A DNA stretch of 64,000 nt from Pseudomonas laurentiana. GTDB taxonomy: Bacteria; Pseudomonadota; Gammaproteobacteria; Pseudomonadales; Pseudomonadaceae. Under the pieces are notes generated by a model, which saw nothing but the letters and a program-made list of their open reading frames with translations, searched no databases and had not been told where the DNA came from. Position 1 is the first letter of the stretch. The number at the start of each line of letters is the position of its first letter. The position numbers and the translations under genes were made by a program. This document shows, one piece after another, positions 1 to 64,000 of this stretch. The DNA lies in NCBI RefSeq assembly GCF_014648275.1, contig NZ_BMQU01000004.1, forward strand, positions 124,001-188,000, read 5' to 3'.

Positions 1-549
1 ATGAACGCGGCGGGTATGGCGGCCTGTGGCAAGCACTTCCCGGGTCATGGCTGGGCTGAAGCGGACTCGCACGTGGCGATCCCGACCGATGAGCGCAGCC
101 TTGCGCAGATCCGCGCTGCCGACCTGGTTCCATTCACGCGGTTGAGCGGGCAGTTGGCCGCTGTGATGCCGGCGCACGTGATTTACCCGCAGGTCGATAA
201 TCAGCCTGCCGGTTTCTCGCGGCGCTGGTTGCAGGACATTCTGCGTGGCGAACTGGGTTTTGATGGCGTGATCTTCAGCGATGACCTGTCGATGGCGGGT
301 GCGCACGTCGTTGGCGACGCTGCCAGTCGAATCGAGGCCGCCCTGAGCGCGGGTTGTGACATGGGGCTGGTGTGCAATGATCGGGCGGCGGCAGAGCTCG
401 CGTTGTCTGCAGCCCAGCGCATGAAGGTAAAGCCGTCGCCACGTATCGCGCGCATGCGCGGGCAAGGCTTTGCCACTACCGAGTATCGCCAACAGCCACG
501 CTGGCTTGCGGCTTTAGGGGCTTTGCAAGAAGCCCAGTTGATCGATTAA
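1..549 (+). CDS. nagZ: Beta-N-acetylhexosaminidase NagZ, C-terminal part (5' end outside window)
   Basis: Family-3 glycosidase that removes GlcNAc from anhydro-muropeptides in the cytoplasm during peptidoglycan recycling. The reading frame is open from base 1, so the true start lies upstream; 182 residues remain of a protein usually about 330 long. Seen directly: the NagZ loop KHFPGHG (fragment residues 11-17) followed by DSH (22-24), whose Asp-His pair supplies the general acid, and SDDLSMAGA near residues 93-101, which carries the nucleophilic Asp. The next gene starts 9 bases after the stop, so the two are probably cotranscribed. The identification is secure; only the N-terminus is missing. 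Confidence 0.95.
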
Positions 550-1296
<747 letters not shown>

Positions 1297-1352
1297 TTGT
1301 TGCTGGTGCTGTGAACGCACCGGCACCCCGCTGATACCCTCGCCAACACAGC

Positions 1353-1378
1353 CGTCACCCGCTTTTAGGCGGGTGACG
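1353..1378. terminator. Perfect 10-bp hairpin between convergent genes
   Basis: CGTCACCCGC (1353-1362), loop TTTTAG, GCGGGTGACG (1369-1378). It lies between the plus-strand phosphorylase gene and the minus-strand helicase gene, and includes the helicase stop codon and its last codons. There is no clear U-tract on either strand, so termination would be factor-assisted or bidirectional. The structure is certain; the function is inferred. Confidence 0.5.
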
Positions 1379-3661
1379 ACGTCCCGGCAAGGGCGCCAGT
1401 AGTGCATCGATATCGTCGTCGGCCAGTTTCCAGTCTCCGGCCTGGCGCCCATCCAGCACGCCGGCCGCCAACGCAGATTTCTCCTGCTGCAACTGCTGGA
1501 TCTTCTCTTCCACGGTGCCGCGGGTAATCAGCTTGTAGACGAACACCGGTTTTTCCTGGCCAATGCGGTATGCACGGTCGGTCGCTTGCTGTTCGGCTGC
1601 GGGGTTCCACCACGGGTCGTAGTGAATCACGGTGTCGGCCGCCGTGAGGTTAAGGCCGACCCCACCCGCCTTGAGGCTGATCAGGAAAATCTGCAGCCGG
1701 CCGCTTTGGAAGTCTGCAACCGGTGCGCGTCGGTCGCGTGTGTCACCTGTCAGCAACGCATAGTCGATGCCGCGTTGTTGCAGTTCCTCGCCAATCAGCG
1801 CAAGCATGCTGGTGAATTGCGAAAACAGCAGCACTCGACGCCCTTCGGCGAGCAACTCCTCAAGCATTTCCAGCAGGCTGTTGAGCTTGCCCGAGTTCGC
1901 GCTGCGCGACGTGCCGGCTGTTTCAGATTTGACCAGGCGCAGGTCGCAACAGACCTGGCGCAGCTTCAGCAGCGCTTCAAGAATGATGATCTGGCTGCGG
2001 GCAACACCCTTGCGGCTGATCTCGTTGCGGACTTTCTTGTCCATGGCCAGGCGCATGGTTTCATAGACGTCGCGCTGCGCCTCGGTCAGGTCGACCCAGT
2101 GGATCATTTCGGTCTTGGCCGGCAGTTCGGTTGCCACCTGCTCCTTGGTTCGCCGCAGGAGGAAGGGCTTTATCCGTGCATTCAGGTGCTGCAGGCGTTC
2201 TTCATCACCCTGGCGCTCAATGGGCACCCGGTAGTCGCGGTTGAACGCCTTGTTGTCGCCCAGCCACCCCGGCAGCAGGAAGTGGAACAATGACCAGAGT
2301 TCGCCCAGATGGTTTTCCAGCGGCGTGCCGCTCAGGCACAGGCGTTGCCGTGCCTCCAGCTGTCGTGCGGCCTGGGCGGCCTTGCTGGTGGGGCTCTTGA
2401 TGTACTGAGCCTCGTCCAGGATCAGTACGTGCAGTGGCAGGCTCTTGAGGTGTTCCAGGTCCTTGGGCAGTAGCGCGTAGGTTGTCAGCAGCAGGTCGTA
2501 GTCCGCCAGCGTGTCGAAGTACTGCCGGCGACCAATGCCTTGCAGTGCCAGTACCCTTAACTGCGGTGCAAAACGTTCGGCTTCATCCTGCCAGTTTGGA
2601 ATCAGGCTGGTGGGCATTACCACCATCGCCGGCCGGTCGAGGCGGCCGGCGTTCTTTTCGGTGAGCAGGTGGGCCAGGGTCTGTAGTGTTTTACCCAGGC
2701 CCATGTCGTCAGCCAGGATGCCGCCGACTTCCAGTTCACGCAGTGCCTGCATCCAGCTCAGGCCTTCGAGCTGATAAGGGCGCAGGGTGGCTTTCAGGCC
2801 TGCTGGGGTGGTGACGGCCTGGGTGCGGATATCACGCAGGCGTTCGCCCAGTGCGCGAACCCGGTCACCGCCTTCCCAGGTCAGCGGCAGTTCAAGCAAG
2901 GCGTTCAGGCGTGCCGCATCAGGGCTGGCCAGGCGTACGGTGGTCTCGCCTGGCTCGCGCAGGTAGAAATCGCCCAAGGTGGCCAGCACCGGCTTTAGCC
3001 GACCATAAGGCAGGGCAATCTGAAGCGTCTTTCGCGGTGCCTGGGGGTGGGGGATGGGCACCAGAATCTGCTCGTCGTCACGGCGTTTGGCCAGGTGTGC
3101 ACTGTTGAGCAGTTCCGGGTGGCTGCGCAGCAGGTTGAGCAGGATCGGCAACAGGCTCAAGCGCTCGCCGTTGACCACGATGCCCAGTTCCAGGTCGAAC
3201 CAGTCGCGTTCGGGGGTCTCGACGACCTGGGCGTACCAGTCGTCGACCGGGGTGAGGTCGAAGGCAAAATCGTCGGCGCAGATGATCTGCCAGCCTTGCT
3301 CGCGCAAGTGGGGCAGATCGTTGAGCACGAAACGTAGCCAGGCCGCCTCGCTGGGCAGTTCGAACGGTTCGCCGGCACTCTCCGGCAAGGCTTTGCTCTG
3401 GCGGGTGGCGACCTTGAAGCCCAGCTCCAGCAGTGTTTCGCGCAGGCCTTGCTCGGCGCTCGGATGCCGCTGAAGGGGTGGTGCCTGGCGAGCATGCGGG
3501 GCACCACTGACGTAGTTGCCGGCATAACCGAACGCCAGGGCCGCACGGTGTTGGGTGTAACGCTGCATGCGCCCATTGCGGGGTTCGAAGGCGCTGAACT
3601 CAATGCTGCCCAGCCACAGGCGCGGCTGGGGTGGAAGGGGGGATATCACGCGGTCGGGCAT
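1355..3661 (-). CDS. SNF2/Rad54-family DEAD-like helicase
   Basis: Double-stranded DNA translocase of the Swi2/Snf2 group, 768 residues from the chosen ATG. The first ~270 residues are a poorly conserved accessory domain. The ATPase follows: Walker A in DDMGLGKT near residue 320, the Walker B box as LDEAQ near 416, a LSGTPLENH motif, then the C-terminal helicase lobe with LFSQFTSML, LTGDTRDR and the arginine-finger region ATDRAYRIGQ. The frame stays open 16 codons further upstream, but that part overlaps csiV; the ATG at 3661 follows the csiV stop by one base (TGAAATG), suggesting translational coupling. It is the last gene of the mfd-csiV-helicase operon. Partner and cellular role are unknown; a RapA-like or DNA-repair role is possible given mfd. 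Confidence 0.85.
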   Translation of the reverse strand: MPDRVISPLPPQPRLWLGSIEFSAFEPRNGRMQRYTQHRAALAFGYAGNYVSGAPHARQAPPLQRHPSAEQGLRETLLELGFKVATRQSKALPESAGEPFELPSEAAWLRFVLNDLPHLREQGWQIICADDFAFDLTPVDDWYAQVVETPERDWFDLELGIVVNGERLSLLPILLNLLRSHPELLNSAHLAKRRDDEQILVPIPHPQAPRKTLQIALPYGRLKPVLATLGDFYLREPGETTVRLASPDAARLNALLELPLTWEGGDRVRALGERLRDIRTQAVTTPAGLKATLRPYQLEGLSWMQALRELEVGGILADDMGLGKTLQTLAHLLTEKNAGRLDRPAMVVMPTSLIPNWQDEAERFAPQLRVLALQGIGRRQYFDTLADYDLLLTTYALLPKDLEHLKSLPLHVLILDEAQYIKSPTSKAAQAARQLEARQRLCLSGTPLENHLGELWSLFHFLLPGWLGDNKAFNRDYRVPIERQGDEERLQHLNARIKPFLLRRTKEQVATELPAKTEMIHWVDLTEAQRDVYETMRLAMDKKVRNEISRKGVARSQIIILEALLKLRQVCCDLRLVKSETAGTSRSANSGKLNSLLEMLEELLAEGRRVLLFSQFTSMLALIGEELQQRGIDYALLTGDTRDRRAPVADFQSGRLQIFLISLKAGGVGLNLTAADTVIHYDPWWNPAAEQQATDRAYRIGQEKPVFVYKLITRGTVEEKIQQLQQEKSALAAGVLDGRQAGDWKLADDDIDALLAPLPGRRHPPKSG

Positions 3662-3662
3662 T

Positions 3663-4190
3663 TCAAAGCTTCGTGACCTTGAGCAGCAGTGCCAGATGGC
3701 CGCCGTCAAGGTAGTTCAGGTCGCCAAGGCGCATGTTGCTGTTGCTCTGCTTGAACTGCTCGGTCTGGGTGATGCTGCCGTCGGCCGCAAAGCGGTTGAC
3801 CCAGAAACTGGTGTCGGCGCTGATGAAACGGCCGTCGCTCAGGCTCAGGTTGCCTTCCACGGGGAAGTGGCCGAAGTGCTGCTTGCCATCACTGATGGCG
3901 ACCTTGCTCGGTTCGGCGCTCAGGTTCTGTTGCCAGGCTTTGTGCAGCAGGATGGTGTACTGGCTGTCGGCCTGCAGTTTTGCCGCTTCGTCGTTCATTG
4001 CGGGTTTGTTTTCGTCCGCATTGGTCAGTGTCTTTGCGCCGGCAGCCCAGTCTTCCGGGGCGTACTGGCTGGTAATGGCCGGTACGCTGTTTTGTCGAAC
4101 CAGAATCATCTCGATCTGATACAGACCGTCAGCGAAGGCACTGGAGGTGCAGAGCGCGGCCAACAGGGCCAGGGAGCGAATCAGGCGCAT
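3663..4190 (-). CDS. CsiV-family periplasmic protein
   Basis: A 175-residue secreted protein. The N-terminus is a signal peptide (MRLIRSLALLAALCTSSAFA, cut before DGLYQIEMILVRQ). The YQIEMILVRQ start and the later SYQ/QYTILLHKAWQQ-type strand pattern match proteins annotated as peptidoglycan-binding CsiV, which usually sit directly after mfd in Pseudomonas. It starts 9 bases after the mfd stop, with AAGGAAA as ribosome site. No catalytic residues are apparent. The family assignment comes from recalled similarity and context; a role in envelope maintenance is inference. Confidence 0.7.
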   Translation of the reverse strand: MRLIRSLALLAALCTSSAFADGLYQIEMILVRQNSVPAITSQYAPEDWAAGAKTLTNADENKPAMNDEAAKLQADSQYTILLHKAWQQNLSAEPSKVAISDGKQHFGHFPVEGNLSLSDGRFISADTSFWVNRFAADGSITQTEQFKQSNSNMRLGDLNYLDGGHLALLLKVTKL

Positions 4191-4199
4191 CGGGTTTCC

Positions 4200-7100
4200 T
4201 TAAGCGGATGTCGGAGTCAGGCGCTCGAACAGCGCCTCGAGGGTATTGAAGCGTTCTTCTGCGCGTTCCATGGGGACCATGAACTTGAACTGCGTTGCGC
4301 CCTCGAACTTGTAACGTTTGGGTTGGCTCTGGATCAGTTTGATCAGCACCAGTGGATCGACAGGTGTTTCCCCGGCGAACTCGATCTTCCCGCCTTGTGG
4401 GCCTGCATCGACTTTCTTGATGCCCAGTTTCTCGGCCTGCAGTTTGAGCAGGGTCAGGCGTACCAGGTTCTTGGTCGGTTCCGGCAGCAGGCCGAAGCGA
4501 TCGATCATCTCGACCTGCAGATCCTTGAGGCCGTCTTCATCGATGGCCGAGGCAATGCGCTTGTAGAGAATCAGGCGTGCATGCACATCCGGCAGGTAGT
4601 CTTCGGGAATCAGTGCCGGCAGGCGCAGGTTGATTTCCGGGCCGCCGCCCAGTGGTTGATCGAGGTTGGGTTGCGTGCCCTTGCGAATGGCTTTCACCGC
4701 GCGTTCGAGCATTTCCATGTACAGGGTGAAGCCGACGGCCTGGATCTGGCCGCTTTGGCCTTCGCCAAGCAGTTCGCCAGCGCCGCGAATTTCCAGGTCG
4801 TTGGTCGCCAGGACGAAGCCTGCCCCCAGGTCCTGGGTGTTCGCGATGGCTTCCAGGCGCTTTTCCGCGTCGGCGGTAATTTGCTGGCGTGGCGGCGTGA
4901 GCAGGTAGGCGTAGGCCTGGTGGTGGCTGCGACCCACCCGTCCACGTAGCTGGTGCAACTGCGCCAGGCCGAACTTGTCGGCGCGCTCGATAATAATGGT
5001 GTTGGCGCTGGGCACGTCGATACCGGTCTCGATGATGGTCGAGGCAATCAGCACGTTGAAGCGCTTGTGGTAGAAGTCGCTCATCACCTGTTCGAGTTCA
5101 CGCTCACGCATCTGCCCGTGGCCGATGCCGATGCGGGCTTCCGGTACCAGCTCGGCGAGGTCGGCCGCGCATTTCTCGATGGTCTTTACATCGTTGTGCA
5201 GGTAGTAGACCTGGCCGCCGCGCAGCAGCTCACGCAGCAGCGCCTCCTTGATGGTGCTTTTGTTCTGCTCCATGACGAAGGTGCGTACCGACAGCCGCCG
5301 TGCGGGCGGAGTCGCGATGATCGACAGGTCGCGCATGCCGGACACGGCCATGTTCAGTGTCCGTGGGATCGGCGTGGCGGTGAGGGTGAGGATGTCGACT
5401 TCGCTGCGCAGCGCTTTGAGCTGTTCTTTCTGGCGCACGCCGAAACGGTGTTCTTCGTCGATGATCACCAGACCCAGGTCTTTCATCTTGACGTCGTCCT
5501 GCAGCAGCTTGTGCGTGCCGATGACGATGTCGATCTTGCCTTCGGCCAGGTCCTGGACCGCGGCGTTGATTTCCTTGGCGGACTTGAAGCGGCTCATCAC
5601 CTCCACGGTCACCGGCCAGTCGGCAAAGCGGTCACGGAAGCTGTTGTAGTGCTGCTGGGCGAGCAGGGTGGTGGGGACCAGGATGGCCACCTGGCGCCCG
5701 CCATGTACGGCGATGAATGCCGCGCGCATGGCGACTTCGGTCTTGCCGAAGCCTACGTCGCCACAGACCAGGCGGTCCATCGGCTTGGCGGCGAGCATGT
5801 CCTCGCGTACGGCTTCGATGGCGGCCTGCTGGTCCGGGGTTTCCTCGAACGGGAAGCCGGCGCTGAAGGTGGCATAGTCGGCGGCCGGGTCGGCAAAGGC
5901 GTAGCCCTTGCGTGCTGCGCGGCGGGCATAAATGTCGAGCAGTTCGGCGGCTACGTCGCGGACCTGTTCGGCGGCTTTGCGCTTGGCCTTTTGCCAGACT
6001 TCCGAGCCCAGGCGGTGCAAGGGTGCCAAGGCATCGTCGCTGCCGGTGTAGCGGGCGATGAGGTGCAGGTTGGCGACCGGCACGTAGAGTTTGGCGCCCT
6101 CGGCGTAGGCCAGGGTCAGGAACTCGGCGGTCTGGTTGTCGATCTCCAGGGTCGCCAGGCCGAGGTAGCGGCCAACGCCGTGGTCGATGTGTACCACCGG
6201 CGCACCCTCGCGCAGCTCGGTGAGGTTCTTGATGACGGCGTCGTTGGTGCCATCGCTGCGCTTTTCGCGGCGTCGGCGCTGCATCACGCGTTGGCCGAAC
6301 AGCGGGCTCTCGGCAATCAGTGCCAGGGCCGGGTCGTCCAGCAACAGGCCGTCGTCCAGCGGCGCAATGGTGATCGCCAGTCGCTCTTTGCTCTGGACGA
6401 AGTCGTGCCAGCTATCGAGTGTCTGCGGGCGCAGCTTCAAGCGCTCGAGCAGTTCCAGCAGCACCTCGCGCCGGCCCGCCGACTCGGCGGTGAACAGCAC
6501 GCGGCCCGGGAACTGGTCGAGGAAGTTGGACAGTGCGGCCAGTGGCTGGTTGGCCTTGGCTTCGATGGCCAGGTTCGGTAGCGTCTGCGCGGCAAAGCGC
6601 TCGCGACCAACGCCGCCCTCGACGTCATCCTGGTTGACCACGATGCGTGGCCAGCGCTTGAGCTGGGCGAAGCAGTCTTCTACCGGCAAGAACAGCTCGA
6701 CCGGTGGCAGCAGTGGCCGGCTGGGGTCGATGCGGCGTTCGTCGTAACGGTTGCGCACGTCACTCCAGAAGTGTTCGGCAGCCTGCTCGACACCGGGCAG
6801 CGAAAACACCTGGGTGTCTTGCGGCAGGTAGTCGAACAGTGTCGAGGTCTCCTCGAAAAACAGTGGCAGGTAGTACTCGATGCCCGCGGGAATAATCCCA
6901 CTGGTGAGGTCCTGGAAGATCGGGCTGCGGCGGAAGTCGACGTCGAAACGTTCGCGGAAGCGTGCCTTGAACTGGGTGACGGCCTCCTTCTGCAGGGGGA
7001 ATTCACGCGCAGGCAGCAGGCGCACCGAATCGACCTTGTCGATCGAGCGCTGGGTTTCCGGGTCGAAGGTGCGCAGGGTTTCGATTTCATCGTCGAACAG

Positions 7101-7649
7101 GTCGATCCGGTAAGGCAGCTTGCTGCCCATCGGGAACAGGTCGATCAGCGCACCACGCACGGCAAACTCGCCATGCTCGTAAACAGTATCGACGCAGCGG
7201 TAGCCACTGGCTTCCAGGCGCAGGCGCATCTGCTCGACGTCAAGCTTCTGGCCGATATCCAGCACCAGGCTGCTGCCCAGCAGGAAGCGGGTCGGTGCCA
7301 GGCGGTGCAGGGCGGTGGTGATCGGTACCACAAGAATGCCGTGGTCGAGTTCCGGCAGCCGGTACAGGCTGGACACCCGCTGGGAGATGATGTCCTGGTG
7401 CGGCGAGAACAGATCGTACGGCAGGGTTTCCCAGTCGGGGAATGGCAGTACGGGCAGTTCCGGCGCGAAGAAACGTAGCTCCTGCTCCAGGCGGTCGGCA
7501 GTCTGGCTGTCGGCAGTCAGCAGCAAGGTAAAGCGCTTGGCGGCGCTTGCGGCTTCGGCGATAGCCAGGCTCAGGGCGGCGCCCGGCAGGTTGCCCCAGG
7601 TGTGTTTGCCGGCGGTGGCCGGCAGGTGCGGTAGACGCAGAACTGGCAC
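4200..7649 (-). CDS. mfd: Transcription-repair coupling factor Mfd
   Basis: Removes RNA polymerase stalled at DNA lesions and recruits UvrA. The order is the UvrB-like N-terminal module (first ~340 residues, including TLPYDLFSPHQDIISQR), the RNAP-binding Tudor-like domain (around HIDHGVGRYLGL), the RecG-like translocase with Walker A GDVGFGKTEVA, Walker B DEEHRFGV and LTATPIPRTL, then the regulatory TRCF C-terminus. The start was chosen as GTG at 7649: it gives 1149 residues, the usual Pseudomonas length, and has GGAG (7661-7664) 11 bases upstream. The ATG at 7670 has no ribosome site, and the longer open frame to 7802 would overlap the gap promoter. It is the first gene of the operon with csiV and the helicase. 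Confidence 0.96.
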   Translation of the reverse strand: MPVLRLPHLPATAGKHTWGNLPGAALSLAIAEAASAAKRFTLLLTADSQTADRLEQELRFFAPELPVLPFPDWETLPYDLFSPHQDIISQRVSSLYRLPELDHGILVVPITTALHRLAPTRFLLGSSLVLDIGQKLDVEQMRLRLEASGYRCVDTVYEHGEFAVRGALIDLFPMGSKLPYRIDLFDDEIETLRTFDPETQRSIDKVDSVRLLPAREFPLQKEAVTQFKARFRERFDVDFRRSPIFQDLTSGIIPAGIEYYLPLFFEETSTLFDYLPQDTQVFSLPGVEQAAEHFWSDVRNRYDERRIDPSRPLLPPVELFLPVEDCFAQLKRWPRIVVNQDDVEGGVGRERFAAQTLPNLAIEAKANQPLAALSNFLDQFPGRVLFTAESAGRREVLLELLERLKLRPQTLDSWHDFVQSKERLAITIAPLDDGLLLDDPALALIAESPLFGQRVMQRRRREKRSDGTNDAVIKNLTELREGAPVVHIDHGVGRYLGLATLEIDNQTAEFLTLAYAEGAKLYVPVANLHLIARYTGSDDALAPLHRLGSEVWQKAKRKAAEQVRDVAAELLDIYARRAARKGYAFADPAADYATFSAGFPFEETPDQQAAIEAVREDMLAAKPMDRLVCGDVGFGKTEVAMRAAFIAVHGGRQVAILVPTTLLAQQHYNSFRDRFADWPVTVEVMSRFKSAKEINAAVQDLAEGKIDIVIGTHKLLQDDVKMKDLGLVIIDEEHRFGVRQKEQLKALRSEVDILTLTATPIPRTLNMAVSGMRDLSIIATPPARRLSVRTFVMEQNKSTIKEALLRELLRGGQVYYLHNDVKTIEKCAADLAELVPEARIGIGHGQMRERELEQVMSDFYHKRFNVLIASTIIETGIDVPSANTIIIERADKFGLAQLHQLRGRVGRSHHQAYAYLLTPPRQQITADAEKRLEAIANTQDLGAGFVLATNDLEIRGAGELLGEGQSGQIQAVGFTLYMEMLERAVKAIRKGTQPNLDQPLGGGPEINLRLPALIPEDYLPDVHARLILYKRIASAIDEDGLKDLQVEMIDRFGLLPEPTKNLVRLTLLKLQAEKLGIKKVDAGPQGGKIEFAGETPVDPLVLIKLIQSQPKRYKFEGATQFKFMVPMERAEERFNTLEALFERLTPTSA

Positions 7650-7776
7650 GGGCGGTCGAGCTCCAAGCATTGCGACAAAGGGTCGATTGTACCGGGCCTG
7701 GGGCCGGCCTGTCAGGCGCGAAGGGGGCAAAAAACAACGGATATCATGCGGGGGCGAGAGGAGCGACAGGCGCGCA

Positions 7777-7805
7777 TTGCTCGAAACAGCGCGGGGCGTC
7801 ATAAT
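7777..7805 (+). promoter_or_regulatory. Sigma-70-type promoter for gap
   Basis: TTGCTC (7777-7782) and CATAAT (7800-7805) with 17-bp spacing lie 40 bases before the gap start, in the divergent mfd/gap intergenic stretch. Identified by eye from spacing and hexamer match. Confidence 0.5.
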
Positions 7806-7844
7806 GTAGCCCCTTTTTTCTGTCCCTACATGTGGAAGGTTCCC

Positions 7845-9293
7845 GTGACTCAGAAGCCCGACCAGTGTCTTGGTGAGTGGATTGATCGTGAAGCGCTTGC
7901 AGAAGCGATGATCCCGCTTATCGGTCAGCTCTACCGCAATAACAACGTGGTGAGCTCGATCTATGGCCGTAGCCTGATCAACCGTTCAGTGATTGCGATC
8001 CTCAAGGCCCACCGCTTTGCACGTCATCGCCAGTCCGACGAAACCGAACTGTCTGTCCACGAGACATTCCCGCTGCTCAAGGCCATGAGCGAGCTGAAGC
8101 TGGGTGCCGCCTCGGTTGACCTGGGCAAGCTGGCTGTCAAGTTCAAGGAACAAGGCAACGGCCGTACCGCCGAGCAGTTCGTGCGCGAAGAAATGGCCGA
8201 CGTGGTTGGCAAGCAGAACGCTTCGGCACGTAAGGGTACTGATGTGGTGCTGTACGGCTTCGGTCGTATCGGTCGCCTGCTGGCCCGTATCCTGATCGAG
8301 AAGACCGGTGGTGGCGACGGCCTGCGCCTGCGCGCCATTGTCGTGCGTAAAGGTGCGACCAACGACCTGGTCAAGCGCGCCAGCCTGCTGCGCCGTGATT
8401 CGGTTCATGGCCCATTCGATGGCACCATCACCATCGATGAAGAAAACAACACCATCACCGCCAACGGTAACCTGATCCAGGTGATCTACGCGAAGAGCCC
8501 TAGCGAAGTCGACTACACCCAGTACGGCATCAAGGACGCTCTGATCGTCGACAACACCGGTGTATGGCGTGATGCCGAGGGCCTGGGCCAACACCTGGCC
8601 TGCCCGGGCGCTTCCCGTGTGATCCTCACCGCGCCTGGCAAAGGTGCCCTGAAGAACATCGTTCACGGTATCAACCACGGCGAAATCAGCCCGGACGACA
8701 AGATCATCTCGGCGGCCTCCTGCACCACCAACGCCATCGTGCCGGTGCTCAAGGCTGTGAATGACAAGTTCGGCATCGTCAACGGCCATGTCGAAACCGT
8801 TCACTCGTACACCAACGACCAGAACCTGATCGACAACTTCCACAAAGGCAGCCGCCGTGGTCGTAGCGCTCCGTTGAACATGGTTATCACCGAGACCGGT
8901 GCGGCCACCGCTGCCGCCAAGGCACTGCCAGTGCTCAAGGGCAAGCTGACCGGCAACGCTATCCGTGTTCCGACGCCTAACGTCTCGATGGCGATCCTGA
9001 ACCTGAACCTGGAGAAGGCGACTTCTCGCGAAGAGATCAACGAGTACCTGCGCCAGACGGCCATGCACTCGGACCTGCACAAGCAGATCGACTACGTGAG
9101 CTCCCAGGAAGTGGTTTCCACCGACTTCGTTGGCTCGCGTCACGCCGGTGTCGTCGATGCCGAAGCGACCATCTGCAACGATAACCGCGTTGTTCTGTAC
9201 GTTTGGTACGACAACGAGTTCGGTTACAGCTGCCAGGTCGTTCGCGTGATGGAAGACATGGCTGGGGTCAACCCACCTGCATTCCCGCGCTAA
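7845..9293 (+). CDS. gap: Glyceraldehyde-3-phosphate dehydrogenase, long form with N-terminal extension
   Basis: Oxidises glyceraldehyde-3-phosphate to 1,3-bisphosphoglycerate. The 482-residue protein carries about 135 extra residues before the Rossmann start VVLYGFGRIGR, as in the long GAPDH found beside mfd in other pseudomonads. The active-site Cys is in SAASCTTNAIVPV and the catalytic His region in VHSYTNDQN; NEFGYSCQVVR closes the NAD site. The start was set at GTG 7845, which has GGAAGG (7834-7839) five bases upstream; an ATG at 7830 would place the ribosome site inside the gene. A strong terminator follows at 9315. The role in gluconeogenic versus glycolytic flow cannot be read from sequence. 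Confidence 0.93.
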   Translation: MTQKPDQCLGEWIDREALAEAMIPLIGQLYRNNNVVSSIYGRSLINRSVIAILKAHRFARHRQSDETELSVHETFPLLKAMSELKLGAASVDLGKLAVKFKEQGNGRTAEQFVREEMADVVGKQNASARKGTDVVLYGFGRIGRLLARILIEKTGGGDGLRLRAIVVRKGATNDLVKRASLLRRDSVHGPFDGTITIDEENNTITANGNLIQVIYAKSPSEVDYTQYGIKDALIVDNTGVWRDAEGLGQHLACPGASRVILTAPGKGALKNIVHGINHGEISPDDKIISAASCTTNAIVPVLKAVNDKFGIVNGHVETVHSYTNDQNLIDNFHKGSRRGRSAPLNMVITETGAATAAAKALPVLKGKLTGNAIRVPTPNVSMAILNLNLEKATSREEINEYLRQTAMHSDLHKQIDYVSSQEVVSTDFVGSRHAGVVDAEATICNDNRVVLYVWYDNEFGYSCQVVRVMEDMAGVNPPAFPR

Positions 9294-9314
9294 GCGGTCA
9301 TTAGGTTGCACAAG

Positions 9315-9341
9315 ACGGGAACCCCAGGGTTCCCGTTTTTT
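9315..9341 (+). terminator. Rho-independent terminator after gap
   Basis: ACGGGAACCC pairs with GGGTTCCCGT (9315-9324 / 9327-9336) and runs straight into six T residues. It lies 21 bases after the gap stop and separates gap from the apbE-like gene. Confidence 0.9.
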
Positions 9342-9364
9342 GTGTCTGGGAACACGGAGGCGTG

Positions 9365-10375
9365 ATGGCGAGGTGGACAGGTGGGGTGCTGGTCATTCTG
9401 GCGCTTTGGCTGGGCGGTTGCGACCGCACGCCTTCGCTGGAGCGCATCAGTGGTCCGACCATGGGCAGTACCTACACGGTGCAGTATGTGCGTACGGCTC
9501 AGGGCCCGGCGCCAGAGCAGGTCCGACTTGCTGTGGAAGAGGTCCTCCAGCAGGTTGACCTCACGTTCTCGACCTACCGCAGCGATTCGCTGATTGCGCA
9601 GTTCAACCGGTTGCCGGCCGACAGTTGTCAGGTCATGCCGGCAGATGTACTGGAGCTGGTGCAGTTGGGTGAACAGTTGTCGCAGCAAAGCCAGGGCGCT
9701 TTTGATCTGACCGTGGAACCATTGCTTGATTTGTGGGGGTTTGGCCCGCAGTCCCGGGGTGAGCAGGTGCCGGGTGCGCAGGCGTTGGCTGCAGCCCGTG
9801 GGCGTGTCGGTCATGCCCATTTGCATGTCGACGGGGAGCAGTTGTGCAAGGATGCTCCGCTGGAGCTGGACTTCAACAGCATCGCTGCCGGGCATGCCGT
9901 CGACCTGCTGGTCGAGCGAATGCGTGCGCTGGGTGTGAGCAGCTATCTGGTTGAAGTGACGGGTGAACTCAAGGCGCAAGGGCGCAAGCCGGATGGTAGT
10001 CGCTGGCGTATTGCCCTGGAATGGCCGCGTGCCGATCAGCAGGTCGTTGAGCAAGTGCTGGCGCTTGAGGGTTACGGCGTTTCCACATCAGGAGACTATC
10101 GCAACTTTTTCGAGCAGAATGGCCAGCGTTTTTCGCATGTCTTCGATGCGCGGCTTGGGGTACCGGTTAACCATCGTCTGGCTTCGGTCACGGTGCTTGA
10201 CCCCTCAACGCTGATGGCCGATGGCATGTCCACGGTGTTGCTGATCCTCGGCCCTGAACAGGGTTGGGCGTTTGCCCTGAAATACAATGTAGCAGCAGTT
10301 TTCGTGACCCGTGCCGATACAGGCTTCGTCTCCCATGCGACGCCTGCATTCGAGCGACTGATGCAAGCGCAGTAA
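9365..10375 (+). CDS. apbE: ApbE-family FAD:protein FMN transferase (lipoprotein)
   Basis: Periplasmic flavinyltransferase that attaches FMN to Thr of partner proteins such as RNF/NQR subunits. It has 336 residues with a lipoprotein signal ending LWLGGC (Cys about residue 19). Family motifs seen: TMGSTYTVQY, TFSTYRSDS, DFNSIAAGHAVD (usually D-NSIAKG), VEVTGELKAQG, and STSGDYRNFFEQNG followed by SHVFDARLGVP, which supplies the Mg/FAD site. GGAGG (9356-9360) fits the ATG at 9365; the GTG three bases earlier is too close. No partner flavoprotein lies nearby. Confidence 0.88.
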   Translation: MARWTGGVLVILALWLGGCDRTPSLERISGPTMGSTYTVQYVRTAQGPAPEQVRLAVEEVLQQVDLTFSTYRSDSLIAQFNRLPADSCQVMPADVLELVQLGEQLSQQSQGAFDLTVEPLLDLWGFGPQSRGEQVPGAQALAAARGRVGHAHLHVDGEQLCKDAPLELDFNSIAAGHAVDLLVERMRALGVSSYLVEVTGELKAQGRKPDGSRWRIALEWPRADQQVVEQVLALEGYGVSTSGDYRNFFEQNGQRFSHVFDARLGVPVNHRLASVTVLDPSTLMADGMSTVLLILGPEQGWAFALKYNVAAVFVTRADTGFVSHATPAFERLMQAQ

Positions 10376-10555
10376 CAGACTGTTGCAGTGTGAGATGTAG
10401 TGCAGAGAAAAATAGCCTACGACGCGACCAAGGGTTAATGTGCGCGGCGTTTACGCTTGATTAGACTGCACCCGAATATTTTCATGACGCTCTGGGCGGC
10501 ATGATCTAGCCCCGATCGCCGGCGTGGCGACCGGGCCTGTTCTGAAGGAGTACGC

Positions 10556-11950
10556 ATGGCTGTCTACAACTACGACGTAGTGGTGCTGGGTTCCGGCCCG
10601 GCAGGAGAAGGGGCGGCAATGAATGCTGCCAAAGCAGGGCGCAAGGTGGCGATGGTCGATAGCCGTCGTCAGGTCGGCGGCAACTGCACCCATCTGGGCA
10701 CCATCCCGTCCAAGGCCTTGCGTCACTCGGTGCGCCAGATCATGCAGTTCAACACCAACCCGATGTTCCGGGCCATTGGTGAGCCGCGCTGGTTCTCGTT
10801 CCCGGATGTACTCAAGAGTGCCGAGAAAGTCATCGCCAAACAGGTGGCTTCGCGCACCGGCTACTACGCACGCAACCGTGTTGACGTGTTTTTCGGTACC
10901 GGCAGCTTCGCTGACGAACAGACCGTCGAAGTGGTCTGCGCCAACGGCGTGGTCGAGAAGCTGGTGGCCAAGCACATCATCATCGCTACCGGCTCGCGTC
11001 CATATCGCCCGGCAGACATCGATTTCCACCACCCGCGTATCTACGATAGCGACACCATCCTCAGCCTCGGCCATACGCCGCGCAAGCTGATCGTTTACGG
11101 TGCCGGTGTTATTGGCTGCGAATACGCCTCGATCTTCAGTGGCCTGGGTGTACTGGTTGAACTGGTGGACAACCGCGGTCAGTTGCTCAGCTTCCTTGAC
11201 TCGGAAATCTCCCAGGCGTTGAGCTACCACTTCAGCAACAACAACATCACCGTACGTCACAACGAAGACTACGAGCGTGTTGAAGGGCTGGATAACGGCG
11301 TGATCCTGCACCTGAAGTCGGGCAAGAAGATCAAGGCGGACGCCTTGCTCTGGTGCAACGGCCGTACAGGCAACACCGACAAGCTGGGCCTGGAAAACAT
11401 CGGTATCAAGGTCAACAGCCGTGGCCAGATCGAAGTCGACGAGAACTACCGCACCTGTGTGCCGAACATCTATGGCGCAGGCGATGTAATCGGCTGGCCG
11501 AGTCTGGCCAGTGCTGCTCACGACCAGGGGCGTTCTGCGGCGGGCAGCATCGTTGATAATGGTAGCTGGCGCTTCGTCAACGACGTGCCGACCGGTATCT
11601 ACACCATTCCGGAGATCAGCTCGATCGGCAAGAACGAGCAGGAACTGACTCAGGCCAAGGTGCCTTACGAAGTCGGCAAGGCGTTCTTCAAGAGCATGGC
11701 GCGTGCGCAGATCGCTGGTGAGCCTCAGGGCATGCTGAAGATCCTGTTCCACCGCGAGACCCTGGAAATCCTCGGTGTACATTGCTTCGGTTACCAGGCG
11801 TCGGAGATCGTTCACATTGGCCAGGCCATCATGGACCAGCCGGGTGAGTGCAACACCCTGAAGTACTTCGTCAACACCACCTTCAACTACCCGACCATGG
11901 CCGAAGCCTATCGGGTAGCGGCCTACGACGGCCTCAACCGGCTTTTTTGA
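10556..11950 (+). CDS. sthA: Soluble pyridine nucleotide transhydrogenase
   Basis: FAD flavoprotein that moves reducing equivalents between NADPH and NAD+ in the cytoplasm, 464 residues. The N-terminal FAD-binding [15 protein letters not shown] is at residues 12-26. The usual redox disulfide of the family is replaced by the SthA pattern [16 protein letters not shown], which keeps one Cys, as known for SthA. The second dinucleotide fold is [15 protein letters not shown], followed by [15 protein letters not shown] and the dimerisation domain with [22 protein letters not shown] precedes the ATG. A 180-base gap before it gives room for its own promoter, but no convincing hexamers were found. Confidence 0.96.
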
Positions 11951-11956
11951 GCGGCT

Positions 11957-11981
11957 CCGGCCGGTGGCCTGAGCCGGCCGG
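11957..11981. terminator. GC-rich inverted repeat between convergent sthA and GDPD genes
   Basis: CCGGCCGG (11957-11964) and CCGGCCGG (11974-11981) flank the loop TGGCCTGAG, seven bases after the sthA stop. No U-tract is present, so it is a candidate bidirectional terminator only. Confidence 0.4.
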
Positions 11982-11992
11982 GGAGACCGATT

Positions 11993-12715
11993 TCAGCAAC
12001 TCTCGAGGGTGGCAGTGGCCAAACCGGGAAAGTCTGTAATCAGGCTGTCTACGCCGAAGTCAGCGAGCCTGCGCATCAGCGCGGGTTCGTTGACTGTCCA
12101 CACTGACACGTGCAAGCCCTGGCGCTGAGCTTTTGCCAGGCGCTCCGGGCTGCACAGTGTCCAGTTCAGCGCAAGCATCTCACAGCCATAGTTCTGGGCG
12201 ACCTTCAGTGGGTCGAGCCAGGCGTATTCGGCTACCAGGCCGCGGGAGACGTCCGGGGTCAATTCCAGGGCGGCAGCGAGCACTTCCCGTGAACTGGAGG
12301 TGATGGTGATCTTGTCGAGCAGGCCGAAGCGTTGTGCCATTTCGCGGATCGCCAGTACCGTGGTGGCGGCGCGCATGCGTGAGGCGCTCTTGACCTCAAG
12401 TTGCCAGTGCTCGAAATCGCACTTCTCGAACAGCTCATCCAGGCGCGGGATGGGGCAGGGGTGTACCCAGCCGGGGCCGCCCTTGCGTGCGTCATAGGTC
12501 ACCAGGTCACTGGCGTTGTGCTCGACCACCTTGCCGCGTCGGCCGGTGGTGCGCTTGAGTGTCGGGTCGTGAATGACCATCAGCTCGTTGTCGGCAGACA
12601 GGTGCAGGTCGAGTTCGCAACGCCGCACGCCATGACTCAGGCACTGCTGGAAGCTGGTCAGGGTATTCTCGGGGGCTTCGCCCTTGGCGCCACGGTGGCC
12701 GTAGATCTGGGTCAC
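11993..12715 (-). CDS. Cytoplasmic glycerophosphodiester phosphodiesterase
   Basis: Hydrolyses glycerophosphodiesters to sn-glycerol-3-phosphate and an alcohol. The 240-residue TIM-barrel protein starts with the GDPD signature YGHRGAKGEAPENTLTSF, followed by ELDLHLSADNELMVIHDPTL, which holds the metal-binding Glu and Asp and the second catalytic His. LEVKS later supplies another metal ligand. No signal peptide is present, so it resembles cytoplasmic UgpQ rather than periplasmic GlpQ, although neighbours in this genus are often labelled glpQ. It converges on sthA. Confidence 0.9.
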   Translation of the reverse strand: MTQIYGHRGAKGEAPENTLTSFQQCLSHGVRRCELDLHLSADNELMVIHDPTLKRTTGRRGKVVEHNASDLVTYDARKGGPGWVHPCPIPRLDELFEKCDFEHWQLEVKSASRMRAATTVLAIREMAQRFGLLDKITITSSSREVLAAALELTPDVSRGLVAEYAWLDPLKVAQNYGCEMLALNWTLCSPERLAKAQRQGLHVSVWTVNEPALMRRLADFGVDSLITDFPGLATATLESC

Positions 12716-12744
12716 GTTTGTTCCTTCAAGGTAAAGAGTGAAAC

Positions 12745-13332
12745 TCAGGTAGGCGTTGCGCTGTTCTGTTCCAGGGCCTGGCGCCGTTGTTGCGCTTGGC
12801 GTTGCAGGATGTAGCGCGCCAGTAGCTGGCGTTGTGCGTCGGTGATATCGACGAACTCGGCGCCGATATCGAACAGCCCGTCAGGCTTGCTGTCGCAATG
12901 CGTGATCTTGGCGCGTAGCAGCAGCCCCAGGGCTTGCGGCATCAGCACCATTTTCACGGCAACTCGGCTGCCCACTGCCAGCGCCTGGCCTTGGCGGGCC
13001 TCAATGCCGCCTTCGGAAAGCTTGACTGAGAGCGGTTCGCCGATCTGCCCGAGCAGGCTCTGGGCGACCACCTGGCTGAGCAAGTCGATGCGTTTGTTCT
13101 GGGCTTTGAGAAAGGCTGCGAGGGTGCGGTCCTTTTCGCTGAGCTGGCGTAACAGGTGCTGTGACTCGAATTCGCTCAGGTGCAGTTCGCTGAGCAGGTT
13201 GAACAGCGGTGACGCATCTTGCAACAACTCTGTGCCAGACGCATCGGCGGCGTTCAGTGGGCGAATTTCCAGTGCGATCCTATCCTCGATACGGTAGTAT
13301 TCGCGGCGATCTTCTTCATCTAATGTCGACAT
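12745..13332 (-). CDS. PilZ domain protein, probable c-di-GMP receptor
   Basis: A 195-residue cytoplasmic protein. The c-di-GMP signature is complete: the basic start RREYYRIEDR (RxxxR type) at residues 9-18 and, after a helical insert of about 85 residues, KLSEGGIEA (the D/N-x-S-x-x-G motif). The helical insert between the two halves contains LLRQLSEKDRTLAAFLKAQNKRID and may form a coiled coil. ATG 13332 was chosen because PilZ proteins begin close to the arginine motif; the open frame extends 40 codons further but runs into the lolC upstream region. It is divergent from lolC. The output is unknown. Confidence 0.82.
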   Translation of the reverse strand: MSTLDEEDRREYYRIEDRIALEIRPLNAADASGTELLQDASPLFNLLSELHLSEFESQHLLRQLSEKDRTLAAFLKAQNKRIDLLSQVVAQSLLGQIGEPLSVKLSEGGIEARQGQALAVGSRVAVKMVLMPQALGLLLRAKITHCDSKPDGLFDIGAEFVDITDAQRQLLARYILQRQAQQRRQALEQNSATPT

Positions 13333-13426
13333 GGCGAACCCATGGTAGCGGCGGTGGTCTGAGTGTAAAGCTGCTGTCCAAGCCCCGCCACAAGGACGTT
13401 CCTCTTTCATCCGAACAAGCCCCGAC

Positions 13427-14677
13427 ATGTTCAGACCTCTCTTCGTATTCATCGGTACGCGTTATACCCGTGCCAAGCGCCGCAACCACTTCGTCTCGTT
13501 CATTTCCCTGACCTCGATGATCGGCCTCGCCCTGGGCGTGGTAGTGATGATCGTGGTGCTTTCGGTCATGAATGGTTTCGACCATGAGATGCGTACCCGC
13601 GTACTGGGCATGGTGCCCCATGCCACGCTTGAAACCGGCCAGCCCATCAATAATTGGCCTGCACTTGCCGATACAGTAAAGCAGAACCCGCAGGTGGTGG
13701 CGGTGGCACCGTTCACCCAGATGCAAGGGTTGCTGACTCACGATGGCAAGGTGCAGAAAGTCTTGCTCAACGGCATTGACCCTGGTCAAGAGCGCAAGGT
13801 CTCGATCATTGATGACTTTATCCGCGAGGGGCGCCTTGATGACCTGGTGCCGGGAGCGTTTGGCATCATGATCGGCGACAAGGCCGCGACCAAGCTGGGC
13901 GTCGGCATTGGCGACAAGCTGACCTTCGTCGCACCTGAAGTGACCGTGACGCCTGCGGGCATGTTCCCGCGCATGAAGCGTTTCACGGTAGTCGGCATCT
14001 TCCATGTTGGCGCCGGCGAGATTGACGGTTACCTCGGGTTGACCAACCTCTCGGACCTGTCGCGCTTGCACCGCTGGAAAGCCGATCAGGTGCAAGGCTT
14101 GCGCCTGAAGTTCGATGACCTGTTCCAGGCGCCGCGCACGGCCTGGAGCATTGCCCAGAAGCTGGGTGACCAGGAGTTCTACGCCCGCGACTGGACCCGC
14201 AGCCACGGCAACCTGTATCAGGCCATCCGCATGGAAAAAGCCATGATTGGCCTGTTGCTGCTGCTGATTGTCGCCGTCGCGGCGTTCAACATCATTTCCA
14301 CCCTGGTGATGGTGGTGAACGACAAGAAAGGTGATATCGCCATTCTGCGTACCCTCGGGGCCACCCCGGGCCAGATCATGGCGATCTTCATGGTCCAGGG
14401 TACGGTCATTGGTGTGGTCGGTACGTTCATTGGTGCAGTGGTCGGCATTGCTGCTGCCCTGAATGTCAGTGCTGCGATCGCCGGCCTGGAGTCGTTGATC
14501 GGCCACAAATTCCTCAATGCCGACGTCTATTTCATCGACTACCTGCCGTCCCAGGTGATGGCCGAGGATGTCTGGATGGTCTGTGGCGCGGCACTGGTCC
14601 TGAGTTTCCTCGCCACCCTGTATCCGGCCTGGCGTGCGGCACGCACCCAGCCAGCGGAGGCGCTACGTTATGAGTGA
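13427..14677 (+). CDS. lolC: Lipoprotein-releasing ABC transporter permease LolC
   Basis: Inner-membrane subunit of LolCDE, which extracts outer-membrane lipoproteins and passes them to LolA. It has 416 residues in the FtsX-like fold: TM1 around residues 22-45 ([20 protein letters not shown]), a large periplasmic MacB-like domain (~50-265), then three TM segments from about 270 ([17 protein letters not shown]). It starts with the family signature [19 protein letters not shown]. Its stop overlaps lolD by eight bases. It is a paralogue of the third gene in the operon, so the LolC/LolE names could be exchanged. Confidence 0.92.
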
Positions 14678-15368
14678 GTTGGGCATGAGTAATAAAGCTG
14701 TGCTGAGTTGCCGCAACCTGGGCAAGTCCTATGAAGAGGGTCCGGAGTCGGTTCGGGTGCTCTCGGGCCTGCAGTTGGAACTGCATCCGGGTGAGCGGAT
14801 TGCCATCGTCGGCAGTTCGGGCTCGGGCAAGAGTACCTTGCTCAACCTGCTCGGTGGCCTGGATACGCCCACCGAGGGCAGTGTCTGGCTGGCTGGCGAA
14901 GAGCTTTCGGCGCTGGGTGAACGGGCCCGAGGCCTGTTGCGCAACCGTGCGCTGGGGTTCGTCTACCAGTTCCACCACCTGTTGCCAGAGTTCACCGCGC
15001 TGGAGAACGTCTGCATGCCGCTGCTGATTGGCCGTACCGCCATTCCCGAGGCGCGCGAGCGCGCTGAAGCACTGCTCAAGCGGGTAGGGCTGGGACATCG
15101 ACTGAGCCACAAGCCGTCTGAGCTGTCCGGTGGTGAGCGTCAGCGCGTGGCTATTGCGCGCGCGCTGGTCAATCGTCCTGGCCTGGTCATGCTCGACGAG
15201 CCGACCGGCAACCTCGACCAGCACACCGCCCAAGGTATCCAGGAGCTGATGAAGGAACTGAGCAGTTCGTCACAGACCGCCTTTCTGGTGGTGACCCACG
15301 ACCTCAGCCTGGCCCGGCAGATGGACCGTGTACTGCGCCTGGAAGAAGGGCGTCTGGTGCCGATCTGA
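14670..15368 (+). CDS. lolD: Lipoprotein-releasing ABC transporter ATPase LolD
   Basis: Cytoplasmic ATPase of LolCDE. Walker A is GSSGSGKS, the Q-loop lies in [11 protein letters not shown], the ABC signature is [15 protein letters not shown], Walker B is [12 protein letters not shown], and the switch His is in VVTHD. The start at 14670 gives 232 residues and has GGAGG (14656-14660) nine bases upstream inside lolC; an internal ATG at 14685 would give the 227-residue form often annotated. The overlap with lolC indicates translational coupling. Confidence 0.94.
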
Positions 15369-15440
15369 TCTGGTCGTACAGGGTGCCGGTCGTGAATGGT
15401 CGGCACCGTGTTCTTTCTCTTTTTCCGGGTGCTTCCGTTC

Positions 15441-16685
15441 ATGTTCAGACCCTTGTCTATTTTCATTGGTGCACGCTACACCCGCGCCAAGCGCCGTAAC
15501 CACTTTATCTCGTTCATCTCCATGACCTCGATGATCGGCCTGGCCCTGGGCGTGCTGGCGATGATCGTGGTGCTGTCGGTGATGAACGGTTTCCAGCGCG
15601 AAATGAGCGCCCGGATTCTCGGCATGGTGCCCCACGCTGCCCTGCTCGGCGTCAAGCCGGTGGATGACTGGCAAGCCGTGGCCGCTACCGCACTGAAGAA
15701 CCCGCAGGTGATTGCGGCTGCGCCGCTGACAGAGCTTGAAGGCATGTTGTCCTACAAGGGCCTGATGCAGCCGATCCAGATCAGCGGCATCGACCCGGCA
15801 CAGGAAGCCAAGGTGTCGATCGTTGCCAATCACATCGTTCAGGGGCGACTGGATGACCTGAAGCCGGATGAGTTCGGCGTGGTGATCGGTGAGATTACCG
15901 CGCGGCGCTTCCATTTGAATGTCGGCGACAAGCTCACCTTGATCGTGCCGGAAGTCAGCACCGCGCCAGGCGGTATTACCCCGCGCATGCAGCGTTTGAA
16001 CGTAGTGGGCGTGTTCAAGGTCGGCGCTGAGCTCGATGGCTCCATGGGCCTGATCCACATGGCTGACGCAGCGCAGATGCAACATTGGGCGCCGAACCAG
16101 GTGCAGGGTGTGCGCATCAAGGTGCAGGACCTGTACAGCGCACCTCAGGTGTCGACGGCGATTGTCGGTCAGTTGGGCGACCAGTTCCGCGCCGATGACT
16201 GGACCCATACCCAGGGCAGTCTGTTCAGTGCCATGAAAATGGAAAAGACCATGATCGGCCTGCTGTTGATGATGATTATTGCGGTCGCCGCGTTCAACAT
16301 CATTGCAACCTTGATCATGGTGGTGAACGACAAGGGCGCGGACATCGCGATTCTGCGCACCATTGGCGCCACGCCCGCGCAGATCATGGGCGCCTTCATG
16401 GTGCAGGGAACATTGATCGGTATTGTCGGCACGTTGATCGGGGGTGTGCTCGGGGTGATCGCCGCGATCAATGTCAGCCAGTTGGTTGGGTGGCTTGAGC
16501 GTGTCAGCGGGCAACATATCTTCACCTCCGACGTGTACTTCGTCAGTACCTTGCCGTCGGAGCTGCAGTGGGGCGACGTGGCGTTGATCTGCAGTGCCGG
16601 GCTGGTGATGAGCTTCCTGGCGACGCTGTATCCTGCGTGGCGCGCCTCGCAGGTAGAGCCGGCGTACGCCCTGCGTTACGAGTAA
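15441..16685 (+). CDS. lolE: Lipoprotein-releasing ABC transporter permease LolE/LolC paralogue
   Basis: Second membrane subunit of LolCDE, 414 residues, very similar along its length to the first permease (same [21 protein letters not shown] start, same four-TM FtsX topology, same [10 protein letters not shown] end). The ATG at 15441 was chosen by alignment with lolC; the frame is open 15 codons further upstream, without support. It follows lolD by 72 bases, so it is probably still in the operon. The pair forms the heterodimer usual in gammaproteobacteria. Confidence 0.9.
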   Translation: MFRPLSIFIGARYTRAKRRNHFISFISMTSMIGLALGVLAMIVVLSVMNGFQREMSARILGMVPHAALLGVKPVDDWQAVAATALKNPQVIAAAPLTELEGMLSYKGLMQPIQISGIDPAQEAKVSIVANHIVQGRLDDLKPDEFGVVIGEITARRFHLNVGDKLTLIVPEVSTAPGGITPRMQRLNVVGVFKVGAELDGSMGLIHMADAAQMQHWAPNQVQGVRIKVQDLYSAPQVSTAIVGQLGDQFRADDWTHTQGSLFSAMKMEKTMIGLLLMMIIAVAAFNIIATLIMVVNDKGADIAILRTIGATPAQIMGAFMVQGTLIGIVGTLIGGVLGVIAAINVSQLVGWLERVSGQHIFTSDVYFVSTLPSELQWGDVALICSAGLVMSFLATLYPAWRASQVEPAYALRYE

Positions 16686-16744
16686 GCCTGTCGCGGGCAA
16701 GCCCTGCCACACGCTGAACTGTGGCCCTGTGGCGGCAGGCTTGC
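16686..16744. repeat. REP-like inverted repeat between convergent lolE and copS
   Basis: Imperfect inverted arms: CGGGCAAGCCCTGCCAC and GTGGCGGCAGGCTTGCC. The core resembles the Pseudomonas REP motif also found in the 100-bp array at 53474. It may act as a bidirectional transcription end. Confidence 0.5.
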
Positions 16745-18094
16745 CTATGCGGTCGGCAGCTCAATCACGAAACGCGTCCAGCCCTGCGCCGATTCGCCAT
16801 GAATCGTTCCGCCGTGCGCCTTGATGATGGACTGGGTGATCGCCAGGCCCAGTCCCGCATGCTCACTGTTTCCTTCGTGGCGGGCCGGGTCGGCGCGGTA
16901 GAAACGGTCGAACAGGCGCGGTATGAGCGCTGGGTCAATCGGCTCGCCGCTGTTGGCCACTTCCAGTCTCACGCCACTATCCTGTCGTTCAATTTTCAGG
17001 CGGATCTCGCCGCCAGCCGGGGTGAACCGCAAGGCATTGTCCAGCAGGTTGGACAGTGCCCGACGCAACATGTGGCGATCGCCTTCCAGTTGCGCCTGGC
17101 CAGCATGGCTCAAACGTACCTGAGCGTCCTCGGCCAATGGTGCGTAGTACTCCAGCAGTGCGCCAACCTCGTCTTCCAGTGCCAGCGGCTGGCGGCTAGG
17201 CATTAGCAGGCCGTTATCGGCTTTGGCCAGGTAGAGCATGTCGTTGACCAGCTGAGCCATCCATTGCAGTTCTTCAAGGTTGCCGTGCAGGGCCTCGCGG
17301 TACTCCTCCAGGCTGCGCGGCCGGGTCAGGGTGACCTGCGTGTGGGTCAGCAGGTTGGACAGCGGCGTACGCAGCTCATGGGCGATGTCGGAAGAGAATG
17401 CCGAGAGGCGCTGGAAAGCGTCATCCAGCCGCTCAAGCATGGCGTTGACGGTGTTCGCCAGGTCTGCAAGTTCAACCGGCATCTGTGCCACTGGCAGGCG
17501 GGTGGTCAGCGAACGTGCCGAGACCCCGGCAGCCACCTCACCCATCTGCCGTAGGGGGCGCAGCCCGCTGCGTGCGGCCCAGGCGCCGAGCAGGGCGGTG
17601 GCCAGTGCCGAGAGGCCAACGGTCAGCCAGATCAGCCGTTGCATGCGTTGCAGGAAGTGCTGGTGATGGGTGATGTCGAGGAACAGTGTCAGGTTGGGCG
17701 TGCCTTCGCCGCCGAGGGCTTCGCTCAGGCTGCGATAATCGGCGCCGTCGCTCGTCAGGGTGTTCAGGCCAGGAGTCATCGGTGAGTCCGGCAGGCCGGG
17801 CTGGCTATCGAACCACAGGCGCCCGTCGTTGCCGCGGATGCGCACGGCCAGGTCGGCCTGATGGCTGAGTTCCGCCTGTAGCGCAGGCAGCCGTGTGTTC
17901 AGGCTTGTACGGTCATGCACGCCCTCAAGTAGCTGGCGCATCAGCGATAGGCGCCCGCTGAGCAATTGCTGGTCCAGTTCGATGAAATGGGATTCGCTGG
18001 CGCGGCTGAACAGCACGCCAGCCAACAGCGAAACCACCGCCGTGCAAGCCGCAAACAGCAGCGCCAGGCGGTTGCCGAGCGAAAGACGGCGCAT
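16745..18094 (-). CDS. copS: Heavy-metal sensor histidine kinase CopS/CusS type
   Basis: Inner-membrane copper sensor kinase, 449 residues. TM1 is about residues 9-29 and TM2 about 153-175, bracketing a ~125-residue periplasmic sensor loop; HAMP follows, then the H-box FSSDIAHELRTPLSNL (His about 244), N-box ALSNLLDNALRFT, G1 LFDRFYRADPARHE and G2 HAGLGLAITQSI. The LFDRFYRADPARH sequence is typical of the CusS/CopS heavy-metal group. It overlaps the copR stop by one base (TGATG). Copper is inferred from the adjacent cupredoxin; silver or another metal is possible. Confidence 0.88.
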   Translation of the reverse strand: MRRLSLGNRLALLFAACTAVVSLLAGVLFSRASESHFIELDQQLLSGRLSLMRQLLEGVHDRTSLNTRLPALQAELSHQADLAVRIRGNDGRLWFDSQPGLPDSPMTPGLNTLTSDGADYRSLSEALGGEGTPNLTLFLDITHHQHFLQRMQRLIWLTVGLSALATALLGAWAARSGLRPLRQMGEVAAGVSARSLTTRLPVAQMPVELADLANTVNAMLERLDDAFQRLSAFSSDIAHELRTPLSNLLTHTQVTLTRPRSLEEYREALHGNLEELQWMAQLVNDMLYLAKADNGLLMPSRQPLALEDEVGALLEYYAPLAEDAQVRLSHAGQAQLEGDRHMLRRALSNLLDNALRFTPAGGEIRLKIERQDSGVRLEVANSGEPIDPALIPRLFDRFYRADPARHEGNSEHAGLGLAITQSIIKAHGGTIHGESAQGWTRFVIELPTA

Positions 18095-18774
18095 CAGGCT
18101 GTCCGCTCTTCGAGGACGTAGCCCATGCCGCGCACGGTATGGATAAGCTTGTTGTCGTGTGCATCGTCGACTTTGAGGCGCAGGCGGCGGATAGCGACCT
18201 CGATCACGTTGGTGTCACTTTCAAAGTTCATGTCCCACACCTGCGACGCGATCAGTGATTTTGGCAGTACTTCGCCTTGGCGACGCAGCAGCAGTTCAAG
18301 CAGGGAGAACTCCTTGGCGGTCAGGTCGATGCGTTGCCCGGCGCGCTCCACCCGGCGGCGGATCAGGTCGAGGCTCAGGTCTGCCACGCCCAGCAGGGTT
18401 TCTTGTGTTGGGCTGCCGCCGCGACGCAGCAGCGTGCGCACCCGCGCCAGCAGTTCGGAGAAGGCGAACGGCTTGACCAGATAGTCGTCGGCACCCAGTT
18501 CCAGGCCATGCACGCGGTCTTCCACGGCATCGCGCGCTGTCAGGAACAGCACCGGGGTATCCAGCCCGGCAGCGCGCACCGCCTGCAGGATCTGCCAGCC
18601 ATCGCGGCCCGGCAGCATGACATCGAGGATCAACAGCGCGTAATCGCCCGTCAGCGCCAGGTGCTGGCCCGTATTGCCATCGGTGGCCAGCTCTGCGCTG
18701 AACCCGGCTTCACTCAAGCCCTGGCACAGGTATTGGCCGGTCTTGGCCTGGTCTTCGACGATCAGCAGTTTCAT
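18094..18774 (-). CDS. copR: Copper-responsive OmpR-type response regulator CopR
   Basis: 226 residues. The receiver domain has the acidic pocket (IVEDQ), phospho-acceptor Asp in [14 protein letters not shown], conserved Thr/Ser in LFLTARD and Lys in [14 protein letters not shown]. The C-terminal winged helix (from about 125) includes [15 protein letters not shown] and [15 protein letters not shown], with the CusR/CopR-like end [13 protein letters not shown]. It is transcribed with copS and divergent from the cupredoxin gene. The intergenic inverted repeat at 18838 is a likely binding site. Confidence 0.9.
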
Positions 18775-18837
18775 GGGGCGCTCGTGTTAAAGGTGGGCAG
18801 GGCGTTATACCGTGGTGTGAATGGCAAAAGGCAAAGC

Positions 18838-18851
18838 TGACAAAGTTGTAA
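18838..18851. promoter_or_regulatory. CopR/CusR-type inverted repeat (cop box)
   Basis: TGACAA-AG-TTGTAA, one mismatch from a perfect palindrome and close to the TGACAAnnTTGTCAT operator known for CusR/CopR. It lies midway between divergent copR (18774) and the cupredoxin start (18929), so it could serve both promoters. Confidence 0.65.
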
Positions 18852-18928
18852 TCTTATCGTCAGCTGGTTGCCAGCGGCACCTCGTTACAGTGGCTGCCAT
18901 ATCGAGACAACCCCGGAGTAAACCGACC

Positions 18929-19453
18929 ATGTCACGTTTTATCCTTGCTGGCGCCCTGGCGCTGTTCAGCCTGCCCTTGTTTGCTTCGCCGGCACAACCG
19001 TTTGCCTTTGGTCATCCCGCCACCGCAGGCCAGGCGACCCGTACCGTTGAGGTGGAGCTTGGCGACATGTACTTTGCCCCGCGTGCGCTGCAGGTCAAAG
19101 CTGGCGAGACTGTACGTTTCGTGCTGACCAACAAGGGCCAGTTGCCGCACGAGTTCAACCTCGGCGATGCGGCCATGCATGCGCGGCATCAACAGGAAAT
19201 GCTCGCCATGCCGGGTGGTATGGACCACGCAAAAATGGACCATGGCAACATGAGCCACATGGGGATGAATCATGACGGGATGATGCACGGGGGTGGCATG
19301 TCGCATGACGACGCCAATGTGGTGATGGTCGCACCCGGCAAGACTGCGGAGCTGACCTGGACCTTCACCCAGTCGACCCCGATCGAGTTTGCCTGCAACG
19401 TTCCGGGCCATTACCAGGCTGGCATGGTGGGCAAGCTAACCATCGCGCAGTGA
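18929..19453 (+). CDS. Periplasmic cupredoxin with Met/His-rich copper-binding insert
   Basis: 174-residue secreted copper protein. The signal peptide ends around LPLFASPA. The cupredoxin fold keeps all type-1 copper ligands: His74 (LPHEF), Cys156, His161 and Met166 (CNVPGHYQAGM). Between the two ligand groups, residues 88-127 form an insert with about ten Met and eight His in MDH/MSH/MNH patterns, suited to binding additional Cu(I). The start at ATG 18929 has GGAG ten bases upstream; an upstream open frame is ignored. The order queF-cupredoxin-copRS matches P. aeruginosa PA2806-PA2810, but no ptrA-like gene is present between the cupredoxin gene and copR. It is probably copper-induced and protects the periplasm (CopI-like). 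Confidence 0.85.
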   Translation: MSRFILAGALALFSLPLFASPAQPFAFGHPATAGQATRTVEVELGDMYFAPRALQVKAGETVRFVLTNKGQLPHEFNLGDAAMHARHQQEMLAMPGGMDHAKMDHGNMSHMGMNHDGMMHGGGMSHDDANVVMVAPGKTAELTWTFTQSTPIEFACNVPGHYQAGMVGKLTIAQ

Positions 19454-19521
19454 CAGGTGATTGCCCAACGCATGGCACAAACCCGATAAACTAGGCGTAT
19501 TTCGTCCTTCAGGTTTGAGCC

Positions 19522-20352
19522 ATGCACCCCGCCGCCGAACATTCCCCGCTGGGCAAGTCCAGCGAATACATTGCAACCTATACCCCGTCCCTGTTGTTCC
19601 CGATCCCGCGTGCGGCGAAGTGGGCTGAGTTGGGGGTCGGCGCCGACACCTTGCCTTGGCAGGGTGTCGACTACTGGAACTGCTTCGAGCTGTCTTGGTT
19701 ACTGCCCTCAGGCAAGCCGGTAGTGGCCATCGGTGAATTTGCGATTCCAGCTGATTCGCCGAACATCATCGAGTCGAAGTCGTTCAAGCTCTACCTCAAC
19801 TCACTGAACCAGACGGTGTTCGCCTCGGTGCAGGCGCTGCAGGCTTGCCTGGAAAAAGACCTTTCGGCAGCCGCCGGCAAGCCGGTCGGTGTGCGCGTTC
19901 GGACCTTGTCTGAGGTCGAAGGGGAGGGTGTTGCGGCGCTGCCAGGTGTCTGCATCGATGACCTGGACGTCAGCATCAGCCAGTATGAGCATCCTCAGCC
20001 AGAACTGCTGCGCTGCGATACCGGGCGGCAGGTCGAGGAAACCCTGCACAGCCATTTGCTCAAATCCAACTGCCCGGTCACCGGTCAGCCGGACTGGGGC
20101 AGCGTAACCGTGCATTACCGTGGCCCGGTGCTGGATCCTGCCAGCCTGCTCGCCTACCTGATCAGCTTCCGTCAGCATGCAGACTTCCACGAGCAGTGTG
20201 TAGAGCGGATCTACCTCGACCTCAAGCGCCTGCTCAACCCTGAGACGCTGACGGTGTATGCACGTTACGTGCGCCGTGGCGGGCTGGACATCAACCCCTA
20301 CCGCAGTACCGAAGCGGTCAGCCTGGGCAATTCACGCTTGGTGCGCCAGTAA
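19522..20352 (+). CDS. queF: NADPH-dependent 7-cyano-7-deazaguanine reductase QueF
   Basis: Reduces preQ0 to preQ1 in queuosine biosynthesis. The 276-residue protein is the bimodular long type (YkgM/E. coli-like), with the QueF motif [11 protein letters not shown] at residues 84-94 and the catalytic Cys184 and Asp191 in [12 protein letters not shown]. The substrate-binding Glu/His are in [12 protein letters not shown]. The end [12 protein letters not shown] is characteristic. It stands downstream of the cupredoxin gene with a 68-base gap, so it may have its own promoter. Confidence 0.97.
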
Positions 20353-20392
20353 GCGCCAGCGCCTGCGGGGTTGCAGGTGCTGGCTTCGGCAC

Positions 20393-20656
20393 TCAGATGC
20401 CCATGCTTTGCAGGCTCTGAACGATGTTGCGCAAGGTGGCTGTCAGGCCGGGGTGGTCGACTTCGAAGCGTTCGACCGCCAGGTTCACGCCGTCTACCAG
20501 GTTGTTATCAGGGGAGGCGGCCTCCAGTTTGAGCTCGGCTTCGATTTGCTGCATCAGTTGTTGCAGGTTCTCACGCTCTTCCAATGAGAGCGGTGGATTT
20601 TGCTCCAGTTGCTCGCGCAGGGTATCGATTTGCTGTTGCAGTTCGCGGGCAGGCAT
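20393..20656 (-). CDS. Small DUF4404-family protein
   Basis: 87 residues, almost entirely helical: an N-terminal heptad-rich stretch (LQQQIDTLREQLEQ, ENLQQLMQQIEAEL) and a C-terminal VERFEVDHPGLTATLRNIVQSLQSMGI. This matches the DUF4404 pattern. Function is unknown. GGGAGAA precedes the ATG. It sits between queF and the HAD-like gene, in the same relative place as in P. aeruginosa. Confidence 0.75.
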   Translation of the reverse strand: MPARELQQQIDTLREQLEQNPPLSLEERENLQQLMQQIEAELKLEAASPDNNLVDGVNLAVERFEVDHPGLTATLRNIVQSLQSMGI

Positions 20657-20778
20657 GATGTTCTCCCTTTATGAATAGGCACAGCCATGAACCACCGCGG
20701 GCAGCGAAGGTCCATGCCATGTCTGACAGGGTAATCCACCCGGCGTTGCTTTGCATGACCCGGATCAACGGTAGGGTG

Positions 20779-21363
20779 TCAGGGTTTTTCACCCTTGAGT
20801 CGGCGTTGTCCTATATCGGTCAGGCACTCGTCGAGTGCTTCCAGATGGTCGATGACCGAATGCACACCCAGGGCATAGAGCTGCAGTGTCGCTTTGCCGC
20901 GTTTTTGCGCCTGCTCTTGCGGGCCCAAGGCGTGCCACTGGCTGCTGCTCAAACCGCACAGTGAGCCGCATGCGGCCAGTCCGATGGTCCAGAGGCCGGC
21001 GTTGAGCCCTGACTGCAGCAACCTGGGCTCCCCGCTGACCAGTACGCAGCCGTCCAGCTGGTTGACCTTCAGCGCCATCAACGTTTGCCAGCAGGCGTCC
21101 GGTGCCGGCCACGGTGTGCTGTAGGTGCTGGTGTAGGGTCGTAGCCAATCGGGCAGGGAGCGACTCAATTGCTCGGTCGCTGTACTGGGCGTTTCGTCGA
21201 TCCAGCCGCAGGGCACGGCCTGTTTGTGCAGACGCTCCAATGCCTGGTGCGCGCCTGGCGTCAGTTGCGGCGAAGGGTCCACGCTGTTGTTACGCGCGCC
21301 AAAGTCAACCAGACAGCCGCGTAGACCGAACAACAGTGCGGTTAAAGCAGGTGATTGGGGCAT
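20779..21363 (-). CDS. HAD-like protein related to phosphonoacetaldehyde hydrolase, nucleophile missing
   Basis: 194 residues. The N-terminus aligns with phosphonatase motif I, which normally reads FDWAGT-VDFGS; here it is LFGLRGCLVDFGA, so the nucleophilic Asp is Gly13 and the following residues are also changed. The later AALGVHSVIDHLEALDECLTDI end and a central LDGCVLVSGEPRLLQSGLNAG, resembling the helical HAD motif III/IV region, keep the fold recognisable. It is therefore probably not a phosphatase by the usual mechanism. ATG 21363 was chosen by the family start; 33 more codons are open upstream. Function is unknown. Confidence 0.65.
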   Translation of the reverse strand: MPQSPALTALLFGLRGCLVDFGARNNSVDPSPQLTPGAHQALERLHKQAVPCGWIDETPSTATEQLSRSLPDWLRPYTSTYSTPWPAPDACWQTLMALKVNQLDGCVLVSGEPRLLQSGLNAGLWTIGLAACGSLCGLSSSQWHALGPQEQAQKRGKATLQLYALGVHSVIDHLEALDECLTDIGQRRLKGEKP

Positions 21364-21468
21364 GGCATCGTCCCTGAAATAACCTTGCACGCTACGCTCA
21401 GTGGGTGACAGCCAGATGACAATCAAACGGTGCAGTGATTGCATTTTGTGGATGCCTGTCATGTCGCG

Positions 21469-21498
21469 CTGACTAATCTAAGGTAGACCCTTTATACT
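21469..21498 (+). promoter_or_regulatory. Putative sigma-70 promoter for mlaA
   Basis: CTGACT (21469-21474) and TATACT (21493-21498) are 18 bp apart, 58 bases before the mlaA start. The -10 is a near-consensus match; the -35 is weaker. Confidence 0.45.
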
Positions 21499-21556
21499 GG
21501 TCTCATTTTTGAGTTTAAGGCGCTATGGCGCTTTGTGATTGTCGAGGAGTGAGTGT

Positions 21557-22261
21557 ATGCACAGGATTGGTACAGGCTTGATTGATCGGATGACCCGTGT
21601 CTGCGTCTGTGCCGGGCTACTGCTGGGGCCTCTGGCGGCTCAGGCAGCAACCGAGGAAGACCCATGGGAGAGCATTAACCGTCCCATCTTCCGCTTCAAC
21701 GATACGATCGACACCTATGCGCTCAAGCCTCTGGCGCAAGGCTACCAGGCCGTTACTCCGCAGTTCCTGGAAGACGGCATCCACAACATGTTTCGCAACA
21801 TCGGCGATGTCGGCAACCTGGCCAACGATGTCCTGCAGCTCAAGCCTCGTGCTGCCGGCGTGGACACAGCACGGCTTATCGTCAACACCACCTTTGGTAT
21901 TGCCGGCTTCTTCGATGTGGGTACCAAGATGGGCCTGGAGCGTAACGACGAAGACTTCGGCCAGACCCTGGGTTACTGGGGTGTGAGCAGCGGGCCCTAC
22001 GTCGTGCTGCCGTTCCTCGGCCCAAGCAACGTCCGTGATGCCATTTCCAAGTACCCGGACACCTACACCGCCCCCTACCGTTACATGGACCATATCCCGA
22101 CCCGTAACTCCAGCATTGGCGTCGATGTAGTGGACACCCGTGCCAGTCTGTTGTCGGCCGAGAAGATGATTCGTGGCGACAAGTACACCTTCATCCGCAA
22201 CGCCTACCTGCAAAACCGTGAGTTCAAGGTCAAGGATGGGCAGGTCGAAGACGACTTCTGA
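21557..22261 (+). CDS. mlaA: MlaA/VacJ phospholipid-transport protein, secreted without lipobox
   Basis: Outer-membrane component of the Mla pathway that removes mislocalised phospholipids from the outer leaflet. 234 residues with the VacJ core: EDPWESINRPIFRFND, FRNIGDVGNLANDVLQLK, RLIVNTTFGIAGFFDV, EDFGQTLGYWGVSSGPYVVLPFLGPS. E. coli MlaA is a lipoprotein; here the signal peptide ends LAAQA before ATEEDPWE with no Cys at the cleavage site, so signal peptidase I processing is predicted. GAGGAG lies seven bases before the ATG at 21557. The other Mla genes are not in the window. Confidence 0.92.
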   Translation: MHRIGTGLIDRMTRVCVCAGLLLGPLAAQAATEEDPWESINRPIFRFNDTIDTYALKPLAQGYQAVTPQFLEDGIHNMFRNIGDVGNLANDVLQLKPRAAGVDTARLIVNTTFGIAGFFDVGTKMGLERNDEDFGQTLGYWGVSSGPYVVLPFLGPSNVRDAISKYPDTYTAPYRYMDHIPTRNSSIGVDVVDTRASLLSAEKMIRGDKYTFIRNAYLQNREFKVKDGQVEDDF

Positions 22262-22282
22262 TCCACAGAACCGCGAGAAGCT

Positions 22283-22360
22283 GGCCCAGGCGCTGGTTTC
22301 GCTGGCAAGACCCGCTCCCGTGGGGGGCTGGCTTGCCTGCGAGGGTATGGTCAGGGCTCA
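22283..22360. repeat. REP-like element after mlaA
   Basis: TTTCGCTGGCAAGACCCGCTCC followed by an inverted GGCTTGCCTGCGAG resembles the Pseudomonas REP pair and shares the CAAGACCCGCTCC core with the array at 53474. Confidence 0.5.
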
Positions 22361-22393
22361 GTAGCAGGCACCGACGTGTTTCATGGGTGTTGC

Positions 22394-22693
22394 TCAGTGC
22401 ATTTCGATGATGCGCAGGCCCAGTTTCTGCTGGCCTTCGGCCTGGTCGGCAATCCACACGACCCGGGTGCTGGCCTCCAGCCCCTTGAGGGCAGGGTGGT
22501 CAGAGTCGATACGCACCTCAAGCGCGTCACCGACCTTGAACGAGCGAGGTGCCTGTACCTGCAGGCCGCTGCTGGAAAGATCCAGACACACAGCGGCAAT
22601 GACCTGATCGGCGTGGATAATGCTGACATCCTTGTCCACTCTCATTCGAATGAAATCGCGCTTTTCACTGTAGTCTGCATGGATTCGACTCAT
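22394..22693 (-). CDS. Small single-domain PilZ protein
   Basis: 99 residues consisting only of a PilZ domain. The c-di-GMP motif is present as EKRDFIRMRVD (residues 9-19, RxxxR) and CLDLSSSGLQVQAP (D-x-S-x-x-G, about residues 36-49). ATG 22693 was chosen: GAAGGA lies seven bases upstream. It converges on mlaA and is divergent from rssB, a position it also occupies in other pseudomonads. The effector target is unknown. Confidence 0.85.
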   Translation of the reverse strand: MSRIHADYSEKRDFIRMRVDKDVSIIHADQVIAAVCLDLSSSGLQVQAPRSFKVGDALEVRIDSDHPALKGLEASTRVVWIADQAEGQQKLGLRIIEMH

Positions 22694-22842
22694 GCCTGCA
22701 TCCTTCCATTGGGTTGCGGTCAAAGGCGTTTTTATAACTCCCGGCTCTTTGCGCTGTAAAGAGCATCAGCGACCATCGGCGTGAGCTTGAAACACCCGGC
22801 AGATGGGAGTACCGTCTGCGCCTTACAGGGCACCTCTGAAAT

Positions 22843-22871
22843 TTGATGGGCAGGTCATCTTGTCCTACAAC
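22843..22871 (+). promoter_or_regulatory. Putative sigma-70 promoter for rssBC
   Basis: TTGATG (22843-22848) and TACAAC (22866-22871) with a 17-bp spacer, 20 bases before the GTG of rssB. Confidence 0.4.
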
Positions 22872-22891
22872 TCATAGAAGAGAGGCTAGAA

Positions 22892-24148
22892 GTGAATCCA
22901 GTAAGTGCGCTCCGGCCCGACCGAGCCGCCTACCCCAACCTATTTCTGGCGCCGTTTGCCCACATGCAGAAAACCAGTGCAACGCTGCTGATAATCGACG
23001 ATGACGACGTAGTACGTGCCAGTCTCGCCGCCTACCTCGAAGACAGCGGTTTCAATGTCCTGCAAGCGAGTAATGGCCAGCAGGGCCTTCAAGTCTTCGA
23101 GCAGAACCAGCCCGATCTCGTGATTTGCGACCTGCGCATGCCGCAGATGGGTGGCCTGGAGTTGATTCGCCAGGTCACTGAGCGCACGCCTGATCTGCCG
23201 GTCATTGTGGTGTCTGGCGCCGGGGTCATGAATGACGCCGTCGAAGCGCTGCGACTGGGTGCTGCCGATTACCTGATCAAGCCCCTGGAAGACCTTGCAG
23301 TACTTGAGCACTCGGTGCGTCGAGCGCTGGACCGTGCGCAGTTGGTACTGGAAAACCAGCGCTACCGGGAGAAGCTTGAAGCGGCCAACCGTGAACTGGA
23401 AGCCAGCCTGCACTTGTTGCAGGAAGACCAGACCGCGGGTCGTCAGGTACAGATGAACATGCTGCCGGAAAGCCCTTGGGTGGCTGGCGACTTTTCATTC
23501 GAGCACCAGATCATTCCGTCGCTCTACCTTTCGGGCGATTTTGCCGATTACTTCCGTGTCGATGAGCGTCGGATTGCCTTTTACCTGGCGGATGTTTCCG
23601 GCCATGGGGCGTCGTCCGCCTTCGTCACGGTGCTGCTCAAGTTCATGACCACGCGCCTGTTGTTCGAGTTCAAGCGCAGTGGCACCCTGCGTGACTTCAA
23701 GCCATCGGAAGTGCTAGGGCACATCAACCGAGGCTTGATCAACTGCAAGCTGGGTAAACATGTCACTATGGTAGGTGGCGTGATCGATGAAGACACCGGT
23801 CTTTTGACGTACAGCATTGGCGGGCACTTGCCATTGCCAGTCTTGTATACCCCTGGCCAAAGCCGTTACCTGGAAGGCCGTGGGCTACCAGTGGGGTTGT
23901 TCGAGGAAGCCACTTACCAGGATCTGGTCATGGAGTTGCCACCGGCATTCAGCCTTACGCTGCTGTCTGATGGCATTCTGGATCTTTTGCCTGGCAGTAC
24001 ACTCAAAGATAAAGAAGCTGCCTTGCCGGAAATCGTCAAGGCAGCAGGCGGCAGCCTGGATGGGCTGCGGCAACGATTCGGATTGGCTACGCTTGGGGAG
24101 ATGCCGGATGATATCGCCCTATTGGTGTTGAGCAGGAACCTTCAATGA
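22892..24148 (+). CDS. rssB: Response regulator with PP2C-type phosphatase output, RssB
   Basis: Receiver domain plus SpoIIE-like PPM phosphatase. The acidic pocket IIDDDDVV is near 34-41, the phospho-acceptor Asp80 is in VICDLRMPQMGG, and the switch Lys is in YLIKPLEDL. A coiled linker (~145-185) precedes the phosphatase (from about 200) with LSGDFADYFRVDE, FYLADVSGHGASSAFV, and the metal-binding LLSDGILDLLPG and MPDDIALLVL. In Pseudomonas this protein controls RpoS via the antagonist RssC. The start was set at GTG 22892 because AGAGG lies six bases upstream; the ATG at 22964 (394 residues) is the form often annotated but lacks a ribosome site. Confidence 0.9.
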   Translation: MNPVSALRPDRAAYPNLFLAPFAHMQKTSATLLIIDDDDVVRASLAAYLEDSGFNVLQASNGQQGLQVFEQNQPDLVICDLRMPQMGGLELIRQVTERTPDLPVIVVSGAGVMNDAVEALRLGAADYLIKPLEDLAVLEHSVRRALDRAQLVLENQRYREKLEAANRELEASLHLLQEDQTAGRQVQMNMLPESPWVAGDFSFEHQIIPSLYLSGDFADYFRVDERRIAFYLADVSGHGASSAFVTVLLKFMTTRLLFEFKRSGTLRDFKPSEVLGHINRGLINCKLGKHVTMVGGVIDEDTGLLTYSIGGHLPLPVLYTPGQSRYLEGRGLPVGLFEEATYQDLVMELPPAFSLTLLSDGILDLLPGSTLKDKEAALPEIVKAAGGSLDGLRQRFGLATLGEMPDDIALLVLSRNLQ

Positions 24149-24627
24149 GTACTGGTAGAATCCAGTTCGCCGAGCAGAATGGCACCTTCGTCCTGAAGTT
24201 CGTCGGTGAAGTACGCCTTACCCTGTGTTCGGCGTTGGATGCGACTATTGAAAAAATCTTCACCGCGCTGAATTTCTCGGCGATCGTGATCGATTTGACC
24301 GAAACCCAAAGCATCGACAGCACCACGCTGGGCCTGCTGGCCAAGCTGTCGATTCTCTCGCGGCAGAAGGTTGGGCTGTTGCCGACCGTGGTCACTACCC
24401 ACGCCGACATCACCCGGCTGTTGCAGTCGATGGGTTTCGATCAGGTGTTCAACATCGTCGACCGGCCGATCCCGTGCCCGGAATGCCTCACCGACCTGCC
24501 GTCTCAGGATCAGAGCGAGGACGTGGTACGGGCCAAGGTGCTTGAGGCGCACAAGATCCTCATGGGCCTGAACGACTCCAACCGCGAAGCCTTTCACGAC
24601 CTGGTCAACGCCCTCGAGCGCACCTGA
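24145..24627 (+). CDS. rssC: STAS-domain anti-sigma factor antagonist RssC
   Basis: 160 residues. The STAS fold covers the first ~110 with the phosphorylatable serine context SIDSTTLGLLAKL (residues 56-68). The rest is a helical tail containing a CPECL pair of cysteines. It is the expected dephosphorylation substrate of the RssB phosphatase. ATGA overlap with rssB implies coupled, stoichiometric synthesis. Confidence 0.9.
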   Translation: MSTGRIQFAEQNGTFVLKFVGEVRLTLCSALDATIEKIFTALNFSAIVIDLTETQSIDSTTLGLLAKLSILSRQKVGLLPTVVTTHADITRLLQSMGFDQVFNIVDRPIPCPECLTDLPSQDQSEDVVRAKVLEAHKILMGLNDSNREAFHDLVNALERT

Positions 24628-24633
24628 TCGTGC

Positions 24634-24660
24634 CCAGGGGCGCGTTTCTGCGCACCCTGG
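24634..24660. terminator. Hairpin between convergent rssC and PhoD-like gene
   Basis: CCAGGG...CCCTGG (24634-24639 / 24655-24660) enclosing GCGC...GCGC, seven bases after the rssC stop. No U-run is present; possibly bidirectional. Confidence 0.45.
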
Positions 24661-24672
24661 TAACTTCCCTGA

Positions 24673-26592
24673 CTAATGGCGTTGCCCGCGAGGAAACTCG
24701 GTGGGCGGCGAGCCGTCGGCATTGAGCTGGAAAATCCGCTCCGGTTGCCCCTGCGCATTGAAGAACACTTGACCCAGGCCCGCGCTGTTCCACAGTCGCT
24801 CGCCGGCCTTGCTGTGGGCTGGCGTGCGAGGAATGACTTCCATGCGTCGACGCTTGGTCAGCCAGTTCAGGGGTGAGCGTGGCGAATACAGCCAGCGATT
24901 GAGGCGATCGAAGATCTCCAGCAGGCGTCGTGGGAATTGGTTTTTGATACCGCTGCTGGTGATCTGCCAGAGATGCGGGCTGCGCTGGCGCTGGCGAATC
25001 AGCACTTCGTAGACAAATGAGTAGTGCACATCGCCTGACAGGATCACGTAATGCCCGGGTGTGCGCGAGTGGCGGAAAATATTCAGGATCACCTGCGCCG
25101 CACCCCGATGAGCCATCCAGTTCTCGGCATCCACCAGCAGTGGATAGCCCAACCAACTGAACACCCGCTGAACCGTCTCGATCAGTTTGACCCCGAAGAT
25201 CGGTGCCGGCGAGACGATAATCACCGAGGGGTGGTCGAGCAGGACCTGTTGCAGTTCGCTCAGGGCTTCCCAGTCAAGCAGTCCTGATGGGCGCTTGAGG
25301 TTGCGCTCGCTGCGCCAGCGGCGGGTACGGGTGTCGAGTACCACCAGGGCAGGGGTGCTGGGCAGTGCATAGTGCCAATTCTGGAAGCGCAGCAACTCAC
25401 CGATCAGTGCGTCCTGTTGTGGGCTGGCCAGGTAACGGTCGCTGTCGGCGCTGTTGGCCAGGCCCTGATAGCCTTCCATTATCTGATTGAACGCATCCGG
25501 GTTGTTGCCCCAGCCCTGGCACAGCAGATAGCCGATCAGCGCATTGCCGATGATGCGCCGGGAGAAGGGGTGGCCATAGGCACTTTCCTCCCACTGCGCC
25601 GACAGGTTCCAGTCGTCGGTGATGTCATGGTCGTCGAAGATCATCAGGCTCGGCAGGTGCGCCAGCACGCGGGCAACCTGGCCAAGGCCTGCGACGAACT
25701 CACGGATCCGGGCCTGCTCATCGTCGTAGCGCTGTTGGCGCTCAGGTGTCAGTGCTGGCGGTTGCGGGTCGATCAGCGTCCAGCAGACGGGTGACCACAC
25801 CAGCAGGTACATGGCCATGACTTCGGCGAAGGTGACCAAGTGATTGTCGGCGTTGCTGCTCGTGAAAATAGGTTTGCTGGCACCGCCGAAAAAACGCTCG
25901 CGCAGGGTTTCGTTGCTCTTGATTTCCGGCAGCAGGTCGGCGCGATGGTAGTAACTGGCGGGGTGCTCATACAGTGCCGTACTGTCCTCGACCACTGCGC
26001 CCTCCAGGCGCTCCTCGAACAAGCCCAGGCGGGTGATCAAGGCATGGATCGCACGCAGCATGGGCCCGGCAACATCGTCGGCATAGATCTGATCGCCGCT
26101 CATCATCAGCAGTGCCGGGCGTGCCTGCGCACTGTGCGTTGCGGCCAGCAGCCTGTCGGCGCAGAGCAGGCCGTCTGCTGCGTCGAAGTGTGGTTTGCGG
26201 CAAGAGCCATGCAGCACGTTATCCAGTTGTGCGCGCACGACGAAATCAGGCCGTTGCTTGCCGTCATACAGCAGGTGCGGTGCCCAGTCGGCGATACGCT
26301 GCGGCTCGCTGGCGCTGTGAATGATCAGGTCATAGCCGATCGTTTCATCGACGGGTAACGGGGTGTCCAGCTTCACGTCGATCAAGTGCACAAAGGCATG
26401 CTGGCCAATCGGCACAATGCGGCAGCGTTGACCCTCCAGGGGCAGCTCAACCGGGATGGTGCCCGTGTAGTACAGCAACAGATCAGGCTGTAGCGGCTGT
26501 GAGGCGACCAGCCACATCACCAACCGTGAAGGTTCCAGGCGGCGTAGCAGCGGGCCGGCCAGTACCAGCGGCAAGGTAGGGTTTTCGGGCAT
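24673..26592 (-). CDS. PhoD-like metallophosphatase family protein
   Basis: 639 residues. The metallophosphatase core is visible as MMSGDQIYADDVAGP (about 163-177), LMIFDDHDITDDWN (about 315-328, the metal-binding D-DHD), LVVLDTRTRRW (about 413) and the terminal VILSGDVHYSF. These match the PhoD-like phosphatase domain. An N-terminal ~120-residue beta domain precedes it, as in PhoD. There is no signal peptide or Tat motif, so the protein should be cytoplasmic, unlike classical PhoD. Substrate is unknown. The ribosome site is poor, which weakens confidence in the exact start. Confidence 0.8.
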   Translation of the reverse strand: MPENPTLPLVLAGPLLRRLEPSRLVMWLVASQPLQPDLLLYYTGTIPVELPLEGQRCRIVPIGQHAFVHLIDVKLDTPLPVDETIGYDLIIHSASEPQRIADWAPHLLYDGKQRPDFVVRAQLDNVLHGSCRKPHFDAADGLLCADRLLAATHSAQARPALLMMSGDQIYADDVAGPMLRAIHALITRLGLFEERLEGAVVEDSTALYEHPASYYHRADLLPEIKSNETLRERFFGGASKPIFTSSNADNHLVTFAEVMAMYLLVWSPVCWTLIDPQPPALTPERQQRYDDEQARIREFVAGLGQVARVLAHLPSLMIFDDHDITDDWNLSAQWEESAYGHPFSRRIIGNALIGYLLCQGWGNNPDAFNQIMEGYQGLANSADSDRYLASPQQDALIGELLRFQNWHYALPSTPALVVLDTRTRRWRSERNLKRPSGLLDWEALSELQQVLLDHPSVIIVSPAPIFGVKLIETVQRVFSWLGYPLLVDAENWMAHRGAAQVILNIFRHSRTPGHYVILSGDVHYSFVYEVLIRQRQRSPHLWQITSSGIKNQFPRRLLEIFDRLNRWLYSPRSPLNWLTKRRRMEVIPRTPAHSKAGERLWNSAGLGQVFFNAQGQPERIFQLNADGSPPTEFPRGQRH

Positions 26593-26600
26593 CGGAAACT

Positions 26601-26625
26601 CAGGTCAACTCAGGTCAGCTCAGGG
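26601..26625. repeat. Short 10-bp tandem repeat
   Basis: Two and a half units of CAGGTCA(A/G)CT directly upstream of the PhoD-like gene. It could be a replication-slippage site; no function is assigned. Confidence 0.4.
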
Positions 26626-26648
26626 GGGGAGGCATGCGCGGGGAAGGT

Positions 26649-26674
26649 GTCGAAGCAGGCGAGCCTGCTTCGAC
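26649..26674. terminator. Perfect 12-bp inverted repeat after tal
   Basis: GTCGAAGCAGGC and GCCTGCTTCGAC (26649-26660 / 26663-26674) with a two-base centre, between the tal stop (26686) and the PhoD-like start. No U-tract is present. The structure is certain; termination or attenuation is inferred. Confidence 0.55.
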
Positions 26675-26685
26675 GGGGCATTGCC

Positions 26686-27612
26686 TCAGGCTTTTGCAGC
26701 CAGCAGGGCTTCGAGCTTTTCCTGGTCGCGGGCGAACTGACGGATACCTTCGGCCAGCTTTTCGGTACCCATGGCATCTTCGTTCATGGCCCAGCGGTAC
26801 TGGCTCTCGCTCAGGTGCTGGCGCGGCTCACCAGCCTGGCCCGGGCTGAGTTTGCGCACCAGAGCGCCTTGGTCGTCGGTCAGTTGCTGCAGCAGCTCAG
26901 GGCTGATGGTCAGGCGGTCGCAACCAGCCAGTTGCTCGATCTGGCCGATGTTGCGGAAGCTGGCGCCCATGACCACGGTGTCATAGCCGTTGGCCTTGTA
27001 GTAGTTGTAAATGCGCGTGACCGACTGCACGCCCGGGTCCTCCGCGCCAGCATATTCCTTGCCGGTCGACTTCTTGTACCAGTCATAGATCCGGCCCACG
27101 AATGGCGAGATCAGGAACACTCCGGCATCGGCACAGGCCACAGCCTGGGCGAACGAGAACAGCAGGGTCAGGTTGGTCTGGATGCCTTCGCGCTCAAGCT
27201 TCTCGGCAGCGCGAATACCTTCCCAGGTCGACGCCAGCTTGATCAGCACGCGGTCACGGCCAACGCCGGCCTTGTCGTACAGTTCGATCAGTTGGCGCGC
27301 CTTGCTCAGCAGGGCTGGCTCATCGAATGACAGGCGTGCATCCACTTCGGTGGAAATACGCCCCGGAATGACTTTCAGGATACCGCTGCCGACGGCCACC
27401 GCGAAGGCATCGCAGGCCAGCCCCAGGTCCCCTTTGCTGTTACGCACTGCCTGGTCGAGCAGTTCAGCGTAACCGGGCATCGCCGCGGCCTTGAGCAGCA
27501 GCGATGGGTTGGTGGTGGCATCGACGGGCTTGAGGCGGCTGATTGCATCAATATCGCCGGTGTCGGCAACCACGGTAGTGAACTGCTTGAGTTGGTCCAG
27601 CTTGGAAGTCAT
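26686..27612 (-). CDS. tal: Transaldolase
   Basis: Pentose-phosphate pathway enzyme transferring dihydroxyacetone units, 308 residues, class I (TalB type). Substrate motifs: [28 protein letters not shown] at the N-terminus; the Schiff-base Lys lies in [19 protein letters not shown] (about residues 129-147); [15 protein letters not shown] follows, then [16 protein letters not shown] 27612 gives the usual [12 protein letters not shown] start; nine more codons are open upstream. Confidence 0.97.
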
Positions 27613-27736
27613 GAGCGTGCTCTGTCCTGTGCGATTCATACGACATTACCCGAGGCCCGCCAGCCGCTCAAGGGCCGTGCTGGCAGGCAGGAGGTCGATA
27701 ACCTTTCGAGTCGTAAAGCGCGCACAGGTTCCGGGC

Positions 27737-28738
27737 TTAACGTCCTTGCAAAAGTTGGCTGGCCTGATCGAGCAAGCCCAGTGGATCTTGCGTCTTGTGA
27801 ATGTCCACCGACAGCAACTGACGAAACTTGCGCGCCCCCGGGAAGCCCTGGCCGAGGCCGAGAACATGCCGGGTGACATGGTGCATCGCCCCGCCCGACG
27901 CAAGGTGTGCCGCGATGTACGGGCGCAGCTTGGCCAGCGCTTCACTGCGCGAAATCACTGCAGCCGTACTGCCGAACAGCTGTTGATCAACTTCGGCCAA
28001 CAGGTAAGGGTTGTGATACGCCTCGCGGCCCAGCATCACCCCGTCGAAGGTCTGCAAGTGCGCCTTGCACTCCTCCAGCGTCTTGATGCCGCCGTTGAGG
28101 ATAAGCTCCAGGTCTGGGAAGTCCTGCTTCAATTGCGCAGCCACGTCATAGCGCAGGGGGGGTATCTCGCGGTTCTCCTTGGGCGACAGGCCTTCGAGAA
28201 TCGCGATGCGGGCATGTACCGTGAAACTGCGGCAGCCGGCCTCACGTACCTGGCCGACGAAATCGCACAGCTCGGCATAACTGTCGCGGCCATTGATGCC
28301 AATCCGGTGTTTGACCGTCACCGGAATATCCACGGCATCGATCATCGCCTTCACGCAATCGGCGACCAACGCCGGATGGCCCATCAGGCAGGCGCCGATC
28401 ATATTGTTCTGCACCCGGTCGCTCGGGCAGCCGACGTTCAGGTTCACCTCGTCATAGCCCGCGCCCTGAGCCAGACGTGCACAGGCCGCCAGGTCAGCCG
28501 GAACACTGCCGCCGAGTTGCAATGCCAGCGGGTACTCGGCCTCGTCATGGCGCAGAAAACGTTCCGCATCACCGTGCAGCAATGCACCGGTGGTGACCAT
28601 CTCGGTGTAGAGCAGGGCGTTTTGGGACAGCAGCCGGAGGAAGAAACGGCAGTGGCGGTCAGTCCAGTCCATCATCGGCGCAACAGAAAAGCGCCGAGAA
28701 GGCTCTGGTGTAATGGTTTTGGCGGTGTTCGAGGGCAT
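27737..28738 (-). CDS. dusA: tRNA-dihydrouridine(20/20a) synthase DusA
   Basis: FMN enzyme reducing uridines 20/20a in the tRNA D-loop, 333 residues. Signature elements: VAPMMDWTDRHCRFFLR, the catalytic Cys in EVNLNVGCPSDRVQNNMIGACLM, the HRIG of TVKHRIGINGRDSY, phosphate-binding LILNGGIKTLEE and GVMLGREAYHNP. The HRIGI and PSDRVQ variants are those of DusA rather than DusB/C. It is separated from tal by 124 bases and marks the left edge of the accessory region. Confidence 0.95.
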   Translation of the reverse strand: MPSNTAKTITPEPSRRFSVAPMMDWTDRHCRFFLRLLSQNALLYTEMVTTGALLHGDAERFLRHDEAEYPLALQLGGSVPADLAACARLAQGAGYDEVNLNVGCPSDRVQNNMIGACLMGHPALVADCVKAMIDAVDIPVTVKHRIGINGRDSYAELCDFVGQVREAGCRSFTVHARIAILEGLSPKENREIPPLRYDVAAQLKQDFPDLELILNGGIKTLEECKAHLQTFDGVMLGREAYHNPYLLAEVDQQLFGSTAAVISRSEALAKLRPYIAAHLASGGAMHHVTRHVLGLGQGFPGARKFRQLLSVDIHKTQDPLGLLDQASQLLQGR

Positions 28739-28858
28739 TGGGAGCGTCTGCAGAGGTACGATTGGGGCGATTGCGGCTGTCGTGGAGTTTATCAGGAAAA
28801 GGGTGGTTTCGGCTGCGCAAGGACGGTCTGAGCAGGAAGCTCTGAGCTGCTAGGCCTG

Positions 28859-28957
28859 GCTGCCTGGCTGCGTCGGCATGCGTTGAATAGCGCCAAGGCG
28901 GTTGTTGGCGCGTTACGCTGTGTGCCTTGCATTTATAACAAAGCACACAGTGTGTAA
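28859..28957 (+). pseudogene. Remnant of a DUF3077 gene (C-terminal ~18 codons)
   Basis: The plus strand reads AAWLRRHALNSAKAVVGAL, matching AAWLLRHTLSSAKAVVDAL of the intact DUF3077 protein at 30661. By hand count, 47 of 57 bases agree. No upstream coding part or start remains, and a stop follows at 28955. This is a decayed or truncated second copy lying between dusA and the AT-rich lipoprotein gene. Confidence 0.6.
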
Positions 28958-28965
28958 GCATGTGG

Positions 28966-29961
28966 CTAGGCTTTTTCTAAAATATCCAGTACTTGAGATA
29001 CTGTGTCGTCGATGCCTTGATCGATGTTGTTTAGTTTTTTAACTACCTCTTCGTTGTCCAGAATTTTCGTGGCTGGAAGTTTTTGCTTGGCGTGCCAGGC
29101 GACGATAATGTAGTTGACGACGCTGCCCCGTGATTTTAATTTTGCATGTTCGCGCGCGGTGGCGATTGTTGTTTTTACAAAGTTTTGGCGTTCTTCAGTG
29201 TTCACGCCATTGAATGTGCTTGGAGCTGCTCTGTAAATATCTGCCGAAAATATCATTGCTTCGTTTTTCAGGCCTTGTTCAAGTACAGATTTTTTGCTGG
29301 TGACCGTTTTTTCGAGTGTGCTGTATAGTTTTTCGCCCGCTGAAATTTGTTTGGGGGTCATAAGGCTTTTTAGAAAGTCTGTAGTGTCTGCATTGTTGTT
29401 GAATATTTTTGTCCAGGCGTAACTCGCGGCCAAATCACCTTTTTCTTCGTAACGAAAGGCTAGTGTTCTTTGTGCCTCGGGGTCTCCAAGCTTGGCCGAA
29501 CGTTCTAGCCATCGCAGTGCTAGTGTTTCATCACGCTCTTGGCCGCGTTGGCCGTATAGATAGGTCTGGTACATGCCGTACGCTGCGCATGAATCATTTT
29601 TTGATGCGGAGTAAGCCATGTAGTTGAAAGCTTTAGTATTTCTTTCGTTTTCGGGTTTTGATTGGTCTTGCTCGGCCATGCTAGATAAATAGCAAAGTGC
29701 TCTTTTGTGTTTGGGTGCGGCCATAATAAGGCAGCTTTCGGCTAGTGCATATATTTTGGCGTCGTATAAGAATTGGCCGGTTCCATAGAGGATGTCGCTA
29801 TCCATCGTGCTGTTGCAGTAATCGTTAGGTGCTGCGGTAGGGAGTAATGTTTGTAGCGATAGAGTGGGGAGTGTGCTGCTCAGGTCGGGCTCATCTGGTG
29901 CTGTTGAGCAGCCTGTGAGCAGCGTTGCTGTGATTAGCAATAGGAGGTTGTGGTTTTTCAA
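28966..29961 (-). CDS. AT-rich Sel1/TPR-like lipoprotein of unknown function
   Basis: 331 residues with a lipoprotein signal (LLLLITATLLTGC, Cys18). The middle (~70-190) has Sel1-like helical repeats: YALAESCLIMAAPKHKRALCYLSSM, CAAYGMYQTYLYGQRG, ALRWLERSAKLGDPEAQRTLAFRYEEKGDLAASYAW. The remainder is helical without recognised motifs. The chosen start is TTG at 29961 with GGGA six bases upstream, giving a normal short signal n-region; an in-frame TTG at 29973 is possible. Base composition is far more AT-rich than either flank, a sign of horizontal acquisition. Sel1 lipoproteins often scaffold envelope or secretion partners, but the partner here is unknown. Confidence 0.7.
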   Translation of the reverse strand: MKNHNLLLLITATLLTGCSTAPDEPDLSSTLPTLSLQTLLPTAAPNDYCNSTMDSDILYGTGQFLYDAKIYALAESCLIMAAPKHKRALCYLSSMAEQDQSKPENERNTKAFNYMAYSASKNDSCAAYGMYQTYLYGQRGQERDETLALRWLERSAKLGDPEAQRTLAFRYEEKGDLAASYAWTKIFNNNADTTDFLKSLMTPKQISAGEKLYSTLEKTVTSKKSVLEQGLKNEAMIFSADIYRAAPSTFNGVNTEERQNFVKTTIATAREHAKLKSRGSVVNYIIVAWHAKQKLPATKILDNEEVVKKLNNIDQGIDDTVSQVLDILEKA

Positions 29962-30214
29962 GTGATATCCCAAGTCGGTGTTGGTCTTATTGTTGGTTGG
30001 TTTTTAGTGTGTCGTTGAGTGATTGAGTTGTCTGGAGGTACTACTAGCAAGTGCTGGGGGTTCTGGCTTGTATGAAAGTTTCCGATTTTTACACAGTGTA
30101 CTCACCTCGGCATTCGTCAGTTTCCGCACTTCGCGTCAGGAATTTCACAGTCTGCTGTAGGTTTATTGCTTAATGCTTTGTAGTATTTTTCTGTAGCGAC
30201 CTGAATGCTCTTTG

Positions 30215-30577
30215 TCACGCTGCACCATCCCTTGTGCAGCATGTGCGGTCATGGCGAGGTGTGCAGAACCCGTGCTGTAAACCGGGTTGCAGCCTGCGGT
30301 CAGGCTCGGTATGGTTCGCCCGTCGCTGACGAGTCAGCGAAAGTCACGGTCAATCCCGTGGCCGGGCGTAGGAACCCGATGAGCAAAAGGTGCAACAGTC
30401 CACATACCTGACTGCAGGCGTTTTCGTCGGCAGCGCAGTGCTATGGCGGCTGTGTGCGGGCAGGCTTCGGCCTGGCCGGGTCCCTTTTGCCCCGGTATTC
30501 CTACCCCGTGCACAGCTGCCACCCAATCCCGTAGGAAGGATCGTGGCAGCTCCTCTACCGCAGAAGGAGCCTTACCT
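30215..30577 (+). ncRNA. Candidate structured leader RNA upstream of the DUF3077 unit
   Basis: Dense perfect helices by eye: GCTGCAC/GTGCAGC (30219-30225/30234-30240), AACCCG/CGGGTT (30267-30272/30283-30288), GCCTG/CAGGC (30292-30296/30301-30305). CGCCCG/CGGGCG (30317-30322/30363-30368) encloses TCGCTGAC/GTCAGCGA (30323-30340) and CACGG/CCGTG (30345-30360). GGCGGCTGTGTGC pairs with GTGCACAGCTGCC (30445-30457/30508-30520, three G-U pairs) around a CAGGC-TTCG-GCCTG tetraloop hairpin and CCGGG/CCCGG. It ends in two competing helices at 30531-30570, one of which covers the ribosome site of the leader ORF. Weak open frames across it on both strands are not credible genes. The 230 bases before it (29980-30214) show nothing else recognisable. 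Confidence 0.6.
30549..30570 (+). promoter_or_regulatory. Shine-Dalgarno sequestering helix with competing alternative
   Basis: GCTCCT (30549-30554) is exactly complementary to AGGAGC (30565-30570), which contains the Shine-Dalgarno of the leader ORF. The same TCCT can instead pair with AGGA at 30537-30540, extended by GTAG/CTAC (30531-30534/30555-30558). The two helices exclude each other, the layout of a translational switch. Confidence 0.5.
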
Positions 30578-30664
30578 GTGTCCACTCCAAATCCAGCTAA
30601 AACCCATCCCTGCACCACTATGCCCAACGCTTGCCCGCCTGCCATGCAAGGCGGTGCCCAATGA
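30578..30664 (+). CDS. 28-residue leader peptide, translationally coupled
   Basis: GTG start with AAGGAG (30564-30569) eight bases upstream, a near-perfect ribosome site. The product begins MSTPNPAKTHPCTTMP and is rich in Pro, Thr and Cys, with no recognised domain. Its TGA overlaps the ATG of the DUF3077 gene (ATGA). It may act in cis to couple translation instead of as a peptide, or it may be an N-terminal module split off by frameshift; the downstream product is complete without it. Confidence 0.5.
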   Translation: MSTPNPAKTHPCTTMPNACPPAMQGGAQ

Positions 30665-30954
30665 CGCCCGGCGAGCGGCAGAGGCTCGTCATTACTACGG
30701 CCTCAGGTGCGTTGTTTCATGGCACTGGCGACGCAGCGAAGCAGGGCAAGTTGTTCGCCGTCGTGCCCGGTGTCGCCATGCCCGATGCGCTGGAGAGTGT
30801 GTCGGAATTGCTCGGTACGATGCAGGGCGTGCTGTATGACGCGGCGATGGGAGAGGTGCCGCTACAGGGCAATGCCGCCTGGCTGCTTCGGCATACCTTG
30901 AGCAGCGCAAAGGCGGTTGTTGATGCGTTGATCGAGGGCTGCGACGAGGCTTAA
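30661..30954 (+). CDS. DUF3077-family small protein
   Basis: 97 residues. The conserved core is LFAVVPGVAMPDALESVSEL, then LLGTMQGVLYDAAM and AAWLLRHTLSSAKAVVDALIEG, matching the DUF3077 family common in Pseudomonas. It is soluble and helical with no signal peptide. The start at 30661 is the ATGA overlap with the leader ORF; a longer frame from 30631 has no ribosome site. It is usually found in multiple copies per genome, and a decayed copy lies at 28859. Function is unknown. Confidence 0.75.
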   Translation: MTPGERQRLVITTASGALFHGTGDAAKQGKLFAVVPGVAMPDALESVSELLGTMQGVLYDAAMGEVPLQGNAAWLLRHTLSSAKAVVDALIEGCDEA

Positions 30955-31012
30955 GCCAAAGACAGCGCCCGGCGTTTGCCTCGCAGGGCTCTGCGCCGAC
31001 CCTGTGGGATGT

Positions 31013-31091
31013 TGGCTTGCCAACGATGCAGGCGCCGCGCACGAGCTGAGACCGCGCCGATGCTATCGCAGGCAAGCCTGCTGCTACAGAG
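31013..31091. repeat. REP-like inverted pair in the gap before the export locus
   Basis: GGCTTGCCAACGATGCAGGCGCC and ATCGCAGGCAAGCCTGCTGC are inverted REP-type arms. The 400-base gap 30955-31355 holds no gene; besides this element there is only the hairpin at 31268. Confidence 0.5.
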
Positions 31092-31267
31092 AATGCGGGG
31101 TTCTGGGCTGATTTTCGTGAGCCGATGGTCGGCTTACTTCCTCGTTTGAGAAAAGGTTGATAGCATCCGGCCACTCTGGTGAATGCCGGTTTTGTGACGT
31201 GCTTCTCGTATTTTCCCTGGCCCAGACACTGTTCCTGTTGCCCCGTGCTGCCAATTGGGCCGGAAAT

Positions 31268-31288
31268 CACCGCTGCTGACCAGCGGTG
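31268..31288 (+). promoter_or_regulatory. Perfect 8-bp hairpin upstream of the first export gene
   Basis: CACCGCTG/CAGCGGTG with loop CTGAC, ending 67 bases before the adaptor start. It could be a leader structure or an operator; there is no U-tract. Confidence 0.35.
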
Positions 31289-31355
31289 TCGGGTTCGGCG
31301 CAACTCAGCCGATACTCAAACTGAAATATTCAACATCTTACAAGGACGTAGCGAG

Positions 31356-32117
31356 ATGAAGCAGGTTGCGTGGTGCGCGTTATTTACCCTGATCAGTGGC
31401 GTGGCGCTGGCTGCGACCGAAAGTGATCCGTTGCTCAATGACGCCACGTCCACTGCCAGCGAGGTCCGGGGCGTGCTGCGGGCTCGTTTCCAGGCCGTGT
31501 TGGCCAGCGAGCTAGCCGGCCGCGTCACCGACATCCCCTTCGCTGAAGGCCAGTCGTTCAGCAAGGGTGATGTACTTGTGCGCTTCGACTGCAGTGCCTA
31601 CCAGGCGCAGGCGAATGCCTCTGGTGCCGCGGTCCGCGCCGCCCGTGAAGAGTTGCGCAACAAGCAGCAACTGGCGGCGCTCAACTCGGTTGGCCGCTTT
31701 GAAGTGGCCTTGGCCGAGGCGCGCCAGGCCCAGGCCCAAGCCGAATCGCAGGTGTATCAGGTGCAGGTCCAGCGCTGCCAGGTGAAGGCGCCGTTCGATG
31801 GGCAGGTCGTGGTGCGCCGCGTCCAGGCCCACGAAAGCGTCGCTAGCGGTACGCCGCTGCTGGAAATCGTCGACAACCGCTCGCTGGAAATTCATCTGTT
31901 GGTGCCGTCGCGCTGGCTCGGCAAGCTCAAACCCGACCAGGCGTTCAGTTTTGTTCCCGATGAAACCGGTACGCCGATCAATGCGGTGGTCAAGCGTCTC
32001 GGTGCGCGGATCGACGAGGGCAGCCAGACGCTGCTGCTGATCGGCAGTGTCCCGGCGAATACCCAGGGCCTGCTGGCCGGTATGAGCGGCACGGCGCATT
32101 TCGCGGAGCCACAATGA
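31356..32117 (+). CDS. Small periplasmic adaptor (HlyD/RND membrane-fusion family)
   Basis: 253 residues. A cleavable signal peptide (to about residue 19, SGVALA) leads to an RND-like adaptor: a lipoyl half-motif FQAVLASELAGRVTDIPFAEGQSFSKGDVLVRFD, a short alpha hairpin rich in Ala/Gln (VALAEARQAQAQAESQ), the second half CQVKAPFDGQVVVRRVQAHESVASGTPLLEIVD and a beta-barrel. AAGGA lies nine bases before ATG 31356. The stop overlaps the next gene (ATGA). With no RND pump or ABC ATPase alongside, its partner is probably the next two HlyD-type proteins and the TolC protein at 45331. Confidence 0.85.
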   Translation: MKQVAWCALFTLISGVALAATESDPLLNDATSTASEVRGVLRARFQAVLASELAGRVTDIPFAEGQSFSKGDVLVRFDCSAYQAQANASGAAVRAAREELRNKQQLAALNSVGRFEVALAEARQAQAQAESQVYQVQVQRCQVKAPFDGQVVVRRVQAHESVASGTPLLEIVDNRSLEIHLLVPSRWLGKLKPDQAFSFVPDETGTPINAVVKRLGARIDEGSQTLLLIGSVPANTQGLLAGMSGTAHFAEPQ

Positions 32118-33433
32118 ACGCTCCCGTCCCCGGCGCTCTTGAACAACTGCTGGCGCATTACCTGAAGCTGGAGCGTCAGGCGCGGTCTGCCGCTTCCGTA
32201 GAGGTGTTGTCGTTCAGTATGGTCAACGACAGCCAGGCGCTGTTCGGCTTCCGTCATGCGGCCTTGCTGATTACGGGCAAGGTCCGTGCGCTCACCGGTA
32301 TCAGCGCGGTCGAGCCGAACGCCCCGTTCGTGGTGTTCATAGAGCGCATTGCCTCGCGCCTTGCCGCGGGTGAGCGCTTTGCCTTGCCCGGCGTTGTGCC
32401 TCCAGAAGACCTCGACCAGGCCAGCCGCGACGATTGGCAGGCACTGTCGGCGCCGCATGCCTTCTGGCTGCCGCTGAAAAACCGCGAGGGCGAGGTGTTC
32501 GGCGGTCTCTGGCTGGCCCGCGACACTCTCTGGAATGACGCCGAACAAGCCCTGCTGGCGCAGTTGGGCGATTGCTACAGCCACGCCTGGCGTGCTCTGC
32601 AACCGGGCAAACCGTGGCGCCTGCGCTGGCCGGCGCGGACACGCTGGGCCATTGCCGCTGCCGTGTTGCTGGTGCTCTTGGTGCCGGTACGCCAGTCGGT
32701 GCTGGCGCCGGCCGAAGTGGTGCCGCGTAATGGTCAGGTCGTGGCCGCGCCGCTGGATGGCGTGGTCGCCGAATTCCTCGTCAAGCCCAACCAGCCAGTG
32801 AAAACCGGGGACGTGCTGGTGCGCTTCGACGCCACCAGCCTCAAGGCCCAGGCCGATGTTGCCGAGCGCACCCTCGGGGTTGCCGAGGCCGAACTCAAGG
32901 CCAATACCCAGCGGGCGTTTTCCGATACCGATTCCAGTGCCCGGCTCGATCTGCTGGCCGCGCGCGTCGAACAAAAACGTGCAGAGCGTGATTACGCCCG
33001 TGAGCTGCTGGCGCGCAGCGAAGTCCGTGCCGAGCGCGACGGCCTCGCGGTATTCGCCGATGCCCAGCGCTGGGTCGGCAAGCCGGTGCGCACCGGCGAA
33101 CGCCTGCTTGAAATCGCCGACCCGGCCCAGGCCGAACTGCGTATCGAACTGCCGGTGGCCGACGCCATTGGCCTCGAACAGGGCGCCGAAGTGGCGCTGT
33201 TTCTCGACAGCGATCCGCTGAACCGCCACGGCGCAACCCTGGAACGTGCCGCCTACCAGGCCCAGAGCACAGCAGCTGGACAACTGGCCTACCGGCTCGA
33301 CGCAGCCTTCGATGCCGCGCCGCCCCGGATCGGCTTGCGCGGCACGGCCAAGGTCTTCGGTGACCGCGCACCGCTGGCGTTGTACGTGCTGCGCCGGCCG
33401 TTGGCGGCCCTGCGCCAGGCGGTGGGCCTGTGA
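32114..33433 (+). CDS. GAF-like domain fused to HlyD-type membrane adaptor
   Basis: 439 residues. The first ~170 form a soluble GAF-like domain (ALLITGKVRALTGISAVEPNAP, PHAFWLPLKNREGEVFGGLWLAR), predicted cytoplasmic. One TM helix follows at about 178-195 (AIAAAVLLVLLVPV), then a periplasmic HlyD part: lipoyl motif VVAAPLDGVVAEFLVKPNQPVKTGDVLVRFD, a coiled coil (QADVAERTLGVAEAELKAN and onward) and a beta-barrel. A sensory-type domain at the N-terminus of an adaptor suggests that export is gated by a cytoplasmic signal; this is inference. It overlaps both neighbours, so the three adaptor genes form one translational unit. Confidence 0.85.
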   Translation: MNAPVPGALEQLLAHYLKLERQARSAASVEVLSFSMVNDSQALFGFRHAALLITGKVRALTGISAVEPNAPFVVFIERIASRLAAGERFALPGVVPPEDLDQASRDDWQALSAPHAFWLPLKNREGEVFGGLWLARDTLWNDAEQALLAQLGDCYSHAWRALQPGKPWRLRWPARTRWAIAAAVLLVLLVPVRQSVLAPAEVVPRNGQVVAAPLDGVVAEFLVKPNQPVKTGDVLVRFDATSLKAQADVAERTLGVAEAELKANTQRAFSDTDSSARLDLLAARVEQKRAERDYARELLARSEVRAERDGLAVFADAQRWVGKPVRTGERLLEIADPAQAELRIELPVADAIGLEQGAEVALFLDSDPLNRHGATLERAAYQAQSTAAGQLAYRLDAAFDAAPPRIGLRGTAKVFGDRAPLALYVLRRPLAALRQAVGL

Positions 33434-35529
33434 TGCTGCCAGCACTGCGCGCCGACCTGCAGCTTTCGGCGGGTGCGCCGGGGCTCGACGGGGCACCGCA
33501 ATGGACCCTGGCCGACCCGTTGCGCGGCAAGTATTTCAAGCTCGGTGCGCCGGCCATGCGCCTGCTGCGCCACTGGGCGCAGGGCGATCCGCAACGGGTG
33601 CTGAACGCGGCCAATGCCGACCCGGGCATGCCGTTGACCGGACAAGACGTCGAAGAGCTGCTGCGATTCCTGCGGGGTCATGACCTGGTCAGCGCCGTGG
33701 ACGAGGAACAGCGCGCCAGCTATGCGCCCAAGGCCGCCGCTCAGCGCCAGGGCATCTGGACCCAGATCCTGCACAAGTACCTGTTTTTCCGCATTCCGCT
33801 GTGGCGTCCGGACGCATTCCTCAACCGCACCTGGCCCTGGCTGGAGCGCAACGGCCGCAACCTGCTGCGCTACGGCCTGCCCAGCGTGCTGCTGCTCGGT
33901 CTGTTCCTGGTGATGCGCGACTGGGCGCGCTTTCTTGCGACCTTCCCCCATCTGCTGAGCCTCGGCGGCATGGCGGCCTTCGCCATTGCCCTCGGCTTCG
34001 CCAAGCTCTGCCATGAGTTCGGCCATGCCTACATGGCCAAGCGCGCCGGCTGCCGGGTGCCGAGCATGGGCGTGGCCTTCATGGTCCTGCTGCCGATGCT
34101 CTATACGGATGTCAGCGACGCCTGGCGGGTGCAGGACCGGCGTACCCGCCTGCTGATCGGTGCCGGCGGCGTGCTCGCCGAGCTGATTCTGGCCTGCATC
34201 GCCCTGCTGGCCTGGTCGCTGTTGCCGGACGGGGCAGGGCGCACGGCGGCCTTCATGCTGGCCAGCGCGACCTGGATCACCACCCTGGCGATCAACGTCA
34301 ACCCGTTGATGCGCTTCGACGGCTACTTCCTGCTCAGCGACCTGTGGGGCGTGGATAACCTGCAAGGCCGTGGCTTCGCTCTGGGCCGCTGGCACCTGCG
34401 GGAGAAGCTGTTCGGTTATGGCGAGCCGATGCCCGAGCACTGGTCGCCGACGCTGCGCCGGCGCCTGCTGTGCTGGAGCTATGCCTCGTGGATCTGGCGC
34501 GCAGCGTTGTTCTTCGGTATCGCCCTGGCGGTGTATCACCTGTTCTTCAAGGTGCTCGGCATCTTCCTGATGCTGGTCGAACTGGTGTGGTTCATCGGCC
34601 TGCCGGTCTGGCGCGAATGGCAGCATTGGTGGCAGCACCGGGACAAGGCTCAGCCGCGCAAGGTGCTGTTCCTGGGCGCCGGCCTGGCGCTGTTGCTGGC
34701 CGTGCTGGTGCTGCCATGGCGTAGTGGTGTGGAAGTCCCGGCGATGCTCGAGGCCTCGCGTTTCAGTGCCCTGCATGCGCCGGCTGCGGCGCAGGTTCAC
34801 CAGGTGCTGGTCGCGGACGGCCAGCGGGTCGAGGCCAACCAGGTGCTGGTGACTCTGGCGTCACCTGACCTGGACGCACGCATGGCGATTTGCAGGCGCG
34901 AGATCGAGATTCTCCAATTGCAGTTGCGCCGCCAGTCCGGTCGCAGCGAAACCGCGGCCGACAGTGGCATCCTTGAGCAGCGCCTGGCTGAAGCCGTGGC
35001 CGAGTACCGTGGTCTGGCCGCGCAGCGTGAACGTCTGGTGCTGCGCGCGCCCCATGCGGGAACGGTGCGCGACCTGGCCAACAACCTGACTTCCGGGCGC
35101 TGGGTCAGTACAGAACTGCCGCTGGCGCAGGTCGCCGAGGGTGGCTTGCGGCTGCGCGGGTACCTGGCCGAGGCCGATCTGTGGCGGGTAGCGCCGGGTA
35201 CCGCCGGGCATTTCGTCGCCGACGATGTCTTGCGCGATTCCCTGCCGGTAACCCTGGATTCGGTGGACGCCAATGGCGTGGCCTACATCGATCAGGAGGC
35301 GCTGGTCTCGGACCATCACGGCCCTATTGCGATTCGGCGTGACGAAGAGAAGAGGGCGCAGCCATTGCAGGCGCAATATGGTGCCCAATTCGTGCTGGAA
35401 AACGGTGCACCCGAGCAACTTTCGCACCCTTTGCGTGGCCTCGTGGTGCTGGATGGAAAGCGCGAATCGCTCTTGTCCGCGGCATGGCGACGTATGGCGG
35501 CAATCGGTGTGAGAGAAAGTGGATTTTAG
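33433..35529 (+). CDS. M50 site-2-type metalloprotease fused to HlyD adaptor
   Basis: 698 residues. The N-terminal ~95 resemble a PqqD-like winged helix (LADPLRGKYFKLGAPAMRLL). An M50 membrane protease follows: HEFGH at 194-198 in a TM segment, and the second metal motif NPLMRFDGY with Asp296; both are intact. Several TM helices continue to about 435. The C-terminal third is an adaptor: lipoyl motif HAPAAAQVHQVLVADGQRVEANQVLVTLASPD, a short coiled coil and the return strand RLVLRAPHAGTVRDLA. ATG 33433 overlaps the previous stop (TGATG); GTG 33430 is possible. Site-2-type proteases cut within membranes; the giant protein encoded at 37241 is the obvious candidate client, by inference. Confidence 0.88.
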   Translation: MLPALRADLQLSAGAPGLDGAPQWTLADPLRGKYFKLGAPAMRLLRHWAQGDPQRVLNAANADPGMPLTGQDVEELLRFLRGHDLVSAVDEEQRASYAPKAAAQRQGIWTQILHKYLFFRIPLWRPDAFLNRTWPWLERNGRNLLRYGLPSVLLLGLFLVMRDWARFLATFPHLLSLGGMAAFAIALGFAKLCHEFGHAYMAKRAGCRVPSMGVAFMVLLPMLYTDVSDAWRVQDRRTRLLIGAGGVLAELILACIALLAWSLLPDGAGRTAAFMLASATWITTLAINVNPLMRFDGYFLLSDLWGVDNLQGRGFALGRWHLREKLFGYGEPMPEHWSPTLRRRLLCWSYASWIWRAALFFGIALAVYHLFFKVLGIFLMLVELVWFIGLPVWREWQHWWQHRDKAQPRKVLFLGAGLALLLAVLVLPWRSGVEVPAMLEASRFSALHAPAAAQVHQVLVADGQRVEANQVLVTLASPDLDARMAICRREIEILQLQLRRQSGRSETAADSGILEQRLAEAVAEYRGLAAQRERLVLRAPHAGTVRDLANNLTSGRWVSTELPLAQVAEGGLRLRGYLAEADLWRVAPGTAGHFVADDVLRDSLPVTLDSVDANGVAYIDQEALVSDHHGPIAIRRDEEKRAQPLQAQYGAQFVLENGAPEQLSHPLRGLVVLDGKRESLLSAAWRRMAAIGVRESGF

Positions 35530-35587
35530 TAGTGCGATGGTAGGGCAGATTGCGTTAATCTGCTGTCAATTAGCCATGCAAGGAAGC

Positions 35588-35613
35588 GTGACCCACGTCA
35601 CACTAACGGTTAG
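35588..35613. promoter_or_regulatory. Two adjacent palindromes upstream of the acetyltransferase gene
   Basis: GTGAC-CCAC-GTCAC (35588-35601) and CTAAC-G-GTTAG (35603-35613) lie side by side in the 131-base gap after the protease gene, 48 bases before the next start. Operator-like; the regulator is unknown. Confidence 0.4.
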
Positions 35614-35660
35614 TTCGCAACGTTTCTCGCCGCCGTATCCAGACAGGGAAGTCAGTATCG

Positions 35661-36158
35661 ATGCCGAAAGAAGCCGTGTCCCTCCGTGCCCTGCATTCAG
35701 ACGATATGGCGTTTATCGAGCGCCTTTATGCCGGTTCACGCGCCGAGGAGATGTCCCGCAGTGGCTGGCCCGCCGAGCACATCGCGTCTTTTCTCAGCCA
35801 GCAGTTCCATGCTCAGCATGCTTACTATCAAGCCCATTATTCCGATGGGGAATTATTGATCATCGAACTTGATGGGCAGGCTATCGGCCGTCTTTACCTG
35901 TTCTGGGGGCCGACCACCCTTAATCTGATCGATATAACCCTGCTTCCCGAATTCCAAGGTCAGGGCATTGGCTCCGCCTTGATCGAGGCGCAATTGCGCC
36001 GGGCCGATGAACAGGGCCTGCACGTGGAACTCTTCGTCGAATCCTATAACCCCGCACAGCGGCTGTATGGCCGACTGGGCTTTTATGTCTGCGGCGACTC
36101 CGGCGTTTATCTGAAACTGCGCCGCGACGCCCGCCTTGATTCCAGGAAAGTGTCATGA
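35661..36158 (+). CDS. GNAT-family N-acetyltransferase
   Basis: 165 residues. The acetyl-CoA site is clear: ITLLPEFQGQGIGSALIEAQL (motif A, Q/R-x-x-G-x-G) at about residues 95-115, preceded by GELLIIELDGQAIGRLYLFWG and followed by motif B YNPAQRLYGRLGFYVCG. The substrate is unknown; protein N-termini, amino acids or a small molecule are all possible. Its stop overlaps the next gene (ATGA). Position within the export locus suggests it modifies an exported or assembly component, but this is inference. Confidence 0.88.
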   Translation: MPKEAVSLRALHSDDMAFIERLYAGSRAEEMSRSGWPAEHIASFLSQQFHAQHAYYQAHYSDGELLIIELDGQAIGRLYLFWGPTTLNLIDITLLPEFQGQGIGSALIEAQLRRADEQGLHVELFVESYNPAQRLYGRLGFYVCGDSGVYLKLRRDARLDSRKVS

Positions 36159-36493
36159 GCGACCAGACCTTTGCCGCCATCCCCGGCCTGCAGGAATTGC
36201 GCGACGCCGATCCCGACGGTTTTGTGCTGCAACTCACCCCCGAGCAGGGCCTGAAGGTCAACCTGCTGCAGGTCCGCGAAGGCGTGGCGATGAACCAGGA
36301 CCACGAATGCTATTCGCTGTTGCTGGCATTGCCCCATGGGGTGAGCCTGCCGCAAGAGGTGTTCAACCTTTTCGGTCCGGGGCGCGAGCAGCCCTGGACA
36401 TTGCTGATGACGCCGATGGCACCCGAGCCGGATGGTCGTCATGTACTCGAAGCCGTTATCCATCGCCGTCGCGAGGCAGGCGATGCTCCCTGA
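36155..36493 (+). CDS. DUF6916-like small protein
   Basis: 112 residues, no signal peptide or TM segment. The pattern FVLQLTPEQGLKVNLLQVREG, then ECYSLLLALPHGVSLPQEVFNLFGPG and PWTLLMTPMAPEPDGRHVLEAVIHR, resembles a compact beta-rich protein that accompanies tail-collar genes and is now named DUF6916; the family label comes from memory. It starts inside the GNAT stop (ATGA) and precedes the tail-collar gene by 45 bases, so the three form one unit. Confidence 0.6.
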   Translation: MSDQTFAAIPGLQELRDADPDGFVLQLTPEQGLKVNLLQVREGVAMNQDHECYSLLLALPHGVSLPQEVFNLFGPGREQPWTLLMTPMAPEPDGRHVLEAVIHRRREAGDAP

Positions 36494-36538
36494 TTTGCCG
36501 AAATCCAAACCACGCTAGTCAACGTAAGGAAGAGTCTG

Positions 36539-37150
36539 ATGGCTGATCCGTTTTTGGGTGAAATCAGGATGGTGGGGTTCAACTTCAACCCCTATGGATG
36601 GGCAATGTGCCAGGGGCAGTTGCTGCCGCTGAGCCAGAACACTGCGCTGTTCGCGGTGCTGGGCACGACGTATGGCGGTGATGGTGTAAACACCTTTGCC
36701 TTGCCGGATTTCCGCAGCCGTATCCCGGTCGGTTTCGGCCAGGGCGCCGGTCTGCCGGCCTACGCCATGGGGCAGCAAGGCGGTGCGATCGCCATGACCG
36801 AGCTGGCCTCGACCCTGGCCCAGCATGCCCACACCGTCTCGCTGACGGTCAATGGCGCGGCGGCCCTTCAGGCCGTCAATGCTCCGGCCACCAGTTCGAC
36901 GCCGCTGGCCAACGGTTACCTGGCGATCCCGGACGACGGCCAGGGCGGTACCTTCAACCTGTACCACAGTGGTGTGCTACCCAATGGCCAGCCGGCTCCG
37001 AAGGTCAACCTGACGGCGCCAGCGGTGACCGCTGCCGGTACCGGGCAGACCTCCATCAGCGGCCAGAGCACCCCGTACTCGCTGCTCAACCCGTACCTGT
37101 CGGTCAACTTCATCATCGCGTTGCAGGGTATTTTCCCGAGCCGCAACTAA
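36539..37150 (+). CDS. Phage tail-collar domain protein (MdpB-like)
   Basis: 203 residues. The N-terminal tail-collar domain is complete: FLGEIRMVGFNFNPYGWAMCQGQLLPLSQNTALFAVLGTTYGGDG, then FALPDFRSRIPVGFGQG (residues about 5-70). The rest is low-complexity, Ala/Thr/Ser-rich, with HAHTVSLTVNGAA and a final LNPYLSVNFIIALQGIFPS that recurs in this family. No phage genes are nearby and there is no signal peptide. Such MdpB-like proteins occur in non-phage bacterial loci with GNAT and DUF6916 genes. GGAAGAG precedes the ATG. Self-trimerising fibre-like behaviour is plausible. Confidence 0.85.
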   Translation: MADPFLGEIRMVGFNFNPYGWAMCQGQLLPLSQNTALFAVLGTTYGGDGVNTFALPDFRSRIPVGFGQGAGLPAYAMGQQGGAIAMTELASTLAQHAHTVSLTVNGAAALQAVNAPATSSTPLANGYLAIPDDGQGGTFNLYHSGVLPNGQPAPKVNLTAPAVTAAGTGQTSISGQSTPYSLLNPYLSVNFIIALQGIFPSRN

Positions 37151-37161
37151 CGGCGACAACC

Positions 37162-37191
37162 GGCGGTGCCCCAGGGCACCGCCACTTTTTT
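37162..37191 (+). terminator. Rho-independent terminator after the tail-collar gene
   Basis: GGCGGTGCC/GGCACCGCC with CCAG loop (37162-37170/37175-37183), then ACTTTTTT. It stands 50 bases before the giant gene, so the GNAT unit ends here and the giant gene needs read-through or a separate promoter. Confidence 0.88.
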
Positions 37192-37240
37192 GTCCGCGGC
37201 GCCGGAGTTGGCGACGCGGTAGCACTCCAGGAGGTGCAGC

Positions 37241-40200
37241 ATGAAATTCATCGAACGCTTCTCGCGCAAACCTGTCCAGTCGCAGTCCATCGACGCCAGC
37301 CAGGCTCCGTTGTTGATGGCCCTGGAACCGCGGATCATGTTCGATGCGTCCGTGGGCGTAGTCGCCCAGGATGCCGCGGCCCAGACTACCGTCGACGCGG
37401 CCAAGGACAGCACCTCCAGCAACGAGGCCAGCCCGGCGCAGGCTGCGGCGGCCGATACCGGGCAGAGCGGGCAACGCCACGAAGTGGTGTTCGTCGACAG
37501 CCAGGTCAGCAATGCCGGGAAACTGCTTGAGGGGCTGCCGGCCAATACCGAAATCGTGGTCCTCGACCCGAACAAGGACGGCCTGCAGCAGATGGCCGAC
37601 TACCTCAAGGGCCGCGAGGGCCTGGACGCCATCCACCTGCTGTCCCACGGCGCGGACGGCACGGTGCAGATGGGCAATGTCTGGCTGGCCAGCAACAACC
37701 TCGCCGAGCACCGCGCTGCCCTGGAAAGCATCGGCGCCGCGCTCAAGGCCGACGGCGACCTGATGCTCTACGGCTGCGATGTGGGGCAGGGCGAGAAGGG
37801 GCAGGCGTTCCTCAATCAATTGGCGTCGATCACCGGTGCCGACGTTGCCGCCTCGGTGGATGATACCGGCGCTGCGGCGCTGGGCGGCAACTGGACCCTG
37901 GAGCGCAGCAGCGGCAGCATCGAGACCAGTGCGCTGAATCTCACCACCTACGACAGCCTGATGGCGGTTACCTTCACTGGCGGTCAGGAGCCCTCCTCGC
38001 CGGTCTTGGGCCCTACCGCCGCTTCCCTGATGCGCATGGTCGTGGGGGATTTCAACAACGACGGTCGCGACGACATCCTCTACCAGGACAACACCAACGT
38101 GTGGCGCTTCGCGGCGGGCCAGGCCGACGGTACCTTCCTTACGTTCCTGGCCGACCAGGCGGGTTCGCCGTTCTCCGGCATGAGCTTGCCGAGCGCGGCT
38201 ACCAATGGCGTCAACTACCATGCCGCCGACTTCGATGGTGACGGCGACACCGACCTGCTGGTCGCTGCCATCAGCGGACCGCAACTGACCCTGTTCCGCA
38301 ACAACAATGGCGTGTTCTCCCCCGAGGTCATCAGCGGTGGTCCGCTGTACGGCAACCGCACCATCGTCGGCGACTTCAATGGCGATGGCGCCGCCGACCT
38401 GCTGTACCAGACCACCAGCAGCCCCAACGCCCCTTGGCGGGTAATGATGAACGACGGCAACGGCAACATGACCGACATCGCCATCACCGATGCGAGTTCA
38501 CCATTCAGGAACGTCGCCCTGCCTGACTTCATCCTGTACCAGTACCGGATCGCCGACGTCGACGGCGATGGCGACGTGGACCTGATCCACCTGTACGCCA
38601 ACACTTCGATGACCTATTTCCGCAACGACAACGGGGTGTTCACCACCGGCAGCCTGGTCGGCATCAACAGCCCGCTGCCGCAGACCCGCTACGTGGTCGC
38701 CGACTTCGATGGCGACGGCGATGCCGATATCCTCTTCCAGTTCAGCGGCTTCCCCAACGACTGGCAGTTCTATCGCAACGACGGTACCGACGGCACTGGC
38801 AACCCGACCTTCACCCTGCTCGATAAAGAGGACGCGGATTCTCCGATCAAAGGGTTGAACATGGTCAACATGAGCAGCCAGAACTATCGCGTCGGCGACT
38901 TCGACGGCGATGGCGACCTGGACATGTTCGCCAGCTCGCTCAATGTCGCCGGCAGTGTCTACTGGCAGAGCGGCAGCTCGCCGAAACTGATCAGTGCCAC
39001 GCCGGCGGACGACACGCTGAACGTATCGCCGGGCGCCAACATCGTGCTGACCTTCGACCGCAGCGTCAACCCGGGTTCCGGCTCTATCCAGCTGGTGCGC
39101 CTCAGCGACGGCCAGGTCACCACCATCGCCGCTTCCAGCGTGGAAGTCAGCGGCTCCGGCACTACCTGGACCATCAATCCGGCGAGCAACCTCGACCAGG
39201 GCGCCGCCTATGCGGTGCGCATTTCGCCGAAGGCGTTCGTCTCCACCGATGGCAAGGCCTACGAGGGCATCGCTAACAACACCGCGCTTAATTTCAACAC
39301 GTCGAGCGTCCAGGCACCGGTGATCAGCAACCTCAACGGCGACAGCGTGACCTTCACCGAAGGCACCCCCGGTACACTGCTCGACGCTGGCAGCAATGCC
39401 AGTGTCACCGACGCCGACAGCCTCAACTTCAATGGTGGCAACGTCACCGTGACCATCAGCAACGGCCAGGCCAGCCAGGACGTGCTGTGGATCAATACCG
39501 ACGGTAATGGCGCCGGCAGCATCAGCACCAGTGGCAACGATGTCCTCTATGGCGGCGTAGTGATTGGAACCTACGCGGGTGGCACTCTGGGCAACCCTCT
39601 GGTGATCAGCCTCAACAGCGCCGCGACCCCGGCAGCGGTGAGCGGGCTGCTGCGCAACCTGTCCTACCGCAATACCGACCTCGATAACCCCAACACCGCG
39701 GCCCGCACCGTGCAGATCACCGTCAACGACGGCGCAGGCGGTACCAGCAGCGTGGCGTCTGTGCAGGTCAACGTCACCGCGGTCAACGATGCGCCGGTCG
39801 TCAGCGTCACCGGTAGTGCCCCGACCTACACGGAGGGCGGCTCCGCCGTGCTGCTGTTCAGTGGCGCCTCGGTCAATACCGTCGAACCCGGGCAGTCGAT
39901 CAACCAGATGGTCTTCTCCATCACCAACCTGAGCAACGGCAGCTTCGAGAAGCTGGTCATCGATGGCACAGACGTGACATTGACCGATGCCACCAACGTG
40001 ACCACCAGTGGGAATGGCACCACCGTTCAGGTATCGGTCAGCGGCAGCACCGCCACCGTCACCGTGACCCACGCCGGGATTAGCGCAGCCACCGCGCAGA
40101 GTATCCTCAACAGCATGGCCTACCGTAACGACAGCCAGGGGCCTTCCGGCTCGCCGCGCGTAGTGACCGTCGAGACCGTGCGCGACAGCGGCGGCACTGC

Positions 40201-43200
40201 CAACGGCGGGGTCGATGCCCGCACGGTCAGTGTTTCCAGCACCGTGACCCTGGTCGCGGTCAACGATGCGCCGACCCTCAGCGGCGGCCCCTATGTGATG
40301 ACCGGGATCAACGAAGACACCGCCACCAGCGGCCATCTGGTCAGCAGCGTGCTGGGCAACGTCAGCTACACCGACGTGGATCCGGGCGCGTTGGCCGGCA
40401 TCGCGGTGACCGCCACCTCCGGTCGCGGCACCTGGCAGTACTCCACCGACGGCAGCAACTGGACCGACTTCGGTACGGTGTCCAGCAGCAGTGCCTTGCT
40501 GCTGAGCGCCACCACCCAGGTGCGCTACATCCCCGATGGCGCCAATGGCGAGAGCGTCAACTTCACCTTCCGCGCGTGGGACCGCTCCACCGGCACCGCG
40601 TCTACCGCCGGCAGCCGTAGCCTGGGCGACACCACCACCAACGGTGGCAGCACCGCGTTTTCCACCGGCACCGCCCAGGCCACCTTGGTGGTGAGCTCGG
40701 TCAACGACGCACCGGTCATGACCCCGGTATCGCCGACCCTGTCGCCGCTGACCGATTCGTCCACCGCCAACTTCGGCGATCTGGTCGGTTCCCTAACCGG
40801 TGGCACCACCGATGTCGATACCGGTGCGGTCAAGGGCATCGCCATTACTGGCCTGACCTCCACCTATGGTACCTGGCAGTACAGCATCGACGCGGGTACC
40901 ACCTGGAACACTATCGGTACCGTCTCCAGCACCAGCGCGCTGATCCTGCGTCCGAGCGACAGGGTCCGCTTCGTCCCGGACGGCATCCATGGCGAAACCG
41001 CGACCATTACCTACAAGGCCTGGGATCAGACCGGCGGCACCGCCGGCCTCCAGGGCGTCAAGTTGAGCACCAGCGCGTCCGGTGGCACCTCGGCCTTCTC
41101 CACCGCGACCGACACCGCCAGCGTGGTGGTCACTGCGGTTAACGATGCACCGACCCTCAACGGCACGGGTGGCAACGTGGCCTGGACTGAGGGCAACAAC
41201 ACCACGTCGATCCCGGTGGTCATTGATAGCGGCCTGACCATTACCGATGCGGACGGCCCGGTCATCGCCTCTGCCACCGTGCGTGTCTCGGGCAACTACA
41301 GCAACGGCCAGGATTATCTGGAGCTCATTTCCAATCCGGCGACCATGGGTAATGTCACCGCGTCGTGGGACGCCACTACCGGCACCCTGACCCTGACCTC
41401 TGCTGGCAACCAGGCGAGCCTGGCGCAGTTCCAGGCGGCGCTGCGGGCGGTGACCTACACCAACCTGTCGGATGCGCCCTCGACCTCGACCCGCACCGTG
41501 CAATTCCAGGTCAACGACGGCAACCTGGACTCTTCGGGGTTCAGCCGTAACATCACCGTCACCGCCGTGGACGACTCGCCGGTGATCACTGCACCGGCGA
41601 ACACCGTGGTGGTCGAGGACGTCGCCTCGGTGATCAACCTGATCAGCATCAGCGACTCGGATTCCACCAGTGGCACCGTGACGCTGAGTGTCGGCTCCGG
41701 CAGCCTCGCGGCCACCAGTGCTGCTGGCGTGACCGTGGGCGGCACTTCCAGCGCGCTGACCCTGACGGGCACCCTGACCGCCATCAACAGCTTCATCGCC
41801 AGCAACCGGCTGACCTACACCACTGCGGCCAATGCCACGGCCGATGTCACGCTGACGATTGCAGTCGACACCGGCAGCATCAGTGCCGACACCAAGACCA
41901 TGACCCTCAGGGTCAACCCGGTGAACGATGCACCGGTGGTTACCGTACCGGGGAGCATCACCGTCACCGAGGATGTCGCCAGCGTGCTCAGTGGCATCAG
42001 CTTCAGCGATGTCGATGCCGGCAGCGCCAGCGTCACTGTGGGCTTTTCGGTCCCCAGCGGCACCTTGCTGGCTACCGATGGCGGTGGTGTCATCGTCACT
42101 GGCTCCGGCACCGGCGTACTGACGCTTTCCGGCGCCTTGGCCAATATCAACGTCTTCATCGCCGCCAGCAACCTGACCTACAAGACCGCCCAGGACGCCA
42201 CCGGCAGCGTGGCCCTGACGGTGAGCATCAACGACAACGGCAACACCGGCGGCGGCCCGCAAACCGACACCAAGACCGTGACCCTCAACGTCACGGCGGT
42301 GAACGATGCGCCGGTCAATAGTGTCCCCGCGTCGCAGACTGCGCAGCAGGGCATTCCGTTGGCCTTCAACGATGCCAATGGCAACGCCATCTCGATCAGC
42401 GACGTGGATGCCGGCAGCAGCCTCATGATCGTGACCCTAAGCTCGGTCAACGGCACCATGTCCCTGGGCAACACCAGCGGTGTGACCCTGGTGATCGGCA
42501 GCGGCACCGACAATACCGTTATTCGCCTCCAGGGCACCCAGGCCAATATCAATGCCGTGCTGCAAACCCTGACCTTCAAGTCGAATACCGGCTTCCTCGG
42601 CAACGCCAACCTGACCATTCAGAGCAACGACCTGGGCAATAGCGGCTCCGGCGGAGCCAAGAGTGATATCGACACCATCGCCATCAGCGTGATTCCGCTC
42701 AATCCCAAGGTCACCAGCGTTTCCGCACAGGGCCTGGACCGGACCGTGAAGATCGGTGACGAGGTCCTGGTCAACGTGGTCTTCGATCAGGCGGTCAACG
42801 TCGATCTCACGGGCGGTGTCCCGAGCCTGTTGCTGGAAACCGGGCTGATCGATCGCAACGCGGTCTACCAGAGCGGCTCGGGCAGCAACACCCTGGTCTT
42901 CAAGTACACCGTGCAGGCCGGTGACGTCAGCGCCGACCTGGACTTCCAGAGCACGGCGGCACTGCAGCTCAACGGCGCAGTATTGGCCAACGCCACCAGC
43001 GACCTGGCCATTTTGACCTTGCCAACCGTGGGCGGCGCGGACTCCCTCGGTGGTCGCAGCAATATCGTGGTCGATGCTGTGGTACCGGTGGTGGCGAGCG
43101 TCAGCGTGCCGTCGGACGGCACGTACATCACCGGGCAGAACCTCGATTTCACGGTCAATTTCAGCGAGAACATGGTGGTCGACACCACCGGTGGCGTGCC

Positions 43201-45334
43201 GCGCATCGCCGTGACCCTGGATACCGGTGGCACCGTCTACGCGGACTATGTGTCCGGCTCCGGCGGCAGTGCTCTGGTGTTCCGCCTGACCGCTGCCAGC
43301 GGCCAGCTGGACAGCAATGGCGTCACCCTGGGCGGTGCGATACAGCTCAACGGCGGCACGCTGCGCGACACCGCCGGCAATGACACCGTGGTCACCCTGA
43401 ACAACATCGCCAGCACCGCCAATGTCAATATCGACGGGGTGGCGCCGACCGTGGTCAGCGTCACCACGCCTGCCAATGGCAGCTACAAGGCCGGCGATGT
43501 GCTGACGTTCACCGTCAACGCCAGCGAAGCGCTGCAGACCGGCGCGCTGGCGCCCCGCCTGACGCTGGATGTGGGCGGCGTGACCCGCTACGCCACTTAT
43601 GTTTCCGGCAGCGGCAGTTCGGCGCTGGTGTTCCAGTACGTGGTGCAGGCCGGCGACAATGACAACAACGGCATCGCGGTCAATACCATCGATCTGCGCG
43701 GCGAGCCGCTCACTGACCTTGCCGGTAACAACATGAACCTGACGCTGAACAGCGTAGGCAGCACAGCGGGCGTGTTGGTGGATACAGTGGCACCGTCGCC
43801 CACCGGTATCGTTACTGTCGATCCTTCGCCGACCAATAGCGGTTCGGTCAGCTTCACCATCACCTTCGATGAAGATGTCAGCGGTGTGGACACCGGCGAT
43901 TTCGTGCTGGCTCTCAGCGGCACTGCCAACGGTACGATCACCAGCGCCACTCGCATCGACGGTCGTACCTGGACTGTCGTGGTGGGTAACCTGAGCGGTG
44001 TCGGCAACCTGGGGCTGAACCTCAATGGCAGCGGAACCGGCATCGTCGATGCCGCGAACAATTCGGTTACCGGCGGCCTGACCGGAGCGACGTACGCCAT
44101 CGACCGTGTGGCTCCGAGTGTCACCGGCGTCGATGTCCCGTCCAACGGCACCTATGTCGCCGGCCAGACCCTGGACTTCACCGTACGCACCGATGAAGCG
44201 GTGCTGGTGGACAACGGTAATGGTAACCCGCGCCTGGCCATCACCCTGGACAACGGACGCGTGGTCTACGCCGAATACCTGTCGGGTTCTGGCGGCAATG
44301 GCCTGGTGTTCCGCTTGAACGTCACCAGCGGTATGTCCGGTAACACCACCTTCGCCGTGGCGCAGTCCATCGACCTCAATGGCGGCAGCATCCGCGATGC
44401 CAGCGGCAACGACGCCAATGCCGGTCTGAACAACGTCGGTGACACCCGTGGAATCCTCGTCGATGCCAAGGCACCACGTCCTTCCAGCATCGTTGTCGAC
44501 GGCCCGGTACAACCGACCGACCGCACGCTGAACTTCACCTTGACCTTCGACGAGGCCGTCAGTGGTGTCGACCTGAACGACTTCAGCGTAATCAGTACCG
44601 GCAGTGCCAGCGGCACGGTGCAGTCGGTCCAGCAAATCGACGCCCAAACCTATCGCATCACCGTCGGCAGCATGAGTGGAGCGGGCACACTGGCCTTGAG
44701 CCTGAATGCGCTGAACAGCGGCATCCAAGACCAGGTCGGCAACGACCTTACGGTGTCGCTGGTTGGCCAGCCGCAGACGCTCCAGCCACAGACCGTCCAG
44801 TCGCAGGGTGCGGGTGATCTGAATTTTCGGCTCAACCCACCGGACACCCTCAACACGCCACAAACGGCGCTGGTGCAGCCTCAGGTGCCGGGCTTCGTGG
44901 CCACTGACGCGGTGTCGCCACTGGTCGCTCCAGGTTTGTTCGATGTCCGCACCGTGGGCGGCAGCCTGCAGCCGCTGGGCACCATCTTCCTCGGTAACGG
45001 CAGCAGCGCGCCGAGCTTCATCGCGCAGGTCTTCGGCAGCAGCGACGGCGGCATCGGCGGCAGCCAGGGCGGCTTTGGTGGCGGGGAGGGCAGCGTGTTC
45101 GGTAGCAGCACCTTCGCCGGCATCTTCAGTCGCGATGTACCGGGTGTCAGTGAGATGAACGTGTTCAACGGCAGCCAGTGGAAACAGAGCGACCTCAATC
45201 AGGGGCTGCGCGGCGTGTTCGGGGCACCGACCTTCGGCCAGCAACTGCATCAAATCAACGAAGCCGACCAGCGCCACGTGCGCGAGTTGGCCATGGCCCT
45301 GGCTCAGCCGACACAGATCGGGAAGCGGGCATGA
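37241..45334 (+). CDS. Giant LEPR-XLL/DUF4347 surface protein with FG-GAP and cadherin/Ig-like repeats
   Basis: 2697 residues. The start has a consensus AGGAGGT. No classical signal peptide is present; instead a LEPR-XLL motif, LEPRIMFDA, spans residues 28-36. DUF4347 occupies about 78-235, with IHLLSHG (His136-Gly137) and LMLYGCD (Gly178-Cys179), and Cys179 is the only cysteine I could find. Six FG-GAP calcium loops (DxDGDGDxDL type) lie near 270, 330, 377, 440, 488 and 553. A SbsA-type Ig domain spans 580-686, about seven cadherin-like VNDAP repeats 690-1815, and six Ig-like repeats 1817-2510. A Gly-rich tail ends it, without RTX nonapeptides. ATGA overlap with the TolC gene ties the two. 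Probable surface adhesin or secreted matrix protein; function is inferred. Confidence 0.9.
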   Translation: MKFIERFSRKPVQSQSIDASQAPLLMALEPRIMFDASVGVVAQDAAAQTTVDAAKDSTSSNEASPAQAAAADTGQSGQRHEVVFVDSQVSNAGKLLEGLPANTEIVVLDPNKDGLQQMADYLKGREGLDAIHLLSHGADGTVQMGNVWLASNNLAEHRAALESIGAALKADGDLMLYGCDVGQGEKGQAFLNQLASITGADVAASVDDTGAAALGGNWTLERSSGSIETSALNLTTYDSLMAVTFTGGQEPSSPVLGPTAASLMRMVVGDFNNDGRDDILYQDNTNVWRFAAGQADGTFLTFLADQAGSPFSGMSLPSAATNGVNYHAADFDGDGDTDLLVAAISGPQLTLFRNNNGVFSPEVISGGPLYGNRTIVGDFNGDGAADLLYQTTSSPNAPWRVMMNDGNGNMTDIAITDASSPFRNVALPDFILYQYRIADVDGDGDVDLIHLYANTSMTYFRNDNGVFTTGSLVGINSPLPQTRYVVADFDGDGDADILFQFSGFPNDWQFYRNDGTDGTGNPTFTLLDKEDADSPIKGLNMVNMSSQNYRVGDFDGDGDLDMFASSLNVAGSVYWQSGSSPKLISATPADDTLNVSPGANIVLTFDRSVNPGSGSIQLVRLSDGQVTTIAASSVEVSGSGTTWTINPASNLDQGAAYAVRISPKAFVSTDGKAYEGIANNTALNFNTSSVQAPVISNLNGDSVTFTEGTPGTLLDAGSNASVTDADSLNFNGGNVTVTISNGQASQDVLWINTDGNGAGSISTSGNDVLYGGVVIGTYAGGTLGNPLVISLNSAATPAAVSGLLRNLSYRNTDLDNPNTAARTVQITVNDGAGGTSSVASVQVNVTAVNDAPVVSVTGSAPTYTEGGSAVLLFSGASVNTVEPGQSINQMVFSITNLSNGSFEKLVIDGTDVTLTDATNVTTSGNGTTVQVSVSGSTATVTVTHAGISAATAQSILNSMAYRNDSQGPSGSPRVVTVETVRDSGGTANGGVDARTVSVSSTVTLVAVNDAPTLSGGPYVMTGINEDTATSGHLVSSVLGNVSYTDVDPGALAGIAVTATSGRGTWQYSTDGSNWTDFGTVSSSSALLLSATTQVRYIPDGANGESVNFTFRAWDRSTGTASTAGSRSLGDTTTNGGSTAFSTGTAQATLVVSSVNDAPVMTPVSPTLSPLTDSSTANFGDLVGSLTGGTTDVDTGAVKGIAITGLTSTYGTWQYSIDAGTTWNTIGTVSSTSALILRPSDRVRFVPDGIHGETATITYKAWDQTGGTAGLQGVKLSTSASGGTSAFSTATDTASVVVTAVNDAPTLNGTGGNVAWTEGNNTTSIPVVIDSGLTITDADGPVIASATVRVSGNYSNGQDYLELISNPATMGNVTASWDATTGTLTLTSAGNQASLAQFQAALRAVTYTNLSDAPSTSTRTVQFQVNDGNLDSSGFSRNITVTAVDDSPVITAPANTVVVEDVASVINLISISDSDSTSGTVTLSVGSGSLAATSAAGVTVGGTSSALTLTGTLTAINSFIASNRLTYTTAANATADVTLTIAVDTGSISADTKTMTLRVNPVNDAPVVTVPGSITVTEDVASVLSGISFSDVDAGSASVTVGFSVPSGTLLATDGGGVIVTGSGTGVLTLSGALANINVFIAASNLTYKTAQDATGSVALTVSINDNGNTGGGPQTDTKTVTLNVTAVNDAPVNSVPASQTAQQGIPLAFNDANGNAISISDVDAGSSLMIVTLSSVNGTMSLGNTSGVTLVIGSGTDNTVIRLQGTQANINAVLQTLTFKSNTGFLGNANLTIQSNDLGNSGSGGAKSDIDTIAISVIPLNPKVTSVSAQGLDRTVKIGDEVLVNVVFDQAVNVDLTGGVPSLLLETGLIDRNAVYQSGSGSNTLVFKYTVQAGDVSADLDFQSTAALQLNGAVLANATSDLAILTLPTVGGADSLGGRSNIVVDAVVPVVASVSVPSDGTYITGQNLDFTVNFSENMVVDTTGGVPRIAVTLDTGGTVYADYVSGSGGSALVFRLTAASGQLDSNGVTLGGAIQLNGGTLRDTAGNDTVVTLNNIASTANVNIDGVAPTVVSVTTPANGSYKAGDVLTFTVNASEALQTGALAPRLTLDVGGVTRYATYVSGSGSSALVFQYVVQAGDNDNNGIAVNTIDLRGEPLTDLAGNNMNLTLNSVGSTAGVLVDTVAPSPTGIVTVDPSPTNSGSVSFTITFDEDVSGVDTGDFVLALSGTANGTITSATRIDGRTWTVVVGNLSGVGNLGLNLNGSGTGIVDAANNSVTGGLTGATYAIDRVAPSVTGVDVPSNGTYVAGQTLDFTVRTDEAVLVDNGNGNPRLAITLDNGRVVYAEYLSGSGGNGLVFRLNVTSGMSGNTTFAVAQSIDLNGGSIRDASGNDANAGLNNVGDTRGILVDAKAPRPSSIVVDGPVQPTDRTLNFTLTFDEAVSGVDLNDFSVISTGSASGTVQSVQQIDAQTYRITVGSMSGAGTLALSLNALNSGIQDQVGNDLTVSLVGQPQTLQPQTVQSQGAGDLNFRLNPPDTLNTPQTALVQPQVPGFVATDAVSPLVAPGLFDVRTVGGSLQPLGTIFLGNGSSAPSFIAQVFGSSDGGIGGSQGGFGGGEGSVFGSSTFAGIFSRDVPGVSEMNVFNGSQWKQSDLNQGLRGVFGAPTFGQQLHQINEADQRHVRELAMALAQPTQIGKRA

Positions 45335-46860
45335 AGTACAGCACACACTTACAAAATAGAGCCGTACCAGGGGGCGGCCCAAGGATGAAGAAAAGCCAGA
45401 AACTGTTCGGTGCCAGCTTGCTGGCGCTGGCCATCAGCGGTTGCGCCGTGACCAGCCAGCCGATCGAGCGCAGCGCCAGCGAGGAACGTGCACGCACTGA
45501 CCTGGTGTCCATGTTCAAGGATCAGGAGCCGATCAACGGTCCGTTGACGTTGCACCAAGCCATGGCTCGGGCGGTGAAGTACAACCTTGAAGCCCGCCTG
45601 AAAGTGATGGAAGAAGCCCTGTCCAGGCGCCAGGTCGACCTGGCCCGCTTTGATATGCTTCCACGCATGGCCCTTGCGGCCGGTTATGCAGGCCGCAACA
45701 ACACCAGTGCGTCGAGCAGCCAGAGTGTCCAGACCGGTACCCAGTCGTTGGAACCCTCGACCTCTCAGGACCGTGACCGCGAAGTGGCGGACCTGACCAT
45801 GGTCTGGAACGTGCTCGACTTCGGTGTCAGCTACGTCAGCGCCAAACAGCAGGCCGACCAGCGCCTGATCCTCGAAGAGCGCCGGCGCAAAGTGATCCAC
45901 ACCATCACCCAGGACGTACGTTCAGCGTATTGGCGTGCGGTGGCGGCGCAGCGCCTGCTGACCCAGATCGACGGCCTGATGAGCCGCATCCACCAGGCCC
46001 GCGAAAACAGCCAGCATATGGCTGCCCAGCGCGTCGGTGATCCGGTGCAGACCCTGAGCTACCAGCGCGCCCTGATCGAAGCCACCCGTCAGCTGGAAGA
46101 GCAGCGCCGCGCACTGTCACTGGCCAAGACCGAGCTGGCGGCGCTGATCAACCTGCCGCTCAATACCCACTTCACCCTGGCGCCGGAAGAAGGCTACGTG
46201 GTGCCGCAGTTCAAAGGTGACCTGCAGACGCTCGAACAGCAGGCCCTGGCCAGCCGTCCGGAACTGCGCGAGCAGGACTACCAGGCGCGTATCAGCGCCG
46301 CGGAAACCCGCAAGGCCATGCTGCGCATGCTGCCGGGCCTGGAGTTCTCCGCTGGCGGTCATTACGACAGCAACTCCTTCCTGACCAACCAGAGCTGGGC
46401 CGACTACGGGGTGAAGATCACCTGGAACCTGTTCAACGTGCTCTCGGCACCGACGGCGATCAAGGTGGCCGAGGCCGGCCAGGATGTTGCCGCAGCCCGT
46501 CGCCAGGCGATGTCCATGGCGGTGCTGGCACAGTTGTACGTGGCCAACGCCAACTTCAACGAAGCCGTGCGTCAGTTCCATACCAGCGAAGAACTGGCCA
46601 GCCTCGATGGCCAGATCGCCGAACAGCTGCGCAACCGTTACCAGACGCAGAACATCGGGGAACTGGAGCTGATCCAGGGTGAACTGAACAACCTGCAGAC
46701 CCAGCTCAAGCGCGACCTGTCCTACGCCGAGCTGCGCAATGCCTACGCCCAGTTGTATGTCAGCTCAGGTAGCGACCCGCTGCCGGACACCCTGCCGGAC
46801 AACAACCTGCAGACCATCGCCACGGCACTGCAGAACAACGAGGCCAACTGGAATCGTTGA
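45331..46860 (+). CDS. TolC-family outer-membrane channel lipoprotein
   Basis: 509 residues from ATG 45331 (GGAAG five bases upstream, ATGA overlap with the giant gene). A second ATG at 45385 would give a more usual short signal sequence and 491 residues. The lipobox is LLALAISGC. Two repeated alpha-helical hairpin halves follow: TLHQAMARAVKYNLEARLKVMEE and onward, then RPELREQDYQARISAAETRKAMLRMLPGLEFSAGG, typical of outer-membrane efflux proteins. It should provide the outer-membrane duct for the three HlyD-type adaptors encoded at 31356-35529. Confidence 0.9.
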   Translation: MKYSTHLQNRAVPGGGPRMKKSQKLFGASLLALAISGCAVTSQPIERSASEERARTDLVSMFKDQEPINGPLTLHQAMARAVKYNLEARLKVMEEALSRRQVDLARFDMLPRMALAAGYAGRNNTSASSSQSVQTGTQSLEPSTSQDRDREVADLTMVWNVLDFGVSYVSAKQQADQRLILEERRRKVIHTITQDVRSAYWRAVAAQRLLTQIDGLMSRIHQARENSQHMAAQRVGDPVQTLSYQRALIEATRQLEEQRRALSLAKTELAALINLPLNTHFTLAPEEGYVVPQFKGDLQTLEQQALASRPELREQDYQARISAAETRKAMLRMLPGLEFSAGGHYDSNSFLTNQSWADYGVKITWNLFNVLSAPTAIKVAEAGQDVAAARRQAMSMAVLAQLYVANANFNEAVRQFHTSEELASLDGQIAEQLRNRYQTQNIGELELIQGELNNLQTQLKRDLSYAELRNAYAQLYVSSGSDPLPDTLPDNNLQTIATALQNNEANWNR

Positions 46861-46871
46861 TCGCTGGTTCT

Positions 46872-46888
46872 GGGCCGCTTTGCGGCCC
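46872..46888 (+). terminator. Hairpin after the TolC gene
   Basis: GGGCCGC-TTT-GCGGCCC followed by TT, 11 bases after the stop. The U-run is short. The remaining 210 bases before the next gene show no other feature. Confidence 0.55.
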
Positions 46889-47101
46889 TTCGCGAGCAAG
46901 CGCTCTCCCACAAGGGGCTCTGACTGCCCCCTGTTAACTCATGTGCCTGACACCCGCACTGACGCCATCGAGGCGCGCCTGCATCCCTAATCCAAACGGC
47001 CGTGTTTTGATATCGAAGTCGCGCCGTATGATTGCACGTTAAAGCGAACGGCTTTACGTGGTTATCGGTATGGTGGCGATAAGCCAAAAGGGAGTTGAGC
47101 T

Positions 47102-48430
47102 ATGAAGCTTGGTCGGATGCAACGCGTTGTCCCTGTTCCCCTTGTGTGTGCAGTGCTGGCATGGATGATGCCGAGTGCCGCATTCAGCAGTCCGCCTGTC
47201 CCCGACGCACTGGAAAGTGACCCGGCCAGAATGGGCTGGATGGTCGGGTCGCCACCACCGCCCGAACGCATTATTCGCTTCGAGGATGGCAGTTACTTTC
47301 AGTATCCGCAGATGCGCTGGAGCGTCGCGCACTTCAGGGAGTTGATGCCGACGACTAACGTGTCGCGTGGCATAGGCGCACCCAACACGCTTGAGCGTGC
47401 GCTGCAGCCGGGTATTGATGAGGTGAGTTTTGTCCCGATGGGCGGCGACCGTCCGATGACCTGGCGCGATTCGTTGTTGGCGAACTACACCGATGGCATC
47501 GTCGTGCTGCACAAAGGGCGTGTCGTGTACGAGCGCTATTTCGGCGTATTGAAGCCAGAAGGGCAGCATGCGGGGATGTCGGTGACCAAGACGTTCATCG
47601 GCACGTTGGCGGCGATGATGGTGGCCGAGGGCACGCTTGATCCTGAACGCAAGGTGGTTGAGTACGTGCCGGAGCTGGGCAAATCGGCGTTTGGCAGTGC
47701 GACTGTGCGTCAGTTGATGGACATGACCACGGGCATACGCTTCAGCGAGAACTACGCCGATCCGAAGGCTGAAGTCTGGGCACATGCCGCCGCCGGTAGC
47801 CCTCTGCCTAAGCCTAAAGACTACACCGGCCCGCGTTCGTACTACGAATTCCTGCAAACCGTGCAGCCAGAAGGGGTTCACGGTGAGGCGTTTCATTACC
47901 GCACAGCCAATACCGACGCCTTGGGCTGGGTGTTGGCGCGGGTGAGTGGCAAAACCGTTGCGCAGCTACTCTCAGAGCGTATCTGGAGCAAGCTGGGGGC
48001 GGAGCAGGATGCCTACATGACGGTGGACTCTACCGGTACGCCGTTTGCGGGGGGTGGTCTCAATGCGGGGCTGCGTGATTTGGCCCGGTTCGGTGAAATG
48101 ATCCGCAACGAAGGGCAGTACAACGGGCAGCAGGTCGTACCCAAAGCGGCTGTCGACGACATTCGCCGCGGTGCCAGCAAGGAGGCCTTTGCCAAGGCCG
48201 GTTACACCACACTGACCGGCTGGAGCTACCACGACATGTGGTGGAACACCCATAACGAGCATGGTGCATTCATGGCCCGGGGTGTCTACGGTCAGGCGTT
48301 GTATGTCGACCCAACGGCCGAGGTGGTGATCGCACGGTTTGCCAGCCATCCCGTCGCCGCCAACACGGCCAACGATGCGACGTCGTTGCCGGCCTACCAT
48401 GCTGTGGCCAAGTACCTGATGAGCCGGTAG
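47102..48430 (+). CDS. Secreted serine hydrolase, beta-lactamase class C fold
   Basis: 442 residues with a signal peptide ending near SAAFS. The catalytic SxxK is SVTK at 160-163 and the second motif Tyr266 lies in FHYRTANTDALGWV. The third motif (KTG-like) is not in its normal form; the late GVYGQALYVDP stretch occupies that place. The pattern is closer to 6-aminohexanoate-dimer hydrolase (NylB) and esterase EstB types than to a true beta-lactamase. AAGGGAGTTGAGCT supplies the ribosome site. Substrate is unknown; no operon partner is apparent. Confidence 0.82.
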   Translation: MKLGRMQRVVPVPLVCAVLAWMMPSAAFSSPPVPDALESDPARMGWMVGSPPPPERIIRFEDGSYFQYPQMRWSVAHFRELMPTTNVSRGIGAPNTLERALQPGIDEVSFVPMGGDRPMTWRDSLLANYTDGIVVLHKGRVVYERYFGVLKPEGQHAGMSVTKTFIGTLAAMMVAEGTLDPERKVVEYVPELGKSAFGSATVRQLMDMTTGIRFSENYADPKAEVWAHAAAGSPLPKPKDYTGPRSYYEFLQTVQPEGVHGEAFHYRTANTDALGWVLARVSGKTVAQLLSERIWSKLGAEQDAYMTVDSTGTPFAGGGLNAGLRDLARFGEMIRNEGQYNGQQVVPKAAVDDIRRGASKEAFAKAGYTTLTGWSYHDMWWNTHNEHGAFMARGVYGQALYVDPTAEVVIARFASHPVAANTANDATSLPAYHAVAKYLMSR

Positions 48431-48528
48431 CGCCAGACCGCTATTCAATTGACGCTGCTCCATCTGTTGGGCAGTCTGGTGTCAGCGCCGTTGAATAATT
48501 CATAACACGTCGGAGCCCTATACCCCTC

Positions 48529-48951
48529 ATGCCCGCTACCAGCCCCTCTCTTACGCTCGCCCTGCTACAGGCCCGCGAAGCAGCCATGGCGTTCTTTCGG
48601 CCATTGCTCAACCAGCACGGTTTCACCGAGCAGCAATGGCGGGTTATCCGCATCCTGCGTCAGCAGGGCGAGATGGAAAATTATCAGTTGGCGGAGCTGG
48701 CCTGCATCCTCAAGCCGAGCATGACCGGGGTGTTGGGGCGCCTGGAGCGTGACGGCATCGTCAGCCGCCGCAAACTTGTCCACGACCAGCGCCGGGTCAT
48801 GATCAATCTGACGGCAAAGGGTCAGCAGTGCTTCGTGTCCATGATTGACGAGGTAGAGGCTAACTATCGACGGATTCAGCAGCAGATGGGCGAGGAGAAG
48901 TTGCAGCAATTGCTTGGCTTGCTGGAAGAGCTCAAGCAGATCAAGCCCTGA
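48529..48951 (+). CDS. hpaR: HpaR-type MarR-family regulator
   Basis: 140 residues. The winged helix includes LNQHGFTEQQWRVIRILRQQGEMENYQLAELACILKPSMTGVLGRLERDGIVSRRK, which closely resembles HpaR, the repressor of homoprotocatechuate meta-cleavage genes. No hpa catabolic genes occur in the window, so it may control the nearby porin/TRAP genes or act at a distance. The ATG at 48529 has only a distant GGAG; the start is moderately certain. Confidence 0.82.
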   Translation: MPATSPSLTLALLQAREAAMAFFRPLLNQHGFTEQQWRVIRILRQQGEMENYQLAELACILKPSMTGVLGRLERDGIVSRRKLVHDQRRVMINLTAKGQQCFVSMIDEVEANYRRIQQQMGEEKLQQLLGLLEELKQIKP

Positions 48952-48993
48952 GTGTGGCGCGCCTGTCCAGGGTTCCGGCAGGCGCGCGGTAGC

Positions 48994-50253
48994 TTAGAAC
49001 AGTGCCAGGGTGTAGCCGAGGATGATGCGGTTTTCGTCGATTGCGGTTTTCAGGCCGTCGCCGGAACGGAAGGTCGCGTTGCGCAGGCGTATGTTCAGGC
49101 CTTTCAGTGAGCCGTCCTGGAAGGTGTAGACCAGGTCGGTATCGCGTTCCCACTCTGTGCCGCCCTGCACGGCGGCAGTTTCGACGTTCTTGGCGTTGAC
49201 GTAACGGGTCATGAAGGCCAGCCCGGGAATGCCAAGGCCCGCGAAGTCATAGTCGTAGCGGGCTTGCCAGGCGTCGGTCTCGGCTTTGGTGAAGGCGTTG
49301 TAGGTCACCAGGTTGACCGAGTACGGGTCTACGCCCGGAAACGCGAAGTCGCCATCCCCCGACAGGTTCTGGTAACCCACACCGAATTTATGTGCACCCA
49401 CCGCCAGGGTAGTCATGCCGTTGAAGAAGCGGTTGTCGATGTGCCCGCCATTGACCCGTGCCGCACTGCGAAAGCGTTTTTCGCCGTCTTCGCCGGTGCT
49501 GAAGTAGCGCAGGTCGGTTTTCAGGCTGACGCCTTCGCCCAGTTTCCAGGTGTGTACCAGGCCGGCGAAGTGCTGTTGGTAGATGTCTTCCATCTTGGCG
49601 AAATAGTAGCTCGCCGTCAGGTTCGGGGTGAGGGTGTAGCTGCCGCCAGCGAGGTCGAGGTGGTCGCTCTCCACGCCGCCGTAGTTCATCTCATCGTTGC
49701 TTGATGAATCACGCAGATTGATCTTGTCCAGGCGCCCGGCGTTGAGGGTCAGGCCGTCGATTTCCTGCGAGGTCAGCAGGCCGCCGGAGTAGGTGGAGGA
49801 GAGCAGGCGCGTGTCGTTATACGAGACCACGGGCAGGAGGGGCTGCAACGTACCCACCTTGAGCACGCTTTTCGATACCCGCAGTTTTGCGGTCAGGCCC
49901 AGCTCGCTGTAGTTGTCTTCCGGCTCCAGGCTTTGGCGACCATAGGGCAGCAGGCCGGTATTACGGCGGTCACGGCTGGAGTCGAGTTTGATCCCGACCT
50001 GGGCGAGTGCATCCACCCCAAACCCCACCGTGCCTTCGGTGAAGCCCGACTCGAAGCGGCCGGTCAAGCCTTGTGCCCACTCTTCAGCCTTGGCCTGGGG
50101 GGCGTTGTCCTGACGGAAGTCGCGGTTCATGTACATGTTGCGCGCTTCGATGCGTGCGGTGCTGTCGCCGATGAAATCGGCCAGTGCGACGCCGCTGAAA
50201 CTGCTGGCGATGGCACAGGAGAGCAGGGGCAGTGAGCCCAATTTCCTTATCAT
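48994..50253 (-). CDS. OprD-family outer-membrane porin
   Basis: 419 residues. A signal peptide (ending SGVALA) leads to an 18-strand porin: FIGDSTARIEARNMYMNRDFRQ, then KAEEWAQGLTGRFESGFTEGTVGFGVDAL, and the terminal strand NRIILGYTLALF with C-terminal Phe for BAM recognition. The OprD family takes up basic amino acids or small carboxylates. It is divergent from the TRAP genes, so a shared substrate is likely. A second OprD paralogue lies at 55265. Confidence 0.93.
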   Translation of the reverse strand: MIRKLGSLPLLSCAIASSFSGVALADFIGDSTARIEARNMYMNRDFRQDNAPQAKAEEWAQGLTGRFESGFTEGTVGFGVDALAQVGIKLDSSRDRRNTGLLPYGRQSLEPEDNYSELGLTAKLRVSKSVLKVGTLQPLLPVVSYNDTRLLSSTYSGGLLTSQEIDGLTLNAGRLDKINLRDSSSNDEMNYGGVESDHLDLAGGSYTLTPNLTASYYFAKMEDIYQQHFAGLVHTWKLGEGVSLKTDLRYFSTGEDGEKRFRSAARVNGGHIDNRFFNGMTTLAVGAHKFGVGYQNLSGDGDFAFPGVDPYSVNLVTYNAFTKAETDAWQARYDYDFAGLGIPGLAFMTRYVNAKNVETAAVQGGTEWERDTDLVYTFQDGSLKGLNIRLRNATFRSGDGLKTAIDENRIILGYTLALF

Positions 50254-50332
50254 TATTGTTATCTCTAGGCATTTTTGTTTTTGGAATGAAGGCCCCTTTG
50301 CGCGACAGGGCTTGGTGCTGAAAGTTAGCTAC

Positions 50333-50350
50333 TTGTTAAGCTGTTAACAA
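50333..50350. promoter_or_regulatory. Operator-like palindrome in the oprD/TRAP intergenic region
   Basis: TTGTTAA-GCTG-TTAACAA, a perfect 7-bp inverted repeat with a 4-bp spacer, in the AT-rich 331-base divergent gap. Probable site for a local regulator. Confidence 0.5.
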
Positions 50351-50489
50351 CATTTTTTTAGATTTGAAAGCTAGCGCGCATCCTTTGAAAATCAGAAAAA
50401 ACAAATTAAATTACTGATTTATAAGAGATATTTGCTTTTTTATCTGGTTTTCAGGCGGCTTGAGCTCTTTTCTGAGCTTGACGATCTGG

Positions 50490-50518
50490 TTGATAAAATT
50501 AACCTGTTAACGTATCAA
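50490..50518. promoter_or_regulatory. Second operator-like inverted repeat near the TRAP promoter
   Basis: TTGATA (50490-50495) and TATCAA (50513-50518) flank a centre containing CTGTTAAC, the same eight bases found in the palindrome at 50333. It ends 66 bases before dctP. Confidence 0.45.
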
Positions 50519-50584
50519 TGCCTCCCATGCCGGCGCGAACGATGGCTGCGCACACGACTACAAAAACAAAACGGAGCTACCACA

Positions 50585-51604
50585 ATGAAAAAAATCAAAG
50601 CTGCCGCCCTGTACATGGCGATGACAGGTGCCGTATCTGCGCATGCCGAGACCTACACCCTCAAGGTCGCGCATTTCCTGCCGTCCACCTCCAATGTCCA
50701 GGTCAACATCATCCAGCCGTGGTGCGATCAACTGCGCCAGGAATCCCAGGATCGCCTGCAATGCCAGCTCTATCCGTCGATGCAGTTGGGTGGCACGCCG
50801 GCCAAGCTTGCGGACATGGCACGTAACGGGGTCGCCGATATCGTCTGGACCGGTCCGTCGTACTCCGCCGGCAAGTTCCCGCGGGTCGAGGCGTTGGAGC
50901 TGCCGTTCGTGCTGCCTTATGGCGGCAAGGTGGGTAACAAGATCATCTGGGATTACTACGAGCAGTACGCCAAGGAGGACTTCAAGGATTACAAGGTGCT
51001 GGTGATCCACGGCGACGGCGGCATGAGCCTGCACACACGCGGCAAGCCAGTGCAGAACCTGGCGGATCTGACCGGCCTGAAACTGCGCGCCTCCAGCCGT
51101 ACTGCTGCCAAGACCATCGAAAGCCTGGGCGCTACGCCGGTGAGCATGCCGCCAGCGCAGATGACCGAAGCCATTTCCAAAGGTGTGGTGGATGGCGCCC
51201 TGGCGTCCTGGGAAGTGGTGCCGGCGACCAAGCTCAACGAAGTGACCCAGTACCACAGCGCCACTCCGGCCGGGCAGCCGGCCTTCGGTTACACCGTATT
51301 GGCCATGTTGATGAGCCAGCGCAAGTTCGACAGCCTGCCTAAGGATCTGCAGGCCATCATCGAGCGTAACAGCGGCAAGGCGTTGTCCGAACGCTTCGCC
51401 AACTCCTGGGACAACGCCATGGACCGCGCCCATGACGCGACCCCGGCGCAAGGCTTGGTCGAAATCAATGGTGCGGCCTACGCCGACATGCAGGCGGCAG
51501 CTGCGCCAGCGGTCGATCAATGGGTCAAGGAAGTTGCCGGCAAGGGGCTCGACGGCCAGGCACTGGTGGACGGCGTACGTAAACTCTCCAGTGCTGCGCA
51601 GTAA
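50585..51604 (+). CDS. TRAP transporter substrate-binding protein (DctP type)
   Basis: 339 residues, secreted (signal ends VSAHA before ETYTLKVAHFLPS). The DctP fold signatures are QLYPSMQLGGTPAKLADMARNGVADIVW and the carboxylate-binding Arg region GLKLRASSRTAAKTIESLGATPVSMPPAQMTEAISKGVVDGA. It delivers organic acids to the QM permeases. GGAG precedes the ATG at 50585. Substrate is unknown; aromatic acids are conceivable given HpaR nearby. Confidence 0.92.
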   Translation: MKKIKAAALYMAMTGAVSAHAETYTLKVAHFLPSTSNVQVNIIQPWCDQLRQESQDRLQCQLYPSMQLGGTPAKLADMARNGVADIVWTGPSYSAGKFPRVEALELPFVLPYGGKVGNKIIWDYYEQYAKEDFKDYKVLVIHGDGGMSLHTRGKPVQNLADLTGLKLRASSRTAAKTIESLGATPVSMPPAQMTEAISKGVVDGALASWEVVPATKLNEVTQYHSATPAGQPAFGYTVLAMLMSQRKFDSLPKDLQAIIERNSGKALSERFANSWDNAMDRAHDATPAQGLVEINGAAYADMQAAAAPAVDQWVKEVAGKGLDGQALVDGVRKLSSAAQ

Positions 51605-51610
51605 CCGCCC

Positions 51611-52144
51611 ATGAATGAATCCTTGGACTTCAACGTCGCCTCGGACGTAACACAGGGGAGTGGCCGGCGGGCCTTGATGCACCTGGCCCAGGGCTTTGCC
51701 CTGGCCGGTGGGCTGACGTTCATGGCTTTGATCGGCATGTCGCTGGTGTCCATTGTCGGTCGCAAGCTGTTCTCGGCGCCGATCCGTGGGGACATGGAGT
51801 TGATGGAGGTCGGTGCCTCCTTTGCCATCGCCGCGTTCCTGCCGTTGTGCGAGCTGCGTGGTCAACACATCAAGGTCGACGCGCTGACCCAGTGGTTGCC
51901 AGTACGCGTGCGTGATCTGCTGGATGTGTTGGCGCACCTGCTGTGCTGCGCCGTGGCCTGGATTATGGCCTGGCGTACCACGCAGCAGATGTTCGACAAC
52001 CATGAGAACGGCGATGTCACCACATTGCTGTCGTTCCCGTTGTGGATTCCGTTAATGCTGATCGTACCTAGCCTGGTGTTGTTGGGTGTGTGTGCGCTGG
52101 CGCGTATCAGCGACATTTTCCAACGTATGGGAGGTCGCGCATGA
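51611..52144 (+). CDS. TRAP transporter small permease (DctQ type)
   Basis: 177 residues with four predicted TM helices; GDMELMEVGASFAIAAFLPLCELRGQHIKVD is the family signature. It starts 6 bases after dctP and overlaps dctM by ATGA. Confidence 0.92.
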   Translation: MNESLDFNVASDVTQGSGRRALMHLAQGFALAGGLTFMALIGMSLVSIVGRKLFSAPIRGDMELMEVGASFAIAAFLPLCELRGQHIKVDALTQWLPVRVRDLLDVLAHLLCCAVAWIMAWRTTQQMFDNHENGDVTTLLSFPLWIPLMLIVPSLVLLGVCALARISDIFQRMGGRA

Positions 52145-53463
52145 GCGGTCTGAGCCTGGGTCTGATTGCGCTGTCCATTACCATGGTGCTGTTGCTGCTG
52201 CGGGTGCACATCGGCATCACCATGCTGATCGGTGGCGCGGCCTGTTTCTGGGCGGTGAACAACGGCGATCTGTCGAGCCTGTTGTTCACCCTCAATGATC
52301 TGGCCTATTCGCGCCTGTCCAACTACGACCTGGCCGTCATCCCGCTGTTTGTGATGATGGGCCAGTTCGCCACCCACGGTGGCCTGTCACGGTCGATCTT
52401 TCGTTGTGCGTCAGCGTTTATCGGCCATTGGAAGGGCGGTATGGGCATGTCGGCGATTGGCGCCTGCGCCGGTTTCGGGGCGATTTGCGGGTCCTCCCTG
52501 GCCACGGCGGCGACCATGAGCCATGTGGCGTTGCCCGAGCTGCGCCGGCACAACTATTCCGGTCGCCTGGCGACCGCGACCGTTGCTGCGGGTGGCACCC
52601 TGGGTATTTTGATTCCGCCGTCGGTACCGTTGATCATCTATGCCGTACTGACCCAGGAGTCGATCGCCAAGCTGTTTGTGGCGGCGATCGTGCCGGGGGT
52701 AGTTGCCATTGTCGGTTACATGATCGTGTTACGGATCATGGTCTCCCGGGACGAAAGCCAGGCCACGGTGTCGCCGAAGGCGACGCGGGTAGAGCGGCTC
52801 AAGGCGCTGGTTCAGGTGTCGCCAGTGATTGGCGTTTTCCTGGTGGTGATCGTCGGCATCTATGGTGGTTGGGCCAACCCGACTGAAGCGGCCTCGATCG
52901 GTGCGGCGGCCTGCGGCATCCTCGCGGTTCAGCAGGGCGGCATGCGTTGGGACGGCATTCGGGCGAGCCTGTTGGGTACAGCAGAAACCTCGGCGATGAT
53001 TTTTCTCGTGTTGCTGGGCGCGGATCTGCTCAACTCCGGTCTGGCGCTGACCCAGATGCCCACGGAGCTGGCGGCGTGGGTGATCAACAGTGGCCTGGCG
53101 CCGATGCTGGTGCTGGCCGTCATCCTTGGCTTGTACCTGCTGCTGGGCTGTGTGATGGATTCGTTGGCGATGATTCTGCTGACCATCCCGATCTTCTATC
53201 CGATGATCATGGGCCTGGATTTTTATGGGCTGGACGCTTCGGAAAAATCGATCTGGTTCGGCATTCTGGCCTTGATGGTGGTGGAAATCGGACTGATTCA
53301 CCCACCGCTGGGCATGAACCTGTTCATCGTCCAGCGCACAGCACGCGACGTGCCCTACAGTGAAACCGCGATAGGTATTGTCCCGTTCCTGTGTTCGGAC
53401 TTGTTGCGCATCGTGTTGCTGGTCGCGTTCCCGGCGCTCAGCTTGTGGTTGTTGAGTTTCTGA
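52141..53463 (+). CDS. TRAP transporter large permease (DctM type)
   Basis: 440 residues, about 12 TM helices, sodium-driven permease. Family signatures are GACAGFGAICGSSLATAATMSHVALPELRRHNY and TLGILIPPSVPLIIYAVLTQESIAKLF, and in the second half LGCVMDSLAMILLTIPIFYP. The ATG at 52141 overlaps the DctQ stop. It completes the dctPQM operon; the 100-bp repeat array starts 11 bases after its stop. Confidence 0.93.
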   Translation: MSGLSLGLIALSITMVLLLLRVHIGITMLIGGAACFWAVNNGDLSSLLFTLNDLAYSRLSNYDLAVIPLFVMMGQFATHGGLSRSIFRCASAFIGHWKGGMGMSAIGACAGFGAICGSSLATAATMSHVALPELRRHNYSGRLATATVAAGGTLGILIPPSVPLIIYAVLTQESIAKLFVAAIVPGVVAIVGYMIVLRIMVSRDESQATVSPKATRVERLKALVQVSPVIGVFLVVIVGIYGGWANPTEAASIGAAACGILAVQQGGMRWDGIRASLLGTAETSAMIFLVLLGADLLNSGLALTQMPTELAAWVINSGLAPMLVLAVILGLYLLLGCVMDSLAMILLTIPIFYPMIMGLDFYGLDASEKSIWFGILALMVVEIGLIHPPLGMNLFIVQRTARDVPYSETAIGIVPFLCSDLLRIVLLVAFPALSLWLLSF

Positions 53464-53473
53464 CGGCTACCTG

Positions 53474-54316
53474 CTGGAGCAGGCTTGCCTGCGAGTGTAT
53501 CGGTGGTGTGTCGGTGCGTTCGCGGCGCCTGCATCGCGGGCAAGACCCGCTCCCACCACCTGCTCGGTTTTAGTTGGAGCAGGCTTGCCTGCGATGGCGC
53601 CGGTGGGGTGTCGGTGAATTCGCGGCGCCTGCATCGCGGGCAAGACCCGCTCCCACCACCTGCTCGGTTTTAGTTGGAGCAGGCGTGCCTGCGATGGCGT
53701 CGGCGGGGTGTCAGTGCGTTCGCGGCGCCTGCATCGCGGGCAAGACCCGCTCCCACCACCTGCTCGGTTTTAGTTGGAGTAGGCTTGCCTGCGATGGCGT
53801 CGGCGGGGTGTCAGTGCGTTCGCGGTGCCTGCATCGCGGGCAAGACCCGCTCCTACAACCTGCTCGGTTTTTGTTGGAGCAGGCTTGCCTGCGATGGCGT
53901 CGGCGGGGTGTCAGTGCGTTCGCGGTGCCTGCATCGCGGGCAAGACCCGCTCCTACAACCTGCTCGGTTTTTGTTGGAGCAGGCTTGCCTGCGATGGCGT
54001 CGGCGGGGTGTCAGTGAATTCGCGGGGTCTGCATCGCGGGCAAGACCCGCTCCCACCACCTGCTCGGTTTTAGTTGGAGCAGATTTGCCTGCGATGGCGT
54101 CAGCGGGGCTTCGGTGAATTCGCGGCGCCTGCATCGCGGGCAAGACCCGCTCCCACCACCTGCTCGGTTTTTGTTGGAGCAGGCTTGCCTGCGATGGCGT
54201 CGGTGGGTGTCGGTGAATTCGCGGCGCCTGCATCGCGGGCAAGACCCGCTCCCACCACCTGCTCGGTTTTTGTTGGAGCAGGCTTGCCTGCGATGGCGTC
54301 AGCGGAGTGTCAGTGC
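53474..54316. repeat. Tandem array of a 100-bp REP-containing unit, eight copies plus a partial ninth
   Basis: Copies start at about 53474, 53574, 53674, 53774, 53874, 53974, 54074 and 54174 (99 bp), with a partial copy from 54273. Each unit holds two inverted REP-type arms, GGAGCAGGCTTGCCTGCGA and TCGCGGGCAAGACCCGCTCC, separated by a GTCGGTG(A/C)(A/G)TTCGCGG stretch. Variation is structured: copies 4 and 5 share CCTACAACC, the others CCCACCACC. It lies between the convergent dctM and TSUP genes. Open frames running through the array are artefacts of the repeat. Confidence 0.95.
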
Positions 54317-54318
54317 GA

Positions 54319-55104
54319 TCAGAAGGCTAGCTTGTAGCCAATCAGCAGCAGCATGCAGGCCAGGCAAGGGCGCAGTACGTTGTCGGAGATGCGACCGGTC
54401 AGGTGGCTGCCGATGTAGATTCCGGGCAGCGAGCCGAGCAGCAGGTAGCCCAGCAGGGTCCAGTCCATGTTGCCCATGCTGGCGTGGCCGAGGCCGGCGA
54501 CCAGGGTCAGGGGAACGGCGTGAGCGATTTCGGTGCCGACCAGGCGACGGGTGGCCAGGTACGGGTAGAGCAGGAACAGTGCCACAGTACCCAGGGCGCC
54601 AGCGCCGATGGACGTCAGGGAAACCATGATGCCGAGCACGACGCCGGTGATCACGGTCAGGACGTTCAGGGTCTTGTCGCTGAGGTGGTAGTGGTCGCGG
54701 GCATGTTTGCTGGCGAAGGCCTGCAGGCGGCTTTTGAACAGGATCGCCAGTGCCGTCAGTACCAGTACCACGGCCAGGCCCTGCTTGATCACTGCGTTCA
54801 ACGCTTGAGTATCGGTGTGCAGGGTGGTGAGGAACCAGAGTGTCAGTGCCGCTGCTGGAACACTGCCGAGCGCGAGCCAGCCGGTGATTTTCCAGTCGAT
54901 GTTCTTGTTCTTGCCATGAACCCAGACGCCGCTGCCTTTAGTGATGGCAGCGTAGAGCAGGTCGGTGCCTACAGCCGTAGCCGGGTTGATACCGAACCAG
55001 AGCAGGATCGGAGTCATCAGCGATCCGCCACCAACGCCGGTCATGCCGACGATGAAACCGACAACCAAGCCTGCAACGGAAAAACCTAAGTAACCTGCAT
55101 CCAT
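54319..55104 (-). CDS. TSUP (TauE/SafE) family sulfite/sulfonate exporter
   Basis: 261 residues with about eight TM helices. The two duplicated family motifs are GMTGVGGGSLMTPILLWFGINPATAVGTDLLYAAITKGSG and, in the second half, SLTSIGAGALGTVALFLLYPYLATRRLVGTEIAHAVPL. The family exports sulfite, sulfoacetate or related anions. With the organosulfur genes at 59293 onward, disposal of sulfite is plausible. It has an AT-rich promoter region (55140-55200). Confidence 0.88.
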   Translation of the reverse strand: MDAGYLGFSVAGLVVGFIVGMTGVGGGSLMTPILLWFGINPATAVGTDLLYAAITKGSGVWVHGKNKNIDWKITGWLALGSVPAAALTLWFLTTLHTDTQALNAVIKQGLAVVLVLTALAILFKSRLQAFASKHARDHYHLSDKTLNVLTVITGVVLGIMVSLTSIGAGALGTVALFLLYPYLATRRLVGTEIAHAVPLTLVAGLGHASMGNMDWTLLGYLLLGSLPGIYIGSHLTGRISDNVLRPCLACMLLLIGYKLAF

Positions 55105-55212
55105 AATCTATCTAAGCACCAGACGAGCTGTGAGCGGGGCGCAAGCAGCATAACGGCTTTTTTTATAGCCAAATATAATTATGTGCTATTAGGTTATAAC
55201 CAGATGTTGGAA

Positions 55213-55234
55213 GGGGCATTGGAACCAATGCCCC
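55213..55234. terminator. Perfect 10-bp hairpin after oprD
   Basis: GGGGCATTGG-AA-CCAATGCCCC, between the second oprD and the TSUP gene. No U-tract is present on the coding strand, so the role is tentative. Confidence 0.5.
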
Positions 55235-55264
55235 TGTTGCAGCCTCAGGTGATGGCCTGGGCCT

Positions 55265-56530
55265 TTACCACAGTGCGATGCTGTAGCTCAGGATCAGGCG
55301 GTTCTCGTCCAGCTTGTTGCCAAAGTGGCCGGTGCGTACGGTAGCGTTGCGCCATTTGATGCCGAAGTTTTTCAGCGCGCCGCTCTGAACCACATAGCCG
55401 ATATCGGTATCGCGTTCCCATTCCTTGCCTTCAGGCTTGCCGGCACCGAGGTCGATGTTGTCGCCCTGCAGGTAGCGGGTCATGAAGGTCAGGCCGGGAA
55501 TGCCCACGCTGGCGAAGTTGAAGTCGTAACGCGCCTGCAGGGACTGTTCGTCCTTGTTGGCGAAGTCGCCGATCTGCACGAAGTTCACCAGGTAAGCGTC
55601 GGCTCCATTGATGTAGGCAAAGCCGGTATCCCCGCTCATGCGTTGGTAACCCAGGCCAAAGGCGTGGCCCTGGATGCCGTAGGTGAACATTGCACCGAAC
55701 GCCTTGTTGTCGACGTTGCTGCCGCCGTCGTCAAGGGAGCGGGCAAAGCGCAGATCACTTTTCAGTGACTGTCCTTCGCCCAGTGCCAGCACGTGGTTCA
55801 GGCCAAGGAAGTGCTGGCGGTAGAAGTTGTCCAGCCCACCGTAGCCGTAGGTGGTGTTCAGGCTGTCGCTCCACTTGTAGGTAAGGTTGGCGAAGTTGAA
55901 CTGGTCGCTGGTGGTGCTGCGGGTCTTGATGTTCTTCGCCCCACCGGTGGTGATGGCCATGTCTTCGTAGTCGGTGGAGTCGCGCTGGTTCACTTGGCGC
56001 ACCTGACCGAGGTCGACGTTCAGCTTGTCGATTTCCTGCGAGTTCAGTTGCCCGCCCTCGAAGGTCTGCGGCAGCAGGCGGGAGTCGTTGGCCATCAGCA
56101 CCGGCAGTTTGGGCAACAGGGTGCCGGCTTTCAGTACGCTCTTGGAGACACGTACTTTGGCGGTCATGCCCAGTTCGCCGTATTCGTCCTGAGCGCGGCG
56201 TGGTGCTTCACGGTCACGTTGCAACAGGCCGCTGCCGCCGCGATCCGGGCTTGAATCGAGTTTGACCCCGAGCAGGCCGATGGCATCGACGCCAAAGCCG
56301 ACGGTGCCTTCGGTGAAGCCGGACTCATAGCGCAGGAGAAAGCCCTGGGCCCATTCCTCGGCCTTGTTTTGAGGCGCGTTGTGCTGGCGGAAATCGCGGT
56401 TGAAATAGAAGTTGCGCAGTTCCAGGTTGGCTTTGCTGTCCTTGAGAAACTCGGCGTTGGCAGGTGCGCAGAGGCCGGCCAGCGTTGCCGAAACCAACAG
56501 GCGGGTAGCGATGGGGTGCGTGCGGTACAT
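55265..56530 (-). CDS. OprD-family outer-membrane porin (second paralogue)
   Basis: 421 residues with a signal peptide ending APANA. Same architecture as the porin at 48994: FNRDFRQHNAPQNKAEEWAQGF, FTEGTVGFGVDAIGLLGVKLDSS, ending in NRLILSYSIALW with an aromatic C-terminal residue. It lies directly upstream of actP on the same strand (86-base gap), so uptake of acetate or another short carboxylate is a reasonable guess. Confidence 0.93.
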   Translation of the reverse strand: MYRTHPIATRLLVSATLAGLCAPANAEFLKDSKANLELRNFYFNRDFRQHNAPQNKAEEWAQGFLLRYESGFTEGTVGFGVDAIGLLGVKLDSSPDRGGSGLLQRDREAPRRAQDEYGELGMTAKVRVSKSVLKAGTLLPKLPVLMANDSRLLPQTFEGGQLNSQEIDKLNVDLGQVRQVNQRDSTDYEDMAITTGGAKNIKTRSTTSDQFNFANLTYKWSDSLNTTYGYGGLDNFYRQHFLGLNHVLALGEGQSLKSDLRFARSLDDGGSNVDNKAFGAMFTYGIQGHAFGLGYQRMSGDTGFAYINGADAYLVNFVQIGDFANKDEQSLQARYDFNFASVGIPGLTFMTRYLQGDNIDLGAGKPEGKEWERDTDIGYVVQSGALKNFGIKWRNATVRTGHFGNKLDENRLILSYSIALW

Positions 56531-56571
56531 GGTAAAGCCCTTTTATTGTTATTGAATGGGGTACGGCCTGG

Positions 56572-56597
56572 CCTGCACCGGTTGCGCTCGGTGCAGG
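56572..56597. terminator. Hairpin between actP and oprD
   Basis: CCTGCACCG/CGGTGCAGG with an 8-base loop, 20 bases past the actP stop. No U-tract. Confidence 0.45.
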
Positions 56598-56616
56598 TGG
56601 TTTCAGGTGATGCTGA

Positions 56617-58284
56617 TCAGTGGGCGACTGCCGTGGCAGCACCCAGGCCGGTCTGGGCGCGTACGAACTGGTCGTCGAATGCGGCACGTTCACGCGCGGC
56701 TTGCGCGCTGCGGTCGAGCTTGGACACCAGCACGATTACCAGGAAGGCCAGCGGCATGGAGAACAGTGCCGGGTGGTCGTACGGGTAGATCGCTTGCGCA
56801 TTGCCGAGCACCGACACCCAGACTGCAGGCGACAGGATCACCAGGGTCAGGGCGGTGAACAGGCCGACGAAGCCACCGGCCAGGGCGCCCTTGGTGGTCA
56901 GGTCTTTCCAGTACATGGCCATGATCAGTACCGGGAAGTTGGTGGAGGCGGCGATGCCGAAGGTCAGGCCCACCAGGAAGGCGACGTTCTGCTTCTCGAA
57001 CAGGATGCCCAGCAGGATCGCGATGATGCCCAAGCCGACCGTGGCGATACGGGTTACGCGCATCTCGTCTTTTTCGCTGGCAGTGCCTTTCTTCAGTACG
57101 GTGGCGTACAGGTCGTGGGAGATTGCCGATGCACCGGCCAGGGCCAGGCCCGACACTACGGCCAGGATGGTGGCGAAGGCCACTGCCGAGAGGAAGCCGA
57201 GGAACAGGTTGCCGCCCACGGCCTTGGCCAGGTGCATGGCAACCATGTTGCCACCGCCGATCAATGCGCCTTTGAGGTCGCCGCCGACATAGAACTGCGG
57301 GTCAGTGCCGACGATCACGATCGCGGCATAGCCCAGCACCATGACCACGAGGAAGAAGAAACCGATGAATCCGGTGGCAAAGAACACCGACTTGCGGGCT
57401 TCCTTGGCGTTCGGCACGGTGAAGAAGCGCATCAGGATATGCGGCAGGCCGGCAATCCCGAACACCAGGCCGAGCGACAGCGAAGCCGCGTTGATCGGGT
57501 CGGCGAGCATCGAGCCAGGGCCCATGATGTTCCAGCCCGTGGCGTGGGCTGCAACGGCGCGGGTTGCCAGGGTTTCAAAGCTGAAGCCGAACTCGGCCAT
57601 GGCCAGCAAGGCCAGGGTGGTGCCGCCAGCCAGCAGCAGCACGGCCTTGATGATCTGTACCCAGGTGGTGGCAATCATGCCGCCGAAGATCACGTAGACC
57701 AGCATCAGCACACCAACCACCATTACCGCCGTGGAGTAATCCAGGCCGAACAGCAGTTTGATCAACTGACCCGCGCCGACCATCTGTACGACCAGGTAGC
57801 AGCACACCACGGTGAGCGAGCCGAAGGCTGCGAAGGTGCGGATTTTGCCTTGGTCCAGGCGGTAGGAGACGATGTCGGCGAAGGTATAGCGCCCGAGGTT
57901 GCGCAGGCGCTCGGCCATCAGAAAGGTGATGATCGGCCAGCCGACGAAGAACGCCACTGTGTAGATGAACCCGTCATAACCTTTGGCGAAGACCAGGCTG
58001 GACAAGCCCAGCAGGGTGGCCGCAGACATGTAGTCACCGGCAATTGCCAGACCGTTCTGGAAGCCGCTGATGCCGCCGCCAGCGGTGTAGAAGTCTGAGG
58101 TCGACTTGGTTTGCCGTGCAGCCCACCAGGTGATCATCAAGGTGCCGAGGACGAATACGAAGAACATGCCGATGGCGTGCAGGTTGATCGGTTGTTTTTC
58201 TGCCACGACGATGGGGGCGGCGAAGGCTGCGGCCGGTGACAGCAGCAGGCTGGCAAGGCCAAGGGAGGCGAGGCGACGGCTCAT
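56617..58284 (-). CDS. actP: Cation/acetate symporter ActP
   Basis: 555 residues, sodium:solute symporter family. The N-terminus has a cleavable-looking signal (SPAAAFA), a known ActP trait, then 13 TM helices with [53 protein letters not shown] and [33 protein letters not shown] 58284 was chosen; the frame stays open far upstream but through yjcH. It starts inside the yjcH stop (ATGA). Confidence 0.95.
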
Positions 58285-58607
58285 TTCAACTCCTCCAGCA
58301 GGTCGGCACTCAATGCGTCGAAGCGGGTGTTGGCGCTGCGCACATACCAGCCGGTGAGCAGCCAGGACAACACGATGATCGCCGCCGCGACCGGGATACC
58401 GACCGTTAGTTGGCGGCCTTCGGCCAGAGGGGCATGCAGTACTTGCGGGTAGAACGCGACCACCAGCATGAACAGGTAGTAGGCGCCCAGCACAGCGGCA
58501 CTCAATGACCAGGCCAGGCGCGAACGGCTGCGCACCAGTCGCTGGAATTTGGGGTTGGCGCGGATGCGGTCGCAACTCTGCGCATGGGACAGCTCAGCGT
58601 TTTTCAT
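58281..58607 (-). CDS. yjcH: DUF485 inner-membrane protein YjcH
   Basis: 108 residues with two TM helices (about 33-55 and 69-92). The family pattern is [21 protein letters not shown] then [12 protein letters not shown]. It is the conserved partner of actP and overlaps its start. The N-terminus is cytoplasmic. Its precise role in acetate uptake is unknown. Confidence 0.92.
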
Positions 58608-58642
58608 CGGTGTGGCTCCTTGTTTTTTTTATTGCCTGGTGT

Positions 58643-58671
58643 GCCCTGCGGTCGTTTTTCGGGTGCAGGGC
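58643..58671. repeat. Inverted repeat upstream of yjcH
   Basis: GCCCTGC (58643-58649) and GCAGGGC (58665-58671), 36 bases upstream of the yjcH start. The 685-base gap 58608-59292 contains no credible gene; apart from this and the palindrome at 59024, it is AT-rich in its right half. Confidence 0.4.
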
Positions 58672-59023
58672 GTCGTGGCGATGGGCAGCAGCCCTTCGCC
58701 AGGAAAAACGGGTAAGTGTCGAGTGCCGTGTTACGCCGGCGGAATCATCTCGCGCAGCGTTTCAGCTCACTCGTGTAACGACTGATCAAAATGGGGGAAT
58801 GTGGAAAACGCTGGCGCAAGGTTCGCTCGGGTAGAGCGTATTGAAGGCGATAAGACGCGCGCGTGCAGGGACTGGTCCCTGTTTGAAGATCGACATAACT
58901 GGCACCCGGTGGCTGATTATTAGCTCTTGATGTTTGCTGCACCCTTGTCGGTGGGAAGCAGCGCAGATGGCTCCGCGCACCTTATATAACAATGTCGGTC
59001 AATTATGGAAGTACTACCTGCGT

Positions 59024-59045
59024 TGTATAGTATTAGTACTATACA
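59024..59045. promoter_or_regulatory. Perfect 9-bp palindrome, operator-like
   Basis: TGTATAGTA-TTAG-TACTATACA in the AT-rich part of the divergent gap between yjcH-actP and the monooxygenase gene, 248 bases before the latter. The form resembles a GntR-type operator; the regulator is not in the window. Confidence 0.5.
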
Positions 59046-59292
59046 TTTCGGGCCGAAAATTCAGGTATTGGGGTTCAGCCCAGCACTGGCTGTCTTGCAA
59101 CAAACACATGGGCTTGCTGTTGCCTCACGTACAGCGGATCAACAAGGTGTCGCGCGTTACACAGGCATTCGATCGTTTTTCTTATATAAGTTATTGATAA
59201 TAAAGAACTAAATAGCTGGCATGGTTTATGAGAGGTACTCGGCAACAGCGCCTGATGTGGCGTAGAACCTGTTGAGTACTGGAGAGCCTCCC

Positions 59293-60699
59293 ATGCCTCG
59301 TGAAATTCGTTTGAATGCCTTTGAGATGAACTGCGTCGGTCACCAATCTCCCGGCCTCTGGGCACATCCTCGGGACCGCTCCTGGCAGTACAAGGACCTG
59401 GAGTATTGGACCGACCTGGCCAAGTTGTTGGAGCGTGGCCGTTTCGACGGCATTTTCATCGCCGATGTCATCGGTATCTACGATGTGTTCAACGGCAATG
59501 GCGATGCGGCGATCCGTCAGTCGACCCAGGTACCGGTCAACGATCCGCTGGCGCTGATCACCCCTATGGCACTGGTGACCGAGCATTTGGGTTTTGGTTT
59601 GACCGCGTCGTTGAGTTTCGAGCATCCCTATCCGTTTGCCCGCCGCCTTTCCACCCTCGATCACCTGACCAAGGGGCGCATTGGCTGGAACATTGTCACC
59701 TCTTACCTGGACAGCGGCGCGCGCAATCTCGGGCAGAAAGCCTTGAGCGATCACGATGCCCGTTACGACTATGCCGATGAGTACCTTGAAGTGCTCTACA
59801 AGCTGTTTGAGGGCAGTTGGGAGGAGGGCGCGGTACAGCGTGATCGTGAGCGGCGTATTTTCAGTGATCCGAGCAAGATCCATGGTATCAAGCATGCCGG
59901 TAAGCATTTCCAGATCCCCGGCATTCACCTTTGCGAGCCGTCGCCACAGCGCACCCCGGTGCTGTATCAGGCGGGTGCCTCCAGCCGTGGCAAGCAGTTT
60001 GCGGCCGAGCACGCCGAGTGTGTATTTGTTGCGTCTCCATCGAAGATCTTACTGAAAAAGACGGTGGCGGACATTCGTCGGCGTGCTGCCGAAGCGGGAC
60101 GCGATCCGCGCAAGGTGCTGGTGTTCAACTTGCTGACCGTAATCGTCGGAGAAACCGATGCCCAGGCCCAGGCCAAGTGGCAGGACTACACGTCGTACAC
60201 CAGCTACGAAGGCGCTTTGGCCTTGATCTCTGGCTGGACCGGTATCGACTTTTCCGAGTACCAGCCAGATCAGGTCCTCAAGCACATCCACACCAATGCC
60301 ATTCAGTCGGCGGTCGAAACGTTCTCGACGGCGGACCCGAACAAGCAATGGACCGTAAAAGAGTTGGCCGACTGGGTGGGTATTGGCGGCTTTGGCCCGC
60401 TGCTGGTTGGCAGTGCGCAAACGGTGGCGGATGAGTTGCAGGCGTGGGTTGAGGAAACCGACGTGGATGGTTTCAACCTGGCCTATGCCCTGGCCCATGA
60501 AACCTTCGCCGATGTGGTCGAGCTGTTGGTGCCTGAGCTGCAGAAGCGCGGTGTCTACAAGAAGGAGTACACCCCTGGCACCTTGCGCGAAAAACTCTTC
60601 GGCGAAGGCCCGCGCTTGCCGCAGAACCATCCTGCTGCCGACTACCGCGATCTCGCCGCGCTGGCGGCACGTGAAGAAGACGCTTCAGTGCTGGCCTGA
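59293..60699 (+). CDS. FMN-dependent monooxygenase of the NtaA/SnaA/DmoA family
   Basis: 468 residues, luciferase-like TIM barrel needing reduced FMN from a partner reductase. Signature parts: LNAFEMNCVGHQSPGLWAHPRD, FIADVIGIYDVF, LSTLDHLTKGRIGWNIVTSYLDSGARN, FQIPGIHLCEPSPQRTPVLYQAGASSRGKQFAAEHAECVFV. GGAGAG lies six bases before the ATG. Located beside sfnB and sfnFG, it probably opens a C-S bond in an organosulfur compound such as dimethyl sulfide, by inference. SfnF could supply FMNH2. Confidence 0.85.
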   Translation: MPREIRLNAFEMNCVGHQSPGLWAHPRDRSWQYKDLEYWTDLAKLLERGRFDGIFIADVIGIYDVFNGNGDAAIRQSTQVPVNDPLALITPMALVTEHLGFGLTASLSFEHPYPFARRLSTLDHLTKGRIGWNIVTSYLDSGARNLGQKALSDHDARYDYADEYLEVLYKLFEGSWEEGAVQRDRERRIFSDPSKIHGIKHAGKHFQIPGIHLCEPSPQRTPVLYQAGASSRGKQFAAEHAECVFVASPSKILLKKTVADIRRRAAEAGRDPRKVLVFNLLTVIVGETDAQAQAKWQDYTSYTSYEGALALISGWTGIDFSEYQPDQVLKHIHTNAIQSAVETFSTADPNKQWTVKELADWVGIGGFGPLLVGSAQTVADELQAWVEETDVDGFNLAYALAHETFADVVELLVPELQKRGVYKKEYTPGTLREKLFGEGPRLPQNHPAADYRDLAALAAREEDASVLA

Positions 60700-60733
60700 T
60701 CCCTGCGGGATAACAGGCCACGATGATTGATCC

Positions 60734-60760
60734 GACCCCTCGTCGATGTGACGAGGGGTC
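60734..60760. terminator. Bidirectional terminator between the convergent monooxygenase and sfnB genes
   Basis: GACCCCTCGTC/GACGAGGGGTC, an 11-bp perfect stem with a GATGT loop, followed on the plus strand by GTTTGCTTT. Confidence 0.75.
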
Positions 60761-60767
60761 GTTTGCT

Positions 60768-62012
60768 TTAGCCCTGTTTAGCACCGCCACCGATCTGCCA
60801 GACATACGGTGGTTCGGTGCCGTTGATCTCCCAGTCACCGATGATCCGCTCCTTGTAGATCAGCGGGTTGTGTGAGGCGGCTGTGCGGGCGTTGCGCCAA
60901 TGACGGTCAAGCAGTTTGCTGGTGCTGGTGGCCGACGCGCTGAGCGCGTTGAACAGGTCGCTGGTGGCGCGCAGGACCAGCTCGGCAATGACCACCTGGC
61001 CTTGAGCCGACTCCAGTTCGGCGGCAATGTTGGCGGCACGCTCGGCGTCTGCATCCTTGCCAAAGTGGCTCTCGTAGGCGCGCTGCGCGGCAGCGGCTGC
61101 ACGTAGCGCGGTGGCCTCGGCGGCATAGGCTTGGGCCGAGGCCTTGCCGACCACCTGCTGAACCTGAGCATCGTCACTGGCAGCGGCAGCATTGCCCGTG
61201 CTGAAAATGCGCGTGCGTTTGCGCACTTCGTCGGCGATGTCGCGCACGGCCGCACGACCGGAGCCGACCAGTACCGCCAGCAGTACCAACTGATAGAACG
61301 CGGTCTGGTATTTGAAGCGGGTGGCAAAGTCGAACAGGTTTTCGTCTTCCACCACGACGTTGTCGAACACGGAGGTGCCGCTGCCGGTGGTGCGCTGGCC
61401 AAAACCGTCCCAGTCGTCGCTGAGGGTAATACCGGGTTGCTGGACACGGACCGCAGCAATGACATCACCGCCGGTGTCGTCACGTTGGGCATAGAGGTCG
61501 ATCCAGTCGGCAAAGATGCTGCCGGTGCTGTAGTACTTGGTGCCATTGACCCGCCACTGATCGCCTTGGCGCGAGACACGGGTAATCACCTGCCCCAGTT
61601 TCACGGCGCCTACTTCGGTCCAGGCATTGCCGACCAGGTCGCCGTCGAGAAAGCGCTTGAACCAGACGTCCTGTGGTGCGCTGGCGTGAGCGTTGAGGCG
61701 ATCTTCGACAAAGGCGAAGTGGCCGCGCAGGGCTTGTGGCAGGTTGGAGTCGGCTTCGGCCAGTTCGATCAGCAGTTGGAACAACTGGGGCAATGAGGCG
61801 CCGGCACCACCGTATTGCACCGGTACGCGTACAGCGCCAAAGCCGGCTTCCTTGAGCCATTTCACCGGCTCATAGGGCAGGCTGCGGGTGCGCTCGCGTT
61901 CGAGGGCGCCGGCGGCGATGCGGCTGAAAATCGGCCGGAATCGTGCGGCCAGTTGTTCGTAGTCGGTTCCGTTGGAGAGGGCGTGCGGTATGTGCTGTTG
62001 CTGGGCAGTCAT
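60768..62012 (-). CDS. sfnB: SfnB-family sulfur acquisition oxidoreductase (acyl-CoA dehydrogenase fold)
   Basis: 414 residues, flavin monooxygenase of the DszC/acyl-CoA dehydrogenase fold. Visible: EAGFGAVRVPVQYGGAGASLPQLFQLLIELAEADSNLPQALRGHFAFVE, then GNAWTEVG, WRVNGTKYYSTGSIFADWIDLYAQ and FGQRTTGSGTSVFDNV. The helical C-terminal domain contains LLDRHWRNARTAASHNPLIYKERIIGDW, typical of this group. It acts in use of sulfones or related compounds as a sulfur source. It is divergent from sfnF; a partial sigma-54 match lies at 62079-62094. Confidence 0.87.
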   Translation of the reverse strand: MTAQQQHIPHALSNGTDYEQLAARFRPIFSRIAAGALERERTRSLPYEPVKWLKEAGFGAVRVPVQYGGAGASLPQLFQLLIELAEADSNLPQALRGHFAFVEDRLNAHASAPQDVWFKRFLDGDLVGNAWTEVGAVKLGQVITRVSRQGDQWRVNGTKYYSTGSIFADWIDLYAQRDDTGGDVIAAVRVQQPGITLSDDWDGFGQRTTGSGTSVFDNVVVEDENLFDFATRFKYQTAFYQLVLLAVLVGSGRAAVRDIADEVRKRTRIFSTGNAAAASDDAQVQQVVGKASAQAYAAEATALRAAAAAQRAYESHFGKDADAERAANIAAELESAQGQVVIAELVLRATSDLFNALSASATSTSKLLDRHWRNARTAASHNPLIYKERIIGDWEINGTEPPYVWQIGGGAKQG

Positions 62013-62030
62013 GGTGTAGCTCCTGTTAGG

Positions 62031-62081
62031 GCATTAGACAAAGCCGCGGACCGGTCTGGTCGCTGTCCCCCGGTCTAATGC
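62031..62081. repeat. Widely spaced 9-bp inverted repeat upstream of sfnB
   Basis: GCATTAGAC (62031-62039) and GTCTAATGC (62073-62081), perfect arms around 33 bases, the distal arm touching the putative -12 element. It could be a leader stem or an activator site. Confidence 0.4.
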
Positions 62082-62094
62082 ACAGGCCATGCCC
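62079..62094 (-). promoter_or_regulatory. Possible sigma-54 promoter for sfnB
   Basis: Read on the minus strand: GGGCATG-GCCT-GTGCA, with the invariant GG and GC ten bases apart. It matches the -24/-12 consensus except for T to G at the first base, C to T, and one base in the -12 element. It lies 67 bases before the start codon. Confidence 0.4.
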
Positions 62095-62348
62095 AGCACG
62101 TCAGGCCCCGTAATGCTTGGCGTCTGGCTCGTTTTGGCGGCTTTTTAATGTCGGCTGGCGGGCACGTTGTGGAACTGCTGCTGCCCTGGCAACAGCTGCG
62201 CCGGGAGCGCGTGCAGGCGTGTCGGCAGTGGCGTGTCGCAGCGAACTGTTTGTGCGGCAACAGATGATCAGCAGCTTGCCTGCCACGGAACATCGGGTGG
62301 CGTCCGTTGATTGTGTTCAAGTTATTGAAATATAAGGAATTAATGCTG

Positions 62349-62364
62349 TGGCACAGTTGCTGCT
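62349..62364 (+). promoter_or_regulatory. Sigma-54 promoter for sfnFG
   Basis: TGGCACA-GTTG-CTGCT: the -24 box TGGCAC is exact and the -12 GC is at the required 10-base distance from GG. It ends 50 bases before sfnF. Known biology agrees: sfnFG in P. putida is activated by the sigma-54 regulator SfnR. Confidence 0.7.
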
Positions 62365-62414
62365 ATAGCCCTTGTGTGGATGCCGCGGTGGCATGTCCAG
62401 GCAGGGGTCGATCA

Positions 62415-62978
62415 ATGAGCAGAATACTGAAAGTCGTCGCAGTCTCCGGGAGCGTGCAGCAGCCCTCACGCACCCTGGTGCTGCTCAATGCGTTGGTGGC
62501 AGAGCTGGCGCAGCAGTTGCCCATTGAGCTGCACCTGATTGAGCTGGCCAAGGTCGGCCCGCAGTTCGCCGGTGTGCTGCGCCGTGAAGCCCTGCCTGCT
62601 GCGGTCCAGGCAGACCTGCAGGCCATCGAAAGCGCAGACCTTCTGATTGCGGCGACCCCAGTGTACCGCGCGTCCTATACCGGCCTGTTCAAGCACCTGT
62701 TCGACTTTGTTCATCACGAGGCCTTGAAGCAGGTCCCTGTGCTGCTGGCCGCTACCGGCGGTTCGGAGCGCCATGCCCTGATCATCGACCATCAACTACG
62801 ACCACTGTTCGGCTTCTTCCAGGCGCTCAGCCTGCCGGTTGGCGTGTACGCCTCGGAAGCCGACTTCGACAACTACCACATCAGTAACACGCAACTGCGC
62901 GAACGTATCGAGCGCGCGGTCGAGGCTGCGGTCGCAAGCCTTGGCCCACGTTTTCAGCGCAACACCAGCGCAGCCTGA
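62415..62978 (+). CDS. sfnF: NADH-dependent FMN reductase SfnF/MsuE type
   Basis: 187 residues, flavodoxin-like fold: VAVSGSVQQPSRTLVLLNAL (phosphate-binding loop), ADLLIAATPVYRASYTGLFKHLFDFV, LLAATGGSERHALIIDHQLRPLFGFF. It makes FMNH2 for the monooxygenase of the next gene, 32 bases downstream. ATG 62415 was chosen; the frame is open 36 codons upstream but through the sigma-54 promoter. MsuE is the near paralogue; adjacency to sfnG decides for SfnF. Confidence 0.88.
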   Translation: MSRILKVVAVSGSVQQPSRTLVLLNALVAELAQQLPIELHLIELAKVGPQFAGVLRREALPAAVQADLQAIESADLLIAATPVYRASYTGLFKHLFDFVHHEALKQVPVLLAATGGSERHALIIDHQLRPLFGFFQALSLPVGVYASEADFDNYHISNTQLRERIERAVEAAVASLGPRFQRNTSAA

Positions 62979-63010
62979 TTCAGCCCTTTCAACTCAATGG
63001 AGTACCTGCA

Positions 63011-64000
63011 ATGAGCCAAGAACAGATCAAGTTTGCCTATTGGGTGCCTAACGTCAGCGGCGGTCTGGTGGTCAGCAAGATCGAACAGCGCACCAGTTGG
63101 GACATCGACTACAACCGCAAGCTCGCGCAAATCGCCGAGAACGCCGGTTTCGAGTATGCGCTGTCGCAGATCCGCTTCACCGCCGGTTACGGCGCGGAAT
63201 ACCAGCATGAGTCGGTCACCTTCAGCCATGCACTGCTCGCCGCCACCACGCGCCTGAAGGTGATTGCTGCCGTGCTGCCAGGGCCCTGGACGCCTGCACT
63301 GCTGGCCAAGCAGATTGCAACCATCGACCACCTGACGGGCGGGCGTGTGGCTGTCAACGTGGTGTCGGGTTGGTTCAAGGGAGAGTTCACCGCGATCGGT
63401 GAGCCGTGGCTGGAGCACGATGAGCGCTACCGTCGTTCGGAAGAGTTCATTACCGCGCTCAAAGGCATCTGGACCACCGATAACTTCACCCAGCGCGGCG
63501 ATTTCTATCGCTTCCATAACTACACCCTGCGGCCCAAGCCACTGCAGCAGCACCCCGAGATCTTCCAGGGCGGCAGCTCGCGGGCTGCTCGCGACATGGC
63601 TGCTCGGGTGTCTGACTGGTACTTCACCAACGGCAATACAGTCGAAGGCATCAAGGCTCAGGTGGATGACATCAAGGCCAAGGCTGCGGCGAACAATCAT
63701 ACGGTCAAGGTCGGTGTGAACGCGTTCATCATCGCTCGCGACACCGAGGAAGAGGCCCGCGCGGTGCTTGCCGAGATCATCGACAAGGCCGATCCGGAAG
63801 CGGTCAACGCGTTTGGCGATGCGGCCCGGCAAGCCGGCAAGGCCAGCCCTGAAGGCGAAGGCAACTGGGCCAAATCCAGCTTCGAGGACCTGGTGCAGTA
63901 CAACGATGGCTTCAAGACCAACCTGATTGGTACGCCGCAACAGATTGCCGAGCGTATCGTCGCCCTGAAAGCGGTAGGGGTGGATCTGGTGTTGGGTGGC
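63011..64000 (+). CDS. sfnG: Dimethylsulfone monooxygenase SfnG (3' end outside window)
   Basis: FMNH2-dependent luciferase-like enzyme that converts dimethyl sulfone to methanesulfinate. 330 codons are present without a stop; the full protein is about 360. It opens with KFAYWVPNVSGGLVVSKIEQR and includes QIRFTAGYGAEYQHESVTFSHALLAATTRL, GRVAVNVVSGWFKGEF and EIFQGGSSRAARDMAARVSDWYFTNG, all typical of SfnG rather than SsuD or MsuD. GGAG lies eight bases before the ATG. Confidence 0.92.
   Translation, partial: MSQEQIKFAYWVPNVSGGLVVSKIEQRTSWDIDYNRKLAQIAENAGFEYALSQIRFTAGYGAEYQHESVTFSHALLAATTRLKVIAAVLPGPWTPALLAKQIATIDHLTGGRVAVNVVSGWFKGEFTAIGEPWLEHDERYRRSEEFITALKGIWTTDNFTQRGDFYRFHNYTLRPKPLQQHPEIFQGGSSRAARDMAARVSDWYFTNGNTVEGIKAQVDDIKAKAAANNHTVKVGVNAFIIARDTEEEARAVLAEIIDKADPEAVNAFGDAARQAGKASPEGEGNWAKSSFEDLVQYNDGFKTNLIGTPQQIAERIVALKAVGVDLVLGG

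Follow-up and report, generated by a model that had tools for sequence, protein, structure and literature searches.

How a protein of 2697 residues may leave the cell when no pump gene adjoins its own is the question raised by a locus in the window, a stretch of 64,000 nucleotides from Pseudomonas laurentiana. A preliminary description of this DNA had named five genes there, encoding an adaptor, a GAF-type adaptor, an M50 protease-adaptor fusion, a giant protein, and a TolC-family channel, and had proposed a dedicated export route free of ABC transporters.

Gene organization of the locus

All five genes were found where they had been placed, together with a cassette of accessory genes:

31356..32117, + strand: adA, small adaptor of the HlyD/RND_mfp type (HlyD_3, 65 bits; TIGR01730, 126 bits, cut-off 94.9)
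32114..33433, + strand: gafB, adaptor whose N-terminal region is of the GAF type (HlyD_3, 55.7 bits)
33430..35529, + strand: M50C, protein combining an RRE/PqqD-like domain, an M50 intramembrane protease, and an adaptor (Pfam; NCBIfam; model)
35661..36158, + strand: GNAT-like protein, accessory cassette (NCBIfam rimI, 35.5 bits, below the cut-off of 86.4)
36155..36493, + strand: DUF6916 protein, accessory cassette (PF21880, 28.7 bits, cut-off 27)
36539..37150, + strand: collar-domain protein, accessory cassette (PF07484, 92 bits)
37241..45334, + strand: giant cargo, 2697 aa (FG-GAP, Ig-like, and cadherin-like repeats; DUF4347)
45331..46860, + strand: TolC-family outer-membrane channel (OEP, 138 bits; OEP family, no ShlB)

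As had been described, stops and starts overlap between adA and gafB (ATGA), gafB and M50C (GTGA), and the giant gene and the TolC gene (ATGA); M50C has an alternative in-frame start (ATG at 33433). HlyD_3 scored above its cut-off in all three adaptors (adA, gafB, and M50C), and adA begins with a Sec signal peptide-like sequence whose best 12-residue hydrophobicity mean is 2.26. The genes had been called consecutive; this holds for the overlapping adA, gafB, and M50C, but three genes (GNAT-like, DUF6916, and collar) separate the fusion from the giant. The GNAT-like protein recurs in relatives. The GAF designation also stood in part, since PF01590 (GAF) was matched in 8 of the 17 gafB homologues scanned but no GAF family matched the window copy at E ≤ 0.1. 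The Pfam scan yielded no ABC or RND family in those locus genes that it covered, in agreement with the preliminary description. The sole match to an ABC-exporter model in the window lies at about 14745–15356, 16 kb upstream of the locus, where PF00005 was matched.

Domain structure of M50C

The following features were located in M50C:

33430..33699, + strand: RRE/PqqD-like domain, about residues 1–90 (profile matches; strand/helix order)
34012..34026, + strand: HExxH zinc site, residues 195–199 (HE..H in 61 of 61 relatives)
34717..35526, + strand: adaptor half, about residues 430–699 (HlyD_3, 33 bits; Foldseek matches MacA, ZneB, and MexA)

Peptidase_M50 matched M50C with 34.7 bits (Pfam cut-off, 27.2), and the daptide protease model NF041824 matched residues 32–391 with 138 bits, below its cut-off of 300. 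The N-terminus matched the profiles of TbiB1, PqqD, and TfuB1 at E-values of 0.004–0.04; PF05402 matched 8 of 30 relatives and did not match the window's own copy. In the predicted structure of M50C (pLDDT, 90.5), the N-terminal domain consists of three strands followed by three helices, the order of RRE (PqqD-like) domains. Since Foldseek with the whole model gave adaptors only among the 50 matches listed, the RRE assignment rests on the sequence profiles and the strand/helix order. The N-terminus is PqqD/RRE-like in these respects, that is, it has a putative leader-binding fold, and leader binding itself is predicted.

In alignment A2, H195, E196, and H199 were invariant, as were D297 and Y299 of a second DG motif, in which G298 was almost invariant; an HExxH in a membrane helix region together with such a DG motif is the arrangement of site-2 proteases. 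A dead M50 domain serving as a mere scaffold was rejected because HE..H was intact in all 61 relatives. Judged from sequence and model, no protein of the set other than M50C spans the membrane with many helices, and M50C would therefore occupy the position of the pump. To this extent the earlier proposal that a protease takes the pump's place holds, but SecA found in a sister clade (described below) favors a Sec motor. Among at least 568 relatives of the fusion, 80 of which were kept, were many from Pseudomonadota and records from Nitrospira, Desulfonema, and SAR11, and the system looks widespread in bacteria.

The giant cargo and its leader

Three features of the giant were examined:

37322..37351, + strand: LEPR leader motif LEPRIMFDAS, residues 28–37 (NF012209; six-frame search, 19.6 bits; protein search, 13.7 bits)
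37484..37942, + strand: DUF4347 domain with a caspase-like fold and a conserved His/Cys pair (186 bits; model pLDDT, 96.7)
45230..45247, + strand: C-terminal TFGQQL motif (pattern counts in C-tails)

The LEPR label given to the giant fell short of the cut-off of 17 bits in the protein search but exceeded it in the six-frame search. Loci of the window's own type (type I) share a LEPRIMFDAS-type leader motif; type II denotes a sister clade with S-type leaders. The hydrophobicity of the giant's leader is below that of typical Sec signals (best 12-residue mean, 1.43, compared with 2.26 for adA). Leader-bearing open frames reached up to 19,427 codons in the six-frame search.

The DUF4347 model had eight PDB matches at E ≤ 1e-3 in Foldseek; its query TM was 0.61 with Tce1 and 0.36–0.42 with caspase-3 and legumain chains. 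H57 and C100 were kept in at least 90% of the 28 rows of alignment A3, and, by analogy with caspases, they are the putative catalytic pair. With its clan CD-like fold and the His/Cys pair, the domain resembles caspases.

The giant had been described as lacking RTX repeats, and indeed no RTX family (PF00353) matched it at E ≤ 0.1; one sister-type cargo piece (L107) does match PF00353. The TFGQQL pattern occurred in 45 of 73 C-tails versus 15 of 1500 inner windows and 3 of 60 control tails; four of the 45 (L152, L155, L157, and L162; 811–844 aa, 0.6–1.1% Cys) are not giants, and the others of the 73 may include frame errors and contain some near-copies. The neighborhood of L152 differs.

Co-occurrence and linkage of fusion, leader, and DUF4347

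The co-occurrence of DUF4347 proteins with M50-adaptor fusions, a check that the preliminary description had suggested, was examined in 148 family genomes. The fusion was present in 65, and these included all 56 genomes with DUF4347 (56 of 65 fusion-positive versus 0 of 83 fusion-negative genomes; Fisher p 1e-31, ignoring relatedness); nine fusion-positive genomes had no DUF4347. Across 398 genomes of the phylum, at the thresholds used, 70 had both leader and fusion, 14 the leader only, 21 the fusion only, and 293 neither, and when the leader matched at E ≤ 1e-3 the fusion was present in 39 of 40 genomes. The LEPR leader tracks the fusion over the 398 genomes. This fusion search scored two candidates per genome, so it passed over type II fusions and gives minimum copy numbers.

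These distributions bear on the possibility that the module exports a small peptide, as RiPP or bacteriocin systems do, and that the giant is a neighbor. Such a function would fit the RRE-like domain of M50C and its sub-cut-off daptide protease match, but it is at odds with the nesting of DUF4347 within the fusion genomes (56/56), with the leader-fusion co-occurrence, and with S-type leaders having led to sister loci, as shown below. We regard it as highly improbable.

Among 127 type I loci in which the fusion is intact, many of them truncated at contig or fetch ends, gafB was found in 122, a giant (any ORF of at least 900 aa with <0.3% Cys) in 106, adA in 104, and TolC in 76. SecA lay near the fusion in none of them, and an ABC label fell inside the cluster in one (L196), where it probably marks a neighboring pump. 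The labeled gene encodes a 235-aa ATPase, lies about 5 kb beyond the fusion, and has another adaptor and TolC as neighbors. In L147, the region upstream of the module carries genes for an MFS pump and an outer-membrane channel as well as for an ABC ATPase accompanied by a permease of the binding-protein type.

Type I ABC exporters in fusion-bearing genomes

An unlinked type I ABC exporter, for example of the LapB type, could move the giant if the locus supplied the adaptors, processing, and the outer channel. The window's genome does carry a LapB-type ABC gene with an HlyD neighbor, and in 61 of the 65 fusion genomes the ABC model for T1SS was matched at E ≤ 1e-100. ABC proteins in five control genomes, E. 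coli included, also match at this level, all of them short of the cut-off. However, G015, G019, and G064, which have both the fusion and DUF4347, gave no match at E ≤ 1e-100, and of the 16 ABC_membrane proteins in these genomes, the 10 compared with NCBIfam all stayed below the T1SS cut-offs. Five further fusion genomes had matches of 1e-100 to 1e-116 only, and the giant matches no RTX family. We consider an unlinked exporter improbable. A plain type I system with an overlooked pump gene was rejected, given the single ABC label within 127 clusters and the three genomes without a T1SS-type ABC at E ≤ 1e-100. The nested co-occurrence, the conserved linkage, and these three genomes support the dedicated, ABC-free route proposed earlier.

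SecA in the sister clade

Type I and type II fusions fell on two sides of a 100/100 branch in the tree and could be aligned across 687 columns, i.e., the whole fusion is homologous. In sister-clade loci, a minimal SecA adjoins the M50 fusion. Three of the 148 family genomes (G003, G033, and G106) had a second SecA, and the same three had a type II fusion (E-values of 1e-42 to 9e-41). The type II fusion lay beside the second SecA in 26 of the 27 loci fetched for that SecA, and the wing/scaffold domain was absent from 11 of 11 accessory SecAs. No SecA was seen in the sister-clade loci L113 and L117, and the gene maps showed no second SecY. In a search of 49 genomes picked after leader scores were known, a second SecA at E ≤ 1e-20 was absent in 7 of 33 selected strong-leader genomes. 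A ShlB-type pore with POTRA domains was found in TolC's place in three of nine sister-clade proteins scanned (three loci).

The leader type followed the system type. Using a pattern restricted to D or S at the scored position, with a composition filter and near-copies counted, we found D in 75 ORFs of the type I group and S in 7 of 8 ORFs of type II. The type I group includes extension pieces as well as L228, in which no fusion is visible. Four S-type leader ORFs (L232–L235) grouped with type I are pieces of genomes having type I fusions, and sister loci were subsequently found in those genomes.

With the fusion homologous over its whole length and SecA beside it in the sister clade, a Sec-type motor is indicated for the family. 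The presence of this ATPase makes it more likely that the energy comes from a Sec motor and that the protease serves to read and cut the leader. Alternatively, M50C and the adaptors could form a complete inner-membrane translocase that has no ATPase in the window's type and is powered by extracellular folding or the proton motive force. Consistent with this are the module without an ATPase gene, the 127 type I loci with no SecA near the fusion and one ABC label, and the single SecA of the window's genome, but the SecA adjoining the homologous fusion of the sister clade argues against it, and we consider such a translocase unlikely. Use of SecA in the window's type is an extrapolation from the sister clade because the locus encodes no motor and the genome has one SecA, the second SecA of accessory Sec systems being found in the sister type.

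Discussion

The locus probably represents a leader-guided, Sec-assisted, ABC-free export machine dedicated to giant proteins. This proposal draws on features read from the sequences, namely the domains present, gene linkage and co-occurrence, the agreement of leader type with system type, and SecA next to the sister fusion. The RRE-like domain of M50C would bind the N-terminal LEPR leader of the giant, and the chain would pass the inner membrane at M50C, driven by SecA. Sister-type loci would use the minimal SecA that they encode, and the window's type would rely on the cell's housekeeping SecA, possibly together with SecYEG. Leader cleavage would fall to the HExxH site in M50C, the adaptor half of M50C together with gafB and adA would form a path to TolC, and the repeat protein would exit through TolC to a predicted location on the surface; the caspase-like DUF4347 may later cut the giant.

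Type I secretion systems (HlyBD-TolC and LapBCE) have HlyD-type adaptors, a TolC channel, and giant repeat cargo, all of which the locus shares. In contrast, the locus has no ABC transporter, the window cargo has no RTX family, a conserved N-terminal leader is present, and an RRE-M50-adaptor fusion would stand in the pump's place. The adaptor fold of M50C matches MacA, ZneB, and MexA, as in tripartite efflux pumps (AcrAB, MacAB, and EmrAB with TolC), but RND, ABC, and MFS pumps are absent from the locus and a protein cargo adjoins. M50C shares a PqqD-like domain with RRE-containing RiPP systems (PqqD, lasso B1 proteins, and daptide protease), whereas its RRE is fused to an adaptor and the associated leader belongs to a protein thousands of residues long. 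Accessory Sec (SecA2) systems have a second SecA, as do sister-type loci and unlike the window's type; the sister SecA differs in being minimal, without the wing/scaffold domain, and in lying beside an M50 fusion and adaptors. Three sister-type loci share the ShlB-type pore with POTRA domains with two-partner secretion, while the window and most scanned loci are of the TolC type, with the M50 fusion as the inner-membrane component.

The literature searched, which excluded bioRxiv preprints and covered subscription journals thinly, yielded no account of such a system; in it LEPR-XLL is mentioned by 2 papers and DUF4347 by 4. On balance, we lean toward a secretion class of two-membrane bacteria that would combine an RRE-guided protease-adaptor, a LEPR leader, a Sec motor, and an exchangeable TolC/ShlB pore for giant cargo. 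If so, the LEPR motif, hitherto a family name without a stated function, would be an export leader, and a leader-binding domain familiar from RiPP peptides would work in protein secretion. Gram-negative bacteria would then own a dedicated SecA pathway for giant proteins, a cargo class that includes some of the largest bacterial proteins, and the exit of giant RTX-free proteins becomes directly testable by gene deletion.

Gene content and conservation of the locus

The five genes recognised from the sequence alone at 31356..46860 encode a small HlyD-type adaptor (adA), an adaptor with a GAF-type N-terminal region (gafB), a fusion of an RRE/PqqD-like domain, an M50 protease and an adaptor (M50C), a 2697-residue LEPR/DUF4347 protein (the giant), and TolC; all were confirmed in place, together with their overlaps. 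The run is not uninterrupted as the preliminary description had it, three small genes unmentioned there lying between M50C and the giant. As that description also held, neither ABC nor RND families were found on the locus genes scanned. Downstream lies:

47102-50253, 3' of the TolC gene: beta-lactamase-family protein, MarR regulator, and OprD-type porin (porin on the opposite strand)

A GNAT-like, DUF6916 and collar-domain cassette (35661-37150), variable in content, often adjoins the module in Pseudomonas and Stutzerimonas, and was also seen at L034, L037, L040, L041 and L138-L163. The N-terminus of the L078 collar protein appears to resemble a Sec signal.

Among 148 family genomes, 65 carried the fusion and 56 DUF4347, the DUF4347 genomes being nested in the fusion genomes (56/56). 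The closest named fusion relatives among the matches listed were those of Stutzerimonas stutzeri and Pseudomonas ovata (85% identity). We collected 128 loci of the window's type (type I) and left out L178 of Candidatus Symbiopectobacterium, a decaying locus with the fusion broken into two ORFs. Counts across the remaining 127 were 122 for gafB, 106 for a giant, 104 for adA and 76 for TolC; where at least 8 kb was available on both sides (n = 75), they were 74, 71, 69 and 48, respectively. Gene order was not fixed, the giant being 3' of M50C, 5' of TolC, or divergent. An ABC label fell within one cluster (L196) and probably belongs to a neighbouring gene. The SAR11 (Pelagibacteraceae) loci L203 and L206 contained adA, gafB, M50C and a large ORF with the C-terminal motif of the giants (below) in its tail. 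A search of journal papers listed no account of such a system.

The M50C fusion and its proposed cargo

The AlphaFold2 model of M50C, built with 60 relatives as input (mean pLDDT 90.5, pTM 0.74), has N-terminal strands at 11-14, 25-29 and 34-38 followed by helices at 40-47, 54-63 and 71-83, long helices spanning 128 to 427, and an adaptor from ca. 430 that matches MacA, ZneB and MexA. Of the eight PDB sequences that the N-terminal profile matched at E ≤ 10, TbiB1 (E 0.0039), PqqD (0.018) and TfuB1 (0.039) ranked highest. PF05402 matched 8 of 30 relatives (best E 5e-10) and did not match the window's own copy. HE..H was found in 61/61 relatives.

In complete giants, the N-terminus comprises a polar stretch and a LEPR-type motif (the leader). 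Across 398 genomes of the phylum, leader and fusion occurred together in 70, the leader alone in 14, the fusion alone in 21 and neither in 293 (Fisher p 2e-44, a statistic that ignores relatedness). The fusion was present in 39 of 40 genomes with a leader at E ≤ 1e-3, the exception (G352) being 86% complete, and in 33/33 at E ≤ 1e-4. One leader (G205:C115:112865-112924) lies in an open frame of 19,427 codons, and several other frames exceed 10,000. A Vibrio protein of ca. 8000 residues has a LEPR-XLL domain, its exporter being unnamed in the passage describing it (PMC10868602).

The DUF4347 model of the window's protein (pLDDT 96.7) matched Tce1, caspase-3 and legumain; an uncharacterised DUF4347 is mentioned in PA0256, a putative T6SS toxin (PMC8262886). 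A short second LEPR/DUF4347 protein (626 residues; L034:5153-7033) adjoins a giant and lacks the usual SHG and YGC residues in its DUF4347. The motif [SGPAT][FL]xx[QE][LMI] occurred in the final 45 residues of 45/73 tails, four of the 45 not being giants, compared with 15/1500 inner windows and 3/60 control tails.

An unlinked ABC transporter as a possible exporter

The window's genome has one DUF4347 copy and one T1SS-type ABC above the model cut-off, on a different contig, and transport of the giant by such an unlinked ABC transporter would be an alternative. An LssB-type ABC model at E ≤ 1e-100 matched 114 of the 148 family genomes (87 exceeding the cut-off), including 61/65 fusion genomes. 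G015, G019, G031 and G064 have the fusion without this match, three of them with DUF4347, and when NCBIfam was run on 10 of the 16 ABC_membrane proteins of G015, G019 and G064, none reached the T1SS cut-off. These results speak against this route, which seems unlikely in the window's strain.

A sister type with a second SecA

Low-scoring fusion relatives formed a separate group (type II; support 100/100, 14 rows vs 46). A SecA label was present at 11 of these 14 loci, and SecA also adjoins the fusion of G308 (L114); none was seen at L113 and L117. Motor and preprotein domains were detected in ten of 11 sister SecA proteins, L115 giving a sub-cut-off match. The wing/scaffold domain was found in 0/11 and is present in the housekeeping SecA of the window's genome, the single SecA copy there. 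Three of the 148 family genomes have a second SecA, the same three that have a type II fusion (E 1e-42 to 9e-41); G056, with a weaker match (1e-14), has one SecA.

We then checked a prediction: if a genome has strong S-type leaders but had shown type I fusions alone, the sister type should be present in it. The 49 genomes used were picked after leader scores were known. A second SecA was found in 26/33 genomes at leader E ≤ 1e-4 vs 3/16 others. In 26 of 27 fetched second-SecA loci (25 from this sample, plus G033 and G106), a type II fusion adjoins it; at L243 the contig ends there. SecA or the fusion is fragmented at L256, L258 and L262. At the sister-type loci L236, L237 and L244, a ShlB-type pore with POTRA domains occupies the usual place of TolC.

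Proposed export route

Judged from its gene content, the sister type may use a Sec step. Since the type I and type II fusions are homologous along their full length (hhalign probability 100, 687 columns), we infer that such a step may also operate in the window's type. Export without a motor, as first proposed for this locus, is a less likely but possible alternative. In the Sec-driven route, the RRE-like domain of M50C would bind the leader, the cargo would pass at M50C driven by the Sec motor, and the leader would then be cleaved, after which the cargo would proceed through the adaptors and the outer pore. Since both TolC-type (6) and ShlB-type proteins with POTRA domains (3) occur among the nine outer-membrane proteins scanned from sister-type loci, this pore seems exchangeable.
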